The notes beneath the pieces were generated by a model, which worked only from the letters and a program-made list of their open reading frames with translations, was not told where the DNA came from and searched no databases. This document shows, in pieces, positions 1 to 64,000 of a stretch of DNA of 64,000 nt. Made by a program: the position numbers and the translations under genes. The stretch covers positions 1 through 64,000 of the IMG/VR virus record IMGVR_UViG_3300032288_003533; one strand, written 5' to 3'. This DNA comes from a virus. The first letter of the stretch is position 1. Every line of letters begins with the position of its first letter.

Positions 1-552
1 TGGCCTAAACTCTGGGTGTCCATCCATCCCCACATCCATTCTTTTGCCTTTTCCAAGCCTTTTATTGGTTGGGAGGTGGCAATGTCCATGTAGGTGTATA
101 ACCCCCTTATTTAAGCCATTCCAAGAGGCTATGGGGTAGTGGCAAAGCACAAATTTATTATTATCAAATTCAAGTTCAACATAATTGTTTGCACTCAAAA
201 ATAACCTTTGAATATTATCTTTGTTTTTCTCAATATGTTCATCATGATTACCAAGAACAAGGTGGATATTCTTGCAGATTAGTCTATTGTGAAATTCTTC
301 AATACTATCAAACCCCCCAAATGACCAATCACCAAGGCATATTAGTATATCATCTTGATTTACAACAGCATTAATGTTGTTAACAATTGCTGCATTCATT
401 TTATCTAATGATTCAAAATCCCTGGTATTATCTGTTGGGATATCACCAGATTGTGTCCGCCAGTTGGTTGTTCCTCTGCATATATTCTTGTGGTTATAGT
501 GAGGATCACTAAAGAACCAAATTTGTCTTTCTTTTTTAATTTTTAACTTCAT
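1..552 (-). CDS. Metallophosphoesterase, calcineurin-like (C-terminus beyond left edge)
   Basis: The reverse strand reads open from an ATG at 552 to the window edge, giving 184 residues of a calcineurin-like phosphoesterase. All five metal-site motifs are present in order: SDPHYNHKN (D16, H18), GDW (D75), GNHDE (N102, H103), CHYP (H138) and HLHGHCH (H157, H159). The family hydrolyses phosphomono- or phosphodiesters using two metal ions. The substrate cannot be told from sequence; phage members are often nucleotide or 2',3'-cyclic phosphate hydrolases. A TATCTTTG element lies 23 bp upstream of the start. Only the extreme C-terminus is missing. Confidence 0.9.
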   Translation of the reverse strand, partial: MKLKIKKERQIWFFSDPHYNHKNICRGTTNWRTQSGDIPTDNTRDFESLDKMNAAIVNNINAVVNQDDILICLGDWSFGGFDSIEEFHNRLICKNIHLVLGNHDEHIEKNKDNIQRLFLSANNYVELEFDNNKFVLCHYPIASWNGLNKGVIHLHGHCHLPTNKRLGKGKRMDVGMDGHPEFRP

Positions 553-574
553 TTTTTTTTGTTTTGGTGTGATG

Positions 575-582
575 CAAAGATA
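575..582 (-). promoter_or_regulatory. Host-type -7 element (TATCTTTG) for the phosphoesterase gene
   Basis: Read on the minus strand this is TATCTTTG, a match to the Bacteroidetes -7 consensus TAnnTTTG, 22 bases before the ATG at 552. The same TAnnTTTG-C pattern recurs before several other genes in the window. A matching -33 element was not established. Confidence 0.5.
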
Positions 583-600
583 CAAAAAAAATGGGATATT

Positions 601-612
601 GATATATTTATA
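601..612 (+). promoter_or_regulatory. Late-type promoter motif GATATATTTATA
   Basis: GATATATTTATA sits 13 bases before the ATG at 626. The core TATTTATA recurs 12-25 bases upstream of most first genes of plus-strand late transcription units here, and next to the tmRNA 5' end, which argues for a -10-like element read by the phage sigma factor encoded at 53341-54075. Confidence 0.55.
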
Positions 613-625
613 GTAAAAAAAAATT

Positions 626-943
626 ATGAAAACATTAAGATTAACAGAAACAGAATTAAAAAGATTGGTTCGTAAAGTTATCTCAGAACAATCATTACCA
701 AAGGATATGGAATTTCATACTTACAAAGGTAAAAAAATGATTTCTTTAGGTGTAGATGGTGGTAATATTAAATTATCTGAAATAACAGAAATACATGAAG
801 ATATGAAAAAATTCATAAACTCTCTCCCTAATGGAAGAGTTGTTGGTGAATTGGATTTAGAGCCTGATTACAGTTCTATATATTTAACCCAAGCGTTTGA
901 AACATCATTATCAACTGATGAGTTGGAAGAAAAGTATAAATAA
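626..943 (+). CDS. Small protein with targeting-peptide-like N-terminus
   Basis: A 105-residue protein of unknown function. The first 22 residues (MKTLRLTETELKRLV then RKVISEQ) form a charged amphipathic helix ending in I-S-E-Q. Closely similar N-termini start the gene at 1482 and, more loosely, other genes in the window. T4 gp21 prohead protease cuts after (L/I)-x-E, so this segment may be a capsid-targeting propeptide with the remaining ~83 residues carried in the head. The remainder is mixed alpha/beta and acidic, with no motif I recognise. A late-type promoter motif lies just upstream. The gene converges with the one at 949-1413 with only 5 bases between stops. Confidence 0.75.
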   Translation: MKTLRLTETELKRLVRKVISEQSLPKDMEFHTYKGKKMISLGVDGGNIKLSEITEIHEDMKKFINSLPNGRVVGELDLEPDYSSIYLTQAFETSLSTDELEEKYK

Positions 944-948
944 TTAAT

Positions 949-1413
949 TCACTTAAACCAATAAGGGATTTCTCTATTTTTCCAAGTTGCAAAACCTTTT
1001 TTTTCACCAATATAGTAGTTTCTATATGATTGCACAAAATCATCAACTTTATATTGGTCTGGCATAGCCAAAGCTGGTGGGGTAAATCCAATATCTGGAA
1101 TATTTGGCAAATTATTCAAGCACCATTGAATCACATCAGTTGATTTATGGTGTTTGTTGTATCTATATGTATATTCTTTTGATAATTCAAGCCCAAGTTC
1201 ACACAAATATAAATAATTTGTTAAAGATGTTCTGCACCAGATAGTGCAAGGATGATTTTTATGTGCTAACTTATATGGGGGTTCACTATCACCACATAAA
1301 TGGTTTGCTGAACACAATAATTGAGCAGTTTCTAATATCATCTTCACTACATGTTTATCACAATGATATTGGGCATTTACTTGGGGATTTTCATCCAATA
1401 AGAATATGTTCAT
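949..1413 (-). CDS. Conserved phage protein of unknown function (CDKHVVKMILETAQLL family)
   Basis: A 154-residue protein starting at the ATG at 1413 (MNIFLLDENP); reading frame extends upstream only through a TTG and poly-A stretch, so the internal ATG is preferred. The signature segments CDKHVVKMILETAQLL, NHPCTIWCRTS, EYTYRYNKHHKS and FATWKNR belong to a family I have seen in many phage genomes, normally annotated as hypothetical. Conserved Cys, His, Asp and Lys residues suggest an enzyme, but I do not assign an activity. A TACATTTG -7-like element precedes the gene. A decayed second copy lies at 2149-2288. Confidence 0.8.
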   Translation of the reverse strand: MNIFLLDENPQVNAQYHCDKHVVKMILETAQLLCSANHLCGDSEPPYKLAHKNHPCTIWCRTSLTNYLYLCELGLELSKEYTYRYNKHHKSTDVIQWCLNNLPNIPDIGFTPPALAMPDQYKVDDFVQSYRNYYIGEKKGFATWKNREIPYWFK

Positions 1414-1426
1414 ATTTTTTTTTTTG

Positions 1427-1434
1427 CAAATGTA
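1427..1434 (-). promoter_or_regulatory. Host-type -7 element (TACATTTG)
   Basis: On the minus strand TACATTTGC followed by a poly-A tract leads into the ATG at 1413, 13 bases away. It matches the Bacteroidetes TAnnTTTG -7 consensus and is retained in altered form (TATTTTTG) before the pseudogene copy at 2149-2288. Confidence 0.5.
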
Positions 1435-1455
1435 CAAAAATTTTTTATTTTTTTT

Positions 1456-1465
1456 AATATTTATA
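1456..1465 (+). promoter_or_regulatory. Late-type promoter motif AATATTTATA
   Basis: AATATTTATA lies 16 bases before the ATG at 1482, the same placement as the motif upstream of 626 and 2354. Confidence 0.5.
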
Positions 1466-1481
1466 AAAAAATAAAAAAATT

Positions 1482-2063
1482 ATGAAAAAAATAAGATTAA
1501 CAGAATCAGATTTAATTAGACTTGTTGATAAAGTTATTAAGAAAAACAAAATAATAGAACAAAAATCAGGTAAATCATATAATATATATTTAGCAGGGCC
1601 TAATGTTTTTAAAAAAGATGCAATTGATGATTTGAATCAAATGAAACAAATATCAAAAAAATATAACCAGATTGGTAATGCACCTATTGATAATGAAGTT
1701 GATTTTACTAAAGTTGGTGCTGCAACTAGAATATTTCATGGTAATATTGATATGATGGATATGTGTGATGTCATTATTGCAAATCTTGAACCATTTAGAG
1801 GTCCAAATGTTGATGATGGTACAGCTTTTGAATTGGGTTATGGGTATTCAAAAAATAAAATTATGTATGGATATATGACTCACTCAGATAAGGAGTTAAA
1901 AGATATTACTGCTGATTTATATGGAGATGATGAAAAATTTCCCCATGTGGAGAATTTTAAATATCCAAGAAATTTGATGATTGTTGATTCTATTAGATCT
2001 TCAGGTGGTGATATATTCAAAACATTTGAAGAATGTGTTAAGCACTTGGTTGAAAACCATTAA
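1482..2063 (+). CDS. Nucleoside 2-deoxyribosyltransferase-like enzyme with targeting-peptide N-terminus
   Basis: 193 residues in two parts. Residues 1 to about 28 (MKKIRLTESDLIRLVDKVI..., ending IIEQ) match the putative targeting peptide of the gene at 626. The rest is a nucleoside 2-deoxyribosyltransferase-family domain: YNIYLAGPN at the start of the Rossmann-like fold, D at MDMCDVIIANL, and RGPNVDDGTAFELGYGY carrying the Asp and the Glu nucleophile position. The family exchanges or hydrolyses the base of deoxynucleosides or deoxynucleotides. Combining this enzyme with a probable gp21 cleavage site suggests a nucleotide-active enzyme delivered in the capsid; that is inference. Substrate is undetermined. 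Confidence 0.82.
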   Translation: MKKIRLTESDLIRLVDKVIKKNKIIEQKSGKSYNIYLAGPNVFKKDAIDDLNQMKQISKKYNQIGNAPIDNEVDFTKVGAATRIFHGNIDMMDMCDVIIANLEPFRGPNVDDGTAFELGYGYSKNKIMYGYMTHSDKELKDITADLYGDDEKFPHVENFKYPRNLMIVDSIRSSGGDIFKTFEECVKHLVENH

Positions 2064-2148
2064 ATTTATATTATTCTAGTTATTTTGGTAATAATTTTAT
2101 AATTGTGTTCTACACTATATAGAACAGTATTGTCTTTTATGCTCTAGT

Positions 2149-2288
2149 TTATGGAGTGTCAATTTCATCATATATATGATGAACAAAACATAATAATTTT
2201 GCAATTTCTAATGTTATTTTAACAATGTGTTCATCAAATTGATATTGGGCATGTATTTGGGAATTTCTTCTAATAAGAATATGTTTAT
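2149..2288 (-). pseudogene. Decayed duplicate of the 949-1413 gene (5' third)
   Basis: The minus strand resembles the first ~45 codons of the gene at 949-1413, both in nucleotides and in translation (NIFLLEE, then after a one-base deletion QYQFDEHIVKITLEIAKLLCFVHH against QYHCDKHVVKMILETAQLLCSANH). The start codon is ATA instead of ATG, a one-base deletion follows at about codon 10, and a TAA interrupts at 2149. The upstream region also survives as TATTTTTG plus poly-T/A. This is a fragment left by a duplication of gene and promoter. The remaining ~150 bases up to 2353 hold only the late-type promoter of the next gene. Confidence 0.75.
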
Positions 2289-2327
2289 GTTTTTTTTTGC
2301 AAAAATATAAAAATTTTGAATAGTTTG

Positions 2328-2338
2328 TAATATTTATA
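2328..2338 (+). promoter_or_regulatory. Late-type promoter motif TAATATTTATA
   Basis: TAATATTTATA lies 15 bases before the ATG at 2354 and heads the run of closely spaced genes from 2354 to 7549. Confidence 0.5.
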
Positions 2339-2353
2339 ATAAAATTAAAAACT

Positions 2354-2911
2354 ATGAATTCTTATTTTTTTAAAATAACAGATGAAGAAAGAACAAATAT
2401 CCTAAATAAACACAAAGAATTATATGATGGATATGTTTCAATGCAGCCTAAAATAAAACAATCAAGACTATCTACATATGATGATATTTCTGATAAAAAA
2501 GGCTTTACACTAACAAATGCAGATTTAGTAAAAGAAGGTAGAGAAAGAGCTTGTGAGCAATGTGGGGGTAGTATGTCAGAAGGTAAATGTTCAGAGTGTG
2601 GTGCAATAAATGAAAACTGGGATACTGATGATATTGATACAGAAACAAATATGGATTTTATAGAAATGGAAGAAATGTATCATAATGAAGATGAGGATGA
2701 AACCATATATGAATTGGAATATGATGAATATGATATGAACCAAATGACAGAATCTTTTGTTAAAGAAGCCAAAAAAATTATTTTATCAGAAACCAGAAAT
2801 GTTAAAACCCCTATTAAGAAAAAAGTTAATGAAACTCATAACTCAAATAATACAATAAATGAAAAATTAGTTGAAATTAAAAATTTTATGCATAGAATTG
2901 CAAAATATTAA
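2354..2911 (+). CDS. Acidic zinc-ribbon protein, putative virion-associated
   Basis: 185 residues, unknown function. N-terminal MNSYFFKITDEERTNILNKH resembles the helical N-termini of neighbouring genes. Residues ~72-87 contain CEQCGG...GKCSECG, two CxxC knuckles of a short zinc ribbon. A strongly acidic segment rich in Asp/Glu/Tyr follows, then a basic C-terminus that contains another helix ending IILSET. First gene of an operon-like series with 2-6 base gaps (2354-7549). Location and N-terminus suggest a packaged or head-associated protein, but no homologue was recognised. Confidence 0.75.
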   Translation: MNSYFFKITDEERTNILNKHKELYDGYVSMQPKIKQSRLSTYDDISDKKGFTLTNADLVKEGRERACEQCGGSMSEGKCSECGAINENWDTDDIDTETNMDFIEMEEMYHNEDEDETIYELEYDEYDMNQMTESFVKEAKKIILSETRNVKTPIKKKVNETHNSNNTINEKLVEIKNFMHRIAKY

Positions 2912-2916
2912 AAATA

Positions 2917-3216
2917 ATGGAGATTAAAGATTTGATAAGTTTCTTTGTTGATAAAGAAGCAAATATACTAGATGTAACATTTAGATTAATTGATGATTCA
3001 GATGATGTTATACGCCAAGATCAAATTGATTTTGACCTAACAGAAGAATATGGTTACCAAATACTTCCAGAACATTTATATGTTCCAAATGATGATTCAG
3101 AAACTGATCCAGATGAATTTGAAGAGGATGAGGTTGATAAATCAGAATTGATAAATTTTTTAACAGAATATTATACAATAAATTTAAATCAATTACCAAA
3201 ACAACAAAATTATTAA
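2917..3216 (+). CDS. Small acidic protein of unknown function
   Basis: 99 residues, very acidic in the C-terminal half (SETDPDEFEEDEVDKSE). The N-terminal half has alternating hydrophobic strands (ANILDVTFRLIDDSDDVIRQDQIDF), so a small beta-rich domain is likely. It starts 5 bases after the zinc-ribbon gene and ends 4 bases before the next gene, so it is almost certainly co-transcribed with them. No recognised family. Confidence 0.7.
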   Translation: MEIKDLISFFVDKEANILDVTFRLIDDSDDVIRQDQIDFDLTEEYGYQILPEHLYVPNDDSETDPDEFEEDEVDKSELINFLTEYYTINLNQLPKQQNY

Positions 3217-3220
3217 AATT

Positions 3221-3448
3221 ATGAAAAACAAAAAACAATTTGGTGAGCAAGAAGATAATGCTAAATCATCAACACCAACAACACAAACTAGTAAATGGGA
3301 ATCTGGTGCAACTAGGGGAAAAGCAAATCCAATTGATAGTAAATCAAAATGGGAATCTGGTGCAACTAGGGGTAAAGCAAATCCAATTGATAGTAAATCA
3401 AAATGGGAATCTGGTGCAACTAGGGGTAAAGCAAATCCCCTAAATTAA
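3221..3448 (+). CDS. Triple 18-residue repeat protein
   Basis: 75 residues made almost entirely of three copies of an 18-residue unit, KWESGATRGKANPIDSKS, the last truncated. At DNA level this is a 54-base direct repeat (about 3289-3445) with hardly any substitutions. The N-terminus MKNKKQFGEQEDN contains an E-Q pair like its neighbours. Each unit is hydrophilic, with one Trp and paired Arg/Lys, so it is probably disordered or an extended binding peptide. Spacing to the next start is a single base. A second frame is also open through the repeat, but this frame fits the operon spacing and a normal start. Confidence 0.7.
   Translation: MKNKKQFGEQEDNAKSSTPTTQTSKWESGATRGKANPIDSKSKWESGATRGKANPIDSKSKWESGATRGKANPLN
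3289..3445 (+). repeat. 54-bp direct tandem repeat, about 2.9 copies
   Basis: Three tandem units beginning at AAATGGGAATCTGGTGCAAC, differing by a base or two (for example AGGGGAAAA against AGGGGTAAA). The high identity implies recent expansion. Confidence 0.85.
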
Positions 3449-3449
3449 A

Positions 3450-4670
3450 ATGAGTTATTTGGTAATTACAGAAAGGGAGAAATTTGACATCTTAAAGAGA
3501 TATGGTCTTTTGGTGGAGCAAGAGGAATTTTATTATGATTCTTTAGGCAAAAAATATCCACAAACTGATAATAAACCAACACCAACTTGGAGTTATGGTC
3601 TAACCATAGGTACTAAAATACAGATTGTTATTAATTTTGATTATAATAATACAAAACAAATAAAAGTTAATGATAAATATATCTTAACAAAAGATAAAAT
3701 TGGAAATTTTAATAATAAACCTTCTTTAATTGCTCCAAAAAATTTATTAATAAGTAGCATACAAATAGAGGGTAATGATAATAAAATATATACAATTACT
3801 AAAAAAAATAATGATGATAATCGCACCAAAGCATATCCATATTTAAGACCTGGGGATAAATATTATATGCCCCCAACTGGGCCATTTGCGCCTTCACTAA
3901 ATAGAGAAGAAATTAAATATTTATATGAACCAAACATACCAATACCAGGCATGGGTAAAATGAGTTTTATGGATATTGCTGCTGGGGTTTTAAATTTTGT
4001 ACCATATGGGCAGATATTTTCGGCTTTAATAGAAATAAGTAGTGGTTATTATTTTTTACAAAAAGGAGATAAGTATGAAGCTGGTTTAAGACTTATGTTT
4101 TTATTTATTCCACTAGGTGAATTACCAATTATTAGAAAATTAGGGAAAAAAGTATTTATAGGTTTATTAAAAAAATTAAAAGATTTATCAAAAAACATAG
4201 ATGCAGTAAATAGATTAACCAAAAAAGATTTTGATGGGGTTGTTGAATTATTTAAAGAATTTACTGAAAATGGAAAAACTTTTAAAGAAAAAATTCAAAG
4301 GGGGTTAAAACGTTTAAATTTATTTGTAAAATGGATAAAAGCAATATCTGCATTAAAATTAAAAGATTTTCTTTTTATGTTATATAACTACAATAAATCT
4401 AACCCAGCATCATTTGGTGCTTCTAGTAGAAAATTACTTTTTGTCTTAACAAAAATGTTAGCAAAAGTAGGTATAATTATGGGGAGTTGGGAAGAACTTT
4501 GGGGGATTTTTGCAAGTGAGAAGGATAAGTATCAAAGAGAATTAAATAAAAACTTGGAATCATTAGAAAATAAATCTATGTCTAATTTAGATTCTAGTGA
4601 TATGTATTCAATATTTAATGAAATATCAGCAAATCCAAGTTTATTAAACTATGTTTTAAACCAAAGTTAA
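3450..4670 (+). CDS. Putative virion protein with shared TWSYGLTIGTK domain
   Basis: 406 residues, no family recognised. The N-terminus MSYLVITEREKFDILKRYG followed by LLVEQ fits the (L/I)-x-E-Q cleavage pattern of other genes here. Residues ~45-105 hold a beta-rich domain starting TWSYGLTIGTKIQIVINFDY, also present at the C-terminus of the next gene. Residues ~170-235 are hydrophobic (MDIAAGVLNFVPYGQIFSAL..., LMFLFIPLGELPII) and look membrane-active. The C-terminal part is helical and basic. A hydrophobic centre in a possibly packaged protein could act on a membrane during entry; this is speculative. Confidence 0.7.
   Translation: MSYLVITEREKFDILKRYGLLVEQEEFYYDSLGKKYPQTDNKPTPTWSYGLTIGTKIQIVINFDYNNTKQIKVNDKYILTKDKIGNFNNKPSLIAPKNLLISSIQIEGNDNKIYTITKKNNDDNRTKAYPYLRPGDKYYMPPTGPFAPSLNREEIKYLYEPNIPIPGMGKMSFMDIAAGVLNFVPYGQIFSALIEISSGYYFLQKGDKYEAGLRLMFLFIPLGELPIIRKLGKKVFIGLLKKLKDLSKNIDAVNRLTKKDFDGVVELFKEFTENGKTFKEKIQRGLKRLNLFVKWIKAISALKLKDFLFMLYNYNKSNPASFGASSRKLLFVLTKMLAKVGIIMGSWEELWGIFASEKDKYQRELNKNLESLENKSMSNLDSSDMYSIFNEISANPSLLNYVLNQS
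3582..3761 (+). repeat. 180-bp dispersed direct repeat, copy 1
   Basis: By eye this segment differs at only 5 of 180 positions from 6420-6599, and the first ~90 bases are identical. It encodes the TWSYGLTIGTK domain near the N-terminus of the 3450 gene, whereas the second copy is at the C-terminus of the following gene. Confidence 0.9.
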
Positions 4671-4673
4671 ATT

Positions 4674-6647
4674 ATGGAAAATAAAGAAAATATAATAAAT
4701 GAATTATATAGGAATATGCAATTAATGCAGATTGATAGTAGTCATTTAAATGAGCAAAAGTTTTTAAGTAGATTATTTAGACAAAGTGGTAAACGTGTTT
4801 TTAAAGATGCGTTAGAAAAATTTATTAAGGATAATCCTAATATTAAAAGTATTATTGATAATCCTAATACAGATAAACAACGTTGGTTTAGAAATGCTTA
4901 TAATAATTGGGTTAATGACCCAAATAATAAAGATTTGCAATATGACTTAATTGATAGATATCTTGATTTAGATACTGCTACTATTTTGTCAAAAACAGAA
5001 ATTTTAGATAAGGTGCTAAATATTGGATATAATAGGTTGTCCAATATTTTAGGAAAAATTATGGAAAATCCACAAAATATAGATAATAGTATTAGTACTT
5101 TTAATATTACAAATCCAAGAGAAATAAATATAATAAAAGAATATTATAATAAATATAAAGAATTTGGTTCTGGTAAGAGACAAAATTTGAAGGTAGATGC
5201 CATAAATAAATACAAACAATTAGCAGATGATTCTGATTATTGGTTTGAGACATTTAACTTTTATAAACAAACAATAAACTCTTTAATTGATGGTTGGAAA
5301 TACGGCAAACAAGGTTTGGAAGTAAAAATGTTAGACAAATATAGAGCATATTTGAATAATATTGAAGGCGTTAAAGATGAAAATAAAATTGAGGAATTAA
5401 CTTTAGTATATAAAAAATCAATAGATAATACCTATAGATCTTATTTAATGATACAAGATGATTTAGCCACAGGATATTTAAATAATCTTACAAATACACT
5501 TAAACAAAAAAGTACAAATCCAAAGGCACTTGAATTTAGTAAAATAATAGAGGAGTTGAAATCAGGTAGTTTGGGTGAAAAATATCCAGGATTTAGATTA
5601 ACTTATTATTTAGCAAATGTTAAGGGTGGAGGGAATATGGGAAAAGTAATTTGGAAATCAATAAATCCAGGGAAGAATAATCTTCAGAATATAATGACTT
5701 TACAATCCAAAAGAATACCAAAGTGGATAATTAATGGGTTAAATTCAAATATTGGGAAAACAATGCGCAGGACACTATTATGGGGAGCATTTCCTAATAA
5801 AGAATTACTATATACACTTATTGCAAATAGTAGAGTAGGAATTCAAAAAAAACAGAAAATGGTATTATATAAATTATATTTACAATATTCTTTTCTTGGT
5901 GCACTTAGAAGTTCTATTCAAACAATATTTATACCAGTAGCATATACATTTTATACTTTGATGCATCTTAATCTTAGGGGTTATTTAGAACAAAATAACA
6001 TACAATTTTTACCAAAATTAACAGATGAAGAGAAAAAACAAATTGATCCAGAAAACTCTTTCATTGATATTGTACGTATTTTTTCAAAGGAATTTTCTAC
6101 TCATTACTATAAAACTTGGGCATCAGTAGGGCAAATTGAAAATGGTGGTTTGGATAGTAAAATATATCAAGTTGCATATGGAATTGGGGTCCCTAATGAA
6201 GTGAAATCATTTAATAATTCAATTATTGCTAATGTTATTACAAAAATGGCTAGTTTTGATATTGGGGGTTTCCCTAATAAAGATTATGATAGTTTTTATA
6301 ATATGGTTTTTAGTAATATTATACCAACTTTAAATGGTTTTTTAAAAGGTATATTAGATGCTGCTAAAAATGAAGGAGATAAGGTTCAAGCAGGTGGCTC
6401 AGATATAACTATAAATAACCCAACTTGGAGTTATGGTCTAACCATAGGTACTAAAATACAGATTGTTATTAATTTTGATTATAATAATACAAAACAAATA
6501 AAAGTTAATAATAAATATACCTTAACAAAAGATAAAATTGGAAATTTTAATAATAAACCTACTTTAATTGCTCCAAAAAATTTATCAATAAGTAGTATAG
6601 AACTAACTGATAATAGTAATAAAATACATAACATAAAAAAACAATAA
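4674..6647 (+). CDS. Large helical putative virion protein with C-terminal TWSYGLTIGTK domain
   Basis: 657 residues, unrecognised. N-terminus MENKENIINELYRNMQLMQI leads to HLNEQ at about residue 28, again an L-x-E-Q cleavage candidate. The body is Asn/Lys/Tyr-rich and helical. A hydrophobic stretch near residues 400-430 (YSFLGALRSSIQTIFIPVAYTFYTLM) could insert in a membrane. The last ~65 residues repeat the domain of the preceding gene almost exactly. It lies 3 bases after the upstream gene and 2 bases before the next. Size and operon position suggest an ejected or internal head protein, but this is not shown. Confidence 0.7.
   Translation: MENKENIINELYRNMQLMQIDSSHLNEQKFLSRLFRQSGKRVFKDALEKFIKDNPNIKSIIDNPNTDKQRWFRNAYNNWVNDPNNKDLQYDLIDRYLDLDTATILSKTEILDKVLNIGYNRLSNILGKIMENPQNIDNSISTFNITNPREINIIKEYYNKYKEFGSGKRQNLKVDAINKYKQLADDSDYWFETFNFYKQTINSLIDGWKYGKQGLEVKMLDKYRAYLNNIEGVKDENKIEELTLVYKKSIDNTYRSYLMIQDDLATGYLNNLTNTLKQKSTNPKALEFSKIIEELKSGSLGEKYPGFRLTYYLANVKGGGNMGKVIWKSINPGKNNLQNIMTLQSKRIPKWIINGLNSNIGKTMRRTLLWGAFPNKELLYTLIANSRVGIQKKQKMVLYKLYLQYSFLGALRSSIQTIFIPVAYTFYTLMHLNLRGYLEQNNIQFLPKLTDEEKKQIDPENSFIDIVRIFSKEFSTHYYKTWASVGQIENGGLDSKIYQVAYGIGVPNEVKSFNNSIIANVITKMASFDIGGFPNKDYDSFYNMVFSNIIPTLNGFLKGILDAAKNEGDKVQAGGSDITINNPTWSYGLTIGTKIQIVINFDYNNTKQIKVNNKYTLTKDKIGNFNNKPTLIAPKNLSISSIELTDNSNKIHNIKKQ
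6420..6599 (+). repeat. 180-bp dispersed direct repeat, copy 2
   Basis: Second copy of the segment at 3582-3761, in frame at the 3' end of the 4674 gene. Confidence 0.9.
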
Positions 6648-6649
6648 AT

Positions 6650-7549
6650 ATGGAATTACAAGAAAATATAAATAGGATTAAAGGTTTGATTAATGTTATT
6701 AGTGAACAAAATAGTTCTGATGAATTTGATTCCTTGGTAACTTCAGGTATAACTGATACTGGATTACAAGCACCATTTACTGATGAACCTAAAATTGCAA
6801 GTGGTACTGATACTATTAGTATTAGTGAAAGACAACCATCAAATATAACTAAAAATGAAAATTTAAGAAGACCTTGGGGGGATCCTTATATTTATTACAA
6901 GGCTAAAGATGGTAAATATTATGCTTATAGATGTGGAAAAGAAGCAAGAGACAAAATAAAGCCTTGTCCAGTAATTAAAAGAGAAGATTGGAAAGATGCT
7001 AACCCATATAAAGAGGCAATTGAGCGTTTAGTTTTTACAAATAATAATGCCAATAGTGGTAGTAGTGGTAGTAGTGGTAATAGTGGTAGTAGTGGTAGTA
7101 GTGGTAGTAGTGGTAATGCAGGTCAATCTAATATAGATTATAATGAAATAAAGAATAATTTTAGAAATAGATTTTATGAAATATATGCTTATAATGTGAG
7201 TAAAATTTTATCAAGTACAATAATTGAAGCTCAAAAATTTCCAGAATATAAAATAAAATTGGAAACACCAGATTTAACAGGAGCTAAAGAAGAATCAGTA
7301 GTTGATTTATTAAATGTGTCAAATATTAATATTGATAATACTATTAATTACTTTACAGATTATTATACAAAAAACCCAAGAGTAATTAATTCAAACAATT
7401 ACCAATTTAAAAAATATGTAAGCCAAAATGATCCAGTAAATCAGATATGTGGATTATCAGAAATATTTAAACCATATGATGGTTATCTTGGACATGAAGA
7501 AGTGAAAAATAAAATTAAAAATAAAGGTTTAGTTATAGTTAAAGTTTAA
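6650..7549 (+). CDS. Putative virion protein with targeting peptide and Ser/Gly linker
   Basis: 299 residues, no family recognised. The N-terminus MELQENINRIKGLINVISEQ is a clear helix ending in I-S-E-Q, as in the gene at 626. An N-terminal domain (to ~residue 130) contains WGDPYIYYKAKDGKYYAYRC, with a repeated Y-Y-x-Y/K pattern. Residues ~133-157 are a simple (S-G-S/N) linker of near-perfect 9-base repeats, and a C-terminal domain of ~140 residues follows. Two globular domains on a flexible linker suggest an adaptor or cargo. Last gene of the 2354-7549 series, followed by a plus-strand terminator. Confidence 0.75.
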   Translation: MELQENINRIKGLINVISEQNSSDEFDSLVTSGITDTGLQAPFTDEPKIASGTDTISISERQPSNITKNENLRRPWGDPYIYYKAKDGKYYAYRCGKEARDKIKPCPVIKREDWKDANPYKEAIERLVFTNNNANSGSSGSSGNSGSSGSSGSSGNAGQSNIDYNEIKNNFRNRFYEIYAYNVSKILSSTIIEAQKFPEYKIKLETPDLTGAKEESVVDLLNVSNINIDNTINYFTDYYTKNPRVINSNNYQFKKYVSQNDPVNQICGLSEIFKPYDGYLGHEEVKNKIKNKGLVIVKV

Positions 7550-7627
7550 CATAAAAGAGAATCTTACAGATAGCATCTGTTGATTATAAATCGGTATTAA
7601 AAAGAGGAGGTATTCAAATTTTAGGAG

Positions 7628-7658
7628 AAGGTTGGGATTTACCCAACCTTTTCTTTTT
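7628..7658 (+). terminator. Rho-independent terminator after the 2354-7549 series
   Basis: Stem AAGGTTGGG / CCCAACCTT with an ATTTA loop, followed by TTCTTTTTTT on the plus strand. It separates the plus-strand series from the convergent clpP gene. Confidence 0.75.
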
Positions 7659-8315
7659 TTATTTCTTTTTAGAAATAATAATCTCATCAATAATGCCATA
7701 TGATAAAGATTCATTAGCATCAAGCCACAAATCTCTACTAGCATCCAATTTAACTTGTTCTGCTGTTTTTCCACAATAATCACCCAACAATTTGAAAAGA
7801 ATTTCATTTGTTTTTTGCCATTCTTTCATTGTTATTTCAGCATCTTGGATATTACCATAAGCACCCCCAGAACTTTGGTGGAGCATTGTTTTTGAAAATC
7901 TAAGAGATGTTCTTTTACCTTTTGTTCCAGCACCAAGTATAATGGATCCCATTGATGCAGCCATTCCTGTGTTCACTGTGCGCACATCACAAGCAATATA
8001 GTCCATAACATCAACAATTGATAAACCTGCCTTTACAGAGCCCCCAGGACTATCTATGTGTAATGTAACATCTGATTTTGTAACAGAATCTAGGAACATT
8101 AATTGTGCTTGAATTATGGTTGCCATCCGGTCTTCTATTGGTCCAGCAATCCATATTAATCTATCTCTCATTAATCTTGAAAAGATATCAATTTGTGTTG
8201 CTCTCATTTCCCTTTCTTCAAGAATATAGGGGGTCATAGAGTTTTCAAAATAATCCAAGTGTGATGATGGTTTTCCTAGATGATTAACATAATAGGATTT
8301 AAATTCATTTTTCAT
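7659..8315 (-). CDS. clpP: ClpP-like ATP-dependent protease proteolytic subunit
   Basis: 218 residues from the ATG at 8315 (MKNEFKSYYVN); the frame is open further upstream, but that extension is low-complexity and lies in the intergenic region. Serine-protease triad as in ClpP: S121 in GMAASMGS, H146 in MLHQSSGG, and D195 in SRDLWLDA. HIDSPGGSV forms the oxyanion/substrate strand. ClpP assembles into a 14-subunit chamber fed by a Clp ATPase; the phage also encodes a ClpC-like ATPase at 17593-19593. Phage ClpP can also serve as prohead protease, but here a separate gp21-like protease exists, so a role in protein turnover is more likely. Confidence 0.93.
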   Translation of the reverse strand: MKNEFKSYYVNHLGKPSSHLDYFENSMTPYILEEREMRATQIDIFSRLMRDRLIWIAGPIEDRMATIIQAQLMFLDSVTKSDVTLHIDSPGGSVKAGLSIVDVMDYIACDVRTVNTGMAASMGSIILGAGTKGKRTSLRFSKTMLHQSSGGAYGNIQDAEITMKEWQKTNEILFKLLGDYCGKTAEQVKLDASRDLWLDANESLSYGIIDEIIISKKK

Positions 8316-8352
8316 ATTATTTTGGTTTTTTATAAGTATAATAATTTTTTTG

Positions 8353-8841
8353 TTAAGAAACAAATGATGATTTATAATCTTCCCATATTTTTGAAACAGA
8401 TGATTCATTTGCAAATAAGGTTGGGGTTTTGGGTTGGAATCTTAAAGGCATTTTTGCTTCTTCTGGGGTTTTATCTCCCTTTTTTAGATTACAAGGCAAG
8501 CAACAAGTTATAAGGTTATTCCAAGTATTTTTACCCCCTCTTGATTTTGGCAATATATGATCAATAGTTAAATCCTTTTTTGAACCACAATAAACACATT
8601 CATTATTATCTCTTTTATATAATCTATTTCTATTGACTCTTAAATTTTTCATTTTGTGTGAAATGTAATTAAATAGTCTAATGATTAATGGTTTTGAATA
8701 AATTATGCTTTCACTTCTGATGATATTATCATCATTTTTTATTATTTCTGCTTTCCCTTTAATTACAAGAATTATGGCTCTTTTAAAAGTTGTTATATTT
8801 AAGGGTGTATAATCTGAATTTAGCACTAAAATTGACTCCAT
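8353..8841 (-). CDS. HNH endonuclease
   Basis: 162 residues. The C-terminal half holds a zinc-coordinating HNH module: CVYCG, then LTIDHILPKSRGGKNTWNNLI with the D-H pair and the Asn, then CCLPCN and KKGDKTPEEA. The N-terminal ~75 residues (VLNSDYTPLNITTFKRAI) match the usual lead-in of stand-alone HNH proteins of the RRXRR/McrA-like type found in many bacteria and phages. These nick or cut DNA; in T4-like phages they act as homing enzymes or packaging helpers. It lies 37 bases upstream of clpP and is probably co-transcribed with it. No interrupted gene was seen nearby to suggest recent homing. Confidence 0.9.
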   Translation of the reverse strand: MESILVLNSDYTPLNITTFKRAIILVIKGKAEIIKNDDNIIRSESIIYSKPLIIRLFNYISHKMKNLRVNRNRLYKRDNNECVYCGSKKDLTIDHILPKSRGGKNTWNNLITCCLPCNLKKGDKTPEEAKMPLRFQPKTPTLFANESSVSKIWEDYKSSFVS

Positions 8842-8863
8842 ATTTTTTTTATAGAAATATAAT

Positions 8864-8899
8864 AAAATAAAAAAAGGGTTGCAAGTATTTATGCAACCC
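8864..8899 (-). terminator. Terminator on the minus strand upstream of the HNH gene
   Basis: Minus-strand stem GGGTTGCA / TGCAACCC with an 8-base loop, then TTTTTTTATTTT. It lies between the HNH gene and a divergent gene. A terminator here only makes sense if a transcript enters from the right on the minus strand; the small reading frame at 8909-8989 would supply one. Confidence 0.65.
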
Positions 8900-8908
8900 A
8901 GTTTTATA

Positions 8909-8989
8909 TTAGTTTATGACACTTGGTCGTTTTTTAAACAAACTTATCCGATTTTTTCCAAAAAGACATAACTGGTTTGATATTTTCAT
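8909..8989 (-). CDS. Candidate 26-residue peptide with QLCLF motif
   Basis: A short frame with ATG at 8989 and TAA at 8909 lies alone in the 268-base space between the HNH and thioredoxin genes. It is followed within 10 bases by a strong minus-strand terminator and preceded by AATATTTATT about 20 bases upstream, similar to the late-type motif. The peptide starts MKISNQLCLFGKN and ends in a basic tail (SLFKKRPSVIN). QLCLF resembles the QL(S/D)LF sliding-clamp-binding pentapeptide. A flanking promoter-like motif and terminator support a real unit; it could instead be a small RNA. Confidence 0.4.
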   Translation of the reverse strand: MKISNQLCLFGKNRISLFKKRPSVIN

Positions 8990-9109
8990 ATTATTTTTGT
9001 TATATTTAATAAATATTACAAAATAAAAAAGTTAAGTAATATTTCTAGTATAAAAATATATTTTGATTGTTTTTAATCTTTATTTTAGTATATTTATGAA
9101 AAAAAAATT

Positions 9110-9430
9110 ATGGAACTAACAAAAGAAGAACTTGTAGAAAAAATAAATAGTGGTGAGAAGATGGTTGTGGATTTTTACTCTACTACATGTGGACCATGTA
9201 AAATGCTAAAGCCAATGTATGAAAAGTTGGCAAATGAATTAAAAGAGCAAAATTCTGATGTTTCTTTATATACATTTAATGTTCAGAATGATGTAAATTA
9301 TGCAGTAAATGAAGCTGGAGTTAGGGGTGTACCAACAATTAAAAGTTATACATCATCCTTGGTTAAAGACACAATTGTTGGGTTACCAAGTTTAAATGAA
9401 TTGAATGAATTAGTTAATGCATTAAAATAA
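9110..9430 (+). CDS. Thioredoxin
   Basis: 106 residues, the normal thioredoxin length. The redox centre CGPC (C27, C30) follows VVDFYSTT, and the cis-proline loop GVPTIKSY is present. It reduces disulfides, for example in ribonucleotide reductase or other thiol enzymes; in T7-like phages host thioredoxin also serves DNA polymerase, but nothing here points to that. It lies 5 bases upstream of thyX and shares its terminator, consistent with a nucleotide-metabolism role. TAGTATATTTATG at 9086-9098 is a slightly altered late-type motif. Confidence 0.93.
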   Translation: MELTKEELVEKINSGEKMVVDFYSTTCGPCKMLKPMYEKLANELKEQNSDVSLYTFNVQNDVNYAVNEAGVRGVPTIKSYTSSLVKDTIVGLPSLNELNELVNALK

Positions 9431-9435
9431 TTTAT

Positions 9436-10149
9436 ATGACAGACAACAAAGCAATTTTGATAGGTCATTATGGTGGAGATAAAACTCATTCTTTGGCTGC
9501 TTGGAGTTCAACATTTCTTGAACTAGAATTAGAAATGCCAGAACAAATAGAAGAAAGGGTTGATGTAATTATCAATTACATTTTGTCTAATTCAAAAAGA
9601 ATCAGAAACATTGAACAATTGTTGGAATTTTTGGCATCAGAAGGTCACACATCACCTTTTAGATTCAGTACCCTACATTTTGTCACAACAACAGAAATAG
9701 CTACTCACATTCAATTTTTGAAGCATTCTGTGGCATTGGGTGCTGAAAATGCAGAGTCAGCAAGGTATAAAGAATTAAAAGAAGATAAATTCTACTTACC
9801 AAATGATTGGCTTGAGTATGGGGAAACAGGTGAATTTTGGTATAATGCATTAAAAGCACAAAGTGAAAAACTAAATAAAATGTATCACAATTGTTTAAAT
9901 GAGTTAATCCAGGCTGGAATGCCAAAAGCCAGAGCAAAAGAATCTGCAAGATTCTTTAAAATGTACAATTCTCAGTTGAATAGTAATAAGATAATGTCTT
10001 TTGATGGGTTTATTCAAATATATAAGAAAAGAAATTTGTTATCCCCCTCCCAAAAAGAAATTGGTGATGTTCTGGAACAAATGTTAAATGAGATAAAATC
10101 AATACCAAATAACCCATTTAAGGATTCATTAAAAGCATTTGGTCTATAA
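9436..10149 (+). CDS. thyX: Flavin-dependent thymidylate synthase ThyX
   Basis: 237 residues resembling ThyX, which makes dTMP from dUMP using methylene-tetrahydrofolate and FAD/NADPH. The region HIQFLKHSVALGAENAESARYKEL aligns with the ThyX signature. The usual R-H-R triplet reads K-H-S, while the downstream S-A-R-Y is intact. SPFRFSTLHFVTTTEIATHIQF is the expected preceding His-rich helix, and the C-terminal region ARFFKMYNSQLNSNKIMSFDGFIQIYKKR matches the dUMP-binding part of phage-type ThyX. Co-transcribed with thioredoxin. The motif change may mean altered activity. Confidence 0.87.
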   Translation: MTDNKAILIGHYGGDKTHSLAAWSSTFLELELEMPEQIEERVDVIINYILSNSKRIRNIEQLLEFLASEGHTSPFRFSTLHFVTTTEIATHIQFLKHSVALGAENAESARYKELKEDKFYLPNDWLEYGETGEFWYNALKAQSEKLNKMYHNCLNELIQAGMPKARAKESARFFKMYNSQLNSNKIMSFDGFIQIYKKRNLLSPSQKEIGDVLEQMLNEIKSIPNNPFKDSLKAFGL

Positions 10150-10151
10150 TA

Positions 10152-10190
10152 AAAAGGGCTTGTAAAAAAAATTACAAGCCCTTTTCTATT
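10152..10190 (+). terminator. Bidirectional-looking terminator after thyX
   Basis: Stem AAAAGGGCTTGTAA / TTACAAGCCCTTTT with a poly-A loop and flanking A and T runs, so it may serve both thyX and the convergent holin-like gene. Confidence 0.85.
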
Positions 10191-10199
10191 TAGGTTTTT

Positions 10200-10424
10200 T
10201 TATTTACCTTTTTTTGCAGCAACTGGAGTTTCTGCTGGTGTAGCAACTGGTGTTACAACTGCTGGCACTTTAGCAAAGAAAGACCATACAGAACCAATTA
10301 TGGTTGATAATGCACCTACTACTTCAGTAACAAAAGTTTCATCAACAAGTCCTTTTGTAATTAAGAATCCACCAATGAATGTGAGTACATGTCTAACAAT
10401 ACCTAAAATTTGTTCTTTATTCAT
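10200..10424 (-). CDS. Holin-like small membrane protein (Pam3 gp28-like)
   Basis: 74 residues from the ATG at 10424 (MNKEQILGIVRHVLTFIGGF). Two hydrophobic segments (VRHVLTFIGGFLITKGL and TEVVGALSTIIGSVWSFF) around the linker VDETFVTE match the Pam3_gp28-type putative phage holin family. A Pro/Ala/Thr-rich tail ending AAKKGK follows. Holins make the inner-membrane lesion that lets endolysins reach peptidoglycan. The M23 peptidase and glucosaminidase of the same strand lie 2 kb away at 12440-14406, so this fits a dispersed lysis set. No promoter with the usual motif was clear. Confidence 0.75.
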   Translation of the reverse strand: MNKEQILGIVRHVLTFIGGFLITKGLVDETFVTEVVGALSTIIGSVWSFFAKVPAVVTPVATPAETPVAAKKGK

Positions 10425-10466
10425 TTTAATTTTTTTAATAAAAATGTTTATATATAACAATAATGT

Positions 10467-10476
10467 TATATTTATA
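10467..10476 (+). promoter_or_regulatory. Late-type promoter motif TATATTTATA
   Basis: Perfect TATATTTATA, 25 bases before the ATG at 10502. Confidence 0.5.
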
Positions 10477-10501
10477 AATATATATAAAAATATAAAAAAG
10501 T

Positions 10502-12205
10502 ATGGAGAGATTGAATATGTTTGATTTTTTTTTATTAAATGAGGGTAGGACTGCTAAAGAATTTAGATTTATAACAGCAAATGAATTTGAATTCATTTAT
10601 AATTGTGTAGATGGTAATGGTAGGTATAGTGATTGGATTACATCAAAAGATAAAAATAAATTAATAAATAAAATTGTAAACTATTTAAATGTTGATACCA
10701 CTTTTTCCAAAGACTTTAGTAGTTTTAAAGATTGTGAAGAAGCCAGAAGAAAAAACATAGAAGCAGCAGGGGGAGATAAAAGAAGAAAAAATTATATAAA
10801 AGGAGATGATAAAAAAAAGAAAGAAGGTGAAGACGATGTACAATTGTTCTGTGATGCTGTGCCTAAATTTATGAATGAATTAGTTCCATTATTATTTAAT
10901 AATATTAATGACTACCCTATTGAGGATAAAAGTAGGTTAAATGAATTTATTTCATTACATATTGATGTTTTTGTTAATTTTTTTGAAAATAGACATAGAG
11001 AGCAATCAAAAGAATTACCAAGAAATTTATTATATAGACAATTAGTTGATGTTTATATGGATAAACCATTTAAAAAAGTTGAAATCCCAGATACATCACC
11101 AAAAGAGGTAATTACAAAACCAGGTAAACCCCCCAAGAAACCAAAAATAGAAACAGAAAATCTTTATATATATGAATTAGAAAAACAAGATCCTAATCAC
11201 ATTTATAAATTATATAATTATGTATTAAGTGGTGGTAATTCAAAAAAGAATATTGGTTATTTATATGATTGCACTAAAAAAAATGAACCAATAGATAAAT
11301 TATTATGTGTTTTAACACATGACAGAGATTTTGCAGCATCTTTTGCTTTTGAAAAAACATTTGAGCATACAACACAGTTTAGACCATACAAAGGAAATAT
11401 ATCTTTTAATTTAACAACAAAGAATTTGAGGGCAGAAATGGCAAAAAAAGAAAAGGAAGAAGAATATAATAATATTAAATTAGATTTCACTATAAAAAAA
11501 TTATATGCTGAATTATTTAATATAATCTTTAAAGATAAAGATATTATAGATTTGTTTTCAAAATGCCTAAACCCTATTAATTCACCTACACAAGATATTA
11601 CTTTTTGTATTCCAAAAGAAAGAGTATTAGAAATATTACAAAATAAATTATCAGATGAAATAGGTGTTTTACTTAAAAAAGATAATGATAAGAAAGCAAA
11701 AGGTGATATTAAAGCAATTAAACCAGTTTATAATTGTGATGATACTACAAAGATGGTAATAAAACCAAATGCTAAAATTGAATTGAAATTTTTCACTATT
11801 GATGAAATTAAAAATGAAGAAAATAATTTACATATTACAAGAATATTAGAACCTGATAGAAACTATATATTTAGTAAAATAGATGCATTACCTAATTTTA
11901 GTAAAGATTCAAAAGAATTTAATACTTTTTTTGATTTAACAATGAATTCAGTGATACAAGTTGTTGAGGATAAAGTTAAAAACTTTAAAAAAGATATTGA
12001 ACAATTTTCAAGACCAACTTCTGGATTATTTATAGCTGGTCCAAAATACATACCAAATAATGGTGGGTGGGTTTATGATATCTACAAAGGAAAGGGATTA
12101 CAAAGGGGTGAAGGTGTTGGAATTAAACTAGAACTACCATCTAACTTTAAAGCATATGATTTAGAATATAATTATGAAAATAGGCAATTTTGTGTAAGAG
12201 ATTAA
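10502..12205 (+). CDS. Unrecognised 567-residue protein
   Basis: Large Lys/Asn-rich protein with no family I recognise. The first residues MERLNMFDFFLLNEGRTAKE include L-N-E, a gp21-type site at about residue 14, so a short cleaved leader is possible; an alternative start is the ATG at 10517. A Pro/Lys-rich linker (KPGKPPKKPK) at ~205 divides two domains. The C-terminal end (SGLFIAGPKYIPNNGGWVYDIYKGKGLQRGEGVGIKLELPSNFKAYDLEYNYENRQF, shown here only as GWVYDIYKG and GVGIKLELPS) looks like a beta-rich globular fold. It lies alone on the plus strand between lysis genes and overlaps the convergent gene by 4 bases. Confidence 0.7.
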   Translation: MERLNMFDFFLLNEGRTAKEFRFITANEFEFIYNCVDGNGRYSDWITSKDKNKLINKIVNYLNVDTTFSKDFSSFKDCEEARRKNIEAAGGDKRRKNYIKGDDKKKKEGEDDVQLFCDAVPKFMNELVPLLFNNINDYPIEDKSRLNEFISLHIDVFVNFFENRHREQSKELPRNLLYRQLVDVYMDKPFKKVEIPDTSPKEVITKPGKPPKKPKIETENLYIYELEKQDPNHIYKLYNYVLSGGNSKKNIGYLYDCTKKNEPIDKLLCVLTHDRDFAASFAFEKTFEHTTQFRPYKGNISFNLTTKNLRAEMAKKEKEEEYNNIKLDFTIKKLYAELFNIIFKDKDIIDLFSKCLNPINSPTQDITFCIPKERVLEILQNKLSDEIGVLLKKDNDKKAKGDIKAIKPVYNCDDTTKMVIKPNAKIELKFFTIDEIKNEENNLHITRILEPDRNYIFSKIDALPNFSKDSKEFNTFFDLTMNSVIQVVEDKVKNFKKDIEQFSRPTSGLFIAGPKYIPNNGGWVYDIYKGKGLQRGEGVGIKLELPSNFKAYDLEYNYENRQFCVRD

Positions 12206-12438
12206 GGTTTGGTGTTTTTATTGTTAATGAAATCTGCAAATTTTTCACTAGCAATAAATCCTAATCCAGCTATTGCCAACCATACTAATCCTTCAAACAC
12301 ATAATCAGTTATTGTATAATTTGAAAATAAATCAACAATTGATGCAAATATTATTGTTACTGCTGCTGACACCCCAATGGATCTTTTACTTGATATATCA
12401 CCATTTGCTGTTAATAAAGATTTGAAAAATTTTTTCAT
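12202..12438 (-). CDS. Small two-helix membrane protein, possible second holin or lysis accessory
   Basis: 78 residues: a basic amphipathic start (MKKFFKSLLTANGDISSKRS), then two hydrophobic helices (IGVSAAVTIIFASIVDLF and YVFEGLVWLAIAGLGFIASEKF) and a short polar tail. Short two-span proteins next to cell-wall hydrolases are typical holins or antiholins, and this gene follows the M23 peptidase gene by one base on the same strand. Its stop overlaps the stop of the convergent 567-residue gene through a shared TTAA. Function is inferred from topology and position only. Confidence 0.72.
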   Translation of the reverse strand: MKKFFKSLLTANGDISSKRSIGVSAAVTIIFASIVDLFSNYTITDYVFEGLVWLAIAGLGFIASEKFADFINNKNTKP

Positions 12439-12439
12439 A

Positions 12440-13765
12440 TTACAATATTTCTAATATTCTATTAATTTCTGTAATTAATTTTTTTGAGGCTGATTTGCTT
12501 TCTAATTTAAATTCAACATATGAATTACTTTTATTTGTTACTGGTAAATCATATGGTGTAGTATATGACTTACTTTTACTTGTTGTTGGTAATTCATAAG
12601 GTTCAGTATATGAGTTGCTTTTATTTGTTGTTGGTAAATCATAAGGTTCAATATATGAGTTACTTTTGTTTGTTGTTGGTAAAGTACTATAACTAGCACC
12701 ACCACCACTACTACTCCACCTATTATTTTTTTTGGGAGCATTTTTTGCTCCATAAACATCAATCAATTTAACTTTAATAATGTTAGCAACACCACCTAAA
12801 CTCACATATACTTCAAAATATTCTGAATTCTTAGGTACTTCACCAATTAATTCATCAAAATTTGTGTTCTTTTCATTTAAATTAAACTTATCACAACATA
12901 CATTAATTATGTATCTTTTACTTTCAAACTCAACTTCTACTTTTTTACAAATACCATCATCACTATTAAGTACTTTGCATTTTGAGAATTTACAATAAAA
13001 TTTCCCAGAACTTGGGTGATATGTGTAAGCATCTTCAAATGTCCCCCCATTTGGTTTAAAAGAACTTCTAATTTTATTACCAATACTTGTTATAGAATCA
13101 GAATCATCAGAATCTTCTTCATTAAGTATTAATGTATATATGTCTTTTAAATTTAATTTTTTACTTTTAAAACTATGTGAAATAACAGATTCATTTTTGT
13201 TTAAATCAACTGCATTGAAATCATCCATTTTACTTAAATCAACTGCATTGAAATCATCCATTTTATTTAAATCAACTGCATTGAAATCACCCATTTTATT
13301 TAAGTAATTTTTATTTTTAATATTAGGGGTTGGTGGTGTTTCATTACTTAAAACAGTTTCTGGGTCTATAAGTACACCATTTCTTCTAACTTCAAAATGT
13401 AAATGTGCGCCAGTAGTATGTCCTTTACCTAAATCACTTAAATCACCACCACTTAATGCTATAATTTGACCAGGGACAACATTCTCATTAGGTTTAACAA
13501 ATAATTTTTTTAAATGGCAATATTTTGTAACAATATTATCTGGGTGTTTAATTTCAATTAGGCCACCACAAGTCCCTTGTGTTATTTCACTACGTAAAAC
13601 AACACCTTTTTCTGGGGCTAAAATTTCAGTACCAGAAGGTATTGCAAAATCAGTTCCTTTGTGAACTCTATTTCCTCTAATAGAACTAACATCATAATAA
13701 TTAGATGAAATTAAATTTGAATTATAATTTTTAAAAGGTGCATATAATTTATTTTCAATAATCAT
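12440..13765 (-). CDS. M23 peptidase with tandem peptide repeats
   Basis: 441 residues. Residues ~1-135 are an M23 (LytM) metallopeptidase: H35 and D39 in HKGTD, H84 in YCHL, H121 and H123 in AHLHFEV bind or assist zinc. The family cuts peptidoglycan cross-bridges. There is no signal peptide. Residues ~155-190 hold three 11-residue repeats (KMDDFNAVDLN) and residues ~365-425 four 15-residue repeats beginning LPTTNKSNSY. The middle region has Cys residues and beta strands. The end KKLITEINRILEIL resembles the helices of packaged proteins. It could be an endolysin or a virion-borne entry enzyme. Confidence 0.88.
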   Translation of the reverse strand: MIIENKLYAPFKNYNSNLISSNYYDVSSIRGNRVHKGTDFAIPSGTEILAPEKGVVLRSEITQGTCGGLIEIKHPDNIVTKYCHLKKLFVKPNENVVPGQIIALSGGDLSDLGKGHTTGAHLHFEVRRNGVLIDPETVLSNETPPTPNIKNKNYLNKMGDFNAVDLNKMDDFNAVDLSKMDDFNAVDLNKNESVISHSFKSKKLNLKDIYTLILNEEDSDDSDSITSIGNKIRSSFKPNGGTFEDAYTYHPSSGKFYCKFSKCKVLNSDDGICKKVEVEFESKRYIINVCCDKFNLNEKNTNFDELIGEVPKNSEYFEVYVSLGGVANIIKVKLIDVYGAKNAPKKNNRWSSSGGGASYSTLPTTNKSNSYIEPYDLPTTNKSNSYTEPYELPTTSKSKSYTTPYDLPVTNKSNSYVEFKLESKSASKKLITEINRILEIL

Positions 13766-13780
13766 ATTATATTATTTTAT

Positions 13781-13789
13781 ATATAAATA
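13781..13789 (-). promoter_or_regulatory. Late-type promoter motif (TATTTATAT) for the M23 gene
   Basis: Minus-strand GGTATTTATATA lies 15 bases before the ATG at 13765 and between the M23 and glucosaminidase genes. Confidence 0.45.
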
Positions 13790-13800
13790 CCATAATATAA

Positions 13801-14406
13801 TTAAACTATTCTTTTTGATTTAATTATTTCACATAAATTTTCATTATACTCATATATGTCAATACTTTTTTTGTATTTTTTATATAAATCATAATTTTTA
13901 TTTATAATGGATTCATTTTCATTTATAATCTTTTTAACAAAAAAGACATAATTTGAATCTTCTGCATAAATTCTACTTAAAAAACTAAAATACTCCTCTC
14001 TGGATTTTTCTTTATTCCTAAATAAAAATTCTTGAAATAATTTATAATCTTTCACACTATCTGTCCAGCAATCATAAATTGAGAATCCCCTATTTTCCCC
14101 AATAGCAGTAGTTTTTCTTCTTTCTGGATATCTCATACCAAATAAATTTTTATTTTCTGCAAAAATATAACTGGTCATATATCCACTTTCCAATAATGCT
14201 TGTGCAAAAACAATGTCAGGGTATTTGATATCATTATCCAATATTTCAAAATATAATAATAATAATTTTGAATTATTCTCATTAAAGATTTTTTGTTCAT
14301 TGATTTTTATATCATTGATTTCATTCTTTTGAATTTTAACATTTTCTGTTAAAATAATTAAATTAATTGCAATTAATGCAATTGATGCATATATTAATTT
14401 TTTCAT
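13801..14406 (-). CDS. Membrane-anchored glucosaminidase (endolysin-type)
   Basis: 201 residues. The start MKKLIYASIALIAINLIIL is a hydrophobic signal or anchor helix with no obvious cleavage site. A glucosaminidase-family domain follows: DIVFAQALLESGYMTS with the catalytic Glu at ~73, then IFAENKNLFGMRYPERR, GFSIYDCWTDSVKDY and the usual aromatic C-terminal helices. These enzymes cleave N-acetylglucosaminyl bonds in peptidoglycan. An uncleaved N-terminal helix suggests Sec export and a signal-anchor-release mode. It shares its strand with the M23 peptidase and holin-like genes. A TATCTTTG element precedes it. Confidence 0.85.
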   Translation of the reverse strand: MKKLIYASIALIAINLIILTENVKIQKNEINDIKINEQKIFNENNSKLLLLYFEILDNDIKYPDIVFAQALLESGYMTSYIFAENKNLFGMRYPERRKTTAIGENRGFSIYDCWTDSVKDYKLFQEFLFRNKEKSREEYFSFLSRIYAEDSNYVFFVKKIINENESIINKNYDLYKKYKKSIDIYEYNENLCEIIKSKRIV

Positions 14407-14440
14407 AAATTTTTATTTTTGTTATGTAAATAATTTGGTG

Positions 14441-14448
14441 CAAAGATA
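14441..14448 (-). promoter_or_regulatory. Host-type -7 element (TATCTTTG) for the glucosaminidase gene
   Basis: Minus-strand TATCTTTGC, identical to the element before the phosphoesterase gene, located 34 bases before the ATG at 14406. Confidence 0.5.
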
Positions 14449-14509
14449 ATGCAAACCAATTAGATTATATTAATAAATATCAATAATAATCATCTTTTTG
14501 TTTAAAACA

Positions 14510-14538
14510 AATAAAAAGTGCCACAAAATGTGACACTT
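14510..14538 (-). terminator. tmRNA terminator
   Basis: Minus-strand stem AAGTGTCACA / TGTGGCACTT with a TTT loop and a TTTATTTG tail, beginning 5 bases after the tmRNA CCA end. Confidence 0.85.
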
Positions 14539-14542
14539 TCTT

Positions 14543-14964
14543 TGGTGGAGACGCAGGGAATTGAACCCTGGTCTTGCTCATAATTTAGTAAAAAGACTAC
14601 ATGTTTATTCCATAGATTCTGTATGGACACATAAGACAGTTCATATTTTTCCATTTGTACTGCCAACTGTGGGGGGTTCACTTCCACTATTTGCATAGAC
14701 TTACAGGTAGCACCCCAAACCAAAACCTTTGATACAATAAGTAGTATCACACTATAAGGCTTCTGTTCCTAGGTTATATGCCCACCGACCCGGGGTTGTT
14801 ATGACTACTAAGCCGCAACAACAGCATCTTCACGTACTAGACCTAAAGTTGCTAAAGTTTCTAAAGTGTTGCCAGTTAAAGGCTTGAACCAGTTGTTAAT
14901 GAGGTTAATTCAGCCCCAACATGCCTTCTTACCCAATCCACGCCAATCGATACCTTTCGTCCCC
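14543..14964 (-). ncRNA. ssrA: Transfer-messenger RNA (tmRNA)
   Basis: 422 bases on the minus strand. The 5' end GGGGACG pairs with CGTCTCC near the 3' end to form a 7-bp acceptor stem with the G3.U wobble that alanyl-tRNA synthetase recognises; the T arm CAGGG-TTCAATT-CCCTG and an encoded ACCA end complete the tRNA-like domain. The tag frame (14808-14873) begins at a GGC resume codon preceded by CTTTAACT, as in Bacteroidetes tmRNAs, and ends with tandem TAG TAG. It encodes 21 residues starting GNTLETLA and ending REDAVVAA. G+C-rich helices for pseudoknots follow. It rescues stalled ribosomes and tags the nascent chain for Clp proteolysis. A long reading frame across it is not a gene. Confidence 0.95.
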
Positions 14965-14970
14965 TTGTCT

Positions 14971-14980
14971 TATAAATATC
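14971..14980 (-). promoter_or_regulatory. Late-type promoter motif (GATATTTATA) for tmRNA
   Basis: Minus-strand GATATTTATA ends 6 bases before the mature tmRNA 5' end, the spacing expected for a -10 element. A host-type TATATTTG also lies further upstream at 15000-15007, so two promoters are possible. Confidence 0.55.
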
Positions 14981-15097
14981 ATCATTTCTGTTGATGACAC
15001 AAATATAGATTCCTTTTTTTGATTTTCCAAATGGTTTTTTCATTTTCTTTTAAAATAATTTGATTTGCTGTTTTGTGGATGCAATAATAATATTTAG

Positions 15098-15108
15098 TTA
15101 TATTTATA
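15098..15108 (+). promoter_or_regulatory. Late-type promoter motif TTATATTTATA
   Basis: TTATATTTATA lies 16 bases before the ATG at 15125 and heads the first LRR cluster. Confidence 0.5.
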
Positions 15109-15124
15109 TATTAAAATATGAATT

Positions 15125-15691
15125 ATGGAAAAAGAAACATTAAAAAACATACTTGATTTTCTTAAACATAATGAGAATAGAAATATTCCATTTATGTGGA
15201 AATTAAAAAATAATGAACCATTCACAGATGATGAATTACACATTAAAGGTGATTTGGTTTTAGAAGAATCAAATATAACATCCTTACCAGAAGGATTAAA
15301 AGTAGGGGGTAGTTTGAATTTAGCAAGTTGCATAGATTTAAAATCATTACCAGACAATTTGAAAGTTGGTGAGAATTTGTCTTTATCTGAAACACGTTTT
15401 AGATTCTTACCAAAAGGCTTGGAAGTTGGGGGTAATTTGGATTTATATGCTTCACAAATAGACTCCTTACCAAAGGACTTGAAGGTTGGCGGGGATTTGA
15501 ATATTGAAGGCACTTACATAGAATTATTACCAAGTGGCTTACAAGTTGGTGGTGATTTATATTTGAATGATAGTGATTTGCATCACAGCATAGATTATGA
15601 TGATAGTGATGAATTAAGGGATATTGTAAAAAAAATGGTTGAACCTGGTTTTATTAAAGGTGAGGTAATTTTTGATGAGTATGATGATTGA
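15125..15691 (+). CDS. LRR cassette protein 1 (5 repeats)
   Basis: 188 residues, first of 17 paralogues in the window. The family layout is: an N-terminal cap of ~45 residues (MEKETLKNILDFL..., a F-M-W-K-L-K segment, then P-x-T-x-x-D/E-L); tandem 20-21-residue repeats with the pattern LPEGLKVGGDLDLSxSxIT; and a C-terminal cap (D-E-L-R-x-M-V-x-P-G-F-I-K-G). The repeats match the LxLxx...LPxxL bacterial leucine-rich-repeat type, so a curved solenoid for protein or glycan binding is expected. There is no signal peptide, membrane helix or catalytic motif. This copy has five repeats and a slightly longer acidic C-terminus (EVIFDEYDD). Confidence 0.85.
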   Translation: MEKETLKNILDFLKHNENRNIPFMWKLKNNEPFTDDELHIKGDLVLEESNITSLPEGLKVGGSLNLASCIDLKSLPDNLKVGENLSLSETRFRFLPKGLEVGGNLDLYASQIDSLPKDLKVGGDLNIEGTYIELLPSGLQVGGDLYLNDSDLHHSIDYDDSDELRDIVKKMVEPGFIKGEVIFDEYDD

Positions 15692-15708
15692 TTTAAATTA
15701 AATATATT

Positions 15709-16254
15709 ATGGAAAAAGAAACAATAAAAAACATATTTGAATTTATTGAAAGAAAAGATAATAGAAAAATTCCATTTATGTGGAAATTAAAAAATAATGA
15801 ACCAATAACAGAAGATGATTTGATTGTTAATGGTGATTTGGATTTGAGACCTAGTAGCATAGATTACATAGATATAGAATCATTACCAGAAGGATTAAAA
15901 GTTTCTGGTTGTTTAAATCTTATGGGTTCAGATATGAAACTTTTACCAAAAGGCTTGGAAGTTGGTGGGTATTTGGATTTAAGTTATTCACTTATAAACT
16001 CATTACCAGAAGGTTTAAAAGTTGGTGGGAGTTTATCTTTATTTGATTGTGCATATATGACTTCACTGCCAGAAGGCTTGAAGGTTGGGGGTAATTTAGA
16101 TTTAGGGGCTACAAATATAACATCATTACCAAGAGGGTTAAAAGTTGAGGGTTATATAGAGTTGAATGGTACAAAATTAACAGATTACTCAGATGATGAA
16201 TTAAGAAAAATGGTCAAACCTGGATATATAAAAGGAAGAATAATTAAATTTTAA
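15709..16254 (+). CDS. LRR cassette protein 2 (5 repeats)
   Basis: 181 residues with the family N-cap (MEKETIKNIFEFIE, FMWKLKNNEP), five LP-x-x-L repeats including a GCLNLMGSDMKLLPKGLEV unit, and the C-cap DDELRKMVKPGYIKGR. It starts 17 bases after the previous cassette and ends 3 bases before the next. Close similarity of its cap to cassette 1 suggests local duplication. Confidence 0.85.
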   Translation: MEKETIKNIFEFIERKDNRKIPFMWKLKNNEPITEDDLIVNGDLDLRPSSIDYIDIESLPEGLKVSGCLNLMGSDMKLLPKGLEVGGYLDLSYSLINSLPEGLKVGGSLSLFDCAYMTSLPEGLKVGGNLDLGATNITSLPRGLKVEGYIELNGTKLTDYSDDELRKMVKPGYIKGRIIKF

Positions 16255-16257
16255 TTA

Positions 16258-16737
16258 ATGGAAAAAGAAACACTAAAAAAGATATTTGATTTTCTTGAAA
16301 AGAATGATAATAAAAGAAAACCACTTATGTGGAAATTAAAAAACAATATACCAATAACAGAAAAAGATGATTTGATTGTTAAAGGTAGTTTGGATTTATC
16401 TAGTTCAAACATAACCTCACTACCAAAAGGTTTGGAAGTTAAAGGTGGTTTAAGTTTATATGAATCAGAAATAATCTCCTTACCAGAAGGCTTGAAGGTT
16501 GGGGGTGATTTAGATTTAAGAAATTCATATATAGAAAGTTTACCAGAAGGATTGGAAGTTGGGGATGAATTGGATTTAGCATATACATACATAACATCAT
16601 TACCAAAAGGCTTAAAAGTTGGGGGGCTTTTGATTATAATTGAGAGTGATTTATTAAAATATTCTGATGAAGAAATAAGAAAAATGATTGAACCTGGGTA
16701 TATTAAAAAGAAAATAGTTAGAGAATATTATAGATAA
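16258..16737 (+). CDS. LRR cassette protein 3 (4 repeats)
   Basis: 159 residues: N-cap MEKETLKKIFDFLEK with LMWKLKNNIP, an I-T-E-K-D-D-L insertion seen also in the cassette at 42668, four repeats and the C-cap DEEIRKMIEPGYIKKK. Last member of the first cluster; the next gene has its own host-type promoter 6 bases after this stop. Confidence 0.85.
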   Translation: MEKETLKKIFDFLEKNDNKRKPLMWKLKNNIPITEKDDLIVKGSLDLSSSNITSLPKGLEVKGGLSLYESEIISLPEGLKVGGDLDLRNSYIESLPEGLEVGDELDLAYTYITSLPKGLKVGGLLIIIESDLLKYSDEEIRKMIEPGYIKKKIVREYYR

Positions 16738-16742
16738 TTTAC

Positions 16743-16750
16743 TATATTTG
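16743..16750 (+). promoter_or_regulatory. Host-type -7 element (TATATTTG) for the M20 peptidase gene
   Basis: TATATTTGC followed by an A-rich leader, 11 bases before the ATG at 16762; a TAnnTTTG match on the plus strand. Confidence 0.5.
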
Positions 16751-16761
16751 CATAAAAAAAC

Positions 16762-17559
16762 ATGGACAAAGAACTTTTAAAAGAAATATTATCAATCCCC
16801 TCCTATTCAGGCAAAGAAACAAAGCTGGTTGATTTTATTACCAATTTTTTAAATACTAATGATATCAAATTCACAGTAGATGAGATGAAAAACATTTATT
16901 GTGTAAAAGGTGAAGCGGAGTATTATCCTTGTGTTGTAGCACACACAGATACTGTCCATAACAACACTTTTATAGATGTTAGGACTGAACTTAAACCAAA
17001 CTCCAAAAGAGCCTTAAAAGAGGCTTATAAGGGTTATGATGCAAAAGGAAAACCAACAGGAATTGGTGGTGATGACAAGGCTGGAGTATTTGCTTGTCTT
17101 ACCTTATTAAAGGAATTGCCAGTAATAAAAGCAGCCTTTTTTGTTTCAGAAGAAATTGGTTGCGTGGGATCACTAAAAGCTGATGCAAATTTTTTCCTAG
17201 ATGTGGGTTATGCCATTCAATTTGATGCCCCCTTTGATTGGATGGTAAGTGAAATATCATCTGGGGTTAGATTATTTGATAGAGATAGTAAGTTCTTCAC
17301 AAAGATAGATAAGGTATTAACAGAAAACACAAACCCCCAATATCAATCACACCCATATACCGATATATTTGCCTTAAAGAAATTATTTGATTTTAGTTGT
17401 GTTAATATATCAATAGGATATTATGATTATCACACAAAGGATGAATATGTTGTTTTAGAGGATGTGGAGAAAGGAATTAAAATGGGCAGAGAAATGATAG
17501 AAAGTTTGGGATGTGAAAAATATTACAAAAGATACAAACCATTAAGAATATTAGGATAA
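16762..17559 (+). CDS. M20-family zinc peptidase (peptidase T-like)
   Basis: 265 residues. Metal and catalytic motifs of the M20 fold are readable in order: VVAHTDTVH (His ligand, Asp), GIGGDDKAG (bridging Asp), FVSEEIGC (catalytic Glu-Glu), IQFDAP (Asp ligand) and DYHTKDEYV (His ligand). The dimerisation lid domain between is short, so the enzyme is smaller than typical PepT (~400 residues). M20 enzymes release N-terminal residues or deacylate small amides in the cytoplasm. It has its own promoter and terminator, so it is an independent unit, perhaps recycling peptides made by the phage Clp system. Confidence 0.88.
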   Translation: MDKELLKEILSIPSYSGKETKLVDFITNFLNTNDIKFTVDEMKNIYCVKGEAEYYPCVVAHTDTVHNNTFIDVRTELKPNSKRALKEAYKGYDAKGKPTGIGGDDKAGVFACLTLLKELPVIKAAFFVSEEIGCVGSLKADANFFLDVGYAIQFDAPFDWMVSEISSGVRLFDRDSKFFTKIDKVLTENTNPQYQSHPYTDIFALKKLFDFSCVNISIGYYDYHTKDEYVVLEDVEKGIKMGREMIESLGCEKYYKRYKPLRILG

Positions 17560-17563
17560 AAAG

Positions 17564-17590
17564 AAATGGGGGTTATTAGCCCCCATTTTT
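17564..17590 (+). terminator. Terminator between convergent M20 peptidase and clpC genes
   Basis: AAATGGGGG stem against CCCCCATTT with a short loop and a TTTTTATTTAG tail. A-run on the other side makes bidirectional use possible. Confidence 0.75.
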
Positions 17591-17592
17591 AT

Positions 17593-19593
17593 TTAGTTTA
17601 GAATAACATTTTCATCTTTTGCAGTTAATTGGTATTTGCCCCCTTCTTTTACTGCATCATTTAATACTTCATCAGAAATTAAGTCTTCAATTTTGTCTTG
17701 AATTGCTCGTTTAATTGGTCTAGCACCATAAGTTTCATCAAACCCAATTTTTGATATTAAATCAACAACACTATCATCATAAGTGAAACTGTATTTTGAT
17801 TCTTTTAATCTATCAATCAATTTATCAAGTTCAATTCTTGTGATTTTCTTAACATTCTCATCATTTAGTGTATTGAATACAACTGTATCATCAATACGAT
17901 TTAAGAATTCTGGGGAGAAAAACTTTTTAAGTTCAGCCATTAGCATAGATTTTTTTGCTTCTTCATTGCCATATTTTGAACTAGTGAAACTAATACCTGT
18001 GCCAAAGTCAGAGAATTTCTTGATTCCCAAGTTTGATGTTAGAATGATTATGGTATTTTTAAAGTTAATTGTTTTTCCCATAGCATCAGTAAGATGACCA
18101 TCATCCAGAATTTGCAATAATAAATGGAATACATCTTTATGTGCTTTTTCTATTTCATCAAATAAGATAACAGAATATGGGTTGTTTTTAACTTTTTCAG
18201 TTAATTGGCCACCTTCATCATGTGATACATATCCTGGGGGTGAACCAATCAATCTTGATATGGTGTGTTTTTCTTGGTATTCACTCATATCAACACGAAT
18301 TAATGCCTTTTCATTACCAAACAATTGTTTTGCAAGTTGTTTTGCAAGATGTGTTTTTCCAACACCTGTGGATCCCAAACAAATAAAGCTACCAATTGGT
18401 CGGTTGGGGTCTTTTATGTTTAATCTATTTCTCTTAATTGCTTTAACAATTGAATCAACTGCTTGGTCTTGTCCAATAACATTATCTTTAATCTTTTTAT
18501 CAATATTGATAAGTTTTTGCTTTTCATCAAGATTTAACTGTTCAATTGGGATGTTTGTCATAATTGAAACAACAGAATAAACATCTTCTGAATCAATGGT
18601 TCTTTTATTTTTAATATTATCGTCTTCAAACTTTTTTGTTTCAGCCTCAAGTTTGTTCAATAATTTTAATTCCTTATCTCTAATTTCAGCAGCCAATTCA
18701 TATTCTTGATTAATAACAACCCTTGTTTTTTCTTTTTTTAATTCTGCAATTTTTTCTTTTAACTTTTTAATTGATTCTGGAATTTTAACTTCAACTTGTT
18801 GTCTTGCTCCAACTTCATCAATAACATCAAATCCCTTATCTGGGAATGCCCTATCTGTGATATATCTATCAGCCAATCTAACAGATAGTTCAATTATTTC
18901 ATCACTATATATTGACTTATGAAATGATTCATATTTATCAATAGATTGTTTAATAATTTTTATTGTTTCACTAATTGATGGTTGGTCTAATTTAATTTTT
19001 TGAAATCTTCTTGCCAAAGCACCATCTTTTTCAATTGATTTTTTGTATTCATCAAGAGTTGTTGCACCAATACATTGAATATCTCCTGATGCCAATGCTG
19101 GTTTGAATATGTTTGCACCATCCATAGAATTTGAAGAATTACCAGAACCAATTAATGTGTGAATTTCATCAATAAAAACAATCACATTTGGATTTGATGT
19201 TAGTTCATCAATAATAACTTTCATTCTTTCTTCAAACTGACCCCTATATTTGGTTCCAGCAACAACTGATGTTAAATCCAAATTAACAATTCTTTTGTTC
19301 AGTAAATTTTGTGGACCTTCACCCCTTGAAATCATTAAAGCAACTCCTTCAATTAAGTTAGTTTTACCACAACCAGGTTCACCTAGTATTAGGGGGTTAT
19401 TCTTCTTACGCCTTGATAAGATTTGAGCCAATCGCTTAACCTCTTTTTCTCTACCAATTGACATATCTAACTTCCCCATCTCAGCCAATTTAGATAAGTC
19501 TCTACTGAAATTATCTAAAACAGGTGTTTTTGAACCAGTAGTATTTTTCTTACCTCTGGTTGTTTTTTCATCATCAAAGAAATCAACGTTCAT
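17593..19593 (-). CDS. clpC: ClpC/ClpA-type AAA+ unfoldase without N domain
   Basis: 666 residues with two AAA+ modules. D1: Walker A GEPGCGKT at 71-78, Walker B VIVFIDEIHT, ARRFQ finger. D2: GSTGVGKT near 400, VILFDEIEKAH, FLNRID. A middle region with INQEYELAAEIRDKE resembles the UVR motif of ClpC. The usual ~140-residue N-terminal Clp_N double repeat is absent. Where host ClpC carries a ClpP-docking VGF loop, the sequence reads FGTGISFTS. It unfolds substrates for a ClpP chamber; a phage ClpP is encoded at 7659-8315. A GCATATTTATA late-type motif precedes it, and twin palindromes lie in the divergent region shared with hsp20. Confidence 0.92.
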   Translation of the reverse strand: MNVDFFDDEKTTRGKKNTTGSKTPVLDNFSRDLSKLAEMGKLDMSIGREKEVKRLAQILSRRKKNNPLILGEPGCGKTNLIEGVALMISRGEGPQNLLNKRIVNLDLTSVVAGTKYRGQFEERMKVIIDELTSNPNVIVFIDEIHTLIGSGNSSNSMDGANIFKPALASGDIQCIGATTLDEYKKSIEKDGALARRFQKIKLDQPSISETIKIIKQSIDKYESFHKSIYSDEIIELSVRLADRYITDRAFPDKGFDVIDEVGARQQVEVKIPESIKKLKEKIAELKKEKTRVVINQEYELAAEIRDKELKLLNKLEAETKKFEDDNIKNKRTIDSEDVYSVVSIMTNIPIEQLNLDEKQKLINIDKKIKDNVIGQDQAVDSIVKAIKRNRLNIKDPNRPIGSFICLGSTGVGKTHLAKQLAKQLFGNEKALIRVDMSEYQEKHTISRLIGSPPGYVSHDEGGQLTEKVKNNPYSVILFDEIEKAHKDVFHLLLQILDDGHLTDAMGKTINFKNTIIILTSNLGIKKFSDFGTGISFTSSKYGNEEAKKSMLMAELKKFFSPEFLNRIDDTVVFNTLNDENVKKITRIELDKLIDRLKESKYSFTYDDSVVDLISKIGFDETYGARPIKRAIQDKIEDLISDEVLNDAVKEGGKYQLTAKDENVILN

Positions 19594-19608
19594 ATCTTAT
19601 TGTTTTTT

Positions 19609-19619
19609 TATAAATATGC
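19609..19619 (-). promoter_or_regulatory. Late-type promoter motif (GCATATTTATA) for clpC
   Basis: Minus-strand GCATATTTATA, 15 bases before the ATG at 19593. Confidence 0.5.
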
Positions 19620-19648
19620 TACAAATTTTATACTAATCAAATAGTTTT

Positions 19649-19725
19649 GACAAATTGTCTTATAATTTCATTGTATTATGACAAATTGTCATATTATTAT
19701 ATAGATAACTGCCATTTTGTCATAT
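19649..19725. promoter_or_regulatory. Operator-like inverted repeats between clpC and hsp20
   Basis: GACAA-A-TTGTC at 19649-19659 and TGACAA-A-TTGTCA at 19679-19691 are two copies of an odd palindrome with centres 31 bp apart, roughly three helical turns. A further half-site TTGTCATAT lies at 19717-19725. They sit in the 199-base space between the divergent clpC and hsp20 genes and could bind a repressor coordinating both. Confidence 0.55.
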
Positions 19726-19768
19726 AAAAATATATTGGCATTAAATTTGACTTTCTCATAAAAAAAAT

Positions 19769-19780
19769 AAACATTTATAA
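19769..19780 (+). promoter_or_regulatory. Late-type promoter motif AAACATTTATAA
   Basis: A variant of the late motif with CATTTATA, 12 bases before the ATG of hsp20 at 19793. Confidence 0.4.
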
Positions 19781-19792
19781 AAAATCAAAATT

Positions 19793-20185
19793 ATGAGAGA
19801 GAGAGATTTAATTAAATTATTCTTTAATGGGTATCCATTTATTACATCATCTTCATCAAGTACAGGTGCTTTTGATAATTATTTAGATAATTATTTAGAA
19901 ACTAACTACACTATTGATGAAACAAAAGATGGTGCTTATGTGTCCTTTGATGTACCTGGTTTCACCAGAGATAATCTTGAAATATCTATAGAAGATAGAG
20001 TGGTCAAAATTAGTGGTGAAAGGGTTGTCAATAAGAAAGGTGAAGTTAAGAGAATACTTCATAAATACAAAATTGATAGCAACTTTAATGAATCAAACAT
20101 TGAAGCAACAGTATCAAATGGTATTTTAACATTATTCTTACCAAATTACATTGCTAAACCTAAAAAAACAATAACAATTAACTAA
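19793..20185 (+). CDS. Hsp20 small heat-shock protein
   Basis: 130 residues with an alpha-crystallin domain: [30 protein letters not shown], then the paired strand [16 protein letters not shown] carrying the conserved (N/D)GIL-x-L-x-x-P signature. The short N-terminal arm and C-terminal tail (KPKKTITIN, an I-x-I anchor) are typical of oligomeric small heat-shock proteins, which hold unfolding proteins soluble without ATP. The stop overlaps the cyclophilin start (TAATGA). Such genes occur in some T4-like cyanophages; here it lies with clpC and a prolyl isomerase. Confidence 0.93.
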
Positions 20186-20616
20186 TGACAAAAGTAAAAA
20201 TTGAAACAGCAAAGGGAGTTATGATTGCTGAGTTATATGATAATGAAACCCCAATTACAGTTGATAACTTTAAGAAATTAATCAGCAAAGGATTTTATGA
20301 TGGATTAAATTTCCATAGAGTTATCCCCAACTTTATGATTCAGGGGGGTTGCCCAAATGGGGTTGGAAATGGTGGTCCGGGGTATACTATTAAATGTGAG
20401 GTTACTGCTGATAAGCAATACCATGATAGAGGTGTATTGAGTATGGCACATGCTGGCAGAGATACTGGTGGATCACAATTCTTCATATGCCATAATAGGC
20501 AAGGTGTTGCTCATTTGGATGGAAATCATACATGTTTTGGTAAAGTTGTTGATGGCTTGGATGTCATTGATTCAATTAGCCAGGGTGATTTAATAAATAA
20601 AATAACAATAATTTAA
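20185..20616 (+). CDS. Cyclophilin-type peptidyl-prolyl cis-trans isomerase
   Basis: 143 residues, the compact bacterial cyclophilin size. Diagnostic segments are [14 protein letters not shown] with the catalytic Arg, [19 protein letters not shown], and [20 protein letters not shown]. It accelerates proline isomerisation during folding. No signal peptide, so cytoplasmic. Translationally coupled to hsp20 by a 1-base overlap. Phage-encoded cyclophilins are uncommon; capsid folding or tail assembly is a plausible target, but this is inference. Confidence 0.95.
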
Positions 20617-20620
20617 AAAA

Positions 20621-21082
20621 ATGAAAAATTTTCTATTATTTTTGGGTTTAATATCCATTTTTTCTTGTGAAAAAGAATTTGCACAAATAAAAGATGTTGT
20701 AAATGAAAAGAAAATAAATACAGTTGTATTAACAATTGATTCTACAACAAAGTACAAAAGTGATTATGACTGGTTTTCTGTTGCATCAAATAGAGAGTAC
20801 AATATGTCAACTGAATTTTTCTTTGCTGATTCTTTGGGGAAGATGGAGAATTTAACATCAATTATAAAAGAAAATCATACTGTAAAATATGAAGTTGATA
20901 GTGTTTTGGGATTTAAAATAAATATTTTGGATAAAACATCAAATGGTCAACCATTGGGTTTATTAACAAATTTTAAAACATCAAAAGCTAATATGGGTAA
21001 TTTAAAAATAACCATATTTAATACACAAAGTTGTACTAATGTATTTGAATACACTTTTCCAACAATTGTGGCAACTCCTTAA
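20621..21082 (+). CDS. Putative lipoprotein
   Basis: 153 residues starting MKNFLLFLGLISIFSC, a signal peptide with a lipobox-like S-I-F-S-C, so Cys16 would carry the lipid anchor. The mature part is beta-rich and soluble (VVLTIDSTTKYKSDYDW, KITIFNTQSC), with no family recognised. Phage lipoproteins usually alter the host envelope, for example to exclude other phages; that role is a guess here. It follows cyclophilin by 4 bases and ends the operon at a terminator. Confidence 0.8.
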   Translation: MKNFLLFLGLISIFSCEKEFAQIKDVVNEKKINTVVLTIDSTTKYKSDYDWFSVASNREYNMSTEFFFADSLGKMENLTSIIKENHTVKYEVDSVLGFKINILDKTSNGQPLGLLTNFKTSKANMGNLKITIFNTQSCTNVFEYTFPTIVATP

Positions 21083-21107
21083 TATTATTTAAGTGTATTT
21101 TTCCATT

Positions 21108-21145
21108 ACACCCCCTTGCTTAATTGTTTGGGGGTTTTTTTATTT
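21108..21145 (+). terminator. Terminator after the chaperone-lipoprotein operon
   Basis: ACCCCC stem against GGGGGT with a 14-base loop and TTTTTTTATTTT tail; similar to the hairpin after 26232. Confidence 0.6.
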
Positions 21146-21146
21146 T

Positions 21147-21158
21147 GATATATTTATA
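21147..21158 (+). promoter_or_regulatory. Late-type promoter motif GATATATTTATA
   Basis: Perfect copy of the motif at 601-612, 16 bases before the ATG at 21175. Confidence 0.55.
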
Positions 21159-21174
21159 TATAAAATATCAAATC

Positions 21175-21417
21175 ATGGGAATCACAAAAGAAATCATAAG
21201 TGGAACTAAAATCATTAATGAAATTAAATCTAGTAATATTAAGAAAAGTGAATATGACTTAAACACAAAAAAATTATTGATTACATTCAATAATGATATT
21301 ATGTATGAGTATGATGATGTTCCGCATAAATTATATACTCAATTTAGATTGTCAGAATCGCAGGGTAAATTTTTTAGCGCAAATATTGCTAAAAATTTTA
21401 AATATGTTAAAAAATGA
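21175..21417 (+). CDS. KTSC-domain protein
   Basis: 80 residues from the ATG at 21175; the frame runs open further upstream but through the promoter and terminator. It matches the KTSC domain: SEYDLNTKKLLITF, then MYEYDDVPHKLYTQF, and a C-terminal SQGKFFSANIAKNFKYVK. The family is small, widespread in phages and bacteria, and of uncertain function, sometimes fused to nucleic-acid enzymes. It overlaps the next gene by 4 bases (ATGA). Confidence 0.85.
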   Translation: MGITKEIISGTKIINEIKSSNIKKSEYDLNTKKLLITFNNDIMYEYDDVPHKLYTQFRLSESQGKFFSANIAKNFKYVKK

Positions 21418-22157
21418 AAGATAATATAATTCAAAGTTTTGTTGTTAAAGATACATTAAATCCAAAAGTCTGGGATAGCCCAAATGATATAAAGAAAGCA
21501 AAAATTAAATCTGAAATTAAAAAGGGTTTATTGGATATTGCAAAAGAATTTATTGAATTTCTGGATGAAGAAGTCTTTATTGAGGACATTATATTAACTG
21601 GTTCATTATCAAATTATAATTGGTCAGAATATTCTGATTTTGATTTGCATATTGTTATTGATTTGGATCAATTTGATGATGAGGGTGAAATATATTTAAA
21701 ATTATTTTCAGCAAAGAAATTAATATTTAATGAAAAGCATAATTTAACCATAAAAGGTTATGATGTTGAAGTTTATCCACAAGATTCAAAAGATATACAT
21801 TCAGGTGAAGGTCAATATTCATTAATGAATAGTGAATGGGTTGTTATCCCCAAAAAAGAAAAACCACCAGTTAATAAAGCAAAATTAAAGTTAAAAATTG
21901 ACCATTGGGTTGAGGTTGTTAAAAAAACCTTAATAGATGCAGATAAGTCTTCATTAAAAGTTGCAAAAAGTAATATAAAAAAATTAACAGATAAGTTAAG
22001 GAAGTTTAGGAAAGGTGGATTGGAAAAGGGAGGTGAATTTTCAAATGAAAATTTGGTATATAAGTATTTAAGAAGATCAGGATTGTTGGATAAAATATTT
22101 AATTATCAATACAAGAAGAGAACCAAAGAATTATCTATTGAGAATGAAATTTATTAA
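21414..22157 (+). CDS. Nucleotidyltransferase (MNT/pol-beta type)
   Basis: 247 residues. The motif ILTGSLSNYNW, ten residues after G-S, D-F-D-L-H-I gives the GS...DxD active site of the polymerase-beta nucleotidyltransferase superfamily, with a third acidic residue in YDVEVYP. The C-terminal half (KAKLKLKIDHWVEVVKKTL...) is helical and basic. Homologues occur near head genes in other large phages, where the substrate is unknown. It is translationally coupled to the KTSC gene. Transfer of NMP to a protein or RNA is possible; no toxin or antitoxin partner was seen. Confidence 0.85.
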   Translation: MKDNIIQSFVVKDTLNPKVWDSPNDIKKAKIKSEIKKGLLDIAKEFIEFLDEEVFIEDIILTGSLSNYNWSEYSDFDLHIVIDLDQFDDEGEIYLKLFSAKKLIFNEKHNLTIKGYDVEVYPQDSKDIHSGEGQYSLMNSEWVVIPKKEKPPVNKAKLKLKIDHWVEVVKKTLIDADKSSLKVAKSNIKKLTDKLRKFRKGGLEKGGEFSNENLVYKYLRRSGLLDKIFNYQYKKRTKELSIENEIY

Positions 22158-22192
22158 ATTTTATTTTTACTATACTAATATTTAATATATTT

Positions 22193-22204
22193 GATATATT
22201 TATA
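22193..22204 (+). promoter_or_regulatory. Late-type promoter motif GATATATTTATA
   Basis: Perfect motif, 17 bases before the ATG at 22222, heading the 22222-26232 gene series. Confidence 0.55.
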
Positions 22205-22221
22205 TATAAAAATAAAATAAA

Positions 22222-22416
22222 ATGGCTATAATAAGTGCTAATACTTTTTATGAATATACCAAGGGTATGTTGGGGTTTTTTAGTGGTGACCCTATAACTG
22301 GTACAACCCAAGCACCACACCCACAAACAACTATTGTTAATACAACTGGTGGTACTGATACTGTTATTGAATTATCTGCCATAAAACTAGGTGGAATTAA
22401 TGGTTTAAATAATTAA
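22222..22416 (+). CDS. Small 64-residue protein
   Basis: 64 residues (MAIISANTFYEYTKGMLGFF...), Thr/Gly-rich, with a perfect late-type motif upstream and the next gene 13 bases downstream. The C-terminal half TTIVNTTGGTDTVIELSAIKL has beta-strand character, as in small decoration or tail proteins. No family recognised. Confidence 0.65.
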   Translation: MAIISANTFYEYTKGMLGFFSGDPITGTTQAPHPQTTIVNTTGGTDTVIELSAIKLGGINGLNN

Positions 22417-22429
22417 AAAATATAAAAAA

Positions 22430-23722
22430 ATGAGTAAATTAAAACCAATTGGTAGTGAAAAACTACAAGGAAGTGCAAAACTAAATAGAATGTTAGAAAT
22501 TGCTATGTATAAAGAAGTTGATAAACAAAATATCAATGAAAGTAGCACAAAAGAGTATGATATACTATTACCAGATGGTAATAAATATGCAATTGTAAAA
22601 GAAAAGGTTGGGTATATAATAAAAAGAGGTTTAAATGAATCATCATTGGATTATATTGAGCCAATGAAAAATAGAACATATTACAGATCATATTCTCAAG
22701 CATTAAAAAAATTGAATTTAATTACCAAAGAATTAAATGAAATTTATGACAACCCAAATGGTGTTTCATTATTTGGTGAACAAACAAAATATACATTAAA
22801 AACCCCAAAGCCTAAACCGGCTGCTGATGATATGGGTGACACACCACCACCACCTCCAGCAGAACCCCCAGCAGTTCCAGACCCACAATTACCACCATCC
22901 CCATTGGAAGGTGGAGGTGATATGGGTATGCCACCACCAGAAGGGGGTGAAATGCCTGATATGGGTGGTGAAGATATGGGTGAAACGCCTAATATGGGTG
23001 ATGATATGGGTGATGATATGGGTGATGATATGGGTGATGATATGGGAGGTAAAGGTAAAAATGATGCTGAGCAAATTACATTTAAAACAATACAAAAATT
23101 AACAGGTAGATTAACACAAAAAATAAGAACTCTTGAAAATGAAGAAGGTTTAACATCTGAAGAAATTAAGTATGTTCTTAATATGGTTATTTCTTCCTTA
23201 AACATTGAGACTCTTGATGAGGAGGATCTTGACAATGTTATGTCAAAATTTGAAGGGGGTGAAGATATGGATAATATGGGTGCTGATGATATGGGTGAAA
23301 TGCCACCTATGGATGATGAAATGCCTCCTATGGATGATATGGGTGAAATGCCTCCTATGGGTGATGAGATGCCAGATATGGGTGAAATGCCACCACCAGT
23401 AGAAGGTGGGGATGAAAGTTATGCACCAAAAAAGAGATATTCAGAATCCAAAGTGGATAATATTTTATCAAAATATTTTGAATTAAGTCCAGAAGAAAAA
23501 ATATTAGCAGAACAAAAAAAGAACCAAAATGCAAAATTCTTAAAAGAGAATTTAAAATCAATAAATGTTTTATCTGAAACCAAAAATCAATATTTGGCTG
23601 CTGAAAGTTTTTTAAATAAATATAAAAGATTTAAAGTTATGGGCAAAACCAATTTGGGGAATATTATATTGAAATTAAATGAAAGAACAGTTAAAATAAA
23701 TAAAAGAGGAGATATCATATAA
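22430..23722 (+). CDS. Head-assembly region protein with Met-Gly-Asp low-complexity segments
   Basis: 430 residues. The N-terminal ~130 residues are globular (KEYDILLPDGNKYAIVKEKVGYIIKRG), preceded by NINESS, an I-x-E site. Residues ~145-215 and ~275-330 are low-complexity: Pro-rich runs and repeats of D-M-G-D/E, with pure GATGATATGGGT units around 23000-23045. Between them lies a helical segment (ITFKTIQKLTGRLTQKIRTLENEEGLTSEEIKYVLNMVIS, shown as TIQKLTGRLTQKIRTLENEE). The C-terminus is helical and basic. The same Pro/Asp-Met-Gly style occurs at the C-terminus of the portal. Probably structural or an assembly factor. Confidence 0.7.
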   Translation: MSKLKPIGSEKLQGSAKLNRMLEIAMYKEVDKQNINESSTKEYDILLPDGNKYAIVKEKVGYIIKRGLNESSLDYIEPMKNRTYYRSYSQALKKLNLITKELNEIYDNPNGVSLFGEQTKYTLKTPKPKPAADDMGDTPPPPPAEPPAVPDPQLPPSPLEGGGDMGMPPPEGGEMPDMGGEDMGETPNMGDDMGDDMGDDMGDDMGGKGKNDAEQITFKTIQKLTGRLTQKIRTLENEEGLTSEEIKYVLNMVISSLNIETLDEEDLDNVMSKFEGGEDMDNMGADDMGEMPPMDDEMPPMDDMGEMPPMGDEMPDMGEMPPPVEGGDESYAPKKRYSESKVDNILSKYFELSPEEKILAEQKKNQNAKFLKENLKSINVLSETKNQYLAAESFLNKYKRFKVMGKTNLGNIILKLNERTVKINKRGDII

Positions 23723-24114
23723 TGAATAGATTAGTTTTCATAAACTCATTAGGTGTTAATTATAAAGGTGATTTTATATATGAATTTATATTTTCATCTT
23801 CTGATTCAGTTTGGGGTGAAAATTGGGAAGCCAAACCATCAAATGGATATCCAAAACCACCAGAATTAAAATATATTACAAAAGTTGGACAATTAACAAC
23901 AGAAGATGTGTCATTATATTTAATACAAAATTCAGATTATTTTTCAATGATTGATTCTGTTGATGGCGTTATTGCACTAGGTTGGGAAATAAATGAAGAT
24001 GTTAAAAATAGATTGGTTTTCAAGTTTGGTGAAACTGAACAAGAAATAAAAAATAAACTATATGAAAGAGATTTAGTATTAGAATTTGAAAAAACAATGG
24101 TATATGAAAATTAA
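23722..24114 (+). CDS. Conserved-looking hypothetical protein, 130 residues
   Basis: Starts with a 1-base overlap with the preceding gene (ATAATG). Beta-rich N-terminal half (RLVFINSLGVNYKGDFIYEFIFS) containing SVWGENWEAKPSNGYPKPPE; helical acidic C-terminus. Aromatic residues and the WEAKP segment suggest a folded domain, but I recognise no family. It belongs to the terminase-proximal operon. Confidence 0.7.
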   Translation: MNRLVFINSLGVNYKGDFIYEFIFSSSDSVWGENWEAKPSNGYPKPPELKYITKVGQLTTEDVSLYLIQNSDYFSMIDSVDGVIALGWEINEDVKNRLVFKFGETEQEIKNKLYERDLVLEFEKTMVYEN

Positions 24115-24883
24115 TGAAAAAGTTATATCCCTTTTAGAGGGGGGGTTTTCAATGCAGACATTAAGAAATATGTCTGACAGTAATATAAATTATTTATATT
24201 CAAAATTAGTGAAAGAACAAACTACACCAATGAAGGGTAGTTTTATAACTAAAAATGAACTAAAGGCAAAGCAATTAGTTGGTCAAGGTTATAATGTTAG
24301 ACTTGAGAAAAAAGAAATGGGGGAGGCAAAGAAGAAGTCACAACCAAAAAATCCTTGGGCAATTTGTACAGCACAATTAAAAAAAGAATTTGGCACATCT
24401 GAAAGAAGTGAGTGGACAAAACCACAACTTAAAAAATATGAAAGATGTGTTATGGATGTTAAAAAAGGTGTTAAAGAGGGGTTAAATCCAATTGATGTTT
24501 TTATTGAAAATGAAATGGATAGAATGATTGAATCTTATGTTCAACCTAAAATAACAAAGAGTGAATTATTATTACATTTAAGAGAACAAGATGCACCAAC
24601 AACAAAACCAGTTGTGAAGCCAGCAAAACCAACTACAAAACCAACAAGAAGGGATAATCCATTTATTAACCCAAATCCAAAAGTTAATCCAGCACCAAAA
24701 GCAAATACTGAAACAAAACCAGTTGTGAAGCCAGCAAAACCAACTACAAAACCAACAAGAAGGGATAATCCATTTATTAACCCAAATCCAAAAGTTAATC
24801 CAACACCAAAAGCAATCTCACCTGAAAAAGCAAAAAATGCTATCATAGATAATATTATGGACTTAATAAATTTTGAAAAATAA
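24104..24883 (+). CDS. PWAICTAQ-type protein with duplicated Pro-rich segment
   Basis: 259 residues from the ATG at 24104; an ATG six codons earlier is possible. The helix NINYLYSKLVKEQTTP carries a V-K-E-Q site near residue 37. A short Cys-containing module follows: NPWAICTAQLKKEFG, then KKYERCVMDVKKG, a two-Cys unit I have seen in other large phages. The C-terminal region has a 37-residue unit repeated twice (PVVKPAKPTTKPTRRDNPFI then NPNPKVNP). Disordered Pro/Lys-rich repeats and a cleavage-like site fit a packaged or DNA-associated protein. Confidence 0.7.
   Translation: MKINEKVISLLEGGFSMQTLRNMSDSNINYLYSKLVKEQTTPMKGSFITKNELKAKQLVGQGYNVRLEKKEMGEAKKKSQPKNPWAICTAQLKKEFGTSERSEWTKPQLKKYERCVMDVKKGVKEGLNPIDVFIENEMDRMIESYVQPKITKSELLLHLREQDAPTTKPVVKPAKPTTKPTRRDNPFINPNPKVNPAPKANTETKPVVKPAKPTTKPTRRDNPFINPNPKVNPTPKAISPEKAKNAIIDNIMDLINFEK
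24600..24815 (+). repeat. Direct repeat of about 105 bp, two copies
   Basis: The segment starting ACAAAACCAGTTGTGAAGCC occurs at about 24601 and again at about 24713, near-identical through ...AATCCAAAAGTTAATCCA, encoding the duplicated Pro/Thr/Lys segment. Confidence 0.85.
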
Positions 24884-26232
24884 TGAAGGATATAGACAAA
24901 TTAATAAAAAGAAAATTAAAGGAGCAATTAAATTATAGTGGCTCTGAAAGGATGGATCCAAGACTTGAAAAGAAGTTGGCAGACCCTAATAGTATGTTTG
25001 CTAGAAATCCTGCTTTTAAGAGGGGTGCTGCTGATGTTCAAAAATTATATAGTGATTCATTTAATGATTTGGTTGAAAAGGTTAGAAATATGACTGGCAA
25101 GGATGATTTAACCCCAAATGAATTAGCTAGTGTAATATCAAGCACTATGATGCGAAATGTTCAAGCAATTCAACAGATTGAGCAATCAAATAGTAGTGAA
25201 TTGGTAGAAATAGCAGTAGAAGAAACATTAAATGAGATGGAAGTTTCAGATGAAACATTTACTATTAATGCAACATTAGGTATGCCAGGTAGTGATGTAG
25301 TGGGTAAAATGAAAAAAGATAAAGAGGAAATAGAAGATGAATTAACTTTTGAAGAACAAGAGGTTTTAGATGATGAAGTTTTTAAAAGAGATATTATCAA
25401 CGCTTTAATTGGTGGGGTTGCAAAAAAAGTACAATACATTTATGAAAAACCAGAAGTTAAAGCAAGATTGGATGAAATTAATCCAAGATTATTTCAATTA
25501 TATAAATCAACATTACCATTAATTGACCTTTATTTTTATTATTTAAATGAAAGTTTTATGGATGCTGCTAGTAGTGGTGGTGGAGTTGCTGGTGCTGTTG
25601 AAGTTGAAGATGAAGAAGATGAAGAAACAAATGAATTAAAAACTGTTATAAATGCTGCTGGGTTTATATTTCCAGTTCTATGTCATGAGATAGGTAAGGG
25701 CATTCAAGAAGCATTAGCAAGACAAGGTTACCCATCTGACACCAATATGGCTAATATGACATTAGGTCAAGCAGATACATTAAAAGCAGAAACAGAGGGT
25801 TTAAGAATTGGCCCAGCCATCTTAAAGAAGATAAGGAATATTTTACCAATGGATGTTTTAGATAAATCAGATATTGGGTTAATAAATTTCTTTTTTGTTG
25901 AATTATATAAAATACCAGCAAAAGAATTTCTTGATTTAATGAAATATGTTATATCAAATGATTCTAGTGATAATTCATATGCTAAAAATGAATTTAAAAA
26001 CTTAGTTGCTGCTGCAAGAGAAAGTAAGCAAAGATATATTGATTATTTAATGAGTCAATATGAAGAAGAATTTGATGATGGTGGATTAGGTGACCAAGAT
26101 GATGATACAAACACCCCAGATAATACATATTCTGGTGGTAAACAAGTTAAGAATTTTGACCCAAATGATTATGTTGATGTTAGTTTATCACAATTATTGA
26201 AAAATCTGAAAGATGCAAATATGTTAAATTAA
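24883..26232 (+). CDS. Terminase-proximal structural protein, 449 residues
   Basis: The start overlaps the previous stop by one base. N-terminal MKDIDKLIKRKLKEQ gives an L-K-E-Q site at residues 12-15. The rest is helical, with acidic stretches (EVEDEEDEETNE, EEEFDDGGLGDQDDDTN) and a small Gly-rich loop (AASSGGGVAGAV). SSTMMRNVQAIQQIEQSNSSEL and the long helices resemble assembly or neck proteins, but no specific match was recognised. It ends the operon in front of a terminator and terL. Confidence 0.7.
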   Translation: MKDIDKLIKRKLKEQLNYSGSERMDPRLEKKLADPNSMFARNPAFKRGAADVQKLYSDSFNDLVEKVRNMTGKDDLTPNELASVISSTMMRNVQAIQQIEQSNSSELVEIAVEETLNEMEVSDETFTINATLGMPGSDVVGKMKKDKEEIEDELTFEEQEVLDDEVFKRDIINALIGGVAKKVQYIYEKPEVKARLDEINPRLFQLYKSTLPLIDLYFYYLNESFMDAASSGGGVAGAVEVEDEEDEETNELKTVINAAGFIFPVLCHEIGKGIQEALARQGYPSDTNMANMTLGQADTLKAETEGLRIGPAILKKIRNILPMDVLDKSDIGLINFFFVELYKIPAKEFLDLMKYVISNDSSDNSYAKNEFKNLVAAARESKQRYIDYLMSQYEEEFDDGGLGDQDDDTNTPDNTYSGGKQVKNFDPNDYVDVSLSQLLKNLKDANMLN

Positions 26233-26252
26233 TTTTTATTTTTCATAGAATT

Positions 26253-26287
26253 AACCCCCATTCTTAATTAGTTTGGGGGTTTTTTTA
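26253..26287 (+). terminator. Terminator upstream of terL
   Basis: AACCCCCA stem against TGGGGGTT, loop of 13 bases, TTTTTTATTTT tail. Confidence 0.75.
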
Positions 26288-26291
26288 TTTT

Positions 26292-26304
26292 GTATGTATT
26301 TATA
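26292..26304 (+). promoter_or_regulatory. Late-type promoter motif GTATGTATTTATA
   Basis: TATTTATA core 13 bases before the terL ATG at 26318. Confidence 0.5.
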
Positions 26305-26317
26305 GAAAAAACAAAAT

Positions 26318-28069
26318 ATGACAAGAGATCAAGTATTGATTGAATCAGCCAAATGTATAAAAAGTACACCATATTGTTTAAAGACATACTTGCAAACTTA
26401 TGACAATACAGCAAAAAGATATGTACCATTAGATTTATTTCCAGACCAAGTAAAATTGATTGAAGATTTTGATTTATATAATGAAAATATTGCATTAAAG
26501 TATAGACAAGCAGGAGTATCAACAGTTACAGCAGCTTGGATATCAAAAAGATTGGCATTTGCAAATAGGAATAAACCTGAAAAAATATTAATTATTGCCA
26601 ACAAGTTGGATACTGCTGTTGAGATGGCTAATAAGGTTAGGCATTTTACAGAACAATGGCCTAATTGGGTTGGTATTGGATTTTCATCTGAAAAAAATTC
26701 AGCAAGGCATTTTAAATTAAATAATGATTGTGAGGTTAAAGCAGTAGCAACATCAAAAGATGCATTAAGGGGTTATACTCCAACCACATTAATATTTGAT
26801 GAGGCTGCTTATATTGATGCTGACCCTGACTTCTGGGCAGCTTCTATGGCTTCACTTTCAACTGGTGGTAAGGTTGTGGTAATATCAACCCCAAATGGTT
26901 ATGATCCAATATATTATGAGATATATGACCAAGCATTGCGTAATATGAATGAGTTCAAGATTACTGAAATGGTTTGGTATAGAGATCCAAGATATACAAA
27001 AGATTTATTTATGGTTAAGACAAAAGATATGATTCATTATCTTTTGAATAAAGAAGAATATACCAAAGATGATATAATAGATTTATCCCATGAAAATTCA
27101 TATGAAAGAGACCATCAAAAAGTAATTGAATATATTGAAGAAGGCTATAAGCCATGTTCATCTTGGTATGAGGGGATGGTAAAGAAATTGAAATATGATA
27201 AAAGAAAAGTTTCACAAGAGATTGAAAGTAATTTCTTGGGTTCTGGTGATAATGTATTTGATTCAGAATTATTGACAAATATTTTAAAAAATCAATTGGC
27301 TAATCCTATATCAAAATTAATGGGTAATAGTTTATGGATGTTTAAAGAACCAGAAAATGGACATAGGTATGTTGCAGGTGTTGATGTATCTAGGGGGGAT
27401 TCAGAAGATTTTTCAACAATACAGATTATTGATTTTGATTCACAAGAACAAGTATTAGAATATGTTGGTAAAATACCCCCAGATATATTAGCAGAAGTTG
27501 TTTATAAATGGTGTACATTGTATAAGGCATTTGTTGTTGTTGATTTGACTGGTGGTATGGGAGTTGCAACATCAAGAAAATTACAAGAAATGAATTATCC
27601 TAATTTATATTATGATAATATTGATACAAATAATAAATGGAAATATGATCCAAAAATGAATGAAAGGATTCCAGGTATTAATTTCAATAGTAAAAGGGTT
27701 CAAATGATTGCATCTTATGAAGAAGCATTAAGACATGGATTTAAAATTTATTCAAATAGACTATACAATGAGATGAATACATTTATATATATAAATGGGA
27801 GACCTGATCATCAAAAGGGTCATCATGATGATTGTATTATGGCAATATCAATGGCAACTTATGTTGCTGAGAAGTCTTTCCAAAATTTAGAAAAAATAAC
27901 TAACCACACAAAGGCAATGATTAGTTCTTGGAGTTCATTTACAAATCCATACAAAGAGCAAGCTATGTTTTTTAATCCTATGTTACCAAGTAATGGGGTT
28001 GATAAAATGATAAATGCACCAAATTTAAATGATTATCAAAAATATAATTGGTTATTTGGTGTTAAATAA
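26318..28069 (+). CDS. terL: Terminase large subunit (T4 gp17-like)
   Basis: 583 residues. ATPase half: K-Y-R-Q-A-G-V-S-T at 61-69 occupies the Walker A position but lacks the lysine of T4 gp17 (SRQLGKTT); K61 or R63 may substitute, as in other variant terminases. Walker B is TTLIFDEAAYID, followed by the coupling motif VVVISTPNG. Nuclease half: VAGVDVSRGDSEDFS, VVVDLTGG and HHDDCIMA supply the acidic RNase H-like site. The enzyme packages DNA into the prohead through the portal encoded next. It starts its own transcription unit behind a terminator and late-type motif. Confidence 0.95.
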   Translation: MTRDQVLIESAKCIKSTPYCLKTYLQTYDNTAKRYVPLDLFPDQVKLIEDFDLYNENIALKYRQAGVSTVTAAWISKRLAFANRNKPEKILIIANKLDTAVEMANKVRHFTEQWPNWVGIGFSSEKNSARHFKLNNDCEVKAVATSKDALRGYTPTTLIFDEAAYIDADPDFWAASMASLSTGGKVVVISTPNGYDPIYYEIYDQALRNMNEFKITEMVWYRDPRYTKDLFMVKTKDMIHYLLNKEEYTKDDIIDLSHENSYERDHQKVIEYIEEGYKPCSSWYEGMVKKLKYDKRKVSQEIESNFLGSGDNVFDSELLTNILKNQLANPISKLMGNSLWMFKEPENGHRYVAGVDVSRGDSEDFSTIQIIDFDSQEQVLEYVGKIPPDILAEVVYKWCTLYKAFVVVDLTGGMGVATSRKLQEMNYPNLYYDNIDTNNKWKYDPKMNERIPGINFNSKRVQMIASYEEALRHGFKIYSNRLYNEMNTFIYINGRPDHQKGHHDDCIMAISMATYVAEKSFQNLEKITNHTKAMISSWSSFTNPYKEQAMFFNPMLPSNGVDKMINAPNLNDYQKYNWLFGVK

Positions 28070-28081
28070 ATTATAAATTTT

Positions 28082-29938
28082 ATGAATAATAATAATCAAA
28101 ATTTAACAATTTGGCAAAGGTTATCTGCAACTTTTGGACCAAATTCATTATTAAATCAAGACATCCCAACTTATAAGTTTGATAAAAAAGAACTTTTAAG
28201 AACTCAAAACAAACTTGATTATGAAAGGGAAAAATTACAAGCACAACAATCATTTTATTTATCAAATCAATGGGCAAAGATTGATAATCATTTATATACG
28301 CAAGCCACATATTATGAGCCAACAAGATTAGCATCAATATATGATTTTGAAAGTATGGAATATACCCCAGAGATTGGTGCAGCATTAGATATATATGCTG
28401 AAGAATCCACAACAACTGATGAGGATGGGCATATGTTACAAATATATTCTGAATCAAAAAGAATAAAATCAGTATTAACTGATTTGTTCAATAATGTTTT
28501 GGACATAAATACATCATTACCAATGTGGACTAGAAATACTTGTAAGTTTGGAGATAATTTTATTTATTTAAAATTAGATCCAGAAAAAGGAATTGTTGGG
28601 GCAAACCAATTGCCAAATATTGAAATAGAAAGATTAGAACCAGGTAGTTCTGAAAAATCACCAAATTATGGGGAAATGTCATCTGAAAACAATTCTTTAA
28701 AATTTAAATGGAAAAACAAACAAATGGAATTTCAACCTTGGGAAATTGCACATTTTAGAATATTGGGGGATGATAGAAAATTACCATATGGAACATCATT
28801 GTTAGAAAAAGCAAGACGTATTTGGAAACAACTTTTATTATCAGAAGATGCTATGTTGATATATAGAACATCAAGAGCGCCAGAACGTAGAGTATTTAAA
28901 GTTTTTGTTGGTAATATGGATGATAATGATGTTGAGGCATATGTACAACGTGTTGCAAATAAATTCAAACGTGAGCAAATTGTTGATAGTAAAACAGGTA
29001 ATGTTGATATGAGGTTTAATCAAATGGCTGTGGATCAAGATTATTTCATACCAGTAAGAGACCCTGGTCAAGTTAGTCCTATTGAAACTTTACCTGGTGG
29101 AACAAATCTTGGTGAAGTTGCAGATATTGAGTATATCCAAAAAAAATTGGTTACAGCATTGAGAATACCAAAAACATTCTTGGGTTTTGAAGATGTTGCT
29201 GGTGAAGGAAAAACTTTAGCATTACAAGATATTAGATTTGCAAGAACAATAAATAGAATTCAAAAATGTATGTTAGCTGAATTAAACAAAATAGCAATTG
29301 TGCATTTGTTTATATTAGGTTTTGAGGATGAATTATCTAATTTCACACTAGGGTTAACAAATCCATCAACTCAATCAGATTTATTGAAAATAGATTTATG
29401 GGAGTCAAAAATTAGATTATATAAAGAAGCAACAGCTGATACTGGTTCAGGTATTGCGCCAACTTCAATTACTTGGGCTAAAAAACATATATTTGGTTGG
29501 TCTGATGAAGATATTAGGTTAGATTTACAACAACAAAGGGTTGAAAGGGCAGCAGCTGAAGAATTAAAACAAACAGCACTTGTTATCAAGAAAACAGGTT
29601 TATTTGATAATATTGATAAATTATATGGTTCAGTATCTGGTGCAACACCAAGTAATCAACCAACCCCACCACCAACAGATGGAATGGATATGGGTGGACT
29701 AGATATGGGTGGACTAGATATGGGAACCCCACCACCTGCACCAGCAGGAGAACCCCCAATTGAAGGAGGTGAAACACCCCCACCAGGAAGTGAGGTAACA
29801 CCAGAATCAAGAATAAAAAATTTAAACATATTACTTGAAAGTAATAAATTTAATGGTGTTAATTATGTTCCTTTAGGTAAGGGTCAAAAATCTTTGAGTG
29901 ATTTGGAAAAAGAACTAAAAAAGTTATTAGGTTCATAA
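28082..29938 (+). CDS. Portal protein (T4 gp20-like)
   Basis: 618 residues, directly after terL. Segments characteristic of gp20-like portals: YTPEIGAALDIYAEESTTTDEDG, TRNTCKFGDNFIYLKLDP, EIAHFRILGDDRKLPYG, RAPERRVFKVFVGNM, and VDQDYFIPVRDPGQ followed by TLPGGTNLGEVADIEYIQKK. The C-terminal ~100 residues are an extension with Pro-rich and M-D-M-G-G-L-D repeats not seen in T4, related in composition to the gene at 22430. It forms the dodecameric vertex for DNA passage and head-tail joining. Confidence 0.93.
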   Translation: MNNNNQNLTIWQRLSATFGPNSLLNQDIPTYKFDKKELLRTQNKLDYEREKLQAQQSFYLSNQWAKIDNHLYTQATYYEPTRLASIYDFESMEYTPEIGAALDIYAEESTTTDEDGHMLQIYSESKRIKSVLTDLFNNVLDINTSLPMWTRNTCKFGDNFIYLKLDPEKGIVGANQLPNIEIERLEPGSSEKSPNYGEMSSENNSLKFKWKNKQMEFQPWEIAHFRILGDDRKLPYGTSLLEKARRIWKQLLLSEDAMLIYRTSRAPERRVFKVFVGNMDDNDVEAYVQRVANKFKREQIVDSKTGNVDMRFNQMAVDQDYFIPVRDPGQVSPIETLPGGTNLGEVADIEYIQKKLVTALRIPKTFLGFEDVAGEGKTLALQDIRFARTINRIQKCMLAELNKIAIVHLFILGFEDELSNFTLGLTNPSTQSDLLKIDLWESKIRLYKEATADTGSGIAPTSITWAKKHIFGWSDEDIRLDLQQQRVERAAAEELKQTALVIKKTGLFDNIDKLYGSVSGATPSNQPTPPPTDGMDMGGLDMGGLDMGTPPPAPAGEPPIEGGETPPPGSEVTPESRIKNLNILLESNKFNGVNYVPLGKGQKSLSDLEKELKKLLGS

Positions 29939-29946
29939 TATTTATA
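29935..29946 (+). promoter_or_regulatory. Late-type promoter motif ATAATATTTATA
   Basis: Overlaps the portal stop region, 15 bases before the ATG at 29962. Confidence 0.5.
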
Positions 29947-29961
29947 AAAAAAAAGAAAAAT

Positions 29962-30666
29962 ATGAAATTTGGTAAAGTAAAAACAATTATTGAAAATAAT
30001 CTTTCAGAATCTGTAAAAGATAAAAAGATTTTTAAAGAAAACATAAAAAATTTTAAAAAGCATATATTAAGTGATAAAAATTTATCCAAATTATATGTGT
30101 TGTATGGTGATTTATCAAAACCAAGGGGGTTAAGTGAAAGTGCTGCTAAAACTTATCTGGATGAGGGAATTGATTGGGCTAAAAAATTAATTAATAAATC
30201 TAAAATACCTGTTATCTTAAATAAACTGGATAATAATGAGTATGAAAATATTGATAAATTGGTTTATGAATCAACTAAAAGTATTGAAGAATTAATTGAA
30301 ATCAAAAAAAATATTTTAAATACATTGACACAACCAATTAAAATTAATGAAAATAAAATTAACTTGCCAATAAGTTCAATGGTTAAAGTTGTTAATACAA
30401 AAGTTAATGAATATATTAATTCATTAAATGAGGAAACAAAAAAGGAAATTTTAGCATTATTAAAAGAAGATAAGAATAAATTAAATGATGATTTTAAATC
30501 ATTAAAATCTGATACAGAAAAAAAACTGGTTGAACTATCTTTGAATGAAACAAATATTGAAGTTAAAACAAAAATATTAAAAGCTATTGATAAAGTTAAA
30601 AGTGATAAGTTTGATATATTGAATTATTATGAGATAAAAAATTTAAATAAATCATTAAATGGTTAA
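29962..30666 (+). CDS. Helical Lys/Glu-rich head-region protein
   Basis: 234 residues, predominantly helical and charged. N-terminus MKFGKVKTIIENNLSESVKD has the helix plus L-S-E pattern of other possible cleavage leaders. A segment LYVLYGDLSKPRGLSESAAKTYLDEGIDWAK may be a small folded domain; the C-terminal half is coiled-coil-like (EEIKKEILALLKEDKNKL region). It lies between portal and prohead protease, where T4 has small core genes, so an internal core protein is a reasonable guess. Confidence 0.65.
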   Translation: MKFGKVKTIIENNLSESVKDKKIFKENIKNFKKHILSDKNLSKLYVLYGDLSKPRGLSESAAKTYLDEGIDWAKKLINKSKIPVILNKLDNNEYENIDKLVYESTKSIEELIEIKKNILNTLTQPIKINENKINLPISSMVKVVNTKVNEYINSLNEETKKEILALLKEDKNKLNDDFKSLKSDTEKKLVELSLNETNIEVKTKILKAIDKVKSDKFDILNYYEIKNLNKSLNG

Positions 30667-30722
30667 TTTTATTTGATAATTATATTGTTTTTGTTTATTT
30701 TTAAATAAACAATTAACAATCA

Positions 30723-31163
30723 ATGAAGAATGGGAAAAAAATAAGACTTAGGTTATTTAATGATTTAAAAGTATTTTATGGCACTATTGATTATATTGAA
30801 TTAAAATCAATTTACATAAATATCCAATCTTGGGTTCAACCCAAAGATGATTATACTAACTGGAAAAAAATTGTTTGCACCCAGTCTAGGGATATTAAGC
30901 ATACAATATTAGATGTCAATGATTTAAAGTTATTTCATAAATCAACAATTGTTGATTTGGATATTAGACATAGTGGGATTTCATTGGATAAAAAATCTTT
31001 TATGAATCTTGAAATAACTTTATTTGTTAAAGTTGGGGTTGATTTTAAATCAATTGAACTAAAAGACTCTGTTAGAAAAATAATAAAAGAAATATATAAT
31101 AAAAATATTTCAAAAAACAAATATTTTGATTTTTTCATAACAAAAAGAGATTTAATTCAATAA
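30723..31163 (+). CDS. Head-region hypothetical protein, 146 residues
   Basis: Basic protein with alternating beta strands (KIRLRLFNDLKVFYGTIDYIELKSIYINIQSW) and a helical C-terminus. No motif recognised. Located between portal and prohead protease genes, 57 bases after the preceding gene. No cleavage-type leader is apparent. Confidence 0.65.
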   Translation: MKNGKKIRLRLFNDLKVFYGTIDYIELKSIYINIQSWVQPKDDYTNWKKIVCTQSRDIKHTILDVNDLKLFHKSTIVDLDIRHSGISLDKKSFMNLEITLFVKVGVDFKSIELKDSVRKIIKEIYNKNISKNKYFDFFITKRDLIQ

Positions 31164-31175
31164 AACAAAACATTT

Positions 31176-31190
31176 TATATATTTATTATA
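31176..31190 (+). promoter_or_regulatory. Late-type promoter motif TATATATTTATTATA
   Basis: TATATATTTATT variant 11 bases before the prohead protease ATG at 31202. Confidence 0.4.
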
Positions 31191-31201
31191 TAAAATATAA
31201 T

Positions 31202-31903
31202 ATGAATAGTTTAAGAATACTAGAAGCAAATGAAATTGGTCATGGAATATTAATTGAGGCAGATGCTGGGTGGATTAATCCCAAAGACCAATTAAATATT
31301 AATTTAATACAAGAAAACAAGAAGTTAGATTATAAGAACCCTTTTGAATTTTATGCTGTATTGCAAAAGCATGATGTACCAAATAGAAATGGTAGAACAT
31401 ACCCTGAAAAAATATTAAAAAGGGAGGCTGAAAGATACAAAAAAATTATTGAAAAGGGTTTATCTACTTCTGAATTAAATCACCCCGAATCATCCTTAAT
31501 TGACTTAGATAGAGTTGCTCACTTAATAACAGATATTTGGTGGGATAATAATATACTAATGGGCAAATTATTGTTATTAACTTCTCCTGGCTTCCATGAG
31601 AGGGGTATTGTATCAACCAAGGGTGATGTTGCCGCAAATCTAATGAGGCAAGGAGTAAGCCTAGGAATCAGTTCTAGGGGGGTTGGATCACTTAAAAAAG
31701 TTGGGGAGAAAAATGAGGTTCAAGATGATTTTGAATTGATTTGTTTTGATTTGGTTTCATCGCCATCAACGCCTGGGGCATACCTATTCTCAAATAAGGA
31801 AGATAGGCATAAGTATGATGAGAAATTGGAAGAAGAAAAGAAAATTGACCCATCAAATAATATATTAAAATTAATGAATAAACTTGATAGTTATTTAAAA
31901 TGA
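31202..31903 (+). CDS. Prohead core protease (T4 gp21-like)
   Basis: 233 residues. The herpesvirus-assemblin-like serine protease fold of gp21 is marked by NRNGRTYPEKIL, the catalytic His in TSELNHPESS, and the catalytic Ser in LGISSRGVGSL, followed by ELICFDLVSSPSTPGA. T4 gp21 matures the prohead by cutting capsid, core and packaged proteins after (L/I)-x-E. Its presence supports the reading of E-Q sites in many proteins here as cleavage points. Its stop overlaps the start of the first LRR cassette of cluster 2 (ATGA), an unexpected neighbour. Confidence 0.93.
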   Translation: MNSLRILEANEIGHGILIEADAGWINPKDQLNINLIQENKKLDYKNPFEFYAVLQKHDVPNRNGRTYPEKILKREAERYKKIIEKGLSTSELNHPESSLIDLDRVAHLITDIWWDNNILMGKLLLLTSPGFHERGIVSTKGDVAANLMRQGVSLGISSRGVGSLKKVGEKNEVQDDFELICFDLVSSPSTPGAYLFSNKEDRHKYDEKLEEEKKIDPSNNILKLMNKLDSYLK

Positions 31904-33210
31904 AAAAAGAAACAATAAGAAAAATAATTGATTTTATTGAAAATCAAGAAAAAAAAGCACCAACAATTAAAGGTTCTTTCTTATGGAAACTTGTGGTTCA
32001 GGAACCATTAACAAAAGAAGAGTTAAATCATAAAGGTAATTTGGATTTGACACATTCAACAATAACACAATTACCAAAAGGATTGAAAGTTGGGGGATAT
32101 TTAAATTTAGGAGCAACAGAAATAGAATTTTTACCAGAAGGATTGGAAGTTGGAGGTGGTTTATCTTTAGCATTTTCAAATATAAAATCCTTACCAAAAG
32201 GCTTGAAAGTTAGGGGGGATTTGAATTTAGATAATACAAAAATAACTTCATTACCAGAAGGATTGAAAGTTGGGGGTGTTATATATGCAACAGATTCTAA
32301 TCTACTTAATTTATTAGAAATACCAAAAAACATAGAAACTGAAGGAATTATAACTAACACCAAATTATTACTTAATCCAAATTTAAAAATAAATAGGGGT
32401 TTGAATTTATCAAATTCAAAAATAACATCCTTACCAAAAGGATTAAAAGTTAATGGTAATTTGATATTGAGTATTTCAAAAATAACAGAATTACCAAAAG
32501 GTTTGGAAGTTGGAGGTGATTTGGACTTAAATAATTCAAAAATAACCTCATTACCAGAAGGATTGAAAGTTGGAGGTATGATTTATGCAAATATGTTTAA
32601 TTTAGTAGAAATACCAAAAAATATAGAAACTATAGGAATTATAACTAACACCAATGTACTACTTTCAAGTTTAACAATAAAAAATAACTTGTATTTAGCA
32701 GGTTCAAAAATAACCTCATTACCAAAAGGCTTGAAAGTTTATGGGAATATGAGTTTAGGGCAGAGTAAAATAAAAACATTACCAGAAGGGTTAGAAGTTG
32801 GTGGTTGGCTAAATATTTCTGATACTATGATAAGAACATTACCAAAAGGATTAAAAGTTGGTGGTTCTCTGGTTATATCTTATACAAGGATAGGAAAACT
32901 ACCAAAAGGATTAAAAGTTGGGGGTATTATCTATGCAGATAAAACTTATCTATCTAATATAGATGAAATACCAAAAGATGTAATAACTAGTGGAATTTTA
33001 ACTCACAACAAATTAATAATTAATCCAAATTTACCAATAAATAATGACTTAGATTTATCTAAGTCAACAATAAATTCATTACCAAAAGGATTAAAAGTTA
33101 ATGGTAATTTAAATATTAAGAAATCAAGATTGGCAGTACATTCAGACAATGGTTTATTAGAAATGATTGGGGATGATGGCTATATAAAAGGTTCAATAAT
33201 TAGATATTAA
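31900..33210 (+). CDS. LRR cassette protein 4 (12 repeats, three composite modules)
   Basis: 436 residues, longest but one of the family. N-cap MKKETIRKIIDFIEN with FLWKLVVQEPLTKEEL. Twelve LP-x-x-L repeats are interrupted three times by a related ~45-residue module: G-x-I-Y-A, then (E)IPK-x-I-x-T-x-GI(I/L)T(N/H), then a strand such as NPNLKINRGLNLS. This gives a higher-order repeat not present in other copies. C-cap is GLLEMIGDDGYIKGSIIR. Translationally coupled to the prohead protease by a 4-base overlap and to the next cassette by one base. Confidence 0.85.
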   Translation: MKKETIRKIIDFIENQEKKAPTIKGSFLWKLVVQEPLTKEELNHKGNLDLTHSTITQLPKGLKVGGYLNLGATEIEFLPEGLEVGGGLSLAFSNIKSLPKGLKVRGDLNLDNTKITSLPEGLKVGGVIYATDSNLLNLLEIPKNIETEGIITNTKLLLNPNLKINRGLNLSNSKITSLPKGLKVNGNLILSISKITELPKGLEVGGDLDLNNSKITSLPEGLKVGGMIYANMFNLVEIPKNIETIGIITNTNVLLSSLTIKNNLYLAGSKITSLPKGLKVYGNMSLGQSKIKTLPEGLEVGGWLNISDTMIRTLPKGLKVGGSLVISYTRIGKLPKGLKVGGIIYADKTYLSNIDEIPKDVITSGILTHNKLIINPNLPINNDLDLSKSTINSLPKGLKVNGNLNIKKSRLAVHSDNGLLEMIGDDGYIKGSIIRY

Positions 33211-33611
33211 TGGAAATAGCAACATTAAAAAACATATTTAATTTCCTTGAAGGAAGTGAAAAAAAGTTCTCCATAAAATGGAAAATGATGAATAAAATCC
33301 CCTTTACTAAAGAACAATTACACGTCAAAGGTGATTTGGATTTACAAGGGGAAGACATACAACAATTGCCAGATGGGCTATATGTTAAACGTAATTTATT
33401 GTTAAATGCCACACCAATAAAAAAATTGCCAAAAGGTTTAAGAGTTGGTGGCAATTTGGAATTACAAGATTGTGAAAATTTAAAATCCCTACCAAAAGAT
33501 TTAAAAGTTCGTGGGGGTATATGGCTTGCTGGTACACCATTAGGAAGAATGTCAGATGAGAAAATATTAAACATAGTAAAACCAGATGGTTATATAGGTA
33601 AAATATATTAA
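33210..33611 (+). CDS. LRR cassette protein 5 (3 repeats)
   Basis: 133 residues, the smallest copy: N-cap MEIATLKNIFNFLEG with SIKWKMMNKIPFTKEQL, three LP-x-x-L repeats, and the C-cap DEKILNIVKPDGYIGK. TAATG junction with the preceding cassette. Shows the minimum repeat number of the family. Confidence 0.82.
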   Translation: MEIATLKNIFNFLEGSEKKFSIKWKMMNKIPFTKEQLHVKGDLDLQGEDIQQLPDGLYVKRNLLLNATPIKKLPKGLRVGGNLELQDCENLKSLPKDLKVRGGIWLAGTPLGRMSDEKILNIVKPDGYIGKIY

Positions 33612-33612
33612 A

Positions 33613-34203
33613 ATGAAAGAAGAAACATTAGGAAAGATATTTGAATTTATCAAAGAAAACAGCAAACAAAATTTACCATTATTTTGGAAAATGAAAAATA
33701 ATATACCATTAACAGAAGAAGATTTGACTGTTAAAGGTGATTTAAATTTACATAATTCAAAAATAACATCCTTACCAGATGGATTAAAAGTTGAGGGTGA
33801 ATTGGATTTATCATATTCAAATATAAAATCATTACCAAAAGGTTTAATAGTTAATAGCCACTTAATATTAGAAGAATCAGAAATACGTTCTTTACCAGAA
33901 GGTTTAAAAGTTGGGGGCAATTTAATGTTAGCAAGTTGTGAATATATTTTTTCATTACCAAAAGGATTAAAAGTTGGACATATTTTAGATTTAACAAAAT
34001 CAAATATAAAAACATTACCAGAAGGATTGGAGGTTGGACATAGTTTATGGCTATTTGGATGTTGGGGTTTAACCTCATTACCAAAAGGCTTGAAAGTTGG
34101 GGGTGACTTAAATATTTATAAAACAAAATTAGAAGAATATTCAGATGATGAATTAAGAGAAATGATTAAACCAGGATTTATAAAAGGTTCAATAAATAGA
34201 TAA
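33613..34203 (+). CDS. LRR cassette protein 6 (6 repeats)
   Basis: 196 residues; N-cap MKEETLGKIFEFIKEN, LFWKMKNNIPLTEEDLTVKG, six repeats with a 22-residue GCWGLTSLP variant, C-cap DDELREMIKPGFIKGS. One base separates it from cassette 5 and 2 bases from cassette 7, with which it shares the N-cap segment NNIPLTEEDLTVKGDLNL exactly. Confidence 0.85.
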   Translation: MKEETLGKIFEFIKENSKQNLPLFWKMKNNIPLTEEDLTVKGDLNLHNSKITSLPDGLKVEGELDLSYSNIKSLPKGLIVNSHLILEESEIRSLPEGLKVGGNLMLASCEYIFSLPKGLKVGHILDLTKSNIKTLPEGLEVGHSLWLFGCWGLTSLPKGLKVGGDLNIYKTKLEEYSDDELREMIKPGFIKGSINR

Positions 34204-34205
34204 TA

Positions 34206-34796
34206 ATGGAAAAAGAAACATTAAAAAGAATATTTGATTTTATTGAAGGGAATGAAGGGCATAAAAAACCATTATTTTGGAAATTGAAAAATAATATACC
34301 ATTAACAGAAGAAGATTTAACTGTTAAAGGTGATTTAAATTTAGAAAATTCAAAAATAACATCCTTACCAGATGGTTTGAAAGTTGAGGGTGATTTGATG
34401 TTAACCTTTTCAAAAATAACCTCATTACCAGATAATTTACAAGTTGGGGGTCATTTAAACATAGTTGGTTGTGATGCCATAAACTCATTACCAAAAGGAT
34501 TAAAAGTTGGCGACAGTATTCAATTATCCCCAAAACGAATAGTTTCCATTGGGGAAGGATTGTTTGTTGGTGGGGATTTAAATTTATTTAATAGCCAAAT
34601 AAAATCATTACCCCAAGGAGTTAAAATTGGGGGGGAGTTAGGTTTATCCTTTACAAAACTAGAAACATTACCAAAAGGTTTGATAGTTAAAGGTGGTTTG
34701 GAGATTGCTGGAACACCATTAGAAAACTATTCAAATAAAGAATTAAGAGATATGGTTAAACCTGGTGTTATAAAAGGTCCAATAATTAGAGATTAG
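34206..34796 (+). CDS. LRR cassette protein 7 (6 repeats, one degenerate)
   Basis: 196 residues; same length and N-cap segment as cassette 6. One repeat reads SIGEGLFVGG instead of LP-x-x-L, and another uses QGVKIGG. C-cap KELRDMVKPGVIKGP. Junctions of 2 bases on each side. Confidence 0.85.
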   Translation: MEKETLKRIFDFIEGNEGHKKPLFWKLKNNIPLTEEDLTVKGDLNLENSKITSLPDGLKVEGDLMLTFSKITSLPDNLQVGGHLNIVGCDAINSLPKGLKVGDSIQLSPKRIVSIGEGLFVGGDLNLFNSQIKSLPQGVKIGGELGLSFTKLETLPKGLIVKGGLEIAGTPLENYSNKELRDMVKPGVIKGPIIRD

Positions 34797-34798
34797 AA

Positions 34799-36022
34799 AT
34801 GAAAATAGAAACATTAAAAAGAATATTTGATTTTATTGAAAATAAAGAAAACAAAAAACATAAAGCCAAAGCAACTTTAAAGTGGAAGTTGTTTTTTAAT
34901 GAACCATTAACAAAAGATGATTTGATTGTTAATGGAAATTTGGATTTGGCAAATTCAAAAATAACATCTTTACCTGAAGGATTGGAAATTAAGGGTACTT
35001 TGGATTTAAGAAATTGCACAAGTTTAACATCATTACCACAAGGATTGAAAGTTGGGGGTAATTTATATTTAATTAGTTCAAAAATAACATCTTTGCCTGA
35101 AGGATTGGAAATTAAGGGTACTTTGGATTTAAGAAATTGCACAAGTTTAACATCATTACCAGAAGGATTAGAAGTTGGTGGTGATTTAAATTTATCTAAT
35201 TGCACAAGTTTAACATCATTACCACAAGGATTGAAAGTTAAAGGAGATTTAGATTTATATGGTTGTAAAAACTTAAAATACTTACCAATAGGATTGATAG
35301 TTGTTGGTGATATAAATTTACAATACTCAACAATAACAACCTTACCAGAAGGCTTAAAAGTTGGTGGTGATTTGAATTTATATAATTGCAAAAGTTTAAA
35401 ATCCCTACCAAAAGTATTGAAAGTTGGTGGTTTTTTAAATTTAAACAAATGCACAAGTTTAACATCATTACCAGAAGGATTAGAAGTTGGGGGTACATTA
35501 TATTTAAAGAATTGTTCCAAATTAAAATCATTACCAATAGGGTTGAAAATTGGGGAGGCTTTGCAATTGAATGATACAAATATAACTACTCTCCCAAAAG
35601 ATTTGAAATTTGTTACTGATTTGGATTTATCAGGTTCTAAAATAATGTCATTACCAGATAATTTACATGTTAGGGGTAGGTTAGATTTGGCTTTTTGCGA
35701 AAATTTAACTTCATTACCAACTGGATTAAAAGTTGATGGTGATTTAATATTAACCTTTGCAAAAATAACCTCATTACCAGATAATTTACAAGTTGGCAAA
35801 TATTTGGATTTGGGTAATACAAAAATAACTTCACTACCTAAAGGGTTAAAAGTTGGTAGTAGATTGAATATAAGTGGTACACAAATAACCTCATTACCAA
35901 AAGGACTAAAAGTTGGAGAAAATTTACTTATAGTGAACACAAATTTAAAAAAATATACTGATGAGGAATTAAGAGAAATGGTTAAGCCTGGATTTATAAA
36001 AGGTGAAATATATAGAGGATAA
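34799..36022 (+). CDS. LRR cassette protein 8 (16 repeats)
   Basis: 407 residues, the greatest repeat number in the window. N-cap MKIETLKRIFDFIENKENKK with the charged insertion seen in cassettes at 44410, 44949, 45557 and 47213. It mixes 20-residue units with 21-residue units containing N-C-T-S-L-T-S. An internal segment of about 70 bases at ~34968 is repeated at ~35089 with one or two differences, evidence of recent internal duplication. C-cap DEELREMVKPGFIKGE. A 384-residue antisense reading frame is only a by-product of repeat composition. Confidence 0.87.
   Translation: MKIETLKRIFDFIENKENKKHKAKATLKWKLFFNEPLTKDDLIVNGNLDLANSKITSLPEGLEIKGTLDLRNCTSLTSLPQGLKVGGNLYLISSKITSLPEGLEIKGTLDLRNCTSLTSLPEGLEVGGDLNLSNCTSLTSLPQGLKVKGDLDLYGCKNLKYLPIGLIVVGDINLQYSTITTLPEGLKVGGDLNLYNCKSLKSLPKVLKVGGFLNLNKCTSLTSLPEGLEVGGTLYLKNCSKLKSLPIGLKIGEALQLNDTNITTLPKDLKFVTDLDLSGSKIMSLPDNLHVRGRLDLAFCENLTSLPTGLKVDGDLILTFAKITSLPDNLQVGKYLDLGNTKITSLPKGLKVGSRLNISGTQITSLPKGLKVGENLLIVNTNLKKYTDEELREMVKPGFIKGEIYRG
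34968..35165 (+). repeat. Near-identical internal LRR repeat pair
   Basis: The stretch beginning CTGAAGGATTGGAAATTAAG and running through AATTGCACAAGTTTAACATC occurs twice about 121 bases apart with almost no change. Confidence 0.8.
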
Positions 36023-36063
36023 AAAAATTTAATTATTTTTAATTATTTTTACAAAAAAAATAA

Positions 36064-36074
36064 CTATATTTATA
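36064..36074 (+). promoter_or_regulatory. Late-type promoter motif CTATATTTATA
   Basis: CTATATTTATA lies 23 bases before the ATG at 36098. Confidence 0.5.
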
Positions 36075-36097
36075 CAAACAAATAAAAAACAATACCT

Positions 36098-36307
36098 ATG
36101 GATGAAAAATTCTTTGTTGCCAAATTAACTTTTTCTCTACCTGATGAGAATACTGGTAAAATGAAAAAAGTAAGAGAAGAGAAACTAGTGAAGGGTTATT
36201 CTGTAACAGATGTTGAAGCAAAAGTTACTGAAAAATATCAAAATTTCACACAAGATTGGAGGATAACTTCTGTATCAGAATCAAAAATTGATGAAGTTTT
36301 TCAATAA
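36098..36307 (+). CDS. DUF4494-like small protein
   Basis: 69 residues. FVAKLTFSLPDENTGKMKKVREEKLVKGYSVTDVEAKVTEK (shown in part) followed by WRITSVSESKIDEVF matches the pattern of DUF4494, a family I know from Bacteroidetes genomes and their phages: a beta hairpin, a TDAEA-like helix and a final strand. Function is unknown. It forms a single-gene unit between a late-type motif and a strong terminator, just upstream of the scaffold and capsid genes. Confidence 0.72.
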   Translation: MDEKFFVAKLTFSLPDENTGKMKKVREEKLVKGYSVTDVEAKVTEKYQNFTQDWRITSVSESKIDEVFQ

Positions 36308-36327
36308 AAACTAATTGTTTTTCTCTT

Positions 36328-36362
36328 AAACCCCTAGCATAAAAAATGTTAGGGGTTTTTTA
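36328..36362 (+). terminator. Terminator after the DUF4494-like gene
   Basis: Stem AAACCCCTAGCAT / ATGTTAGGGGTTT with a short poly-A loop and T-rich tail. Confidence 0.85.
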
Positions 36363-36404
36363 TTTTAAAAAAAATAATGATAATCAGTAACTTTTTTACT
36401 TTTT

Positions 36405-36419
36405 GATATATTTATTATA
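36405..36419 (+). promoter_or_regulatory. Late-type promoter motif GATATATTTATTATA
   Basis: GATATATTTATT, 16 bases before the ATG at 36436; the likely promoter of the scaffold and capsid genes. Confidence 0.5.
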
Positions 36420-36435
36420 AAAATAAATAAAAATT

Positions 36436-38121
36436 ATGCAACCAGAAAAAAATTTAGTAGAAGAAGCACTAATTCAAATGAAACAAATTGAAGATGTGCT
36501 TGCAGAAAACGCAAAAGGAATACTTTCTTCAACAATGAAGGAAGAAATCGAAGAGTTGGTTAAAGAATCTTTAAATGAACAAGAAGATATTGAAGATGAT
36601 GAGACTGATTTAGATATGGATGATAATGAATCTGAGTTAGATATGGAAGATGATATGGATATGGAAGATGATATGGAAGATGAGGATGAAATGGATATGG
36701 AAGATGACATAGAAGATGAGGATGAAATGGATATGGATGATGATGTGATTGATATGAGGGGTGCATCACAAAGTGAACTTTTAAAAGTGTTTAAAGCAAT
36801 GGATGATGAAGATGGTATAATTATATCAAAAGATGGTAATGATATTTCATTAACTGATGAAGATTCTGATTCTGAATATTTAATAAAACTAGGTGAACAA
36901 ATAGAAGATTTTGGTTCTGGTATGGATGATGATATGGAATATGATGCTCAAGAACATGGTATGAGATATTTTAATGATGACGATGAAGAAGGTGATTTTG
37001 AACCTTTTGATGACGAAAATGAAGATGTTGATATGGACTATGCTATGAGCAAAAGACTTGGTTTGAAATATTTTAATGACAACGAAGATGATGATGATAT
37101 GGAATTTGATGATCAAGATTATCAACCAATAGAAGAGGAAGATTATGATACTCAATCAACAATTGATAAAATTTTTGAAAAAACAAATAAAAATAACAAT
37201 ATTATTTATGAAATAGAAATGGAAGACGAAGAAGAGTTTGATATGGAAGATGAAGAAGAGTTTGATATGGAAGATGAAGAAGAGTTTGATATGGATATGG
37301 AAGATGATGAAGATTTTGATTGTTCTAATTTTAGCACTTCAGATTATTTAGCCAAAAACCCAAAAGCAACAATTTCAGATGTATATGATTATTTAAAAGA
37401 AAAAGGTTGTTTAAGTGGTAGTGCTGATAGTATTGGGGAAGATTATAATTATTTAGGTGAAGCTAAAAAGGCTTCCAAATTTAAGTACAAGATGCCAAAA
37501 AATGGGTTTAATGAAAAAATGAAAGAGGGTCCTAAAAAAATGGGAACAGGTAAAGCCAAGTTTGATTATGACAAATCTGGTGCAAATGTTGGTGGTAAAA
37601 TGAAAAAAGTATCAACTAGCAAAAAACAAGAAACAAAAGAAGCATCAAGAACTTATGGTATGGGAAGTAAAGCTGGTAGAGGTCTAAAGAAAGGCATAAC
37701 ACCAAATAGAAATTTACATTTAGAAGCTCTGGAAAACCAAGTTTTAGAATTAAAACAAAAGAATAATGATTATAAAAAATCATTAAATATTTTCAGAGAG
37801 AAACTAAACGATGTTGCAATTTTCAATGCTAATTTGGCATATGCAACAAGATTGTTCACAGAACACTCAACTACTAAAAAAGAAAAAATAAACATTTTAA
37901 GGAGATTTGATAATGTACAAACATTACAAGAATCAAAAAACTTATATTCAACTATAAATAATGAGTTGTCAAAAGATTCAAAATCACCTTTAAGTGAATC
38001 TGTTAATCGTAAAATATCAAATGTTGCATCAACAGGTTCATCTGCTAACTTGATTGAATCAAAAACTTATGAAAATCCTCAATTTTTGAGGATGAAGGAT
38101 TTGATGGGTAAATTAGGTTAA
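36436..38121 (+). CDS. Acidic scaffold-like prohead core protein
   Basis: 561 residues directly upstream of the capsid gene, the position of T4 gene 22. Residues ~35-300 are extremely acidic with repeats such as DMEDD and D-E-E-E-F-D-M-E (three copies near 37220-37300). The middle is basic (KKMGTGKAKFDYDKSG). The C-terminal ~160 residues are a long coiled coil (LENQVLELKQKNNDYKKSL) plus NDVAIFNANLAYATRLFTEH. K-E-S-L-N-E-Q near residue 50 is a gp21-type site, consistent with core proteolysis during maturation. No direct sequence match to gp22 can be claimed. Confidence 0.75.
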   Translation: MQPEKNLVEEALIQMKQIEDVLAENAKGILSSTMKEEIEELVKESLNEQEDIEDDETDLDMDDNESELDMEDDMDMEDDMEDEDEMDMEDDIEDEDEMDMDDDVIDMRGASQSELLKVFKAMDDEDGIIISKDGNDISLTDEDSDSEYLIKLGEQIEDFGSGMDDDMEYDAQEHGMRYFNDDDEEGDFEPFDDENEDVDMDYAMSKRLGLKYFNDNEDDDDMEFDDQDYQPIEEEDYDTQSTIDKIFEKTNKNNNIIYEIEMEDEEEFDMEDEEEFDMEDEEEFDMDMEDDEDFDCSNFSTSDYLAKNPKATISDVYDYLKEKGCLSGSADSIGEDYNYLGEAKKASKFKYKMPKNGFNEKMKEGPKKMGTGKAKFDYDKSGANVGGKMKKVSTSKKQETKEASRTYGMGSKAGRGLKKGITPNRNLHLEALENQVLELKQKNNDYKKSLNIFREKLNDVAIFNANLAYATRLFTEHSTTKKEKINILRRFDNVQTLQESKNLYSTINNELSKDSKSPLSESVNRKISNVASTGSSANLIESKTYENPQFLRMKDLMGKLG

Positions 38122-38147
38122 TAAAAATAAATAAAAAAAAATAAAAA

Positions 38148-39929
38148 ATGGGAGCATTATTAGAATCAGGTCTTGTTGGTAATATTGGGTTGAAACACCT
38201 TAAAGTTATCAAAGAGGACACAATTAACAAATGGAATAAATTAGGATTCCTTGAAGGCTTAAAAGGTCATTTAAAAGAGAATGTTGCACAGTTGTATGAA
38301 AACCAAGCATCATATCTTATTAATGAAGCAGCTAGTACATCTGATACTGGTGCATTTGAAACAGTTGTTTTCCCAATTGTTAGGAGAGTATTCTCTAAAT
38401 TATTGGCAAATGATATTGTTTCAGTACAAGCAATGAATTTACCTATTGGTAAATTATTCTTCTTTGTACCTCAAATTCAAGAAAGAACTAATACTACTGA
38501 ACATTGGGCACCTTATGGTTCACCTAATGCAGCAACTGGTCAAACACCATCTTCTGGTTATGATTCAAACACATATAAAAATCTATATGATAGATTTTAT
38601 GAAGGTAGCGAGCCTGGTTTAAATCCAGAAGGTCTTTATGACTATTCAAAAGGGCAATATTCTGCTATAACATCAAATTTAACTACTGTTGCTTGGTCTA
38701 ATGGTGAATTAATTGCTTCTGCTTATTCACAGACTGACTATAGAAAAGTATTAGTTGTTATGTCTGGATTCACAGGTGATGGTGCAGGTAAATTAATTGG
38801 CCCAGATGGTCATCCAATGGATAATGAAAGTTTCTTAGCTGGTTTAGTAGTTTTAGGAGTATCAACAAATTCAACAACTTCAGGTAGTACAAATACTCCA
38901 TATTTATTTAGAGTTGTTACTCAAAAATATGGAAAAGGTATTGTGCAATATGGATCACAAACATCACATACATTTGGTAGTTATACTGATGGTGGTGGTA
39001 CTTATAATAATATTTGTGATGCTGAAGGTAAAATATATTTAGAGATTGATTTACAAACTCCAGCAACTGTGGGTGCAAATTCTTTAGATGGTTATACTGG
39101 ATCAACATTTACATCTTCAACAGCAGCAGGTAATGCGCTAAAATGTGTTTATAGAGTTTATAAAAATCTTGAATTTGAAGATAAAATTGGTGAGGTTTCT
39201 TTTGATTTACAATCTGTAACTGTTTCAGTAACTGAACGTAAATTAAGAGCACAATGGTCACCAGAAATGGCACAAGATGTTGCTGCATTCCATAACATTG
39301 ATGCTGAAGCAGAATTAACTGCTTTATTATCAGAGCAAATTGCAGCTGAAATTGATAGAGAAATTTTAAGAGACCTTAGAAAAGGTGCTGCTTGGAACTT
39401 ACGTTGGGATTACAATGGTTGGAAGAGATTGGGTACAAATGCTATCCCTTACACACAGAAAGACTGGAATCAAACATTAATCACAACTATTAACCAAGTA
39501 TCAGCACAAATCCACAAATCAACATTGAGAGGTGGAGCAAACTGGATTGTGGTTTCTTCTGAAGTTAGTGCAGTTTTTGATGATTTAGAATACTTCCATG
39601 TATCAAATGCATCTCCTGAACAAGACCAATATAATATGGGTATTGAAAGAGTTGGTACATTAGCTGGACGTTACCAAGTTTATAGAGATCCTTATTTCCC
39701 AGCAAATACAATTTTGTTAGGACACAAAGGAACATCTTTACTTGATACTGGATATATTTATGCACCATATGTACCTCTGCAATTAACACCAACTATGTAT
39801 AATCCATTTAACTTTACACCAATCAAAGGTATTATGACACGTTATGCTAAGAAAATGGTTAATAATCGTTTCTATGGTAGAATTACTGTTGATGGTGTTA
39901 GAACATTTGACTTACAAGAGTTGAGATAA
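38148..39929 (+). CDS. Major capsid protein (T4 gp23-like)
   Basis: 593 residues, T4 gp23 length range. Recognisable segments: FPIVRRVFSKLLANDIVSVQAMNLPIGKLFFF, VTERKLRAQWSPEMAQDVAAFHNIDAEAELTALLSEQIAAEIDREIL (in part), and IHKSTLRGGANWIVVSS. An expected maturation cut lies after E60 in YLINE|AAST, fitting the gp21 rule (I-N-E) and close to the T4 site after residue 65. It forms the HK97-fold hexamers of the head. Promoter seems shared with the scaffold gene 26 bases upstream; a strong terminator follows. Confidence 0.95.
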   Translation: MGALLESGLVGNIGLKHLKVIKEDTINKWNKLGFLEGLKGHLKENVAQLYENQASYLINEAASTSDTGAFETVVFPIVRRVFSKLLANDIVSVQAMNLPIGKLFFFVPQIQERTNTTEHWAPYGSPNAATGQTPSSGYDSNTYKNLYDRFYEGSEPGLNPEGLYDYSKGQYSAITSNLTTVAWSNGELIASAYSQTDYRKVLVVMSGFTGDGAGKLIGPDGHPMDNESFLAGLVVLGVSTNSTTSGSTNTPYLFRVVTQKYGKGIVQYGSQTSHTFGSYTDGGGTYNNICDAEGKIYLEIDLQTPATVGANSLDGYTGSTFTSSTAAGNALKCVYRVYKNLEFEDKIGEVSFDLQSVTVSVTERKLRAQWSPEMAQDVAAFHNIDAEAELTALLSEQIAAEIDREILRDLRKGAAWNLRWDYNGWKRLGTNAIPYTQKDWNQTLITTINQVSAQIHKSTLRGGANWIVVSSEVSAVFDDLEYFHVSNASPEQDQYNMGIERVGTLAGRYQVYRDPYFPANTILLGHKGTSLLDTGYIYAPYVPLQLTPTMYNPFNFTPIKGIMTRYAKKMVNNRFYGRITVDGVRTFDLQELR

Positions 39930-39953
39930 TCAATTTTATATTGAAATAATAAG

Positions 39954-39985
39954 AAGGGTTGCATTTTTTTGCAGCCCTTTTTTTA
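39954..39985 (+). terminator. Terminator after the major capsid gene
   Basis: Stem AAGGGTTGCA / TGCAGCCCTT, T loop, TTTTTTTATTT tail. Confidence 0.85.
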
Positions 39986-39990
39986 TTTGT

Positions 39991-40001
39991 AGATATTTAT
40001 A
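39991..40001 (+). promoter_or_regulatory. Late-type promoter motif AGATATTTATA
   Basis: AGATATTTATA lies 12 bases before the ATG at 40014. Confidence 0.5.
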
Positions 40002-40013
40002 AATAAAAATATT

Positions 40014-40373
40014 ATGAAAAATAATCCATCATTTTTGAATGAAGATTTACGGGTTTGGTTTGGTGATAAAAAAAAACCAAAAGGTAGCAGCCAACCAAAA
40101 GGACCTTGGGTTAATATATGCAGAAAAGATTCAAATGGTAAGCATCCCCCTTGTGGTAGAGAATCTGATAGTAAGGGTGCTTATCCTAAATGTAGAGCAG
40201 CAGGTGTTGCTGGTAAGATGAGTGATGCTGAAAAGAAGTCAGCTTGTGCAAAGAAAAGAAAGGCTGAAAAACAAAATCCAAAATCTGGAACTGGTAATAA
40301 GCCAACAATGGTCACAAATGAGATAATAAGAAGAGTTATTAAGGAATTTATAAATGATAATCAGAAGCATTAA
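40014..40373 (+). CDS. Small basic Cys-rich phage protein
   Basis: 119 residues, Lys/Ser/Gly-rich with five Cys. The core GPWVNICRKDSNGKHPPCGR followed by GAYPKCRAAGVAGKMSDAEKKSACAKK is a module I have seen in other large phages, of unknown function; Cys spacing suggests metal binding. The C-terminus TNEIIRRVIKEFINDNQ resembles the helical targeting peptides found at other N-termini. It is a single-gene unit with its own late-type motif, and its last 26 bases overlap the convergent gene. Confidence 0.8.
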   Translation: MKNNPSFLNEDLRVWFGDKKKPKGSSQPKGPWVNICRKDSNGKHPPCGRESDSKGAYPKCRAAGVAGKMSDAEKKSACAKKRKAEKQNPKSGTGNKPTMVTNEIIRRVIKEFINDNQKH

Positions 40374-41535
40374 CTTCACCAACAAATTTAACATAATCTT
40401 TATTAATAAATGAACAATTTGAAACGCCATCAGTTCTTCTTGATATTATAAATAAAACTTTGTTATTTTGTACAAATAAAATATATAAGTAACCTTGTTC
40501 ATCTAAATATAATTCAACTTTAACATTGCCAGTTATTTCATCAAAAGAAACATATTTATATTGTATTTTATTGCCATCTTTTATTATCAAATTTCTCTTT
40601 GGTTTTATATTAAATGCCTCCCATGCAAAACCTAATTCAACCATTCTAAAAATTGAAATGAATTGATTTGCATTTATTTCACATATTTCTTTTCTTTTAT
40701 TAAATTCAATACTAATAATATCTTTGGCTTTTTCTGCAATTTTTCTATTATTTTGTATTTTTTTTTCTATATTTGAGTAATATTTTTTTCTATTTACTTC
40801 AGCATATTTTTTATTTTTTTCTAATTCTTCTTTATTTTTTGCTGATTTTTCTTTAATTTTTTCTAATTCTTCTTTGTATAATTTTACTTTTTCATTATAT
40901 TCTATATCTTCTATATTTAATTTAGAATAATCATTATCAAGTTCTTTTTTTCTTAATTTAATTTCTTTAACCTCATTTTTAATTTTATTAGTTTGTGATT
41001 TAATTTTATCATATTCTTTTTTAATTTGACTAGCTTCATTTTTAATTATATTGGTTACCCTTTCAAGTTCTTTGGTACTTTCATCCTTATTATCTTCTGG
41101 GAATAAAAAATTATAAATAGGATTATTACAAGTTTTTAAAAGATAAAAAACTGGGTATTTAATATTTGAATCACTTCCTTTTATAAAATTATTAATTGTT
41201 GTTTCAGATAAATTAGGAAATTTAAAACTATCATTAGGATTACTATAATTTTTTGCATCAAATACTTCGCTTACACCATCAATATCAATTAAATAATCAC
41301 CCTTTAATGATGCACTAGCATTCATTCTATGAAATTTACCCATTTTTTGTTTAAATTGAGTTGTAGCAGTTCTTCTTTTTGTTTTATATTCAGATGTTCT
41401 TGAATCAATATTTATAAATATATTTTTACCATTAGGTTTGTTGGTTAATTTTTCAAACAAATCTGTATTGATTAATTTATCAAAAACAATAGCTTCAAAT
41501 TTTTTACCTTCTTTTGAGGCTGATGTATTATTCAT
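40348..41535 (-). CDS. Putative PD-(D/E)XK nuclease with long coiled-coil insert
   Basis: 395 residues. The N-terminal ~165 residues have a restriction-fold pattern: KEGKKFEAIVFDKLI as the first helix, GDYLIDIDGVSEVFDAKNYS with D...DAK as the possible metal site, and basic residues after it. Residues ~165-285 are a continuous Lys/Glu coiled coil. The last ~110 residues form a beta-rich domain (RNLIIKDGNKIQYKYVSF, GYLYILFVQNNKVLFIISRR). Coiled-coil nucleases of this shape occur in restriction and phage-exclusion systems; the assignment is by pattern only. Two identical palindromes upstream suggest autoregulation. Confidence 0.65.
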   Translation of the reverse strand: MNNTSASKEGKKFEAIVFDKLINTDLFEKLTNKPNGKNIFINIDSRTSEYKTKRRTATTQFKQKMGKFHRMNASASLKGDYLIDIDGVSEVFDAKNYSNPNDSFKFPNLSETTINNFIKGSDSNIKYPVFYLLKTCNNPIYNFLFPEDNKDESTKELERVTNIIKNEASQIKKEYDKIKSQTNKIKNEVKEIKLRKKELDNDYSKLNIEDIEYNEKVKLYKEELEKIKEKSAKNKEELEKNKKYAEVNRKKYYSNIEKKIQNNRKIAEKAKDIISIEFNKRKEICEINANQFISIFRMVELGFAWEAFNIKPKRNLIIKDGNKIQYKYVSFDEITGNVKVELYLDEQGYLYILFVQNNKVLFIISRRTDGVSNCSFINKDYVKFVGEVNASDYHL

Positions 41536-41595
41536 TTAATTTAAAATTTTGGTTGATTAATTTATAGTTATAATAACTAATATTTTTTAAATAAG

Positions 41596-41641
41596 TGATA
41601 ATTCAAATTATCATACAAATAGATGATAATTCAAATTATCA
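41596..41641. promoter_or_regulatory. Twin palindromic operators TGATAATTCAAATTATCA
   Basis: Two identical 18-base palindromes (8-bp arms TGATAATT/AATTATCA, spacer CA) at 41596-41613 and 41624-41641, centres 28 bp apart. They lie 61-106 bases upstream of the coiled-coil nuclease-like gene on the minus strand and past the stop side of the gene at 41654. Exact duplication and spacing suggest a dimeric repressor site. Confidence 0.65.
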
Positions 41642-41653
41642 TATTTTAATACT

Positions 41654-42067
41654 CTAAAAGGATTCGACCTTAATTAAAAAGTTTTCCTTTAGGTAATTTG
41701 ATAACTCATAAAAGGTATCAAATTTTGATTGCATTTTATCATCAAATTTACTGACAATATCAACATGTGTTTGATGATGATTAATAAAAAACTTGAAAAC
41801 TTCATATTCAAAAATCATATGAATTTCTCTATCATATATATTGATAAAGATATTTTCATCTTCAAGATAAATTAATCTTTCTGGTGATTTTGCTGAATAT
41901 GCAAGTTTAACATCTGGATTGTCCAGCATTTTAAAGATAATATTTTTACATCTAATTTCATCCTCTGTTGGATTAGTTAGTGCCAAGATATTTTCTTTAA
42001 ATGAATTAACTAGGGGGGTTAACCAATTACCTTCTTTAAGATAGTTGTCCCAAGATTTAATGTTCAT
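41654..42067 (-). CDS. Hypothetical protein, 137 residues, host-type promoter
   Basis: Starts at the ATG at 42067 (MNIKSWDNYLKEGNWLTPLV); a longer frame reaches back into the adjacent LRR gene and is not preferred because the TATATTTG element lies just upstream of 42067. Acidic/basic mixed alpha-beta protein with a His-rich patch (FFINHHQTHVDIV). No family recognised. The reduced LRR-independent promoter suggests expression before the late genes. Confidence 0.7.
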   Translation of the reverse strand: MNIKSWDNYLKEGNWLTPLVNSFKENILALTNPTEDEIRCKNIIFKMLDNPDVKLAYSAKSPERLIYLEDENIFINIYDREIHMIFEYEVFKFFINHHQTHVDIVSKFDDKMQSKFDTFYELSNYLKENFLIKVESF

Positions 42068-42081
42068 AGTTTTTTTTATTA

Positions 42082-42089
42082 CAAATATA
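42082..42089 (-). promoter_or_regulatory. Host-type -7 element (TATATTTG)
   Basis: Minus-strand TATATTTGT, 14 bases before the ATG at 42067, matching TAnnTTTG. Confidence 0.5.
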
Positions 42090-42119
42090 CTACAAGTTGT
42101 TTTAAAAATCAAATTACAT

Positions 42120-42668
42120 TCATTCCCATTCAGGATCCTCATCTAGTATATCGCCTTTAATATATCCAGGCTTAACCATTTTTTTTAATTGTTCTTCAGT
42201 GTATTTAGTTAACTTTGTGTAAGTTATATTTAATCCATCATCAACTTTCAATCCTTTTGGTAATGAGTTTAATTTGTAACAATGATTTAAATATAATGTA
42301 CCATTAACTTTTAACCCATCTGGTAATGATTCAAGTTGTTCGCAACCATATAAATCCAAATCACCACTAACTTTCAATCCTTTTGGTAATGATGTTATAT
42401 TTGAATATTGTAAAGTTAAATCACCCCCAACTTCCAATCCTTCTGGTAATGAAGTTATTTTTGAATAGTCTAAATTCAAATTGCCACTAACTTTCAATCC
42501 TTCTGGTAATGAAGTTATTTTAAAATTTGATAAATCCAAATCATCATCAATGTTTAATTCATCTTTTGTTAATGGTGAACCATTTGTTATTTTCCATAAA
42601 AATGGAATTTTTGCACCATCTAACTTTTCAAGAAAATTAAATATATTCTTTAGTGTTTCTTTTTCCAT
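42120..42668 (-). CDS. LRR cassette protein 9 (5 repeats)
   Basis: 182 residues; N-cap MEKETLKNIFNFLEKLDG with FLWKITNGSPLTKDEL, five repeats, C-cap EEQLKKMVKPGYIKGD with an extra acidic tail (LDEDPEWE). TAATG junction with the upstream cassette at 42668. Last gene of its cluster before the host-promoter gene at 41654. Confidence 0.85.
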   Translation of the reverse strand: MEKETLKNIFNFLEKLDGAKIPFLWKITNGSPLTKDELNIDDDLDLSNFKITSLPEGLKVSGNLNLDYSKITSLPEGLEVGGDLTLQYSNITSLPKGLKVSGDLDLYGCEQLESLPDGLKVNGTLYLNHCYKLNSLPKGLKVDDGLNITYTKLTKYTEEQLKKMVKPGYIKGDILDEDPEWE

Positions 42669-43198
42669 TATCTAATTATATTATTTATATATCCAGGATT
42701 AACCATTTGCCTTAATTCCTCAGTTGAATATTTTGTTAATGGTGTATTTTTAATAAACAAACGACCCCCAACTTTCAACCCTTTTGGTAATGATGTTATA
42801 TTTGAATGTTTCAAATCCAAAAATCTCCCAACTTTTAATCCTTCTGGTAGTGAAGTTATATTTGCACAATCAAATAAAGATAAACTCCCACCAACTTTCA
42901 ACCCTTTTGGTAATGATGTTATATTTGAATATCCCAAATCCAAAAACCCCCCAACTTCTAATCCTTCTGGTAATGATTGTATATTTTTACAACCATATAA
43001 ACTTAAATTAGCCTCAACTTTCAATCCATCTGGTAATGATTCAATATCTGTTTTTGTTAAATCCAAATCCCCTTTAACAATCAAATCATCTTTTTCTGTT
43101 ATTGGTATATTGTTTTGTAATTTCCACATAAGTGGTGCATTATGCTCACCATTTTCTTCAAGAAAATCAAATATCTTTTTTAGTGTTTCTTTTTCCAT
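42668..43198 (-). CDS. LRR cassette protein 10 (5 repeats)
   Basis: 176 residues; N-cap MEKETLKKIFDFLEENGEHN, LMWKLQNNIPITEKDDL as in cassette 3 on the other strand, five repeats, C-cap TEELRQMVNPGYINN. One-base overlaps on both sides. Confidence 0.85.
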   Translation of the reverse strand: MEKETLKKIFDFLEENGEHNAPLMWKLQNNIPITEKDDLIVKGDLDLTKTDIESLPDGLKVEANLSLYGCKNIQSLPEGLEVGGFLDLGYSNITSLPKGLKVGGSLSLFDCANITSLPEGLKVGRFLDLKHSNITSLPKGLKVGGRLFIKNTPLTKYSTEELRQMVNPGYINNIIR

Positions 43199-43845
43199 TA
43201 TCTTTCTATTTTTCCAAGTATAAATCCTGGTTTAACCATATCTCTTAATTCCTTATCTGAAAATTTTGCTAACCCAGACTCGTCAATGGCTAAATTACCA
43301 TAAACCTCCAACCCTTTTGGTAATGAAGTTAAATTTTTGCAACGCATTAAATTTAACAATCTATTAACTTTTAATTCTTTTGGTAAAAATTCTATCTCTG
43401 AATCCTCCAAAGATAATATACCAACTTCCATTCCTTCTGGTAATGATTCCAAATATGGGGTAGTATTTAAATTTAATTCACCTTCAATTTTCAATCCTTC
43501 TGGTAATGATTGTATTTGTGTATATGATAAATCCAAATCTAATTTAACTTTTAATCTTTTTGGTAATTTTCTTATTTCTGTATAATTTAAAACTAAATGT
43601 CCCCCAACTTCCAATCCTTCTGGCAATGATTTAATATCTGAATTTTGTAAAAACAAATCACCTTCAACTTTCAATCCTTCTGGCAATTCTTCTATCTCTA
43701 AATCTGATAAATTCAAATCACCTTTAACATGTAAATCATCTTCTGTTAATGGAAAACCATTTGACCATTTCCACCTAAGTGGCGTATTCCTATTATCCTT
43801 CTTTTCAAGGAAATTAAATATCTTTTTTAGTGTTTCTTTTTCCAT
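43198..43845 (-). CDS. LRR cassette protein 11 (7 repeats)
   Basis: 215 residues; N-cap MEKETLKKIFNFLEKKDNRN, RWKWSNGFPLTEDDLHVKG, seven repeats including a shortened 19-residue one (SLPEGMEVGILSLEDS), C-cap DKELRDMVKPGFILGK. Begins 3 bases after the Cys-rich protein at 43849, so it is probably transcribed from that gene's promoter. Confidence 0.85.
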   Translation of the reverse strand: MEKETLKKIFNFLEKKDNRNTPLRWKWSNGFPLTEDDLHVKGDLNLSDLEIEELPEGLKVEGDLFLQNSDIKSLPEGLEVGGHLVLNYTEIRKLPKRLKVKLDLDLSYTQIQSLPEGLKIEGELNLNTTPYLESLPEGMEVGILSLEDSEIEFLPKELKVNRLLNLMRCKNLTSLPKGLEVYGNLAIDESGLAKFSDKELRDMVKPGFILGKIER

Positions 43846-43848
43846 TAT

Positions 43849-44271
43849 CTATCCTTTCTTCCATTTGCCCCCCAATTTCTTATAACGTTTTGCTGCTGCA
43901 CCATTACAATATGCGCTTGGGCATACTTTATACCTTGACCTTGCCCAACTCAAACATTGACTCCATAACTTGGGATTTGTTGGTTTATTCTTTTTTTCTT
44001 TTGCTTCTGTTATGTTTTGGTTATCTCTGTTTTCAAATTCATTCATCATAAAATCAAAAACTTGATCCAAGTTTTCTTTTGCAACTGTCACATGGTCATC
44101 AGCCCAATCATGTCCATTATTCAATAATTCATTAATTTCATCAGGTTGAAGTTCAAGCAATAATTCACATTGTCTTTTAATTTGTTTTAAGTTTCCAAAA
44201 AACATATAATTTTCTGTTGCTTGCTCATTTATTGCATTCTTAACAATTTTTTTAATTACTGGATGTATCAT
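43849..44271 (-). CDS. Cys-rich phage protein with targeting-peptide-like N-terminus
   Basis: 140 residues. N-terminus MIHPVIKKIVKNAINEQATE is a helix ending I-N-E-Q, a gp21-type site. The C-terminus contains LWSQCLSWARSRYKVCPSAY then CNGAAAKRYKKLGGKWKK, a three-Cys basic module common in large environmental phages, function unknown. It splits the minus-strand LRR region into two clusters. Together with the genes at 24104 and 40014 it forms a loose set of small Cys/Lys modules linked to cleavage-like peptides. Confidence 0.8.
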   Translation of the reverse strand: MIHPVIKKIVKNAINEQATENYMFFGNLKQIKRQCELLLELQPDEINELLNNGHDWADDHVTVAKENLDQVFDFMMNEFENRDNQNITEAKEKKNKPTNPKLWSQCLSWARSRYKVCPSAYCNGAAAKRYKKLGGKWKKG

Positions 44272-44282
44272 ATCTTATTTTT

Positions 44283-44294
44283 TATATAAATATC
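44283..44294 (-). promoter_or_regulatory. Late-type promoter motif (GATATTTATATA)
   Basis: Minus-strand GATATTTATATA, 11 bases before the ATG at 44271. The rest of the 138-base gap up to 44409 shows no further feature. Confidence 0.5.
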
Positions 44295-44409
44295 ATTATT
44301 CTTTATTTTGATTATGGCTCTCATATTTTGATTTTAAGAGGCTTTTTGTTTTAACCTATTACTATGTCATCTTTATTAAAATATGCTGTTGTGGTTAAAT
44401 TGTGTGTGG

Positions 44410-44949
44410 TTATATCCTAATTATTCCTTGTATATAACCAGGCTTAACCATTTCTCTTAATTCTTCATTAGTAAATTTGGCTAAATTATGTTTATTATCT
44501 ATATTTAAATATCCTTTAACTATTAGTCCTTTTGGTAATCTATTTATTGGTGTGTTCATTATTATTAACCAAGTATTAATCACTAACCCTTCTGGTAGTG
44601 AAGTTACTTTTGAATTTTGTAAATATAAAGAAGTACCAATTTTAATATCATCTGGTATTTTTTTTATATTAGAGTATGATAAATCCAAAATAACACCAAC
44701 TTTCAATCCTTTTGGTAATTCTTCTAATTTTGAAAATCTAGTAATCATATTGCCTTTAACTTCCAAATTATCTGGCAATGATTTTAAATTTGAATCTGAT
44801 AAATCCAAATCACCATTAACAACTAAATCTTCTTTTGTTAGGGGTTCACCAAAATTTAATTTCCAAATAAAGTTATCTCTATTTTTATGTTTTTTGTTTT
44901 CATTCTTCTGAAGAAAATCAAATATTTTTTTTATTGTTTCTTTTTCCAT
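44410..44949 (-). CDS. LRR cassette protein 12 (5 repeats, one degenerate)
   Basis: 179 residues; N-cap with charged insertion (MEKETIKKIFDFLQKNENKK, FIWKLNFGEPLTKEDL), repeats including KIPDDIKIGT in place of LP-x-x-L, C-cap NEELREMVKPGYIQGI. Last of the six-gene minus cluster. Confidence 0.85.
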   Translation of the reverse strand: MEKETIKKIFDFLQKNENKKHKNRDNFIWKLNFGEPLTKEDLVVNGDLDLSDSNLKSLPDNLEVKGNMITRFSKLEELPKGLKVGVILDLSYSNIKKIPDDIKIGTSLYLQNSKVTSLPEGLVINTWLIIMNTPINRLPKGLIVKGYLNIDNKHNLAKFTNEELREMVKPGYIQGIIRI

Positions 44950-45557
44950 TATCTAATTATTTGCTCCTTTATAAATCCAGGTTTAACCATATTTCTTAAT
45001 TCTTCATCAGAAAATTTTACTAATGGTGATCCACTTATAATTAAATTCCCCCTAACTTTCAACCCTTTTGGTAATGATGTTAAACTTGTGCAATTTTCTA
45101 AATACAAATCACGACCAACTTCCAATCCTTCTGGCAAAGATGTTAAACTTGTGCAATTTTCTAAATCTAAATTATGCGCAACTTTCAATCCTTTTGGTAA
45201 AGATATTAAATTTGTTGAATTTTCTAAATATAAAGATGCTCCAAGTTCTAATCCTCTTGGCAGTGAAATTAAATCTTCACAACCTTCTAAATCTAAACGA
45301 CCCCCAACTTTTAAGTTATCAGGTAATGATTTAATAGATGAATAATTTAAAATCAAATAACCACCAACTTTCAACCCATCTGGTAATGAGGTTATTTTTG
45401 AATATGATAAATCCAAATTACCTTTTACATTTAACTCTTCTTCTGTTATTGGTTCATCAAATTTTAATTTCCAAATAATGCTATCCCTATCTTTATGTTT
45501 TTTATTTTCTTCCTTTTCAAGAAAATCAAGTATATTTTTTATTGTTTCTTTTTCCAT
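44949..45557 (-). CDS. LRR cassette protein 13 (6 repeats)
   Basis: 202 residues; N-cap MEKETIKNILDFLEKEENKK with IIWKLKFDEPITEEEL, six repeats, three of them containing the N-C/S-T-S/N-L-T/I-S variant shared with cassettes 8 and 17. C-cap DEELRNMVKPGFIKEQ. TAATG junctions on both sides. Confidence 0.85.
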   Translation of the reverse strand: MEKETIKNILDFLEKEENKKHKDRDSIIWKLKFDEPITEEELNVKGNLDLSYSKITSLPDGLKVGGYLILNYSSIKSLPDNLKVGGRLDLEGCEDLISLPRGLELGASLYLENSTNLISLPKGLKVAHNLDLENCTSLTSLPEGLEVGRDLYLENCTSLTSLPKGLKVRGNLIISGSPLVKFSDEELRNMVKPGFIKEQIIR

Positions 45558-46036
45558 TATCTTTCTATATTTCCTTTTATATAACCATCTGGTTTGACCA
45601 TTTCTCTTATTTTTTCATCTGAAAGTTTTGCTAATGGAGTGTTTACAATATTTAAATCACATTTAACTTTTAAACCTTTTGGTAATGTTTCTATATCTGA
45701 ATATGATAAATCCAGATTACGACCAACATATAAATCACCTGGCAAGGATTTAAAACGGGTCCATTCAAAATTCAAATCACCCTCAACAAATAATTTTTCT
45801 GGGAATGTTTTTAAACTTGAGAACCGAAAATCAGCATCTCCTATAACTTTTAACCCTTTTGGTAAATGTTGTATATTTAAGCCAGATATATCCAAATCAC
45901 CTCTAACAATTAAATCTTCTTTTATTGATGGGTCATTAAACATAAATTTCCACCTTAAAGTTCCTTTGTCTTTATGTTTTTTATTATCTTCTTTTTCAAT
46001 AAATTCAAGTATATTTTTTAGTGTTTCTATTTCCAT
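45557..46036 (-). CDS. LRR cassette protein 14 (4 repeats)
   Basis: 159 residues; N-cap MEIETLKNILEFIEKEDNKK, LRWKFMFNDPSIKEDL, repeats with a diverged pair (TFPEKLFVEG, SLPGDLYVGR), C-cap DEKIREMVKPDGYIKGN, resembling cassette 5. Confidence 0.83.
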   Translation of the reverse strand: MEIETLKNILEFIEKEDNKKHKDKGTLRWKFMFNDPSIKEDLIVRGDLDISGLNIQHLPKGLKVIGDADFRFSSLKTFPEKLFVEGDLNFEWTRFKSLPGDLYVGRNLDLSYSDIETLPKGLKVKCDLNIVNTPLAKLSDEKIREMVKPDGYIKGNIER

Positions 46037-46506
46037 TATCTAATTATATTTCCTTTAAATGAACCATTATTTAAATTTTTATTTCTTCTTATTTCATCAT
46101 CTGTATATTTTTTGGCAAGGAAGGATTCTCCTATATATAAATTACCACCAACATATAAATTTTTTGGAATTTCTTCAATATCTGAATGTCTGAAAAATAA
46201 ATCACCCCCAACATATAAATTGTCTGGTAATGATTCTATATTTGTATGTGATAAGTTAAAACTATCCTTAACATATAACCCTTCTGGTAATGATTCTATT
46301 AGTGAACCCAATAGCCACAATTTACCTTCAACTCTCATCCCATCAGGTAATGAGGTTACAGTTGTAAATTCCAAATTCAAATTGCCTTTTATATTTAAAT
46401 CCTCTTTTGTTAGTTCATTATTTACCCATTTCCATAAAAATGGTGTTTTGATATCATCATTTTCTTCAAGGAATTCAAATATTTTTTTTATTGTTTCTTT
46501 TTCCAT
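46036..46506 (-). CDS. LRR cassette protein 15 (4 repeats, diverged)
   Basis: 156 residues; N-cap MEKETIKKIFEFLEENDDIK, FLWKWVNNELTKEDLNIKG. Repeats use the LYV variant (SLPDNLYVGG, EIPKNLYVGG), and the C-cap is altered (DDEIRRNKNLNNGSFKGNIIR), lacking the V-K-P-G element. The most diverged copy. Confidence 0.83.
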   Translation of the reverse strand: MEKETIKKIFEFLEENDDIKTPFLWKWVNNELTKEDLNIKGNLNLEFTTVTSLPDGMRVEGKLWLLGSLIESLPEGLYVKDSFNLSHTNIESLPDNLYVGGDLFFRHSDIEEIPKNLYVGGNLYIGESFLAKKYTDDEIRRNKNLNNGSFKGNIIR

Positions 46507-47213
46507 TATCTAACTATTTTTCCTTTTATAAATCCAGGTTGAATCATCTTTCTTAATCTATAATTACTAATTTCATCTAAATGGGAAAGATTCAACATTA
46601 TAGATCCATAAACTTTCAACCCTTTTGGTAATGAGGTTAAATCTGTTAGTCTTAAATCCAAATCTCCCCCAACTTTCAATCCTTCAGGTAATGATTGTAT
46701 ATTTTTACAACCAAATAACACCAAATCTTTCCTAACTTCAAGTCCTTCTGGTAATGAAGTTATTTTTGTATTATTTAAAACTAAATGCCCTCCAACTTTC
46801 AATCCTTCTGGTAATGAAGTTATTTTTGTATCATTTAAATACAAATCCCTACCAACTTTCAATCCTTTTGGTAGGAAGGTTATATCTGTATTAGATGACA
46901 ACAAATTACCACCAACTTCCAATCCTTCTGGTAATGAAGTTATTTTTGTTGACCCTAAATTTAAATCACCACCAACTTTCAAACCTTCTGGCAATGAGGT
47001 TATTTTTGATTTTCTTACATCAAAATTACCACCAACTTTTAATCCTTCTGGTAATGAGGTTATTGTTGCTCCATAAAACCACAAATTACCTATAACATCT
47101 AAATCTTCTTTGGTTATTGGCTTATTATTTAATATTTTCCATTTAAATGGTGCTCTATGTTCTCCTTTCTCTTCAAGGAATTCAAATATTCTTTTTAATG
47201 TTTCTTTTTCCAT
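46506..47213 (-). CDS. LRR cassette protein 16 (8 repeats)
   Basis: 235 residues; N-cap MEKETLKRIFEFLEEKGEHR, FKWKILNNKPITKEDL, eight repeats of which most are near-identical TKITSLPEGLKVGG units, C-cap YRLRKMIQPGFIKGK. Within-gene homogeneity points to recent expansion. Confidence 0.86.
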   Translation of the reverse strand: MEKETLKRIFEFLEEKGEHRAPFKWKILNNKPITKEDLDVIGNLWFYGATITSLPEGLKVGGNFDVRKSKITSLPEGLKVGGDLNLGSTKITSLPEGLEVGGNLLSSNTDITFLPKGLKVGRDLYLNDTKITSLPEGLKVGGHLVLNNTKITSLPEGLEVRKDLVLFGCKNIQSLPEGLKVGGDLDLRLTDLTSLPKGLKVYGSIMLNLSHLDEISNYRLRKMIQPGFIKGKIVR

Positions 47214-47698
47214 TATCTAACTATTTTTCCTTTTATATAACCATCTGAACCAATCATCTTTAATAAAACAGAATCTGAAAGTTTTGCCAATGGTGTTTTT
47301 ATAAGATATAAATTTTCTTCAACTTTCAACCCTTCTGGTAATGATGTTAAACTTGTGCAATTTTCTAAATATAAATAATCCCCAACTTCCAATCCTTCTG
47401 GCAATGATGTTAAACTTGTGCAATTTTCTAAAGATAACTTCCCCCCAACTTTTAACCCTTTTGGTAAGGATGTTAAATTTGTGCAATTATATAAATTTAA
47501 ATAATCTTTAATTTCCAATCCTTCTGGTAATGATGTTATTTTTAAATTTGCCAAATTTAAATTATCTACAATCAAATCATCTTTTGTTAATGGTTCATTG
47601 AAAAATAATTTCCATCTTAAAGTTCCCTTGTTTTTATTTTTTTTGTTTTCTTTATCTTCAAGAAAATCAAATATTTTTTTTAATGTTTTATTTTCCAT
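47213..47698 (-). CDS. LRR cassette protein 17 (4 repeats)
   Basis: 161 residues; N-cap MENKTLKKIFDFLEDKENKK, LRWKLFFNEPLTKDDLIV (matching cassette 8), four repeats rich in N-C-T-S-L-T-S units, C-cap LLKMIGSDGYIKGK. Its start overlaps the stop of the tail gene at 47698 by one base, so this six-gene cluster is read from the tail operon. Confidence 0.86.
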   Translation of the reverse strand: MENKTLKKIFDFLEDKENKKNKNKGTLRWKLFFNEPLTKDDLIVDNLNLANLKITSLPEGLEIKDYLNLYNCTNLTSLPKGLKVGGKLSLENCTSLTSLPEGLEVGDYLYLENCTSLTSLPEGLKVEENLYLIKTPLAKLSDSVLLKMIGSDGYIKGKIVR

Positions 47699-49200
47699 TA
47701 TTTTTTATTTACGATAAAAAAGTGCAATTGTTTTTTGTATGTGGTAATCTCCCCAGCAATTTGAACCTTTAAATCAACAAAGTATTTATTTGGTATTTTA
47801 TCTCTTGTGTCAAAATTAAAATAATATTCATTTGGTGTTCTGTTAAATTCTGTCCAATCTTGAACTTGAACTTGGGTTTCCCCCTCCTTAACATAAACAC
47901 GATAAAATCCTTTAATGTTTGTTAATAATTCACTTGTGCTATATGCTTTTTTAATTATGACCCCAATCTTTCTAACATCAGTATTGAGTATTTTTTCCCC
48001 TTGCATAATGTTATAGAAATCAAAATTATATGTTTCACTTTCTGTTGTTTTTGTTCCAGTTTTAATTCTGTTATTCATACCATATAGTATAAATTCATTT
48101 TCAACATTAGGTAATGTAATTCCATTTAAGGTCATCCCACTCCAAACATCAGTAAACACCATAGGTGTTGTATATCCACTAAATGAATTTGGTACAGATA
48201 CTTCATAAACTCCCTTGGTTATTAATCTTGTTGGTAAGTTTGCACAACCAACAACAACATCCCCATCATTGTCAAATATATTAACAATTGGATTATTATC
48301 CAAATTTGAGTATGAATCTTCATCTGTTACATAAAGATATAATTTATTTATCCTATTCTTAACAAAATTATTTCTATCATCCTTAATCAAATCATCATAA
48401 GTTGTTAATAAATAAGGTTCATAAAATGTCTGGGTATGCCTTGAAAAGAAGCCAACAGAATAGCTTTCTGTTAAGCCTGTTGCGTTTTCATAAGATGGGG
48501 GATATGCAATACCCCAACCAGAATAAGATGTGGTAGAGCCACTTAAAATGTCATTTATTTCATTTGTCATATCAAATGAAATATCTTCATTACCAAATTC
48601 AAAATGTTGGGTATCAATAATGGTTAATCCAGAATAATTAACATTTCCATTATTTTTATTGTTATAAATCCCAGATTCTGTCCAACCACTTATTGTTTTA
48701 CCACTAAACCAATTGGAGGGAGTATCAGCAAATGAATTATCATCTTTAATAACCAAAGGGTATTTTGCCCCGGATCCAGAATTAAGATTTTTTGAATAAT
48801 TTGTATAATCATATCCAACACCTTCATCCCAATACTGAACATAACCAGTATTACCACTGCTCAATGGTATTCTAAATAAAACCAAATCAAAAGAAGATGC
48901 CCTACGTTTTTGGCTTGGCATTTTTCCATTTAATAAAGATTCATCAAAAGATGCTGTATTTTTTAATACTAATGTGTGTGTAACACTTGATAATGAACCA
49001 CTAAATATGATATCATCATTGACTTTATCAATTAGGGGTTGTAAATTTAAATCAAATATTAGCCTTGTTGGACCATATGCTGGAATTAAATAATCTGTTG
49101 CACCATAAGTTAACTCAATAACAGGGTTTCTACCTGTATTTGTTTTTGAATTTGCAATTAAAGTGTTATTTCTATTAAAATAAGATAGATGAATTGACAT
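47698..49200 (-). CDS. Tail/baseplate-associated structural protein
   Basis: 500 residues, beta-rich with many Tyr, Asn, Gly and Ser, as in baseplate wedge or fibre-attachment proteins. Segments such as YGATDYLIPAYGPTRLIFDL and YNSGWGIAYPPSYE-like stretches (SYSGWGIAYPPSYENATGL) suggest jelly-roll or carbohydrate-contacting modules. No enzyme motif. Placed between the gp5-like gene and the LRR cassettes. GATATTTATT lies 10 bases upstream of its ATG, inside the preceding gene's end. Confidence 0.7.
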   Translation of the reverse strand: MSIHLSYFNRNNTLIANSKTNTGRNPVIELTYGATDYLIPAYGPTRLIFDLNLQPLIDKVNDDIIFSGSLSSVTHTLVLKNTASFDESLLNGKMPSQKRRASSFDLVLFRIPLSSGNTGYVQYWDEGVGYDYTNYSKNLNSGSGAKYPLVIKDDNSFADTPSNWFSGKTISGWTESGIYNNKNNGNVNYSGLTIIDTQHFEFGNEDISFDMTNEINDILSGSTTSYSGWGIAYPPSYENATGLTESYSVGFFSRHTQTFYEPYLLTTYDDLIKDDRNNFVKNRINKLYLYVTDEDSYSNLDNNPIVNIFDNDGDVVVGCANLPTRLITKGVYEVSVPNSFSGYTTPMVFTDVWSGMTLNGITLPNVENEFILYGMNNRIKTGTKTTESETYNFDFYNIMQGEKILNTDVRKIGVIIKKAYSTSELLTNIKGFYRVYVKEGETQVQVQDWTEFNRTPNEYYFNFDTRDKIPNKYFVDLKVQIAGEITTYKKQLHFFIVNKK

Positions 49201-49218
49201 TTTTTTATTTAATAAATA

Positions 49219-50721
49219 TCAATTAATTCTAATTTTTTTGCTTAATATTTTTCTTGTGGCCAATGATAATTCCTTTAATAAATTATCTATTGTTGATCCA
49301 TCTTCTGTAACAGAAACTGGAGGTAACCCCGGAAATGGATGTGCATGAGTTATTAAAAATCTAACAATTAAATTTAACAATTCTAACAATTCTTCACCTC
49401 TAACAGATGAAGATGTATTTGGGTATATACTATCAATTATTTTCTCTTGGGTAATTCCATACATAGTATCATTCAAATCTATTTTAGTTTTATTTGGTGC
49501 TGGTTCTGAATTGTGAGATAATAAATAAATATCATCAGCCCCAATTAGAGTTGATGTATTTACTTCATTAAGTATTTTAGTTTCAACTATTTTGGATAAT
49601 TCATTTAATGTTGGTATCTTGGTGTTACCTTTTGAATATATAAATCCATATCCACCTATTTTAGAAAATTTATCAAATTTTATTTGATTGTTAATATCAA
49701 TTAAATTTTGAGAAGGTAATTTTCCATAAGTATTATTTAATCTTAATTGTGTTGCAAATCCAGGTCTAAAAAATATGGGGTATTTAATTTCATTTTCCAA
49801 AAATAATTGTGTCCCATCATCTAATTTTAGAATATTATCACAATCAAAAATAAATTTATTTATAAATGCTATTGCATCTGATTTTGGTAAACCATTAAAA
49901 GATGCTCTAGCTCTAATTGATTTTAAATCATCAATAGAACTATTTACATTAATTTTATCTATGTTTACTTTTTCATTTTGTTTTAATGAATATAAATTTA
50001 TCACTCCATTAAAATTTTCTGTTGCATCTGGATTTTGAATAATCCATTCAATTAGAAATTTTGTAGATAAAACTTTATTTCTTTCAAATTCAAAATCAAC
50101 ATTTGGTAAAACAACTTTGCGTGTATCATATTTGGAAACTTGAATAAAGGATCTATTTTCATTTGGTGTTGGAAATTCTTTGGGGTTTAATTCTCCCTTA
50201 TATTTACCCGAACGTATTATAACATCATTATCTTTAACAACAACATCAGATGTTCCTCTACCTACAATTCCAGCATCTTGGGGTTCAATAAATAAACCCT
50301 TTGTTTTTAATTTTCTATAAGACCCATCTAAATTTTTTAAACTTAAATTTTTTATATATCTTCTTCCTGAACCTTTATTAATTTTTCCTTCAGTTGAACT
50401 ATTCAAAGATGCTCTCATTGGGGAAGTAAAATCTGATTGTATATAATATTGGTCATCAAATCTGTAATCTTTATTTGAGAAGATAACTAAAACTAGTTCT
50501 CCAACAACTAAAGGTGAACTAAGATAATAAGGTAACAAAGGTTTAAATATAAAAGGATCTCTAGGTCCCCATATATCTTTTTTAATATCAAAAGGTGGAT
50601 TTGTAATTGAATTTAATATTGCCTCATTTCTATCAGATTCAATTGTTGCTCTAATGCGTCCAACCATATCTGGATCATCAATATGTGTAATTATTGCTGG
50701 AAATAATATTCTATTATCCAT
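49219..50721 (-). CDS. Baseplate hub/spike protein with gp5-like OB fold
   Basis: 500 residues. The N-terminus FPAIITHIDDPDMVGRIRAT is the start of the OB-fold domain of T4 gp5-type and phage-spike proteins, with GELVLVIFSNKDYRFDDQYYI completing it. The remainder contains NDVIIRSGKYKGEL and near the C-terminus LIVRFLITHAHPFPGLPPVS, a segment usual in baseplate proteins of environmental T4-like phages. No lysozyme domain like that of T4 gp5 is seen. It probably forms the membrane-piercing spike base. Confidence 0.8.
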   Translation of the reverse strand: MDNRILFPAIITHIDDPDMVGRIRATIESDRNEAILNSITNPPFDIKKDIWGPRDPFIFKPLLPYYLSSPLVVGELVLVIFSNKDYRFDDQYYIQSDFTSPMRASLNSSTEGKINKGSGRRYIKNLSLKNLDGSYRKLKTKGLFIEPQDAGIVGRGTSDVVVKDNDVIIRSGKYKGELNPKEFPTPNENRSFIQVSKYDTRKVVLPNVDFEFERNKVLSTKFLIEWIIQNPDATENFNGVINLYSLKQNEKVNIDKINVNSSIDDLKSIRARASFNGLPKSDAIAFINKFIFDCDNILKLDDGTQLFLENEIKYPIFFRPGFATQLRLNNTYGKLPSQNLIDINNQIKFDKFSKIGGYGFIYSKGNTKIPTLNELSKIVETKILNEVNTSTLIGADDIYLLSHNSEPAPNKTKIDLNDTMYGITQEKIIDSIYPNTSSSVRGEELLELLNLIVRFLITHAHPFPGLPPVSVTEDGSTIDNLLKELSLATRKILSKKIRIN

Positions 50722-50944
50722 TTTGTCTACTATTATATTCTTTTAGTATTATAGTATACAACTCTTCTATTTTATCTAATTTATGTGTTAAGTTTATAAC
50801 TATATCTTTAGTGAAATTAAATTCATTATTTAAATAATCAAGAGTATTTGTAATTTCAACATTACTCTTTTCTTTTAACTTTTTTGAAAATTCAATAACA
50901 TTATCAATACTATTTTCCATATTACCCATGTCTTTTTTTGGCAA
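50714..50944 (-). CDS. Small helical tail-region protein
   Basis: 76 residues, fully helical with heptad character (NVIEFSKKLKEKSNVEITNTLDYL). It overlaps the upstream gene by 23 bases if the first ATG is used; internal ATGs at residues 6 and 9 would reduce the overlap. The stop overlaps the gp5-like gene start by 8 bases. Likely a small chaperone or connector in the baseplate operon; not recognised. Confidence 0.6.
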   Translation of the reverse strand: MPKKDMGNMENSIDNVIEFSKKLKEKSNVEITNTLDYLNNEFNFTKDIVINLTHKLDKIEELYTIILKEYNSRQNG

Positions 50945-52967
50945 AAACTCTACCAGTTAATAATGGATCAATAAATCCATCAACAGCACCATTTGCAATT
51001 TCTTCATTATCCATACCATTTATTATAGATTCAGCAAATAATAAAACTCTATTTGGTGTCCCATCTAATAAGGGTTCGGTAGGTAAACCCAAATTCTGCA
51101 TTTCAGAAATAACATTTATTTTTGCTCTTTCATTTGAAAACCCAGGTAAAAATTGTGCCCCAATCAATAGGGGTGGAGGTATAGGTATTATTGTAGATTT
51201 TGTTAAAATATTTATTGAATTTAATATTTTATTGATGTTGTCAACAACACTTTTACATTTTTTAAAATCAGTTATTGTTGATATAATACCAATTAAACTA
51301 GAACTCAATGCCAATATTATTTGTTTTTGTTTTTTTGTATAATTTTTAAAAACACCCCCAATAACTCTTGATACTATTTTTTTTAATTTACCTTTTAAAA
51401 TATTAAAAAGTTCTTTTATAAAAAGTTCAAGAATTCTTTTTGTTACATTTTGTAAATATGTTTTATATTTTTTTGCAAAAAATTCAGCACTTTCAACAGT
51501 TTCTTTTGTGAAATTATTTATTGATTTTTCATTTTGTTTTATAAATTTTGTTGCTTGATTTTTTAAATCATTATATTTTTTATTAGTTGTTTTTTCAATA
51601 ACTTGACCCAACACCATAATAGGAAATAATACTTTGGGGGAAATTATAGATTCTAATAGTGCATTAACAAATGAAAATAATGTTGAGTTATTGTTAGTTA
51701 AATTATTATTATTTAATACATTTAATACAGAATTTGTTAATTCATCACTTTTTGAGTTTGGCGTTAGTTTATCAAACCCATCAACAATTTCTTTTGCATA
51801 ATCAACTATTATGTCATAATCAATTGGTTGATTAACAACTCCACAATCATCAAAATTTAAAATTTTATTTACATAGTTGTTAATTTTATCATCAATATCC
51901 CTTAACTCTATCTCTGAAAATGTGAAAAAATCATCACTCTCATCATCTAATTCTGGGATTTTGGCAATACCACTAATATCAATACTGTCACTATTGTCAA
52001 AACATTTTCCACAAATTCTTTCAATAAGAATTTTAAATTTAGATTTGTCACTAATTTCTTTGGGGGAACTACTTTGTGTTATATCTGTACCATCTAGTAT
52101 GTAGTTGAATATATTTTTTATTAAATTGTTGAAATCAAAAATATTTATACTTTCATAATAATCAGATATAAATTTACTATAAAAATTAAATTCATCATTA
52201 CCACTTAATAGTGTTACAGCAATAAAGTCCCCACTTTCATTTAAATCATTTTTTTTTGTATATTTAAAATCAAATAATGGTAAACCTGATTTACCATTAT
52301 ATGTTTTATTATACTTCTTATAGAAACTTTCTTCTGGGTTAAGAATCCTGTTATATATTTCATAGTTTAATGGGAAGTCCAAACTCCCACCATAATTTTT
52401 ATACAAATTGTTATTAATAGAATTTTGTATAGATGTTGGACTTGTTTTTTCATAGAAAAAAATTCCACTTGTTGAGTCTGGGTCTTTTTTTAAGTTATTC
52501 CATAAATCTAAATTTTTTATAGGAACATAAATTTGACTTTCAATAGGTATTTTTATGTTAAAATTAGATTTAAAATCAACTATATTTAGTGTTGGAAAAG
52601 TTTGATCATCCCTACAACCTATTAATTTTATGGCCTCTTCTTTTAATATGTTTTTTATTTCTGGAATATTTTTTATAACAATATTAGAGAATGACTTTAA
52701 TAATTTATTGTTTGTATCAGCACCTTCACCATCTATTTTTTTTATAAAAGAGATTAGTTGATTAAATAAAGTGGGTGTTTTATTTTTTTTTAAATTATTA
52801 GGTGAGTTAGAAATCCCAATACTATTATTTATATTAGATACTTTTTTATCAAAAAATATTTGAGCCTGTGCTCTGGCATCTTCAGATGCTTTAGTGCTAC
52901 TTAAATAAGTTGTAAATGCATCAATTTGACTACTAATTTTTTTGTACTCATTTAATAGGCTTGGCAT
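50922..52967 (-). CDS. Large tail/baseplate structural protein
   Basis: 681 residues. Long helices flank a central hydrophobic and basic region (LFIKELFNILKGKLKKIVSRVIGGVFKNYTKKQKQIILALSSSL, in part). N-terminal segment EYKKISSQIDAFTTYL is helical; the C-terminus PPPLLIGAQFLPGFSNERAK then LPTEPLLDGTPNRVL is a conserved-looking tail found in baseplate-region proteins of similar phages. No enzymatic motif. Hydrophobic helices would fit a hub or tape-measure-associated protein. Confidence 0.68.
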   Translation of the reverse strand: MPSLLNEYKKISSQIDAFTTYLSSTKASEDARAQAQIFFDKKVSNINNSIGISNSPNNLKKNKTPTLFNQLISFIKKIDGEGADTNNKLLKSFSNIVIKNIPEIKNILKEEAIKLIGCRDDQTFPTLNIVDFKSNFNIKIPIESQIYVPIKNLDLWNNLKKDPDSTSGIFFYEKTSPTSIQNSINNNLYKNYGGSLDFPLNYEIYNRILNPEESFYKKYNKTYNGKSGLPLFDFKYTKKNDLNESGDFIAVTLLSGNDEFNFYSKFISDYYESINIFDFNNLIKNIFNYILDGTDITQSSSPKEISDKSKFKILIERICGKCFDNSDSIDISGIAKIPELDDESDDFFTFSEIELRDIDDKINNYVNKILNFDDCGVVNQPIDYDIIVDYAKEIVDGFDKLTPNSKSDELTNSVLNVLNNNNLTNNNSTLFSFVNALLESIISPKVLFPIMVLGQVIEKTTNKKYNDLKNQATKFIKQNEKSINNFTKETVESAEFFAKKYKTYLQNVTKRILELFIKELFNILKGKLKKIVSRVIGGVFKNYTKKQKQIILALSSSLIGIISTITDFKKCKSVVDNINKILNSINILTKSTIIPIPPPLLIGAQFLPGFSNERAKINVISEMQNLGLPTEPLLDGTPNRVLLFAESIINGMDNEEIANGAVDGFIDPLLTGRVFAKKRHG

Positions 52968-52971
52968 AATA

Positions 52972-53337
52972 TTATTTTAATGTGTAATTATTGACTTCAT
53001 TGTCAATATCTTTATCTAATAAATTTTGTAATAATGATTCATCTAAATCAGCAAATGAATATGATGTTTCATCTTTACTCATTTTCTCCCAAATGCTTGA
53101 TTGTAATTTAGATAGACTTAATTTTTTTTCAACACATTCATTTATAATTTTTTGTTGTTTTTCAATAACAGGTCCAATCATAGTCATATCTTCTGGGTCT
53201 TTCAGCATAGCTAACATTTTATTTTGAATGCGTATTGCTGTGGTTCTTTGTTCAACAAGTTCATTATAAATTTCTTGCATTAAATTTAAAATAGAGTCTT
53301 TATTAAATGCAATTTCTTTTTTAAGTGGTCTAGGCAT
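52972..53337 (-). CDS. Helical hypothetical protein between sigma factor and tail genes
   Basis: 121 residues, almost all helix (SILNLMQEIYNELVEQRTTAIRIQNKMLAML), with an acidic C-terminus (DLDESLLQNLLDKDIDNE). It lies 3 bases after the sigma gene and 4 bases before the tail gene. In T4-like phages a late-transcription co-activator (gp33) accompanies gp55; the size and position would allow that, but no sequence evidence supports it. Confidence 0.65.
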   Translation of the reverse strand: MPRPLKKEIAFNKDSILNLMQEIYNELVEQRTTAIRIQNKMLAMLKDPEDMTMIGPVIEKQQKIINECVEKKLSLSKLQSSIWEKMSKDETSYSFADLDESLLQNLLDKDIDNEVNNYTLK

Positions 53338-53340
53338 ATA

Positions 53341-54075
53341 CTATATAATTTTATTTACAATAAAAATATAAAGAGATTTGAATTTCTTTAAAGAAACTCT
53401 AATCTCTTTTGTTGTTAAATTTGTCATCTCCCTTAATGACAATAATATTAGATTTTTATTAAATTTTGAATTATCTGTTGATGTAAATATTGTTTCATAT
53501 TTTTCAAACACATCAATTAAAGCTAATCCTAATTTTCTTTCATTATCATTTAAATTTTGAGTATCAACAAAGTCTTTTAATTTTATTGTATATTCTATAA
53601 TTATAGTATCTAAATCTATAACATCATCATCAATACTGTAAACCATATCAGATCTCTCTTCTATTGATGAAGATATGTCTTCATATGATACTTTTCTATT
53701 TATTTCTTTTTGGTCTTTAAGAATTTGACCCATCAGATAATTTTTGCATATTGTACCAAAGTAAGAATATGCTTTTTTATTTTTAGATGGTTTAAATTTA
53801 TCTACTTTGGTCATAAGAAAAGAATGGACATCTGTATGAATATCATTGAAGTCCATATCTTTTCTGTATAATCTATATCGTCTAATTATTGACGATATCA
53901 TCTTATCTAATGGCTTTCTAAGAAATTGATTATATATGTTATTTTTTTCTTGTGTAGTTTCAGCAGTTAGAAAATCAATAACAGCATTTTCTTCTCTGGT
54001 GTCAAAGTAGTTTTCTTTTGGTTTCTTTTTTATTTTCTTAGATTCATTTTCTATAACATCAACTTGACTTATCAT
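53341..54075 (-). CDS. Late-transcription sigma factor (T4 gp55-like)
   Basis: 244 residues. A sigma region 2-like core is visible: KPLDKMISSIIRRYRLYRK, then DFNDIHTDVHSFLMTKVDKF and KAYSYFGTICKNYLMGQIL, corresponding to the core-binding helix and the -10-recognition helix. The C-terminal region (LILLSLREMTNLTTKEIRVSLKKF) has a helix-turn-helix look, which T4 gp55 lacks. It should direct host RNA polymerase to late promoters, here probably the TATATTTATA motif. Gene order with tail genes downstream differs from T4. Confidence 0.85.
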   Translation of the reverse strand: MISQVDVIENESKKIKKKPKENYFDTREENAVIDFLTAETTQEKNNIYNQFLRKPLDKMISSIIRRYRLYRKDMDFNDIHTDVHSFLMTKVDKFKPSKNKKAYSYFGTICKNYLMGQILKDQKEINRKVSYEDISSSIEERSDMVYSIDDDVIDLDTIIIEYTIKLKDFVDTQNLNDNERKLGLALIDVFEKYETIFTSTDNSKFNKNLILLSLREMTNLTTKEIRVSLKKFKSLYIFIVNKII

Positions 54076-54881
54076 TAAGATTTTTCAATTTCATATTTTA
54101 TTTCTCTATCTGTTGTGAAAAAATATTCTTTTTTTGCAGTCTGAAGCCAAAATTTAACCTCATCCTCATTTATTTTATCTTTATCAAATTTATAATTCCA
54201 AAAAATAGATCCTTCTCTCAAATTTGTATGTTTATACCCTATTCTAGGTATAGTCATAATTGATGCTTCATTATATGTTAACCTTAATAAAAATTCATAC
54301 CCAAAAGTTAATTTCATAGAAGGTTTAAATCCCCCAATATTAATAAATATATCTTTCTTCATAATAATTCCAGATGTTTGAAAATTTTGGTAATCATGAA
54401 GAATATCATTTGTTAAAATACCCATTTCTTGTGTGAAATTTGCTGCAAAAGTTGCCTCATTTGTGAATCCTGCAAATGATTCTTTTGAATCAACATCAAC
54501 AACAATTGGTAAAAATGTTTTATAATCAGGGTAAACTTCTGCATACTTTTTAAAATTCTTAAACCAAATATTTGAATATTCATCATCAAATTCAAAAAAA
54601 CTAACCCATTCAGATGTTGAATTTTCAACCCCATAATTAACTTGGGCACAATAATTTGGGTCTTTATCCCATACTATTTTCTTAACATTTAAATTTCTAA
54701 AATCAAAATTATTTAAAAATTCAACAAGAGTATCTTCATTTGTGTGTACAATAACTAATTCATCAAAATATTCATATTGATTATCCAAAGATTTAATTGC
54801 TTTTTCAAAAAAAGTATTGAAATCTTTTGCTTTTGATGATTTAATAGGTAGTATAACTGATAGTGATAAGTTTGTACTCAT
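54075..54881 (-). CDS. Glycosyltransferase, family 2-like (GT-A)
   Basis: 268 residues. N-terminal LSLSVILPIKSSKAKDFNTF, a DELVIVHT strand and WVSFFEFDDEYSNIW with an acidic D-D in place of DxD fit the GT-A nucleotide-sugar fold. The C-terminal region has IIMKKDIFINIGGFKPSMKLTFGYEFLLRL, common in family 2 enzymes. It starts with a one-base overlap into the sigma gene. First gene on the left of the glycan cluster. Confidence 0.8.
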   Translation of the reverse strand: MSTNLSLSVILPIKSSKAKDFNTFFEKAIKSLDNQYEYFDELVIVHTNEDTLVEFLNNFDFRNLNVKKIVWDKDPNYCAQVNYGVENSTSEWVSFFEFDDEYSNIWFKNFKKYAEVYPDYKTFLPIVVDVDSKESFAGFTNEATFAANFTQEMGILTNDILHDYQNFQTSGIIMKKDIFINIGGFKPSMKLTFGYEFLLRLTYNEASIMTIPRIGYKHTNLREGSIFWNYKFDKDKINEDEVKFWLQTAKKEYFFTTDREIKYEIEKS

Positions 54882-54882
54882 T

Positions 54883-55929
54883 TTATATTTTATTTAATTG
54901 TTCTTGAAAAGCATTTATTCTATTTTCAAAATAGTTATTAAAACAATCCAATGTTGCTTTTGTAAATTTATCTTTATTTTGGTATTCTTTTGCTGTTGTT
55001 TCTAATTCATTATATAAGTCTATAGTAATAGAATCTTCAAGCCAATTTTGTATAAATTCAGCAATATAATCAACTAATTTTAGTTTATCTTGAACCCATA
55101 TACCATTTTTATCAGTCATCCATTCTGGAATTAAATCTGGTATTTTACCAATAACTGGAATTCCACAAGACATAGATTCTAATGGGAAAGTACCAAAACC
55201 ACTTATGTCATCTATCCAAACACTTAAAAAACAATTTTTTAATGAATTTGAAAATTCTACATTTGATAACCCTCTCATATCCCTAAATGTGAACCATCTA
55301 AATTGGGGGTATTTTAAATAAAATTGTTTAACTATATTAATGGTATCACTTTGGTCTCTTGTATGCATAGCAATAATTGGCATTGGGGGTAATTTTGGCT
55401 TGTCAAAATTATCAGAAATAAATGGTGTAATTACATCATATGAAATTTTCTTCATATATGAATCAATTTCATTTTTTTGTTTTTCACTTGTTGTTATACA
55501 TTTTAAAAAGCCAAAAGAAGTCCATGCTTGTCCAGGTTGCAATGTTTCCAGAATATATGAATAAGATTGTGCTAAAACAATTTTACCACATGGTAAATCT
55601 TTTATCTGCTCCATAATGAATCCATATATTTCAGGTAGAACAATAAAGTCTTCTGGACTTATTTCTAAATTTTCCCCATCAATAGATTTGTGAGGTAATT
55701 TTGTCATATAACTTTCATCAAGCCAAGAACTAACACCAGTATAGTCTTTTTTTTCATGTAAAATAATAGAATTAAATCCATTATCTTTTAATGCAATAGC
55801 CATATCATAAATATATTTTATAGATGCCCTAGCATTACCTTTTGTATCTTGGGCAACAAAATAAATTCTTGATTGTCTATTTTTTAAAATATTTAAAGAA
55901 TTTTCAATTTTTGGTTTTATATCATTCAT
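54883..55929 (-). CDS. Glycosyltransferase, GT-B type
   Basis: 348 residues. The C-terminal half has the GT4-like nucleotide-sugar site: SVWIDDISGFGTFPLESMSC followed by GIPVIGKIPDLIPEW, with the E residues of the E-x7-E type motif. The N-terminal half carries IYFVAQDTKGNARASIKYIYDMA, the acceptor-side Rossmann fold. Substrate unknown. One base separates it from both neighbours. Confidence 0.82.
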   Translation of the reverse strand: MNDIKPKIENSLNILKNRQSRIYFVAQDTKGNARASIKYIYDMAIALKDNGFNSIILHEKKDYTGVSSWLDESYMTKLPHKSIDGENLEISPEDFIVLPEIYGFIMEQIKDLPCGKIVLAQSYSYILETLQPGQAWTSFGFLKCITTSEKQKNEIDSYMKKISYDVITPFISDNFDKPKLPPMPIIAMHTRDQSDTINIVKQFYLKYPQFRWFTFRDMRGLSNVEFSNSLKNCFLSVWIDDISGFGTFPLESMSCGIPVIGKIPDLIPEWMTDKNGIWVQDKLKLVDYIAEFIQNWLEDSITIDLYNELETTAKEYQNKDKFTKATLDCFNNYFENRINAFQEQLNKI

Positions 55930-55930
55930 A

Positions 55931-56212
55931 TTAATAGTGGTTTATTATTTTTTTGTTTAATAAAGTGTTGAATGCCATTTTAAATGGTATTGTTAAATCT
56001 TTAGCAGAATTTATTCCTAATTTATCATCAATATCATCTGCTTCAGATAATACAACATCTAACATTAATTTTACAAGTTCATATTTAATTATATTTATTT
56101 TTGTTTCAGTTTCACCTGATGTTGATGTTGATGTTTCAACTGAACTCATATCAACATATTTCTCAATAACATCTAAATCAACATAATAATGTTCTCCAAA
56201 TATTTTTAACAT
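55931..56212 (-). CDS. Hypothetical protein, 93 residues
   Basis: Small protein with a Ser/Thr-rich linker (SSVETSTSTSGETETK) between a short N-terminal strand region and a helical C-terminus (LGINSAKDLTIPFKMAFNTLLNKK). It overlaps the HAD-like gene by 7 bases. No family recognised. Confidence 0.6.
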   Translation of the reverse strand: MLKIFGEHYYVDLDVIEKYVDMSSVETSTSTSGETETKINIIKYELVKLMLDVVLSEADDIDDKLGINSAKDLTIPFKMAFNTLLNKKIINHY

Positions 56213-56793
56213 ATTTCCAATATTTTTTCTTTTAATTGGTTTATTTTTTGTATAACAAATTTTGTTTTAATATTTTTATTATACTCTTGCTCATACTTTA
56301 TAAAAATTTTATTATTAGGTATTTCTAATAATAAACTAGGATTTGCTGTAAGTAAAACATCTATTGAATTTATCATATCATTTTTTGTCTGTTCACTATA
56401 AAATTTTATATTTTCTACTAAACAAGAAAATTTTGACAAAAAAAACAATGTTGCTGGTTTGGATTTTCCAATTTCATCTGACACAATAATAATTTCATGA
56501 TTATTCCTCATATCCAAATAAAAATCATTTAAATCATTCATTCCAGTATATTCAATAGATGCAGCATGCCCAAATATTTCCATTGGATGCTCAATATATA
56601 AAAAATTATATAAATCATCATCCAGTGGAAATTTAAAATGATTTAAAAGATTTAAGGAATCAATTGGGTAATTTATTTCATATTTAAATTCTGAATCATT
56701 ATCTTCATTTGAAACATAAAACTTATCATAAACTTGTTCTATCTTCCCAAGAGTATCCCTTAATACTCCATTTAAATCAATTGCTATCTTCAT
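56206..56793 (-). CDS. HAD-like hydrolase with DxN variant
   Basis: 195 residues. MKIAIDLNGVLRD corresponds to HAD motif I, but the second acidic residue (usual DxDG) is Asn. EIIIVSDEIGKSKPATLFFL gives motif II (Ser) and the motif III Lys. The C-terminal motif IV acidic pair is not evident (FYSEQTKNDMINSIDVLLTANPSLL). The fold resembles 5'-nucleotidase or polynucleotide phosphatase relatives; activity may be weak or changed. Overlaps phoH by 17 bases. Confidence 0.72.
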   Translation of the reverse strand: MKIAIDLNGVLRDTLGKIEQVYDKFYVSNEDNDSEFKYEINYPIDSLNLLNHFKFPLDDDLYNFLYIEHPMEIFGHAASIEYTGMNDLNDFYLDMRNNHEIIIVSDEIGKSKPATLFFLSKFSCLVENIKFYSEQTKNDMINSIDVLLTANPSLLLEIPNNKIFIKYEQEYNKNIKTKFVIQKINQLKEKILEIC

Positions 56794-57508
56794 ATTTTTT
56801 CAATATTTTACTAATTATTGGGTTTCTAACAATATCCTCTTGTCCAAATTCATGCCTTGCAATATCATCAATATCATTTAATTTTTGCATTGCATCATAT
56901 AAACCAGTCCCCCTCTTGTCTTTATATCTATCAGTTTGTTCCAAATCACCAGATATAAAAAATTTAGTATTAAAACCTATTCTTGTCAATAGTAATTTCA
57001 TTTGGTTTGGTGTAGTGTTTTGGGCTTCCTCCAATACCAATATAGTGTTATCAATGTTTATACCCCTCATATAAGCAAGTGCCATAACCTCAATAACCTC
57101 CATATCCATTAATTTTTCACGGATATTTTTTCCAATTATTTTATTCAACAAGTAAAATGATGGATAAATATATGGATCCATTTTCTCATTGACTGTTCCT
57201 GGTAGGGCACCAAGTTTCTCTTCTGCTTCAACTGCTGGTTTAACAATCACCAATTTATCATATGTATTGTTAGGGTCTGCAAGTAAATCAACTGCTGCCT
57301 TCATTGACATATAACTCTTGCCAGTTCCTGCTGGACCAACACATATTGTGATTTGGTGATTTAACAATTTATCATAATAAATTGCTTGATTGTCATTTAG
57401 GAATTTCTCTTTTGTTTTCTTTTTTAGCAAACTACAAATTTGGCTTTTTCTTGATTGGGGAGCTAACTCAACCTCATCTTCTTTTTTCACAAATCTTCTT
57501 CTCGTCAT
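56777..57508 (-). CDS. phoH: PhoH-like ATPase
   Basis: 243 residues. Walker A CVGPAGTGKSYMS, the PhoH-specific KLVIVKPAVEAEEKLGALPG, Walker B NTILVLEEAQNTTPNQMK and GFNTKFFISGDLEQTDR are all present. PhoH-like proteins are frequent in marine and freshwater phages; they are predicted RNA-linked ATPases or helicases, and the exact phage role is unsettled. It starts a minus-strand series that includes the HAD-like and glycosyltransferase genes. Confidence 0.93.
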   Translation of the reverse strand: MTRRRFVKKEDEVELAPQSRKSQICSLLKKKTKEKFLNDNQAIYYDKLLNHQITICVGPAGTGKSYMSMKAAVDLLADPNNTYDKLVIVKPAVEAEEKLGALPGTVNEKMDPYIYPSFYLLNKIIGKNIREKLMDMEVIEVMALAYMRGINIDNTILVLEEAQNTTPNQMKLLLTRIGFNTKFFISGDLEQTDRYKDKRGTGLYDAMQKLNDIDDIARHEFGQEDIVRNPIISKILKKYEDSN

Positions 57509-57578
57509 TAAATTGTTTTTATTTAATAAATAACAAGTGATATTATTTATATATCCATTTTTAATTATTAAATTAATA

Positions 57579-58931
57579 TTAAGTTTTATTTTTTAAAAAT
57601 AAATCCAAATCTTCTGGTGTACCTAGTCCCCACATTTTTGTTGCTTTAAATGTTATTATTTTTTTACCACCATTAATTGCTTCATTAAAAACAGGGCAAA
57701 CATAAAATTCATTATTAACTCTAATATTATTAGCAATCATTTGTTCAGCATATTTTACAAAATCTGAACCATTTTTCCAAAAATAATACCCCACAGTTGC
57801 TATATTTGATATAGGATTTTTTTCTTCAACCCTTTTCACAAAGTTATTATTGTCTAATTCAACAAATGACCATTTAGGATGGGTTGATTCAAATGTAACT
57901 ATACCTCCATCAAAATTAGTTTCTTGCATTTTATACATAAAGTCACTTGAACTCCATTCAACAAACTGATCAGAGTTGGCAAAAAATAATGGATTATCAT
58001 TATCTATATATTCTTTTGCTAACAAAGCAGTACAAGCGGCACCTTCTGTAATTCCATCAACATCAATTATCTTACAATTGGGGGTTATTAGGTTTAATAA
58101 TGTGTCTAAATTATATTTTTTTCTATGACTTTTTTGGACAACATAAATAAAATTAGCATCTAAGTTTAGATTATCCACAACAACTTGTATCATAGGCTTA
58201 CCATTAATATCAATTAATGGTTTTGGGAAAGTATATCCAGCTTTCTCAAATCTACTTCCAGCACCTGCCATTGGTATTAAAACATTTAGTTTTTCATTTT
58301 TCCATTTTGGATTATTTTCCATTTTTAAAGTATTAATATGTTTATTTATATTAAAATATGTCACATCATTTGGGGATATAACTCTCATAACATTTGAATT
58401 GGATCTATTTGCTGCCAATAAACCAAAAGGTGAATCTTCAACAATTAATGTTTCTTTGGGTAAGAATCCAAAATATGAAATTGTTTTCCAATACATTTCT
58501 GGGTGGGGTTTTGAATTATTCACATCCTCATTGGATACAATATAATCAAAATATTCAATTATATCTAATTTAGATAAAACAGTTAGAATAGTTTTTCTAA
58601 TACTATTAGAGCAAACTGCTATTTTGTAATTTTCTTTTGCTAATTCTTTTATAGTATTTTTTAATATGCTATTTGGTTTTATTTTCTTTAATTCTTCAAT
58701 AGTTAATTTTTGTTTTTTTAACCATATATCATTATATAATGATGGGGGTAAACCTTTACTTGTTGTTAATAATGTTAGTTTTTCATTTGTCTTTAACCCA
58801 TCATATTTATTTAAATGTTCCTCCCAGGATATCTCATATTTATTACCTAATGCTTCATTTAAAGTCTTATAATGAATGTTTTTTGCATCAACCAATACAC
58901 CATCTAAGTCAAAAATTATTAATTTAATCAT
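57579..58931 (-). CDS. Fusion of HAD phosphatase/mutase and sugar nucleotidyltransferase
   Basis: 450 residues. Residues 1-~190 are a beta-phosphoglucomutase-like HAD domain: IFDLDGVLVDAKNIHYKTL (motif I and cap), VCSNS (II), SKPHPEMYW (III Lys) and LIVEDSPFGLLAA (IV). Residues ~212-450 are an NTP-transferase domain: VLIPMAGAGSRFEKAGYTFP then KPLIDINGKPMI, FFANSDQ as the metal site and EFYVCPVFNEAI near the end. Together these can process a sugar phosphate and then activate it to an NDP-sugar for the neighbouring glycosyltransferases. Sugar identity unknown. Confidence 0.88.
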   Translation of the reverse strand: MIKLIIFDLDGVLVDAKNIHYKTLNEALGNKYEISWEEHLNKYDGLKTNEKLTLLTTSKGLPPSLYNDIWLKKQKLTIEELKKIKPNSILKNTIKELAKENYKIAVCSNSIRKTILTVLSKLDIIEYFDYIVSNEDVNNSKPHPEMYWKTISYFGFLPKETLIVEDSPFGLLAANRSNSNVMRVISPNDVTYFNINKHINTLKMENNPKWKNEKLNVLIPMAGAGSRFEKAGYTFPKPLIDINGKPMIQVVVDNLNLDANFIYVVQKSHRKKYNLDTLLNLITPNCKIIDVDGITEGAACTALLAKEYIDNDNPLFFANSDQFVEWSSSDFMYKMQETNFDGGIVTFESTHPKWSFVELDNNNFVKRVEEKNPISNIATVGYYFWKNGSDFVKYAEQMIANNIRVNNEFYVCPVFNEAINGGKKIITFKATKMWGLGTPEDLDLFLKNKT

Positions 58932-58944
58932 TTTTTATTATGTT

Positions 58945-59592
58945 TTATCTAACAAAAGAAAATATTGTATGCCCCATATATGAATCTATCAAATTATCAA
59001 TATAATTTATATCACCACCAAATTTTAATATTTTATGATTTATTTCATGAGTCATCTTATTCTCTATTAATAATTCATTTATTGATTTTTGAAAAATATC
59101 TAAATACTTTCTAGGGAAAATCCATAAATTATCATCACAATTACCAGAAGGATGTTCAACAGTTATATTAAATTTATTTAAATCTATATTAAATATATCA
59201 TATTTTTTATGAAAAAAAATATCAAAACGTGTGAAAATAAAATAGTCATAATTTTTATTTCTTAATTTTTCTTCTTCAATAATCATAGAAATTAATATAT
59301 TTAAATGATTTAATTGTGCCACCCAAGTATTTGATGAGATATTAGTTTGGCTAGTAAATGTGTATTTTTTAGATTTATAATCTCTTACTAGTATACTATT
59401 TAACTTATCATTTATATTATATGATGACATAAATGTATCTATTTTATTATCATATAATAATAACTCATCATAAATCATTTCATTATGATTTTTTATTGTT
59501 TCATCTAATTTATTTAACAAATATTTATCAACACCATATTGCCTAATATAATTAATATTAAAGACACCTTTGTAACATATTCCAATATCCAT
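58945..59592 (-). CDS. Putative glycosyltransferase-like protein (IGICYKGVF type)
   Basis: 215 residues. MDIGICYKGVFN resembles MRIALCLHGLFN of the gene at 60288, and both share a YDYFIFTRFDIFF / YDIVVKSRFDLGR segment and a terminal region naming surroundings of Asp and His. This R-F-D element occurs in glycan-associated proteins of phages and bacteria predicted to be glycosyltransferases. Evidence is by pattern and cluster context. An active site cannot be named with confidence. Confidence 0.6.
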   Translation of the reverse strand: MDIGICYKGVFNINYIRQYGVDKYLLNKLDETIKNHNEMIYDELLLYDNKIDTFMSSYNINDKLNSILVRDYKSKKYTFTSQTNISSNTWVAQLNHLNILISMIIEEEKLRNKNYDYFIFTRFDIFFHKKYDIFNIDLNKFNITVEHPSGNCDDNLWIFPRKYLDIFQKSINELLIENKMTHEINHKILKFGGDINYIDNLIDSYMGHTIFSFVR

Positions 59593-59601
59593 TTTTTTAA
59601 A

Positions 59602-60297
59602 TTAAAAAATACCACGTTTATTTTTATCAATATTATATTCAGTTAGAATAATATCTAATTCATTTTTATACTCCAAGTAATTCCATTTACCTCTAACTAT
59701 TGCTGTTGCAATATATGGGAAAACTAAACTATCATAGTGACAACTCCCCCTCTTTGACTCCCCACCTATTTTACACATAAAATCTTTATTATTATTTATA
59801 ATTGCATTTTCTAATTCATATATATTTAAAGATGGTAGTTCATTTAATTTTTCATATAATGTGTCTTTTAATATAAGTGTTGGTTGTATAGAAAATTTAG
59901 AATATCCATTTAAAATTAATGTTGAATCAATATGTGGGGTAGAATTATTTACATCATCTACATAAATCAATTTTATGCTACTAGCACTCTTGTCTTTAAT
60001 ATACCCAATATATCTTTCAATAATTTTATTATTTGGTTTATCATACAAAAACATATCTTCATGTATAAATAAAAAATAATCACACAATAATTTATCTAAA
60101 CTATCTTTAATTCTATCAGAATATTTTTTTTTATCATCATATAAAATAATATTACATTTAACTGGAATATTAGAATCATAATCATTAACTAAAACATATA
60201 ATTTTGAATCTGGCAAAAATTTATTTATTTGTCCAAAGAAAGGTGCCCAAGCATCTTTATAGTCAGTATGAGTATATACTAATATATTTAACTCCAT
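59602..60297 (-). CDS. Putative GT-A-like glycosyltransferase
   Basis: 231 residues. Starts LNILVYTHTDYKDAWAPFF; the segment CDYFLFIHEDMFLYDKPN is a likely nucleotide-sugar/metal site (E-D-M in place of DxD). Ends with a C-terminal region containing ESKRGSCHYDSLVFP. Overlaps the next gene by 10 bases. Specific family not recognised. Confidence 0.62.
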   Translation of the reverse strand: MELNILVYTHTDYKDAWAPFFGQINKFLPDSKLYVLVNDYDSNIPVKCNIILYDDKKKYSDRIKDSLDKLLCDYFLFIHEDMFLYDKPNNKIIERYIGYIKDKSASSIKLIYVDDVNNSTPHIDSTLILNGYSKFSIQPTLILKDTLYEKLNELPSLNIYELENAIINNNKDFMCKIGGESKRGSCHYDSLVFPYIATAIVRGKWNYLEYKNELDIILTEYNIDKNKRGIF

Positions 60298-61013
60298 ATT
60301 GTGTTTAATGTTATTTTATTATCCCATAAACCATTTTCTAACATCCACCATTTATAAAATGCAATTGAGTTAGACAAATCCCCTATATTACCTTCTATAT
60401 TTTTTGCAAATTTGTGAAAATTGGAATCTAAATACATATTTTTTTCCAAACAATCATATAATTTAGTAAAATTATGCATAATTTCATATGAACCATAAAA
60501 CCACATATCAGGTGGACCCATATGAAAATGATTCCAATTAGCCATATAGATTTTATTTTTTTTTATATTTTTTATAAAATTTATGCATTGAACTGGGTAT
60601 GGGTTATGCCTCCCAGGTCCAGAAGTATTTCTATTTATTCTCCCTAAATCAAACCTTGATTTTACAACTATATCATATTTTTTATTATCTTCATATAACA
60701 ATTTAAAAACTTCACTAATACTATAAAAATGTGACAAAACATTCTGTGGGGGTCTAGGTGGTGCTATTAAATTATTTAATCCTCTTTCATTAATTAACTT
60801 TGAAAAATCTTTTTGGTAGTCAAATTTAAAATTTATAGGATTATATAGACTTATTATTTGATTTTTTTTATCCACATCCCAGCTATGTATATATACATCA
60901 ACATCATTTTTATTTATTATGTTTTCATTTATATATTTATAACCATCCACACCATTTGATGATGAATCTTCAATTGAGTTGAAAAGCCCATGTAAGCAAA
61001 GTGCAATTCTCAT
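60288..61013 (-). CDS. Putative glycosyltransferase-like protein (ALCLHGLF type)
   Basis: 241 residues, paralogue of the gene at 58945. IALCLHGLFNS at the start, VDVYIHSWDVDKK, IVVKSRFDLGRINR, then NWNHFHMGPPDMWFYGSYEIM with a D-x-W-F-Y-G pattern typical of polysaccharide-related transferases. A C-terminal aromatic stretch (SIAFYKWWMLENGLW) follows. Part of the glycan cluster; 2 bases from the aminotransferase gene. Confidence 0.65.
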   Translation of the reverse strand: MRIALCLHGLFNSIEDSSSNGVDGYKYINENIINKNDVDVYIHSWDVDKKNQIISLYNPINFKFDYQKDFSKLINERGLNNLIAPPRPPQNVLSHFYSISEVFKLLYEDNKKYDIVVKSRFDLGRINRNTSGPGRHNPYPVQCINFIKNIKKNKIYMANWNHFHMGPPDMWFYGSYEIMHNFTKLYDCLEKNMYLDSNFHKFAKNIEGNIGDLSNSIAFYKWWMLENGLWDNKITLNTIWS

Positions 61014-61015
61014 TA

Positions 61016-61654
61016 TTATATTACTTTATTATTTTTAAATATAGTGAAATTTGTTAAATCTCTATACCCATTGTGTTCATCTAAATCATCATTATGCATT
61101 GGCATATTTTGCATAAGAGCAAGACCATGTGATGCTTGTTGTGGAGTTATGTACATATTCCATCCAAGCATTTCAATATCATCCTCATGATATAGTTTTT
61201 CGCTTCTACCTTCATATCTGGCTTTTTTAAACCAATTAAATGCATCTTCATTATCTGTAAGAATCATACCACCTTTACCTATTTTTAAGTGTTTTTTTAT
61301 ATGAAATGACAAACACATAAATGTATTTGGTATATACATATTAGATGTGAATCTTTTTGCTGAGTCATATATTGGGTATGGTTTTAATTGGTAAATACCT
61401 TTCCAATTATTAGTTTCTTCTGTTGTGTCAAAGACAACTTCTCCTCCAGCATGTATAATTGATTGAGGTACAGATAAATAAGTTTTTGAAGGTATTGTAA
61501 TTTCACCAACATTTAAATATTTGCATACTAAAAATATAGCATTAGTACAATTATCAACAGATATTGCATATGGAGCATTAGTATAATTAGCAATTTCTTC
61601 TTCAAAATTTTTAACAATTGAAAAAGGATTATTATTTGGTTTTTTATATTTCAT
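61016..61654 (-). CDS. DegT/DnrJ/EryC1-type sugar aminotransferase, short form
   Basis: 212 residues, against about 370 for a complete member. It retains the N-terminal NFEEEIANYTNAPYAISVDN, the PLP-site region YDSAKRF and SFHIKKHLKIGKGGMILT with the Schiff-base Lys, and the following ARYEGRSEKLYHEDD and NMYITPQQASHGLA segments. The usual C-terminal small domain is reduced. These enzymes add an amino group to keto-sugar nucleotides. Overlaps the GNAT gene by 11 bases, which fits amino-sugar N-acetylation. Confidence 0.82.
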   Translation of the reverse strand: MKYKKPNNNPFSIVKNFEEEIANYTNAPYAISVDNCTNAIFLVCKYLNVGEITIPSKTYLSVPQSIIHAGGEVVFDTTEETNNWKGIYQLKPYPIYDSAKRFTSNMYIPNTFMCLSFHIKKHLKIGKGGMILTDNEDAFNWFKKARYEGRSEKLYHEDDIEMLGWNMYITPQQASHGLALMQNMPMHNDDLDEHNGYRDLTNFTIFKNNKVI

Positions 61655-62057
61655 ATTTTAAATAAAATAAATTGTTATCACTTTTTATAATTTTAAATTT
61701 ATTTTTTATAAACAAATTTAAACTAGATTTATTTGATTTTAACACTTTAACATCAATATTTGGATTATTTTCAATAATTTTAGACAGCATAAATTTTGCA
61801 ACTCCTTGTTTTTTAAAATTCCAATGAGTACATATTCTTAAATCATTATCAACAACACCAACATAACCAGTAGGTGTATCTCCACTTAAACATATGAAGT
61901 AACAATTATGATATTTTTGCATATACAAAATTTGGTCTTCTTTAGTTATTTTTGACTTATTTATAAATCCATTTTCATTTTTAGGATGAGTTCTGAGGGT
62001 TCTAATAAATTCATAGTACTTTTCATCACAAGCAACTAATTTCAATTCCATAAACAT
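61644..62057 (-). CDS. GNAT N-acetyltransferase
   Basis: 137 residues. The GNAT core shows as TPTGYVGVVDNDLRICTHWNFKKQGVAKFMLSKIIE (in part), where the Q-G-V-A segment is a reduced acetyl-CoA pyrophosphate loop (Q/R-x-x-G-x-A type), then SNKSSLNLFIKNKFKII. Coupled to the aminotransferase, so it may acetylate the amino sugar. An ATG two codons further in is a possible alternative start. Confidence 0.8.
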   Translation of the reverse strand: MFMELKLVACDEKYYEFIRTLRTHPKNENGFINKSKITKEDQILYMQKYHNCYFICLSGDTPTGYVGVVDNDLRICTHWNFKKQGVAKFMLSKIIENNPNIDVKVLKSNKSSLNLFIKNKFKIIKSDNNLFYLKYEI

Positions 62058-62830
62058 TCCATATTTAGATGATTTTTTCCTTTATTTAACCAATATTCTT
62101 GTAAGTATAATCTACTATATTTCCAACTATCTAGTGATAGTAATGGATTTAATGTACTCCCAATTTCTAAATAAGTGTTATTATTTGAAGTTTTATGCAA
62201 TTCATGTATTAGTAAATTACTAAAACTAGCAGCAGATACTAAAAATAATTTATTTGTTATATTATAATCTATAATATATTTTTTAATAATATCAATTAAA
62301 TAATAATCATTAATAAATGAATTTTTACCTACTCTAAAATCCTTTTCTACTAAAAAAGGTAAATTTTTAAAATCAGCATTTTCATTAACAACAAAAATAA
62401 TTTCTTTTTTTTCAAAAATTGGCACTATTTCTTTCATATATCTTTCATAATTGCCATTTATTAGTAGATTTGCCCAAGTTAAAGTTTCTGAATCTCCCCC
62501 AGCCAAATCAATCATCCATTTAAACACACTATAATCAACATCAGGTCTAGTACAAATTCCCCTATAAAAGTTAGGTAAATTACAAGCCAATGATTCTTCT
62601 AGTTTTTTTCTAAAAAATTCATGTTTTCCTGGAATAAATTGTTTGTGTTCTTCATTAGTGTAAATACCATAACCTTTTTCTTTGTCAATTATATAGTGAT
62701 TATCATTTAATTCTAAATGTTTATTTTGTAATACAAATAATTCACCATCAGAAAATCTGGTAAATGAAAAATTAATATTATTTTCCAAATTAAATTTTAA
62801 TTTATCAAAGTCACCACTAAATGTTTTCAT
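62042..62830 (-). CDS. Putative GT-D-fold glycosyltransferase (DUF1792-like)
   Basis: 262 residues. INFSFTRFSDGELFVLQNK matches the conserved F-S-x-x-R-F-x-D-G-E of the GT-D/DUF1792 type. Further segments KEIIFVVNENADFKNLPFLV and KLFLVSAASFSNLLIHEL resemble the Rossmann strands of that family, and ends with LEIGSTLNPLL. Overlaps neighbours by 4 and 16 bases. Confidence 0.72.
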   Translation of the reverse strand: MKTFSGDFDKLKFNLENNINFSFTRFSDGELFVLQNKHLELNDNHYIIDKEKGYGIYTNEEHKQFIPGKHEFFRKKLEESLACNLPNFYRGICTRPDVDYSVFKWMIDLAGGDSETLTWANLLINGNYERYMKEIVPIFEKKEIIFVVNENADFKNLPFLVEKDFRVGKNSFINDYYLIDIIKKYIIDYNITNKLFLVSAASFSNLLIHELHKTSNNNTYLEIGSTLNPLLSLDSWKYSRLYLQEYWLNKGKNHLNMECLWN

Positions 62831-63573
62831 AATACTTTTTTTCTTTTAACTATAAAACTTTTATACTCTTCAATATGCTTTTCTTCACTATACAAATAAT
62901 ACATCCCAAGATTGTGTTTTTTATTAAATTCACTAAGTCTTTCTTTTCTAATTTTTTGTTTATATAAAAAATCATTTAGACCTAAATATTTATAATGTAG
63001 CATTTTTAAGTTATTATCAACACAATATTTAACATCCCCAATTGGATTTGCAATATGGCAACCAAAACTATAATTTATATCAGATATTTTATTTGGGTTA
63101 AACATCATTAGTTTGTCATTGCTACTTCCAATTATGCCATATTGAACTTTTTCTATTAGATTATCATTATCATCCAAGATTAAATCTTCATCACCTATCA
63201 TATGATAACCTTCTGGTTTGAATATAGTATAACCTTTTTCTTTTGAATCATTAAGAAACTCATACATATTTGGGTGGTATAAAAATTCATCTGCATCCCC
63301 AATTATAACAAAATCACATTTGCCAATACTATCCCTCCACAAATTGTTTTTCATCCTAAGGTATAAATCATCTCTAACTTCATTTTTAGAATCCCAACTA
63401 ACAATTGATGTATTGGGAAATGAATTAATTATTTCAATGCTTCTATCATTTGATTTATTATCCAAAAATATAATTTTATCACAAAATTTTGAATAGTACT
63501 TTATCAAATGTGGTAATATGTATTCTTCATTATAACATAAAAAATACGCATGTACTATTGGTTTATTTTCCAT
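62827..63573 (-). CDS. Glycosyltransferase, GT2/GT92-like
   Basis: 248 residues. VHAYFLCYNEEYILPHLIKY is the N-terminal strand and helix; IIFLDNKSNDRSIEII and FVIIGDADEFLYHP with the DxD site fit GT-A enzymes; GCHIANPIGDVKYCVDNN and MLHYKYLGLNDFLYKQ are C-terminal acceptor-side segments common in this type. Overlaps flanking genes by 4 and 11 bases, so the glycan genes form one tight operon. Confidence 0.82.
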   Translation of the reverse strand: MENKPIVHAYFLCYNEEYILPHLIKYYSKFCDKIIFLDNKSNDRSIEIINSFPNTSIVSWDSKNEVRDDLYLRMKNNLWRDSIGKCDFVIIGDADEFLYHPNMYEFLNDSKEKGYTIFKPEGYHMIGDEDLILDDNDNLIEKVQYGIIGSSNDKLMMFNPNKISDINYSFGCHIANPIGDVKYCVDNNLKMLHYKYLGLNDFLYKQKIRKERLSEFNKKHNLGMYYLYSEEKHIEEYKSFIVKRKKVL

Positions 63574-64000
63574 TTTTTAATAATTTGAATCCTTTATCCA
63601 AATAACCCATAAAAGCATTATTCATTGTTGACATATTTTGCATATTTTTTGATATTGCAACCCCATCTGATCCTATTGTCCAAGCAGAATCTGGTTTGCT
63701 GCCCCACATTTCCCTATCATCCATCGGGTGAGGTGGAACGTATGTTTTTTTATTTGTGTATTTTTGTAGAGTATATGAAAAATGCATATCTTCACCAACC
63801 AAAACACTATGATTAATATCTGGTAACTCTCTCCAAAAAGTTGCCAAATCTTCTCTTTTAAAGAACCAAGAATGCCCAACAATATCAACAACTTCTGTTT
63901 TTTCATTTGGTCTATCCCACCCAACTCTTACATTCTGAACATAGTTTTTTTCATTCAAAAATTTAACACCAATTGTGCCTAATAATCCATCATATTCTTG
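63563..64000 (-). CDS. Putative glycosyltransferase (5' part beyond right edge)
   Basis: The frame is open to the window edge, adding residues QEYDGLLGTIGVKF upstream of NEKNYVQNV; no real ATG is present, so the true start lies to the right. Visible part ~145 residues: DIVGHSWFFKREDLATFW, VGEDMHFSYTLQKY and TYVPPHPMDDREMWG, then a helical C-terminus. This resembles the C-terminal part of phage glycosyltransferase family 2-like proteins with G-E-D acceptor motif. Last gene seen of the glycan cluster. Confidence 0.75.
   Translation of the reverse strand, partial: QEYDGLLGTIGVKFLNEKNYVQNVRVGWDRPNEKTEVVDIVGHSWFFKREDLATFWRELPDINHSVLVGEDMHFSYTLQKYTNKKTYVPPHPMDDREMWGSKPDSAWTIGSDGVAISKNMQNMSTMNNAFMGYLDKGFKLLKNGK

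What the first reader, a model, noticed from the sequence alone, without database searches (positions are those of the whole stretch)
31900..36022. LRR cluster inserted between prohead protease and scaffold/capsid genes
In T4-like phages gp21 is followed by core and capsid genes. Here the protease stop overlaps (ATGA) the start of an LRR gene, and five cassettes follow before the DUF4494, scaffold and capsid genes. They would be translated late, at head-assembly levels. The six-gene cluster at 44410-47698 is likewise joined by a one-base overlap to a tail gene. Attachment to late structural operons argues for a virion or late role.
Basis: partly seen in the sequence, partly recalled or inferred. 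Interest (0 to 1): 0.62.

Follow-up and report, generated by a model that had tools for sequence, protein, structure and literature searches.

The report
Expanding phage leucine-rich-repeat gene cassettes
A group of T4-like phages, probably infecting Bacteroidota, carries dozens of small leucine-rich-repeat genes slotted in tandem between essential genes such as the capsid protease and its neighbour; their copy number and exposed faces vary quickly, which suggests a tunable set of binding proteins rather than fixed parts of the virus particle.

Summary
Five stand-alone LRR genes (31900-36022) lie between the gp21-type prohead protease and DUF4494/scaffold/gp23. They are coupled by -1 to +2 nt junctions, and the first overlaps the protease stop (ATGA). 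The window holds 17 such genes in four clusters; a 270-kb relative holds 41 in nine. A sister record (321 kb, protease 78% identical) holds none, and in 46 sister-group loci the protease is followed by DUF4494 after 8-20 nt. The cluster is therefore a lineage-specific insertion. Among 23 close loci it holds 0-5 cassettes, and one is empty. Clusters recur at about eight fixed sites. Three are in the head/tail block; others lie beside superoxide dismutase/helicase, RNA ligase/PfkB kinase and unknown genes. In 21 of 23 clusters a TATATTTATA promoter-like motif precedes the cluster or its leader gene. Structural genes carry it too, but so do nrdB-like and superoxide dismutase genes. Co-expression with structural genes is supported, late-only expression is not shown, and a virion role is weakened: no fusions, no conserved cleavage or targeting sequence, dispensable site, non-structural sites. 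Repeats vary most on the concave binding face; caps and core are conserved. Best reading: a recombining, clade-specific repertoire of soluble binding proteins, ligand unknown.

The parts
31202..31903 (+). gp21-type prohead protease, leader gene of the cluster
   Evidence: Peptidase_S77 3.7e-23; PHROG 207 3.1e-42; promoter-like ATATTTAT 23 nt before its start
31179..31186 (+). TATATTTATTATA promoter-like motif upstream of the protease-LRR operon
   Evidence: motif in the last 40 nt before 19 of 91 gene starts against about 2.2 expected; matches to a consensus are not proof of a promoter
31900..33210 (+). LRR cassette B1, 436 aa
   Evidence: ORF; N-cap, repeats and C-cap
33210..33611 (+). LRR cassette B2, 133 aa; orthologues at the same site in many relatives
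33613..34203 (+). LRR cassette B3, 196 aa
34206..34796 (+). LRR cassette B4, 196 aa; orthologues at the same site
34799..36022 (+). LRR cassette B5, 407 aa; repeat number varies between relatives (366-449 aa)
36023..36097 (+). spacer with its own ATATTTAT motif (36066) before DUF4494; kept in the empty-site relative L026, absent from the sister group
36098..36307 (+). DUF4494 protein
   Evidence: Pfam 9.2e-11
36436..38121 (+). scaffold-position acidic protein
   Evidence: position only; no family hit
38148..39929 (+). major capsid protein gp23
   Evidence: Pfam 7.9e-75
15125..16737 (+). LRR cluster A, 3 cassettes, with its own ATATTTAT motif at 15100
42120..43845 (-). LRR cluster D, 3 cassettes, behind the 140-aa gene 43849-44271 (motif at 44293)
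44410..47698 (-). LRR cluster C, 6 cassettes, sharing one base with 47698-49200 (motif at 49219)
47698..49200 (-). 500-aa conserved gene upstream of cluster C; tail role unproven
   Evidence: no family hit; orthologue in the sister genome, 58% identity

Best explanation
The cluster is one site of a clade-specific, multi-copy family of stand-alone capped-LRR binding proteins. Shown here: each cassette encodes a conserved helical N-cap, a run of repeats of about 20 residues (mostly 3-7, up to 18), and a conserved C-cap, with no other domain; cassettes are stacked in tandem at a fixed set of intergenic sites; they lie behind the promoter-like motif of the gene or operon they joined, or have their own. 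Inferred: copy number and chimerism change by homologous (unequal) recombination between the conserved cap ends, which keeps frames and neighbours intact; diversity is concentrated on the concave face, so the arrays work as a tunable repertoire of soluble ligand binders made during infection. Most likely they bind host or rival-phage proteins (counter-defence, take-over or exclusion) rather than build the particle. The ligands are unknown.
For: Empty sites: in 46 of 46 sister-group loci the protease is followed by DUF4494 after 8-20 nt. 22 of 23 close loci carry 1-5 cassettes at the site and L026 carries none, with a clean junction. Family size: 17, 41, 32 and 19 LRR genes in four records against 0 of 328 genes in the sister record; the next largest family in the 270-kb record has 4 members. 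Sites recur across contigs, and about half are non-structural. Recombination: exact repeats of at least 24 nt concentrate in LRR genes, which are 14% of the G000 record but hold 58 of its 69 such pairs; a 308-nt identical stretch joins two cassettes of one cluster in G002; an N-cap-like remnant lies in the spacer of L031, L032 and L035. Variation: repeat-position entropy is 3.2-3.8 bits at concave positions 10, 12, 14, 15 and at 17, 2.2-2.7 at exposed positions 3, 6, 8 and 19, and 0.25-1.05 in the core. dN/dS is 0.27-0.54 in cassettes against 0.07-0.08 in protease and DUF4494, and 0.075 in the LRR core, so the fold is kept while exposed faces change. Model: pLDDT 88.9, capped solenoid. Promoter-like motif at the cluster or leader in 21 of 23 clusters (counted).
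Against: No ligand, expression or phenotype data exist. Concave dN/dS (0.51) is not above 1, and the pairs compared are not independent, so relaxed constraint is not excluded. Convex positions may simply be more constrained by the turn geometry. Some sites do lie in the virion block, as a virion role would predict. The family scan of bacterial genomes used narrow patterns.
Confidence: 0.5

Rival explanations
1. Virion or adhesion role: the LRR proteins are late decorations, internal head proteins or receptor-binding accessories, made with head and tail proteins.
For: Three of about eight recurrent sites are in the head/tail block and are conserved across records; ATGA or one-base coupling to the protease and to 47698-49200; promoter-like motif shared with protease, scaffold and tail sheath genes. 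A repeat-similar LRR protein is an ordered part of a polar flagellar motor (8z5u), so this repeat type can be a structural accessory.
Against: The same cassettes lie by SOD/helicase and RNA ligase/PfkB genes; L026 lacks them at the gp21 site; no fusions to structural domains; no signal peptide-like stretch, and [LI]xE prohead-protease motifs in the N-cap are only modestly above shuffled expectation (74 of 145 against 59).
Confidence: 0.25
2. Neutral or weakly selfish expansion: a cassette that duplicates by recombination at permissive junctions, with little benefit to the phage.
For: Copy number varies 0-5 at one site, duplications are recent, remnants occur.
Against: Strong purifying selection in the repeat core (dN/dS 0.075); reading frames intact in the matches listed; maintained at up to 15% of the record in a replicating phage.
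Confidence: 0.15
3. Assembly helpers: each cassette protein is a chaperone or adaptor for the product of its leader gene.
For: Fixed sites and translational coupling to particular leader genes.
Against: The leader genes work without cassettes in the sister group, leaders are functionally unrelated, and the nearest relative of a cassette is often at another site (38 of 109).
Confidence: 0.08

Closest known systems
Leucine-rich repeat proteins of uncultured Caudovirales phages (UniProt A0A6J7X9U5, A0A6J7X691, A0A6J5LZF9)
   Same: Best structural matches in the viral library, 36-38% identity over the length; short stand-alone LRR proteins of phages.
   Different: Listed as single proteins; the tandem, multi-site, 17-41 copy arrangement is not described in what I could search.
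LRR protein of the polar flagellar motor (PDB 8z5u)
   Same: Same repeat type LPxGLxVxGxLxL (E 7.2e-35 with the family profile).
   Different: Only the repeats match (profile 41-151), not the caps; it is part of a bacterial organelle.
LRR domains of SspH/SlrP/IpaH/XopL-type effectors
   Same: 20-residue LP-type repeats; weak matches far below the curated cut-offs.
   Different: No catalytic ligase or secretion domain; the cassettes are repeats plus caps only.
Lamprey variable lymphocyte receptors / repebodies
   Same: Variation concentrated at the concave-face positions of LxxLxLxx[N/S/T/C]xL (the comparison with VLRs is from general knowledge).
   Different: No homology beyond the LRR fold and no somatic assembly; diversity here is between genes and genomes.
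LRR gene of Edwardsiella phage Edno5
   Same: Same repeat type, 44% identity over 82% of the 407-aa cassette.
   Different: Single gene, next to recE/recT-type recombination genes and repressors, not a structural operon.
~35-copy zinc-ribbon expansion of Bacillus phage G (PMC7824862)
   Same: A large lineage-specific paralogue expansion in a jumbo phage.
   Different: Different fold; that paper's main text never mentions leucine or LRR.

Membership tests
T4-like myovirus head module | gp21 S77 protease followed by core/scaffold and gp23 | tested here: met
   Peptidase_S77, scaffold position and Gp23 in order; the LRR insertion interrupts the order
LRR protein family | Tandem repeats with LxxLxLxx[N/S/T/C]xL core and solenoid fold | tested here: met
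   20-residue repeat in 587 units; AlphaFold model with pLDDT 88.9; LRR structures are the PDB matches
T4 internal head proteins | N-terminal capsid-targeting helix ending in a conserved prohead-protease site | tested here: inconclusive
   N-terminal helix present, but position 14 is E in only 111 of 145 and F[LI]E in 108; [LI]xE barely above shuffled expectation; no fusion or proteomics
IpaH/SspH/SlrP-type LRR effectors | LRR plus a catalytic ligase domain | tested here: not met
   Weak repeat matches far below cut-offs and no extra domain
Known anti-phage defence proteins | Match to a PADLOC model | tested here: not met
   No match for five cassettes
Variable binding repertoire (VLR-like in principle) | Diversity focused on the ligand-facing concave surface | tested here: met
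   Entropies; positive selection itself not shown
Variable binding repertoire (VLR-like in principle) | Different cassettes bind different ligands | not testable with these tools
   Needs binding assays

The most novel reading that the evidence does not exclude
A phage lineage keeps a genome-encoded, recombining repertoire of LRR binders, a viral counterpart in principle to VLR or NLR diversity, whose members are swapped at fixed docking sites to track changing host or rival-phage proteins.
Probability: 0.25. Interest if true: 0.85.

Novelty: new variant of a known kind. Interest (0 to 1): 0.58.

Why it matters
LRR proteins usually sit on the receptor or effector side of immunity. A phage clade that gives 8-15% of its record to 17-41 tandem LRR binders, absent from its sister group, would be an unusually large family of phage accessory binding proteins. 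It gives a natural system in which copy number, recombination and binding-face diversity can be read from metagenomes alone. The fixed sites show where essential phage operons tolerate cargo.

Tried and rejected
Bacterial relatives: two scans of 84,980 species gave nothing with the caps; the single hit (L202, Caldilineaceae) is an ordinary long LRR surface-type protein. The patterns were narrow, so distant relatives may be missed. Internal head protein idea: tested by N-terminal motif, weak. Fusion to tail fibres: none among 491 LRR proteins. A purely late promoter: rejected as unproven because the motif also heads nrdB-like and SOD genes. An operon-level test (15-nt cut) gave motif at 19 of 31 LRR operons against 103 of 305 others, Fisher p = 0.003; this cut splits some clusters, and the cluster count is 21 of 23. 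Host-type promoters at LRR operons: 1 of 31 against 35 of 305, not significant. Literature: phrase searches found no paper on phage LRR arrays, and the 8z5u paper was not held.

Full report
1. The window is bases 1-64000 of a 76,232-base virus record, 27% G+C. Between the S77 prohead protease (31202-31903) and DUF4494 (36098-36307), scaffold-position gene and gp23 lie five LRR genes with spacings -4 (to the protease), -1, +1, +2, +2. Three more clusters hold 3, 3 and 6 genes, 17 in all. The 'tail gene' next to the six-gene cluster has no family match; its position and its conservation in the sister record are the only support.

2. It is an insertion. Of 80 loci fetched with the protease, 23 with protease at 88% identity or more show both the protease and DUF4494; 22 of these carry 1-5 LRR cassettes between them and one (L026) carries none. 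All 46 loci with protease at 80% or less that show DUF4494 have it 8-20 nt after the protease stop. L026 still has the roughly 73-nt spacer in front of DUF4494 that the LRR-bearing lineage has, with one base changed inside its ATATTTAT motif; the sister group lacks this spacer. So the array came with, or was followed by, a separate promoter-like element for DUF4494, and it can be lost cleanly. L031, L032 and L035 keep an N-cap-like remnant in that spacer.

3. It is one site of many. A 270-kb relative (G002) has 41 LRR genes in nine clusters, a 113-kb relative 32, a 73-kb relative 19, and the 321-kb sister record none of 328 genes. LRR is by far the largest paralogue family in G002 (41, next 4). 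In the sister record the genes flanking most clusters are adjacent. Across 106 loci the clusters fall at the same sites again and again: protease/DUF4494; the 500-aa gene/140-aa gene; 140-aa gene/next gene; glucosaminidase-type lysin/M20-like peptidase; superoxide dismutase/helicase; a PHROG-7595 gene/cupin-like gene; an AAT-like gene; RNA ligase/PfkB kinase. Only the first three are in the head/tail block. This is the main reason for not reading position as virion function.

4. Expression signals. A motif TATATTTATA lies 19-34 nt before gene starts: 19 of 91 genes in G000 against 2.2 expected, 55 of 326 against 5.2 in G002. It precedes the cluster or its leader gene in 21 of 23 LRR clusters of four records (counted, one of them with the variant TATTTATT). 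It precedes protease, scaffold and tail sheath genes, but also SOD, an nrdB-like gene and the ORF in front of DNA polymerase. It resembles the T4 late promoter (TATAAATA; from general knowledge) in being a single AT-rich box, but late timing is not shown.

5. What the proteins are. 145 distinct proteins, 70-449 aa (median 179), have a helical N-cap (MEKETLKxIFDFLE...WK...), repeats of 20 or 21 residues (LPxGLxVxGxLxLxx[STC]xIxS) and a C-cap (SDxELRxMVKPGYIKG). The AlphaFold model is confident (pLDDT 88.9). No hydrophobic stretch reaches the usual membrane threshold. By sequence profile and by fold the nearest solved structure is the LRR protein of a polar flagellar motor, then bacterial LRR domains and VLR-type repeats. 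Matches are to repeats only.

6. How they vary. Entropy per repeat position is highest at 10, 12, 14, 15 and 17 (3.2-3.8 bits), which map to the concave face and its flank in the canonical LxxLxLxxNxL register; other exposed positions have 2.2-2.7 and the core 0.25-1.05. dN/dS: protease 0.07, DUF4494 0.08, cassettes 0.27 and 0.54; within cassettes core 0.075, convex 0.35, concave 0.51, position 17 1.4 from few changes. These pairs are not independent, so I claim a constrained core and faster exposed faces, not proven positive selection. Exact repeats concentrate in LRR genes, including 308 identical bases between two cassettes of one cluster. On a tree of the caps, the site label is far from random (41 changes against 76 shuffled), yet for 38 of 109 cassettes the nearest relative is at another site: local duplication plus occasional exchange between sites.

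7. Reading. Shown: a lineage-specific family of capped LRR proteins, tandem and translationally coupled, at fixed sites, variable in number, with conserved core and variable binding face. Inferred: homologous recombination at the caps drives turnover; the proteins are soluble binders made during infection; the targets are host or rival factors. A virion or adhesion role is the main rival and is not excluded. The Bacteroidota host is an inference from TAnnTTTG-type promoter matches, DUF4494 and low G+C, not a test.

8. Known or new. LRR proteins in phages exist in databases, and a large paralogue expansion is known in phage G (zinc ribbons, PMC7824862). I found no report of multi-site LRR arrays; the literature held here is partial. 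I rate it a new variant of a known kind.

Noticed in passing
window, e.g. 604, 1457, 2330, 9090, 15100, 29938, 31179, 36066, 36408, 39993 (+); 49219, 44293, 19617 (-): A TATATTTATA box 19-34 nt before many gene starts looks like a phage-specific promoter class; in the sister record G009 the spacing has a second peak at 10-14 nt.
   Followed up: partly
36436-38121: The scaffold-position protein has long acidic tandem repeats (DMEDEEEFDMEDEEEFDMED).
   Followed up: no
L035, L031, L032 just before DUF4494: Spacer contains a remnant that reads like an N-cap start (AAACTAAAAATAATATTTGATTT), a possible fossil of a lost cassette.
   Followed up: partly
L087/L088 (G002 38081-44769): The phage encodes an Fe/Mn superoxide dismutase next to an SNF2-type helicase; eight LRR genes lie between them on the opposite strand.
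   Followed up: partly
57579-58931: HAD hydrolase fused to a nucleotidyl transferase, near weak glycosyltransferase matches: a possible sugar-modification block.
   Followed up: no
L100-L116 (G009): 326 exact direct repeats of 24 nt or more outside any LRR gene in the sister record; nature not examined.
   Followed up: no
window 36329-36362: Terminator-like hairpin (AACCCCTAGCATAAAAAATGTTAGGGGTTTTTT) between DUF4494 and the scaffold gene.
   Followed up: no
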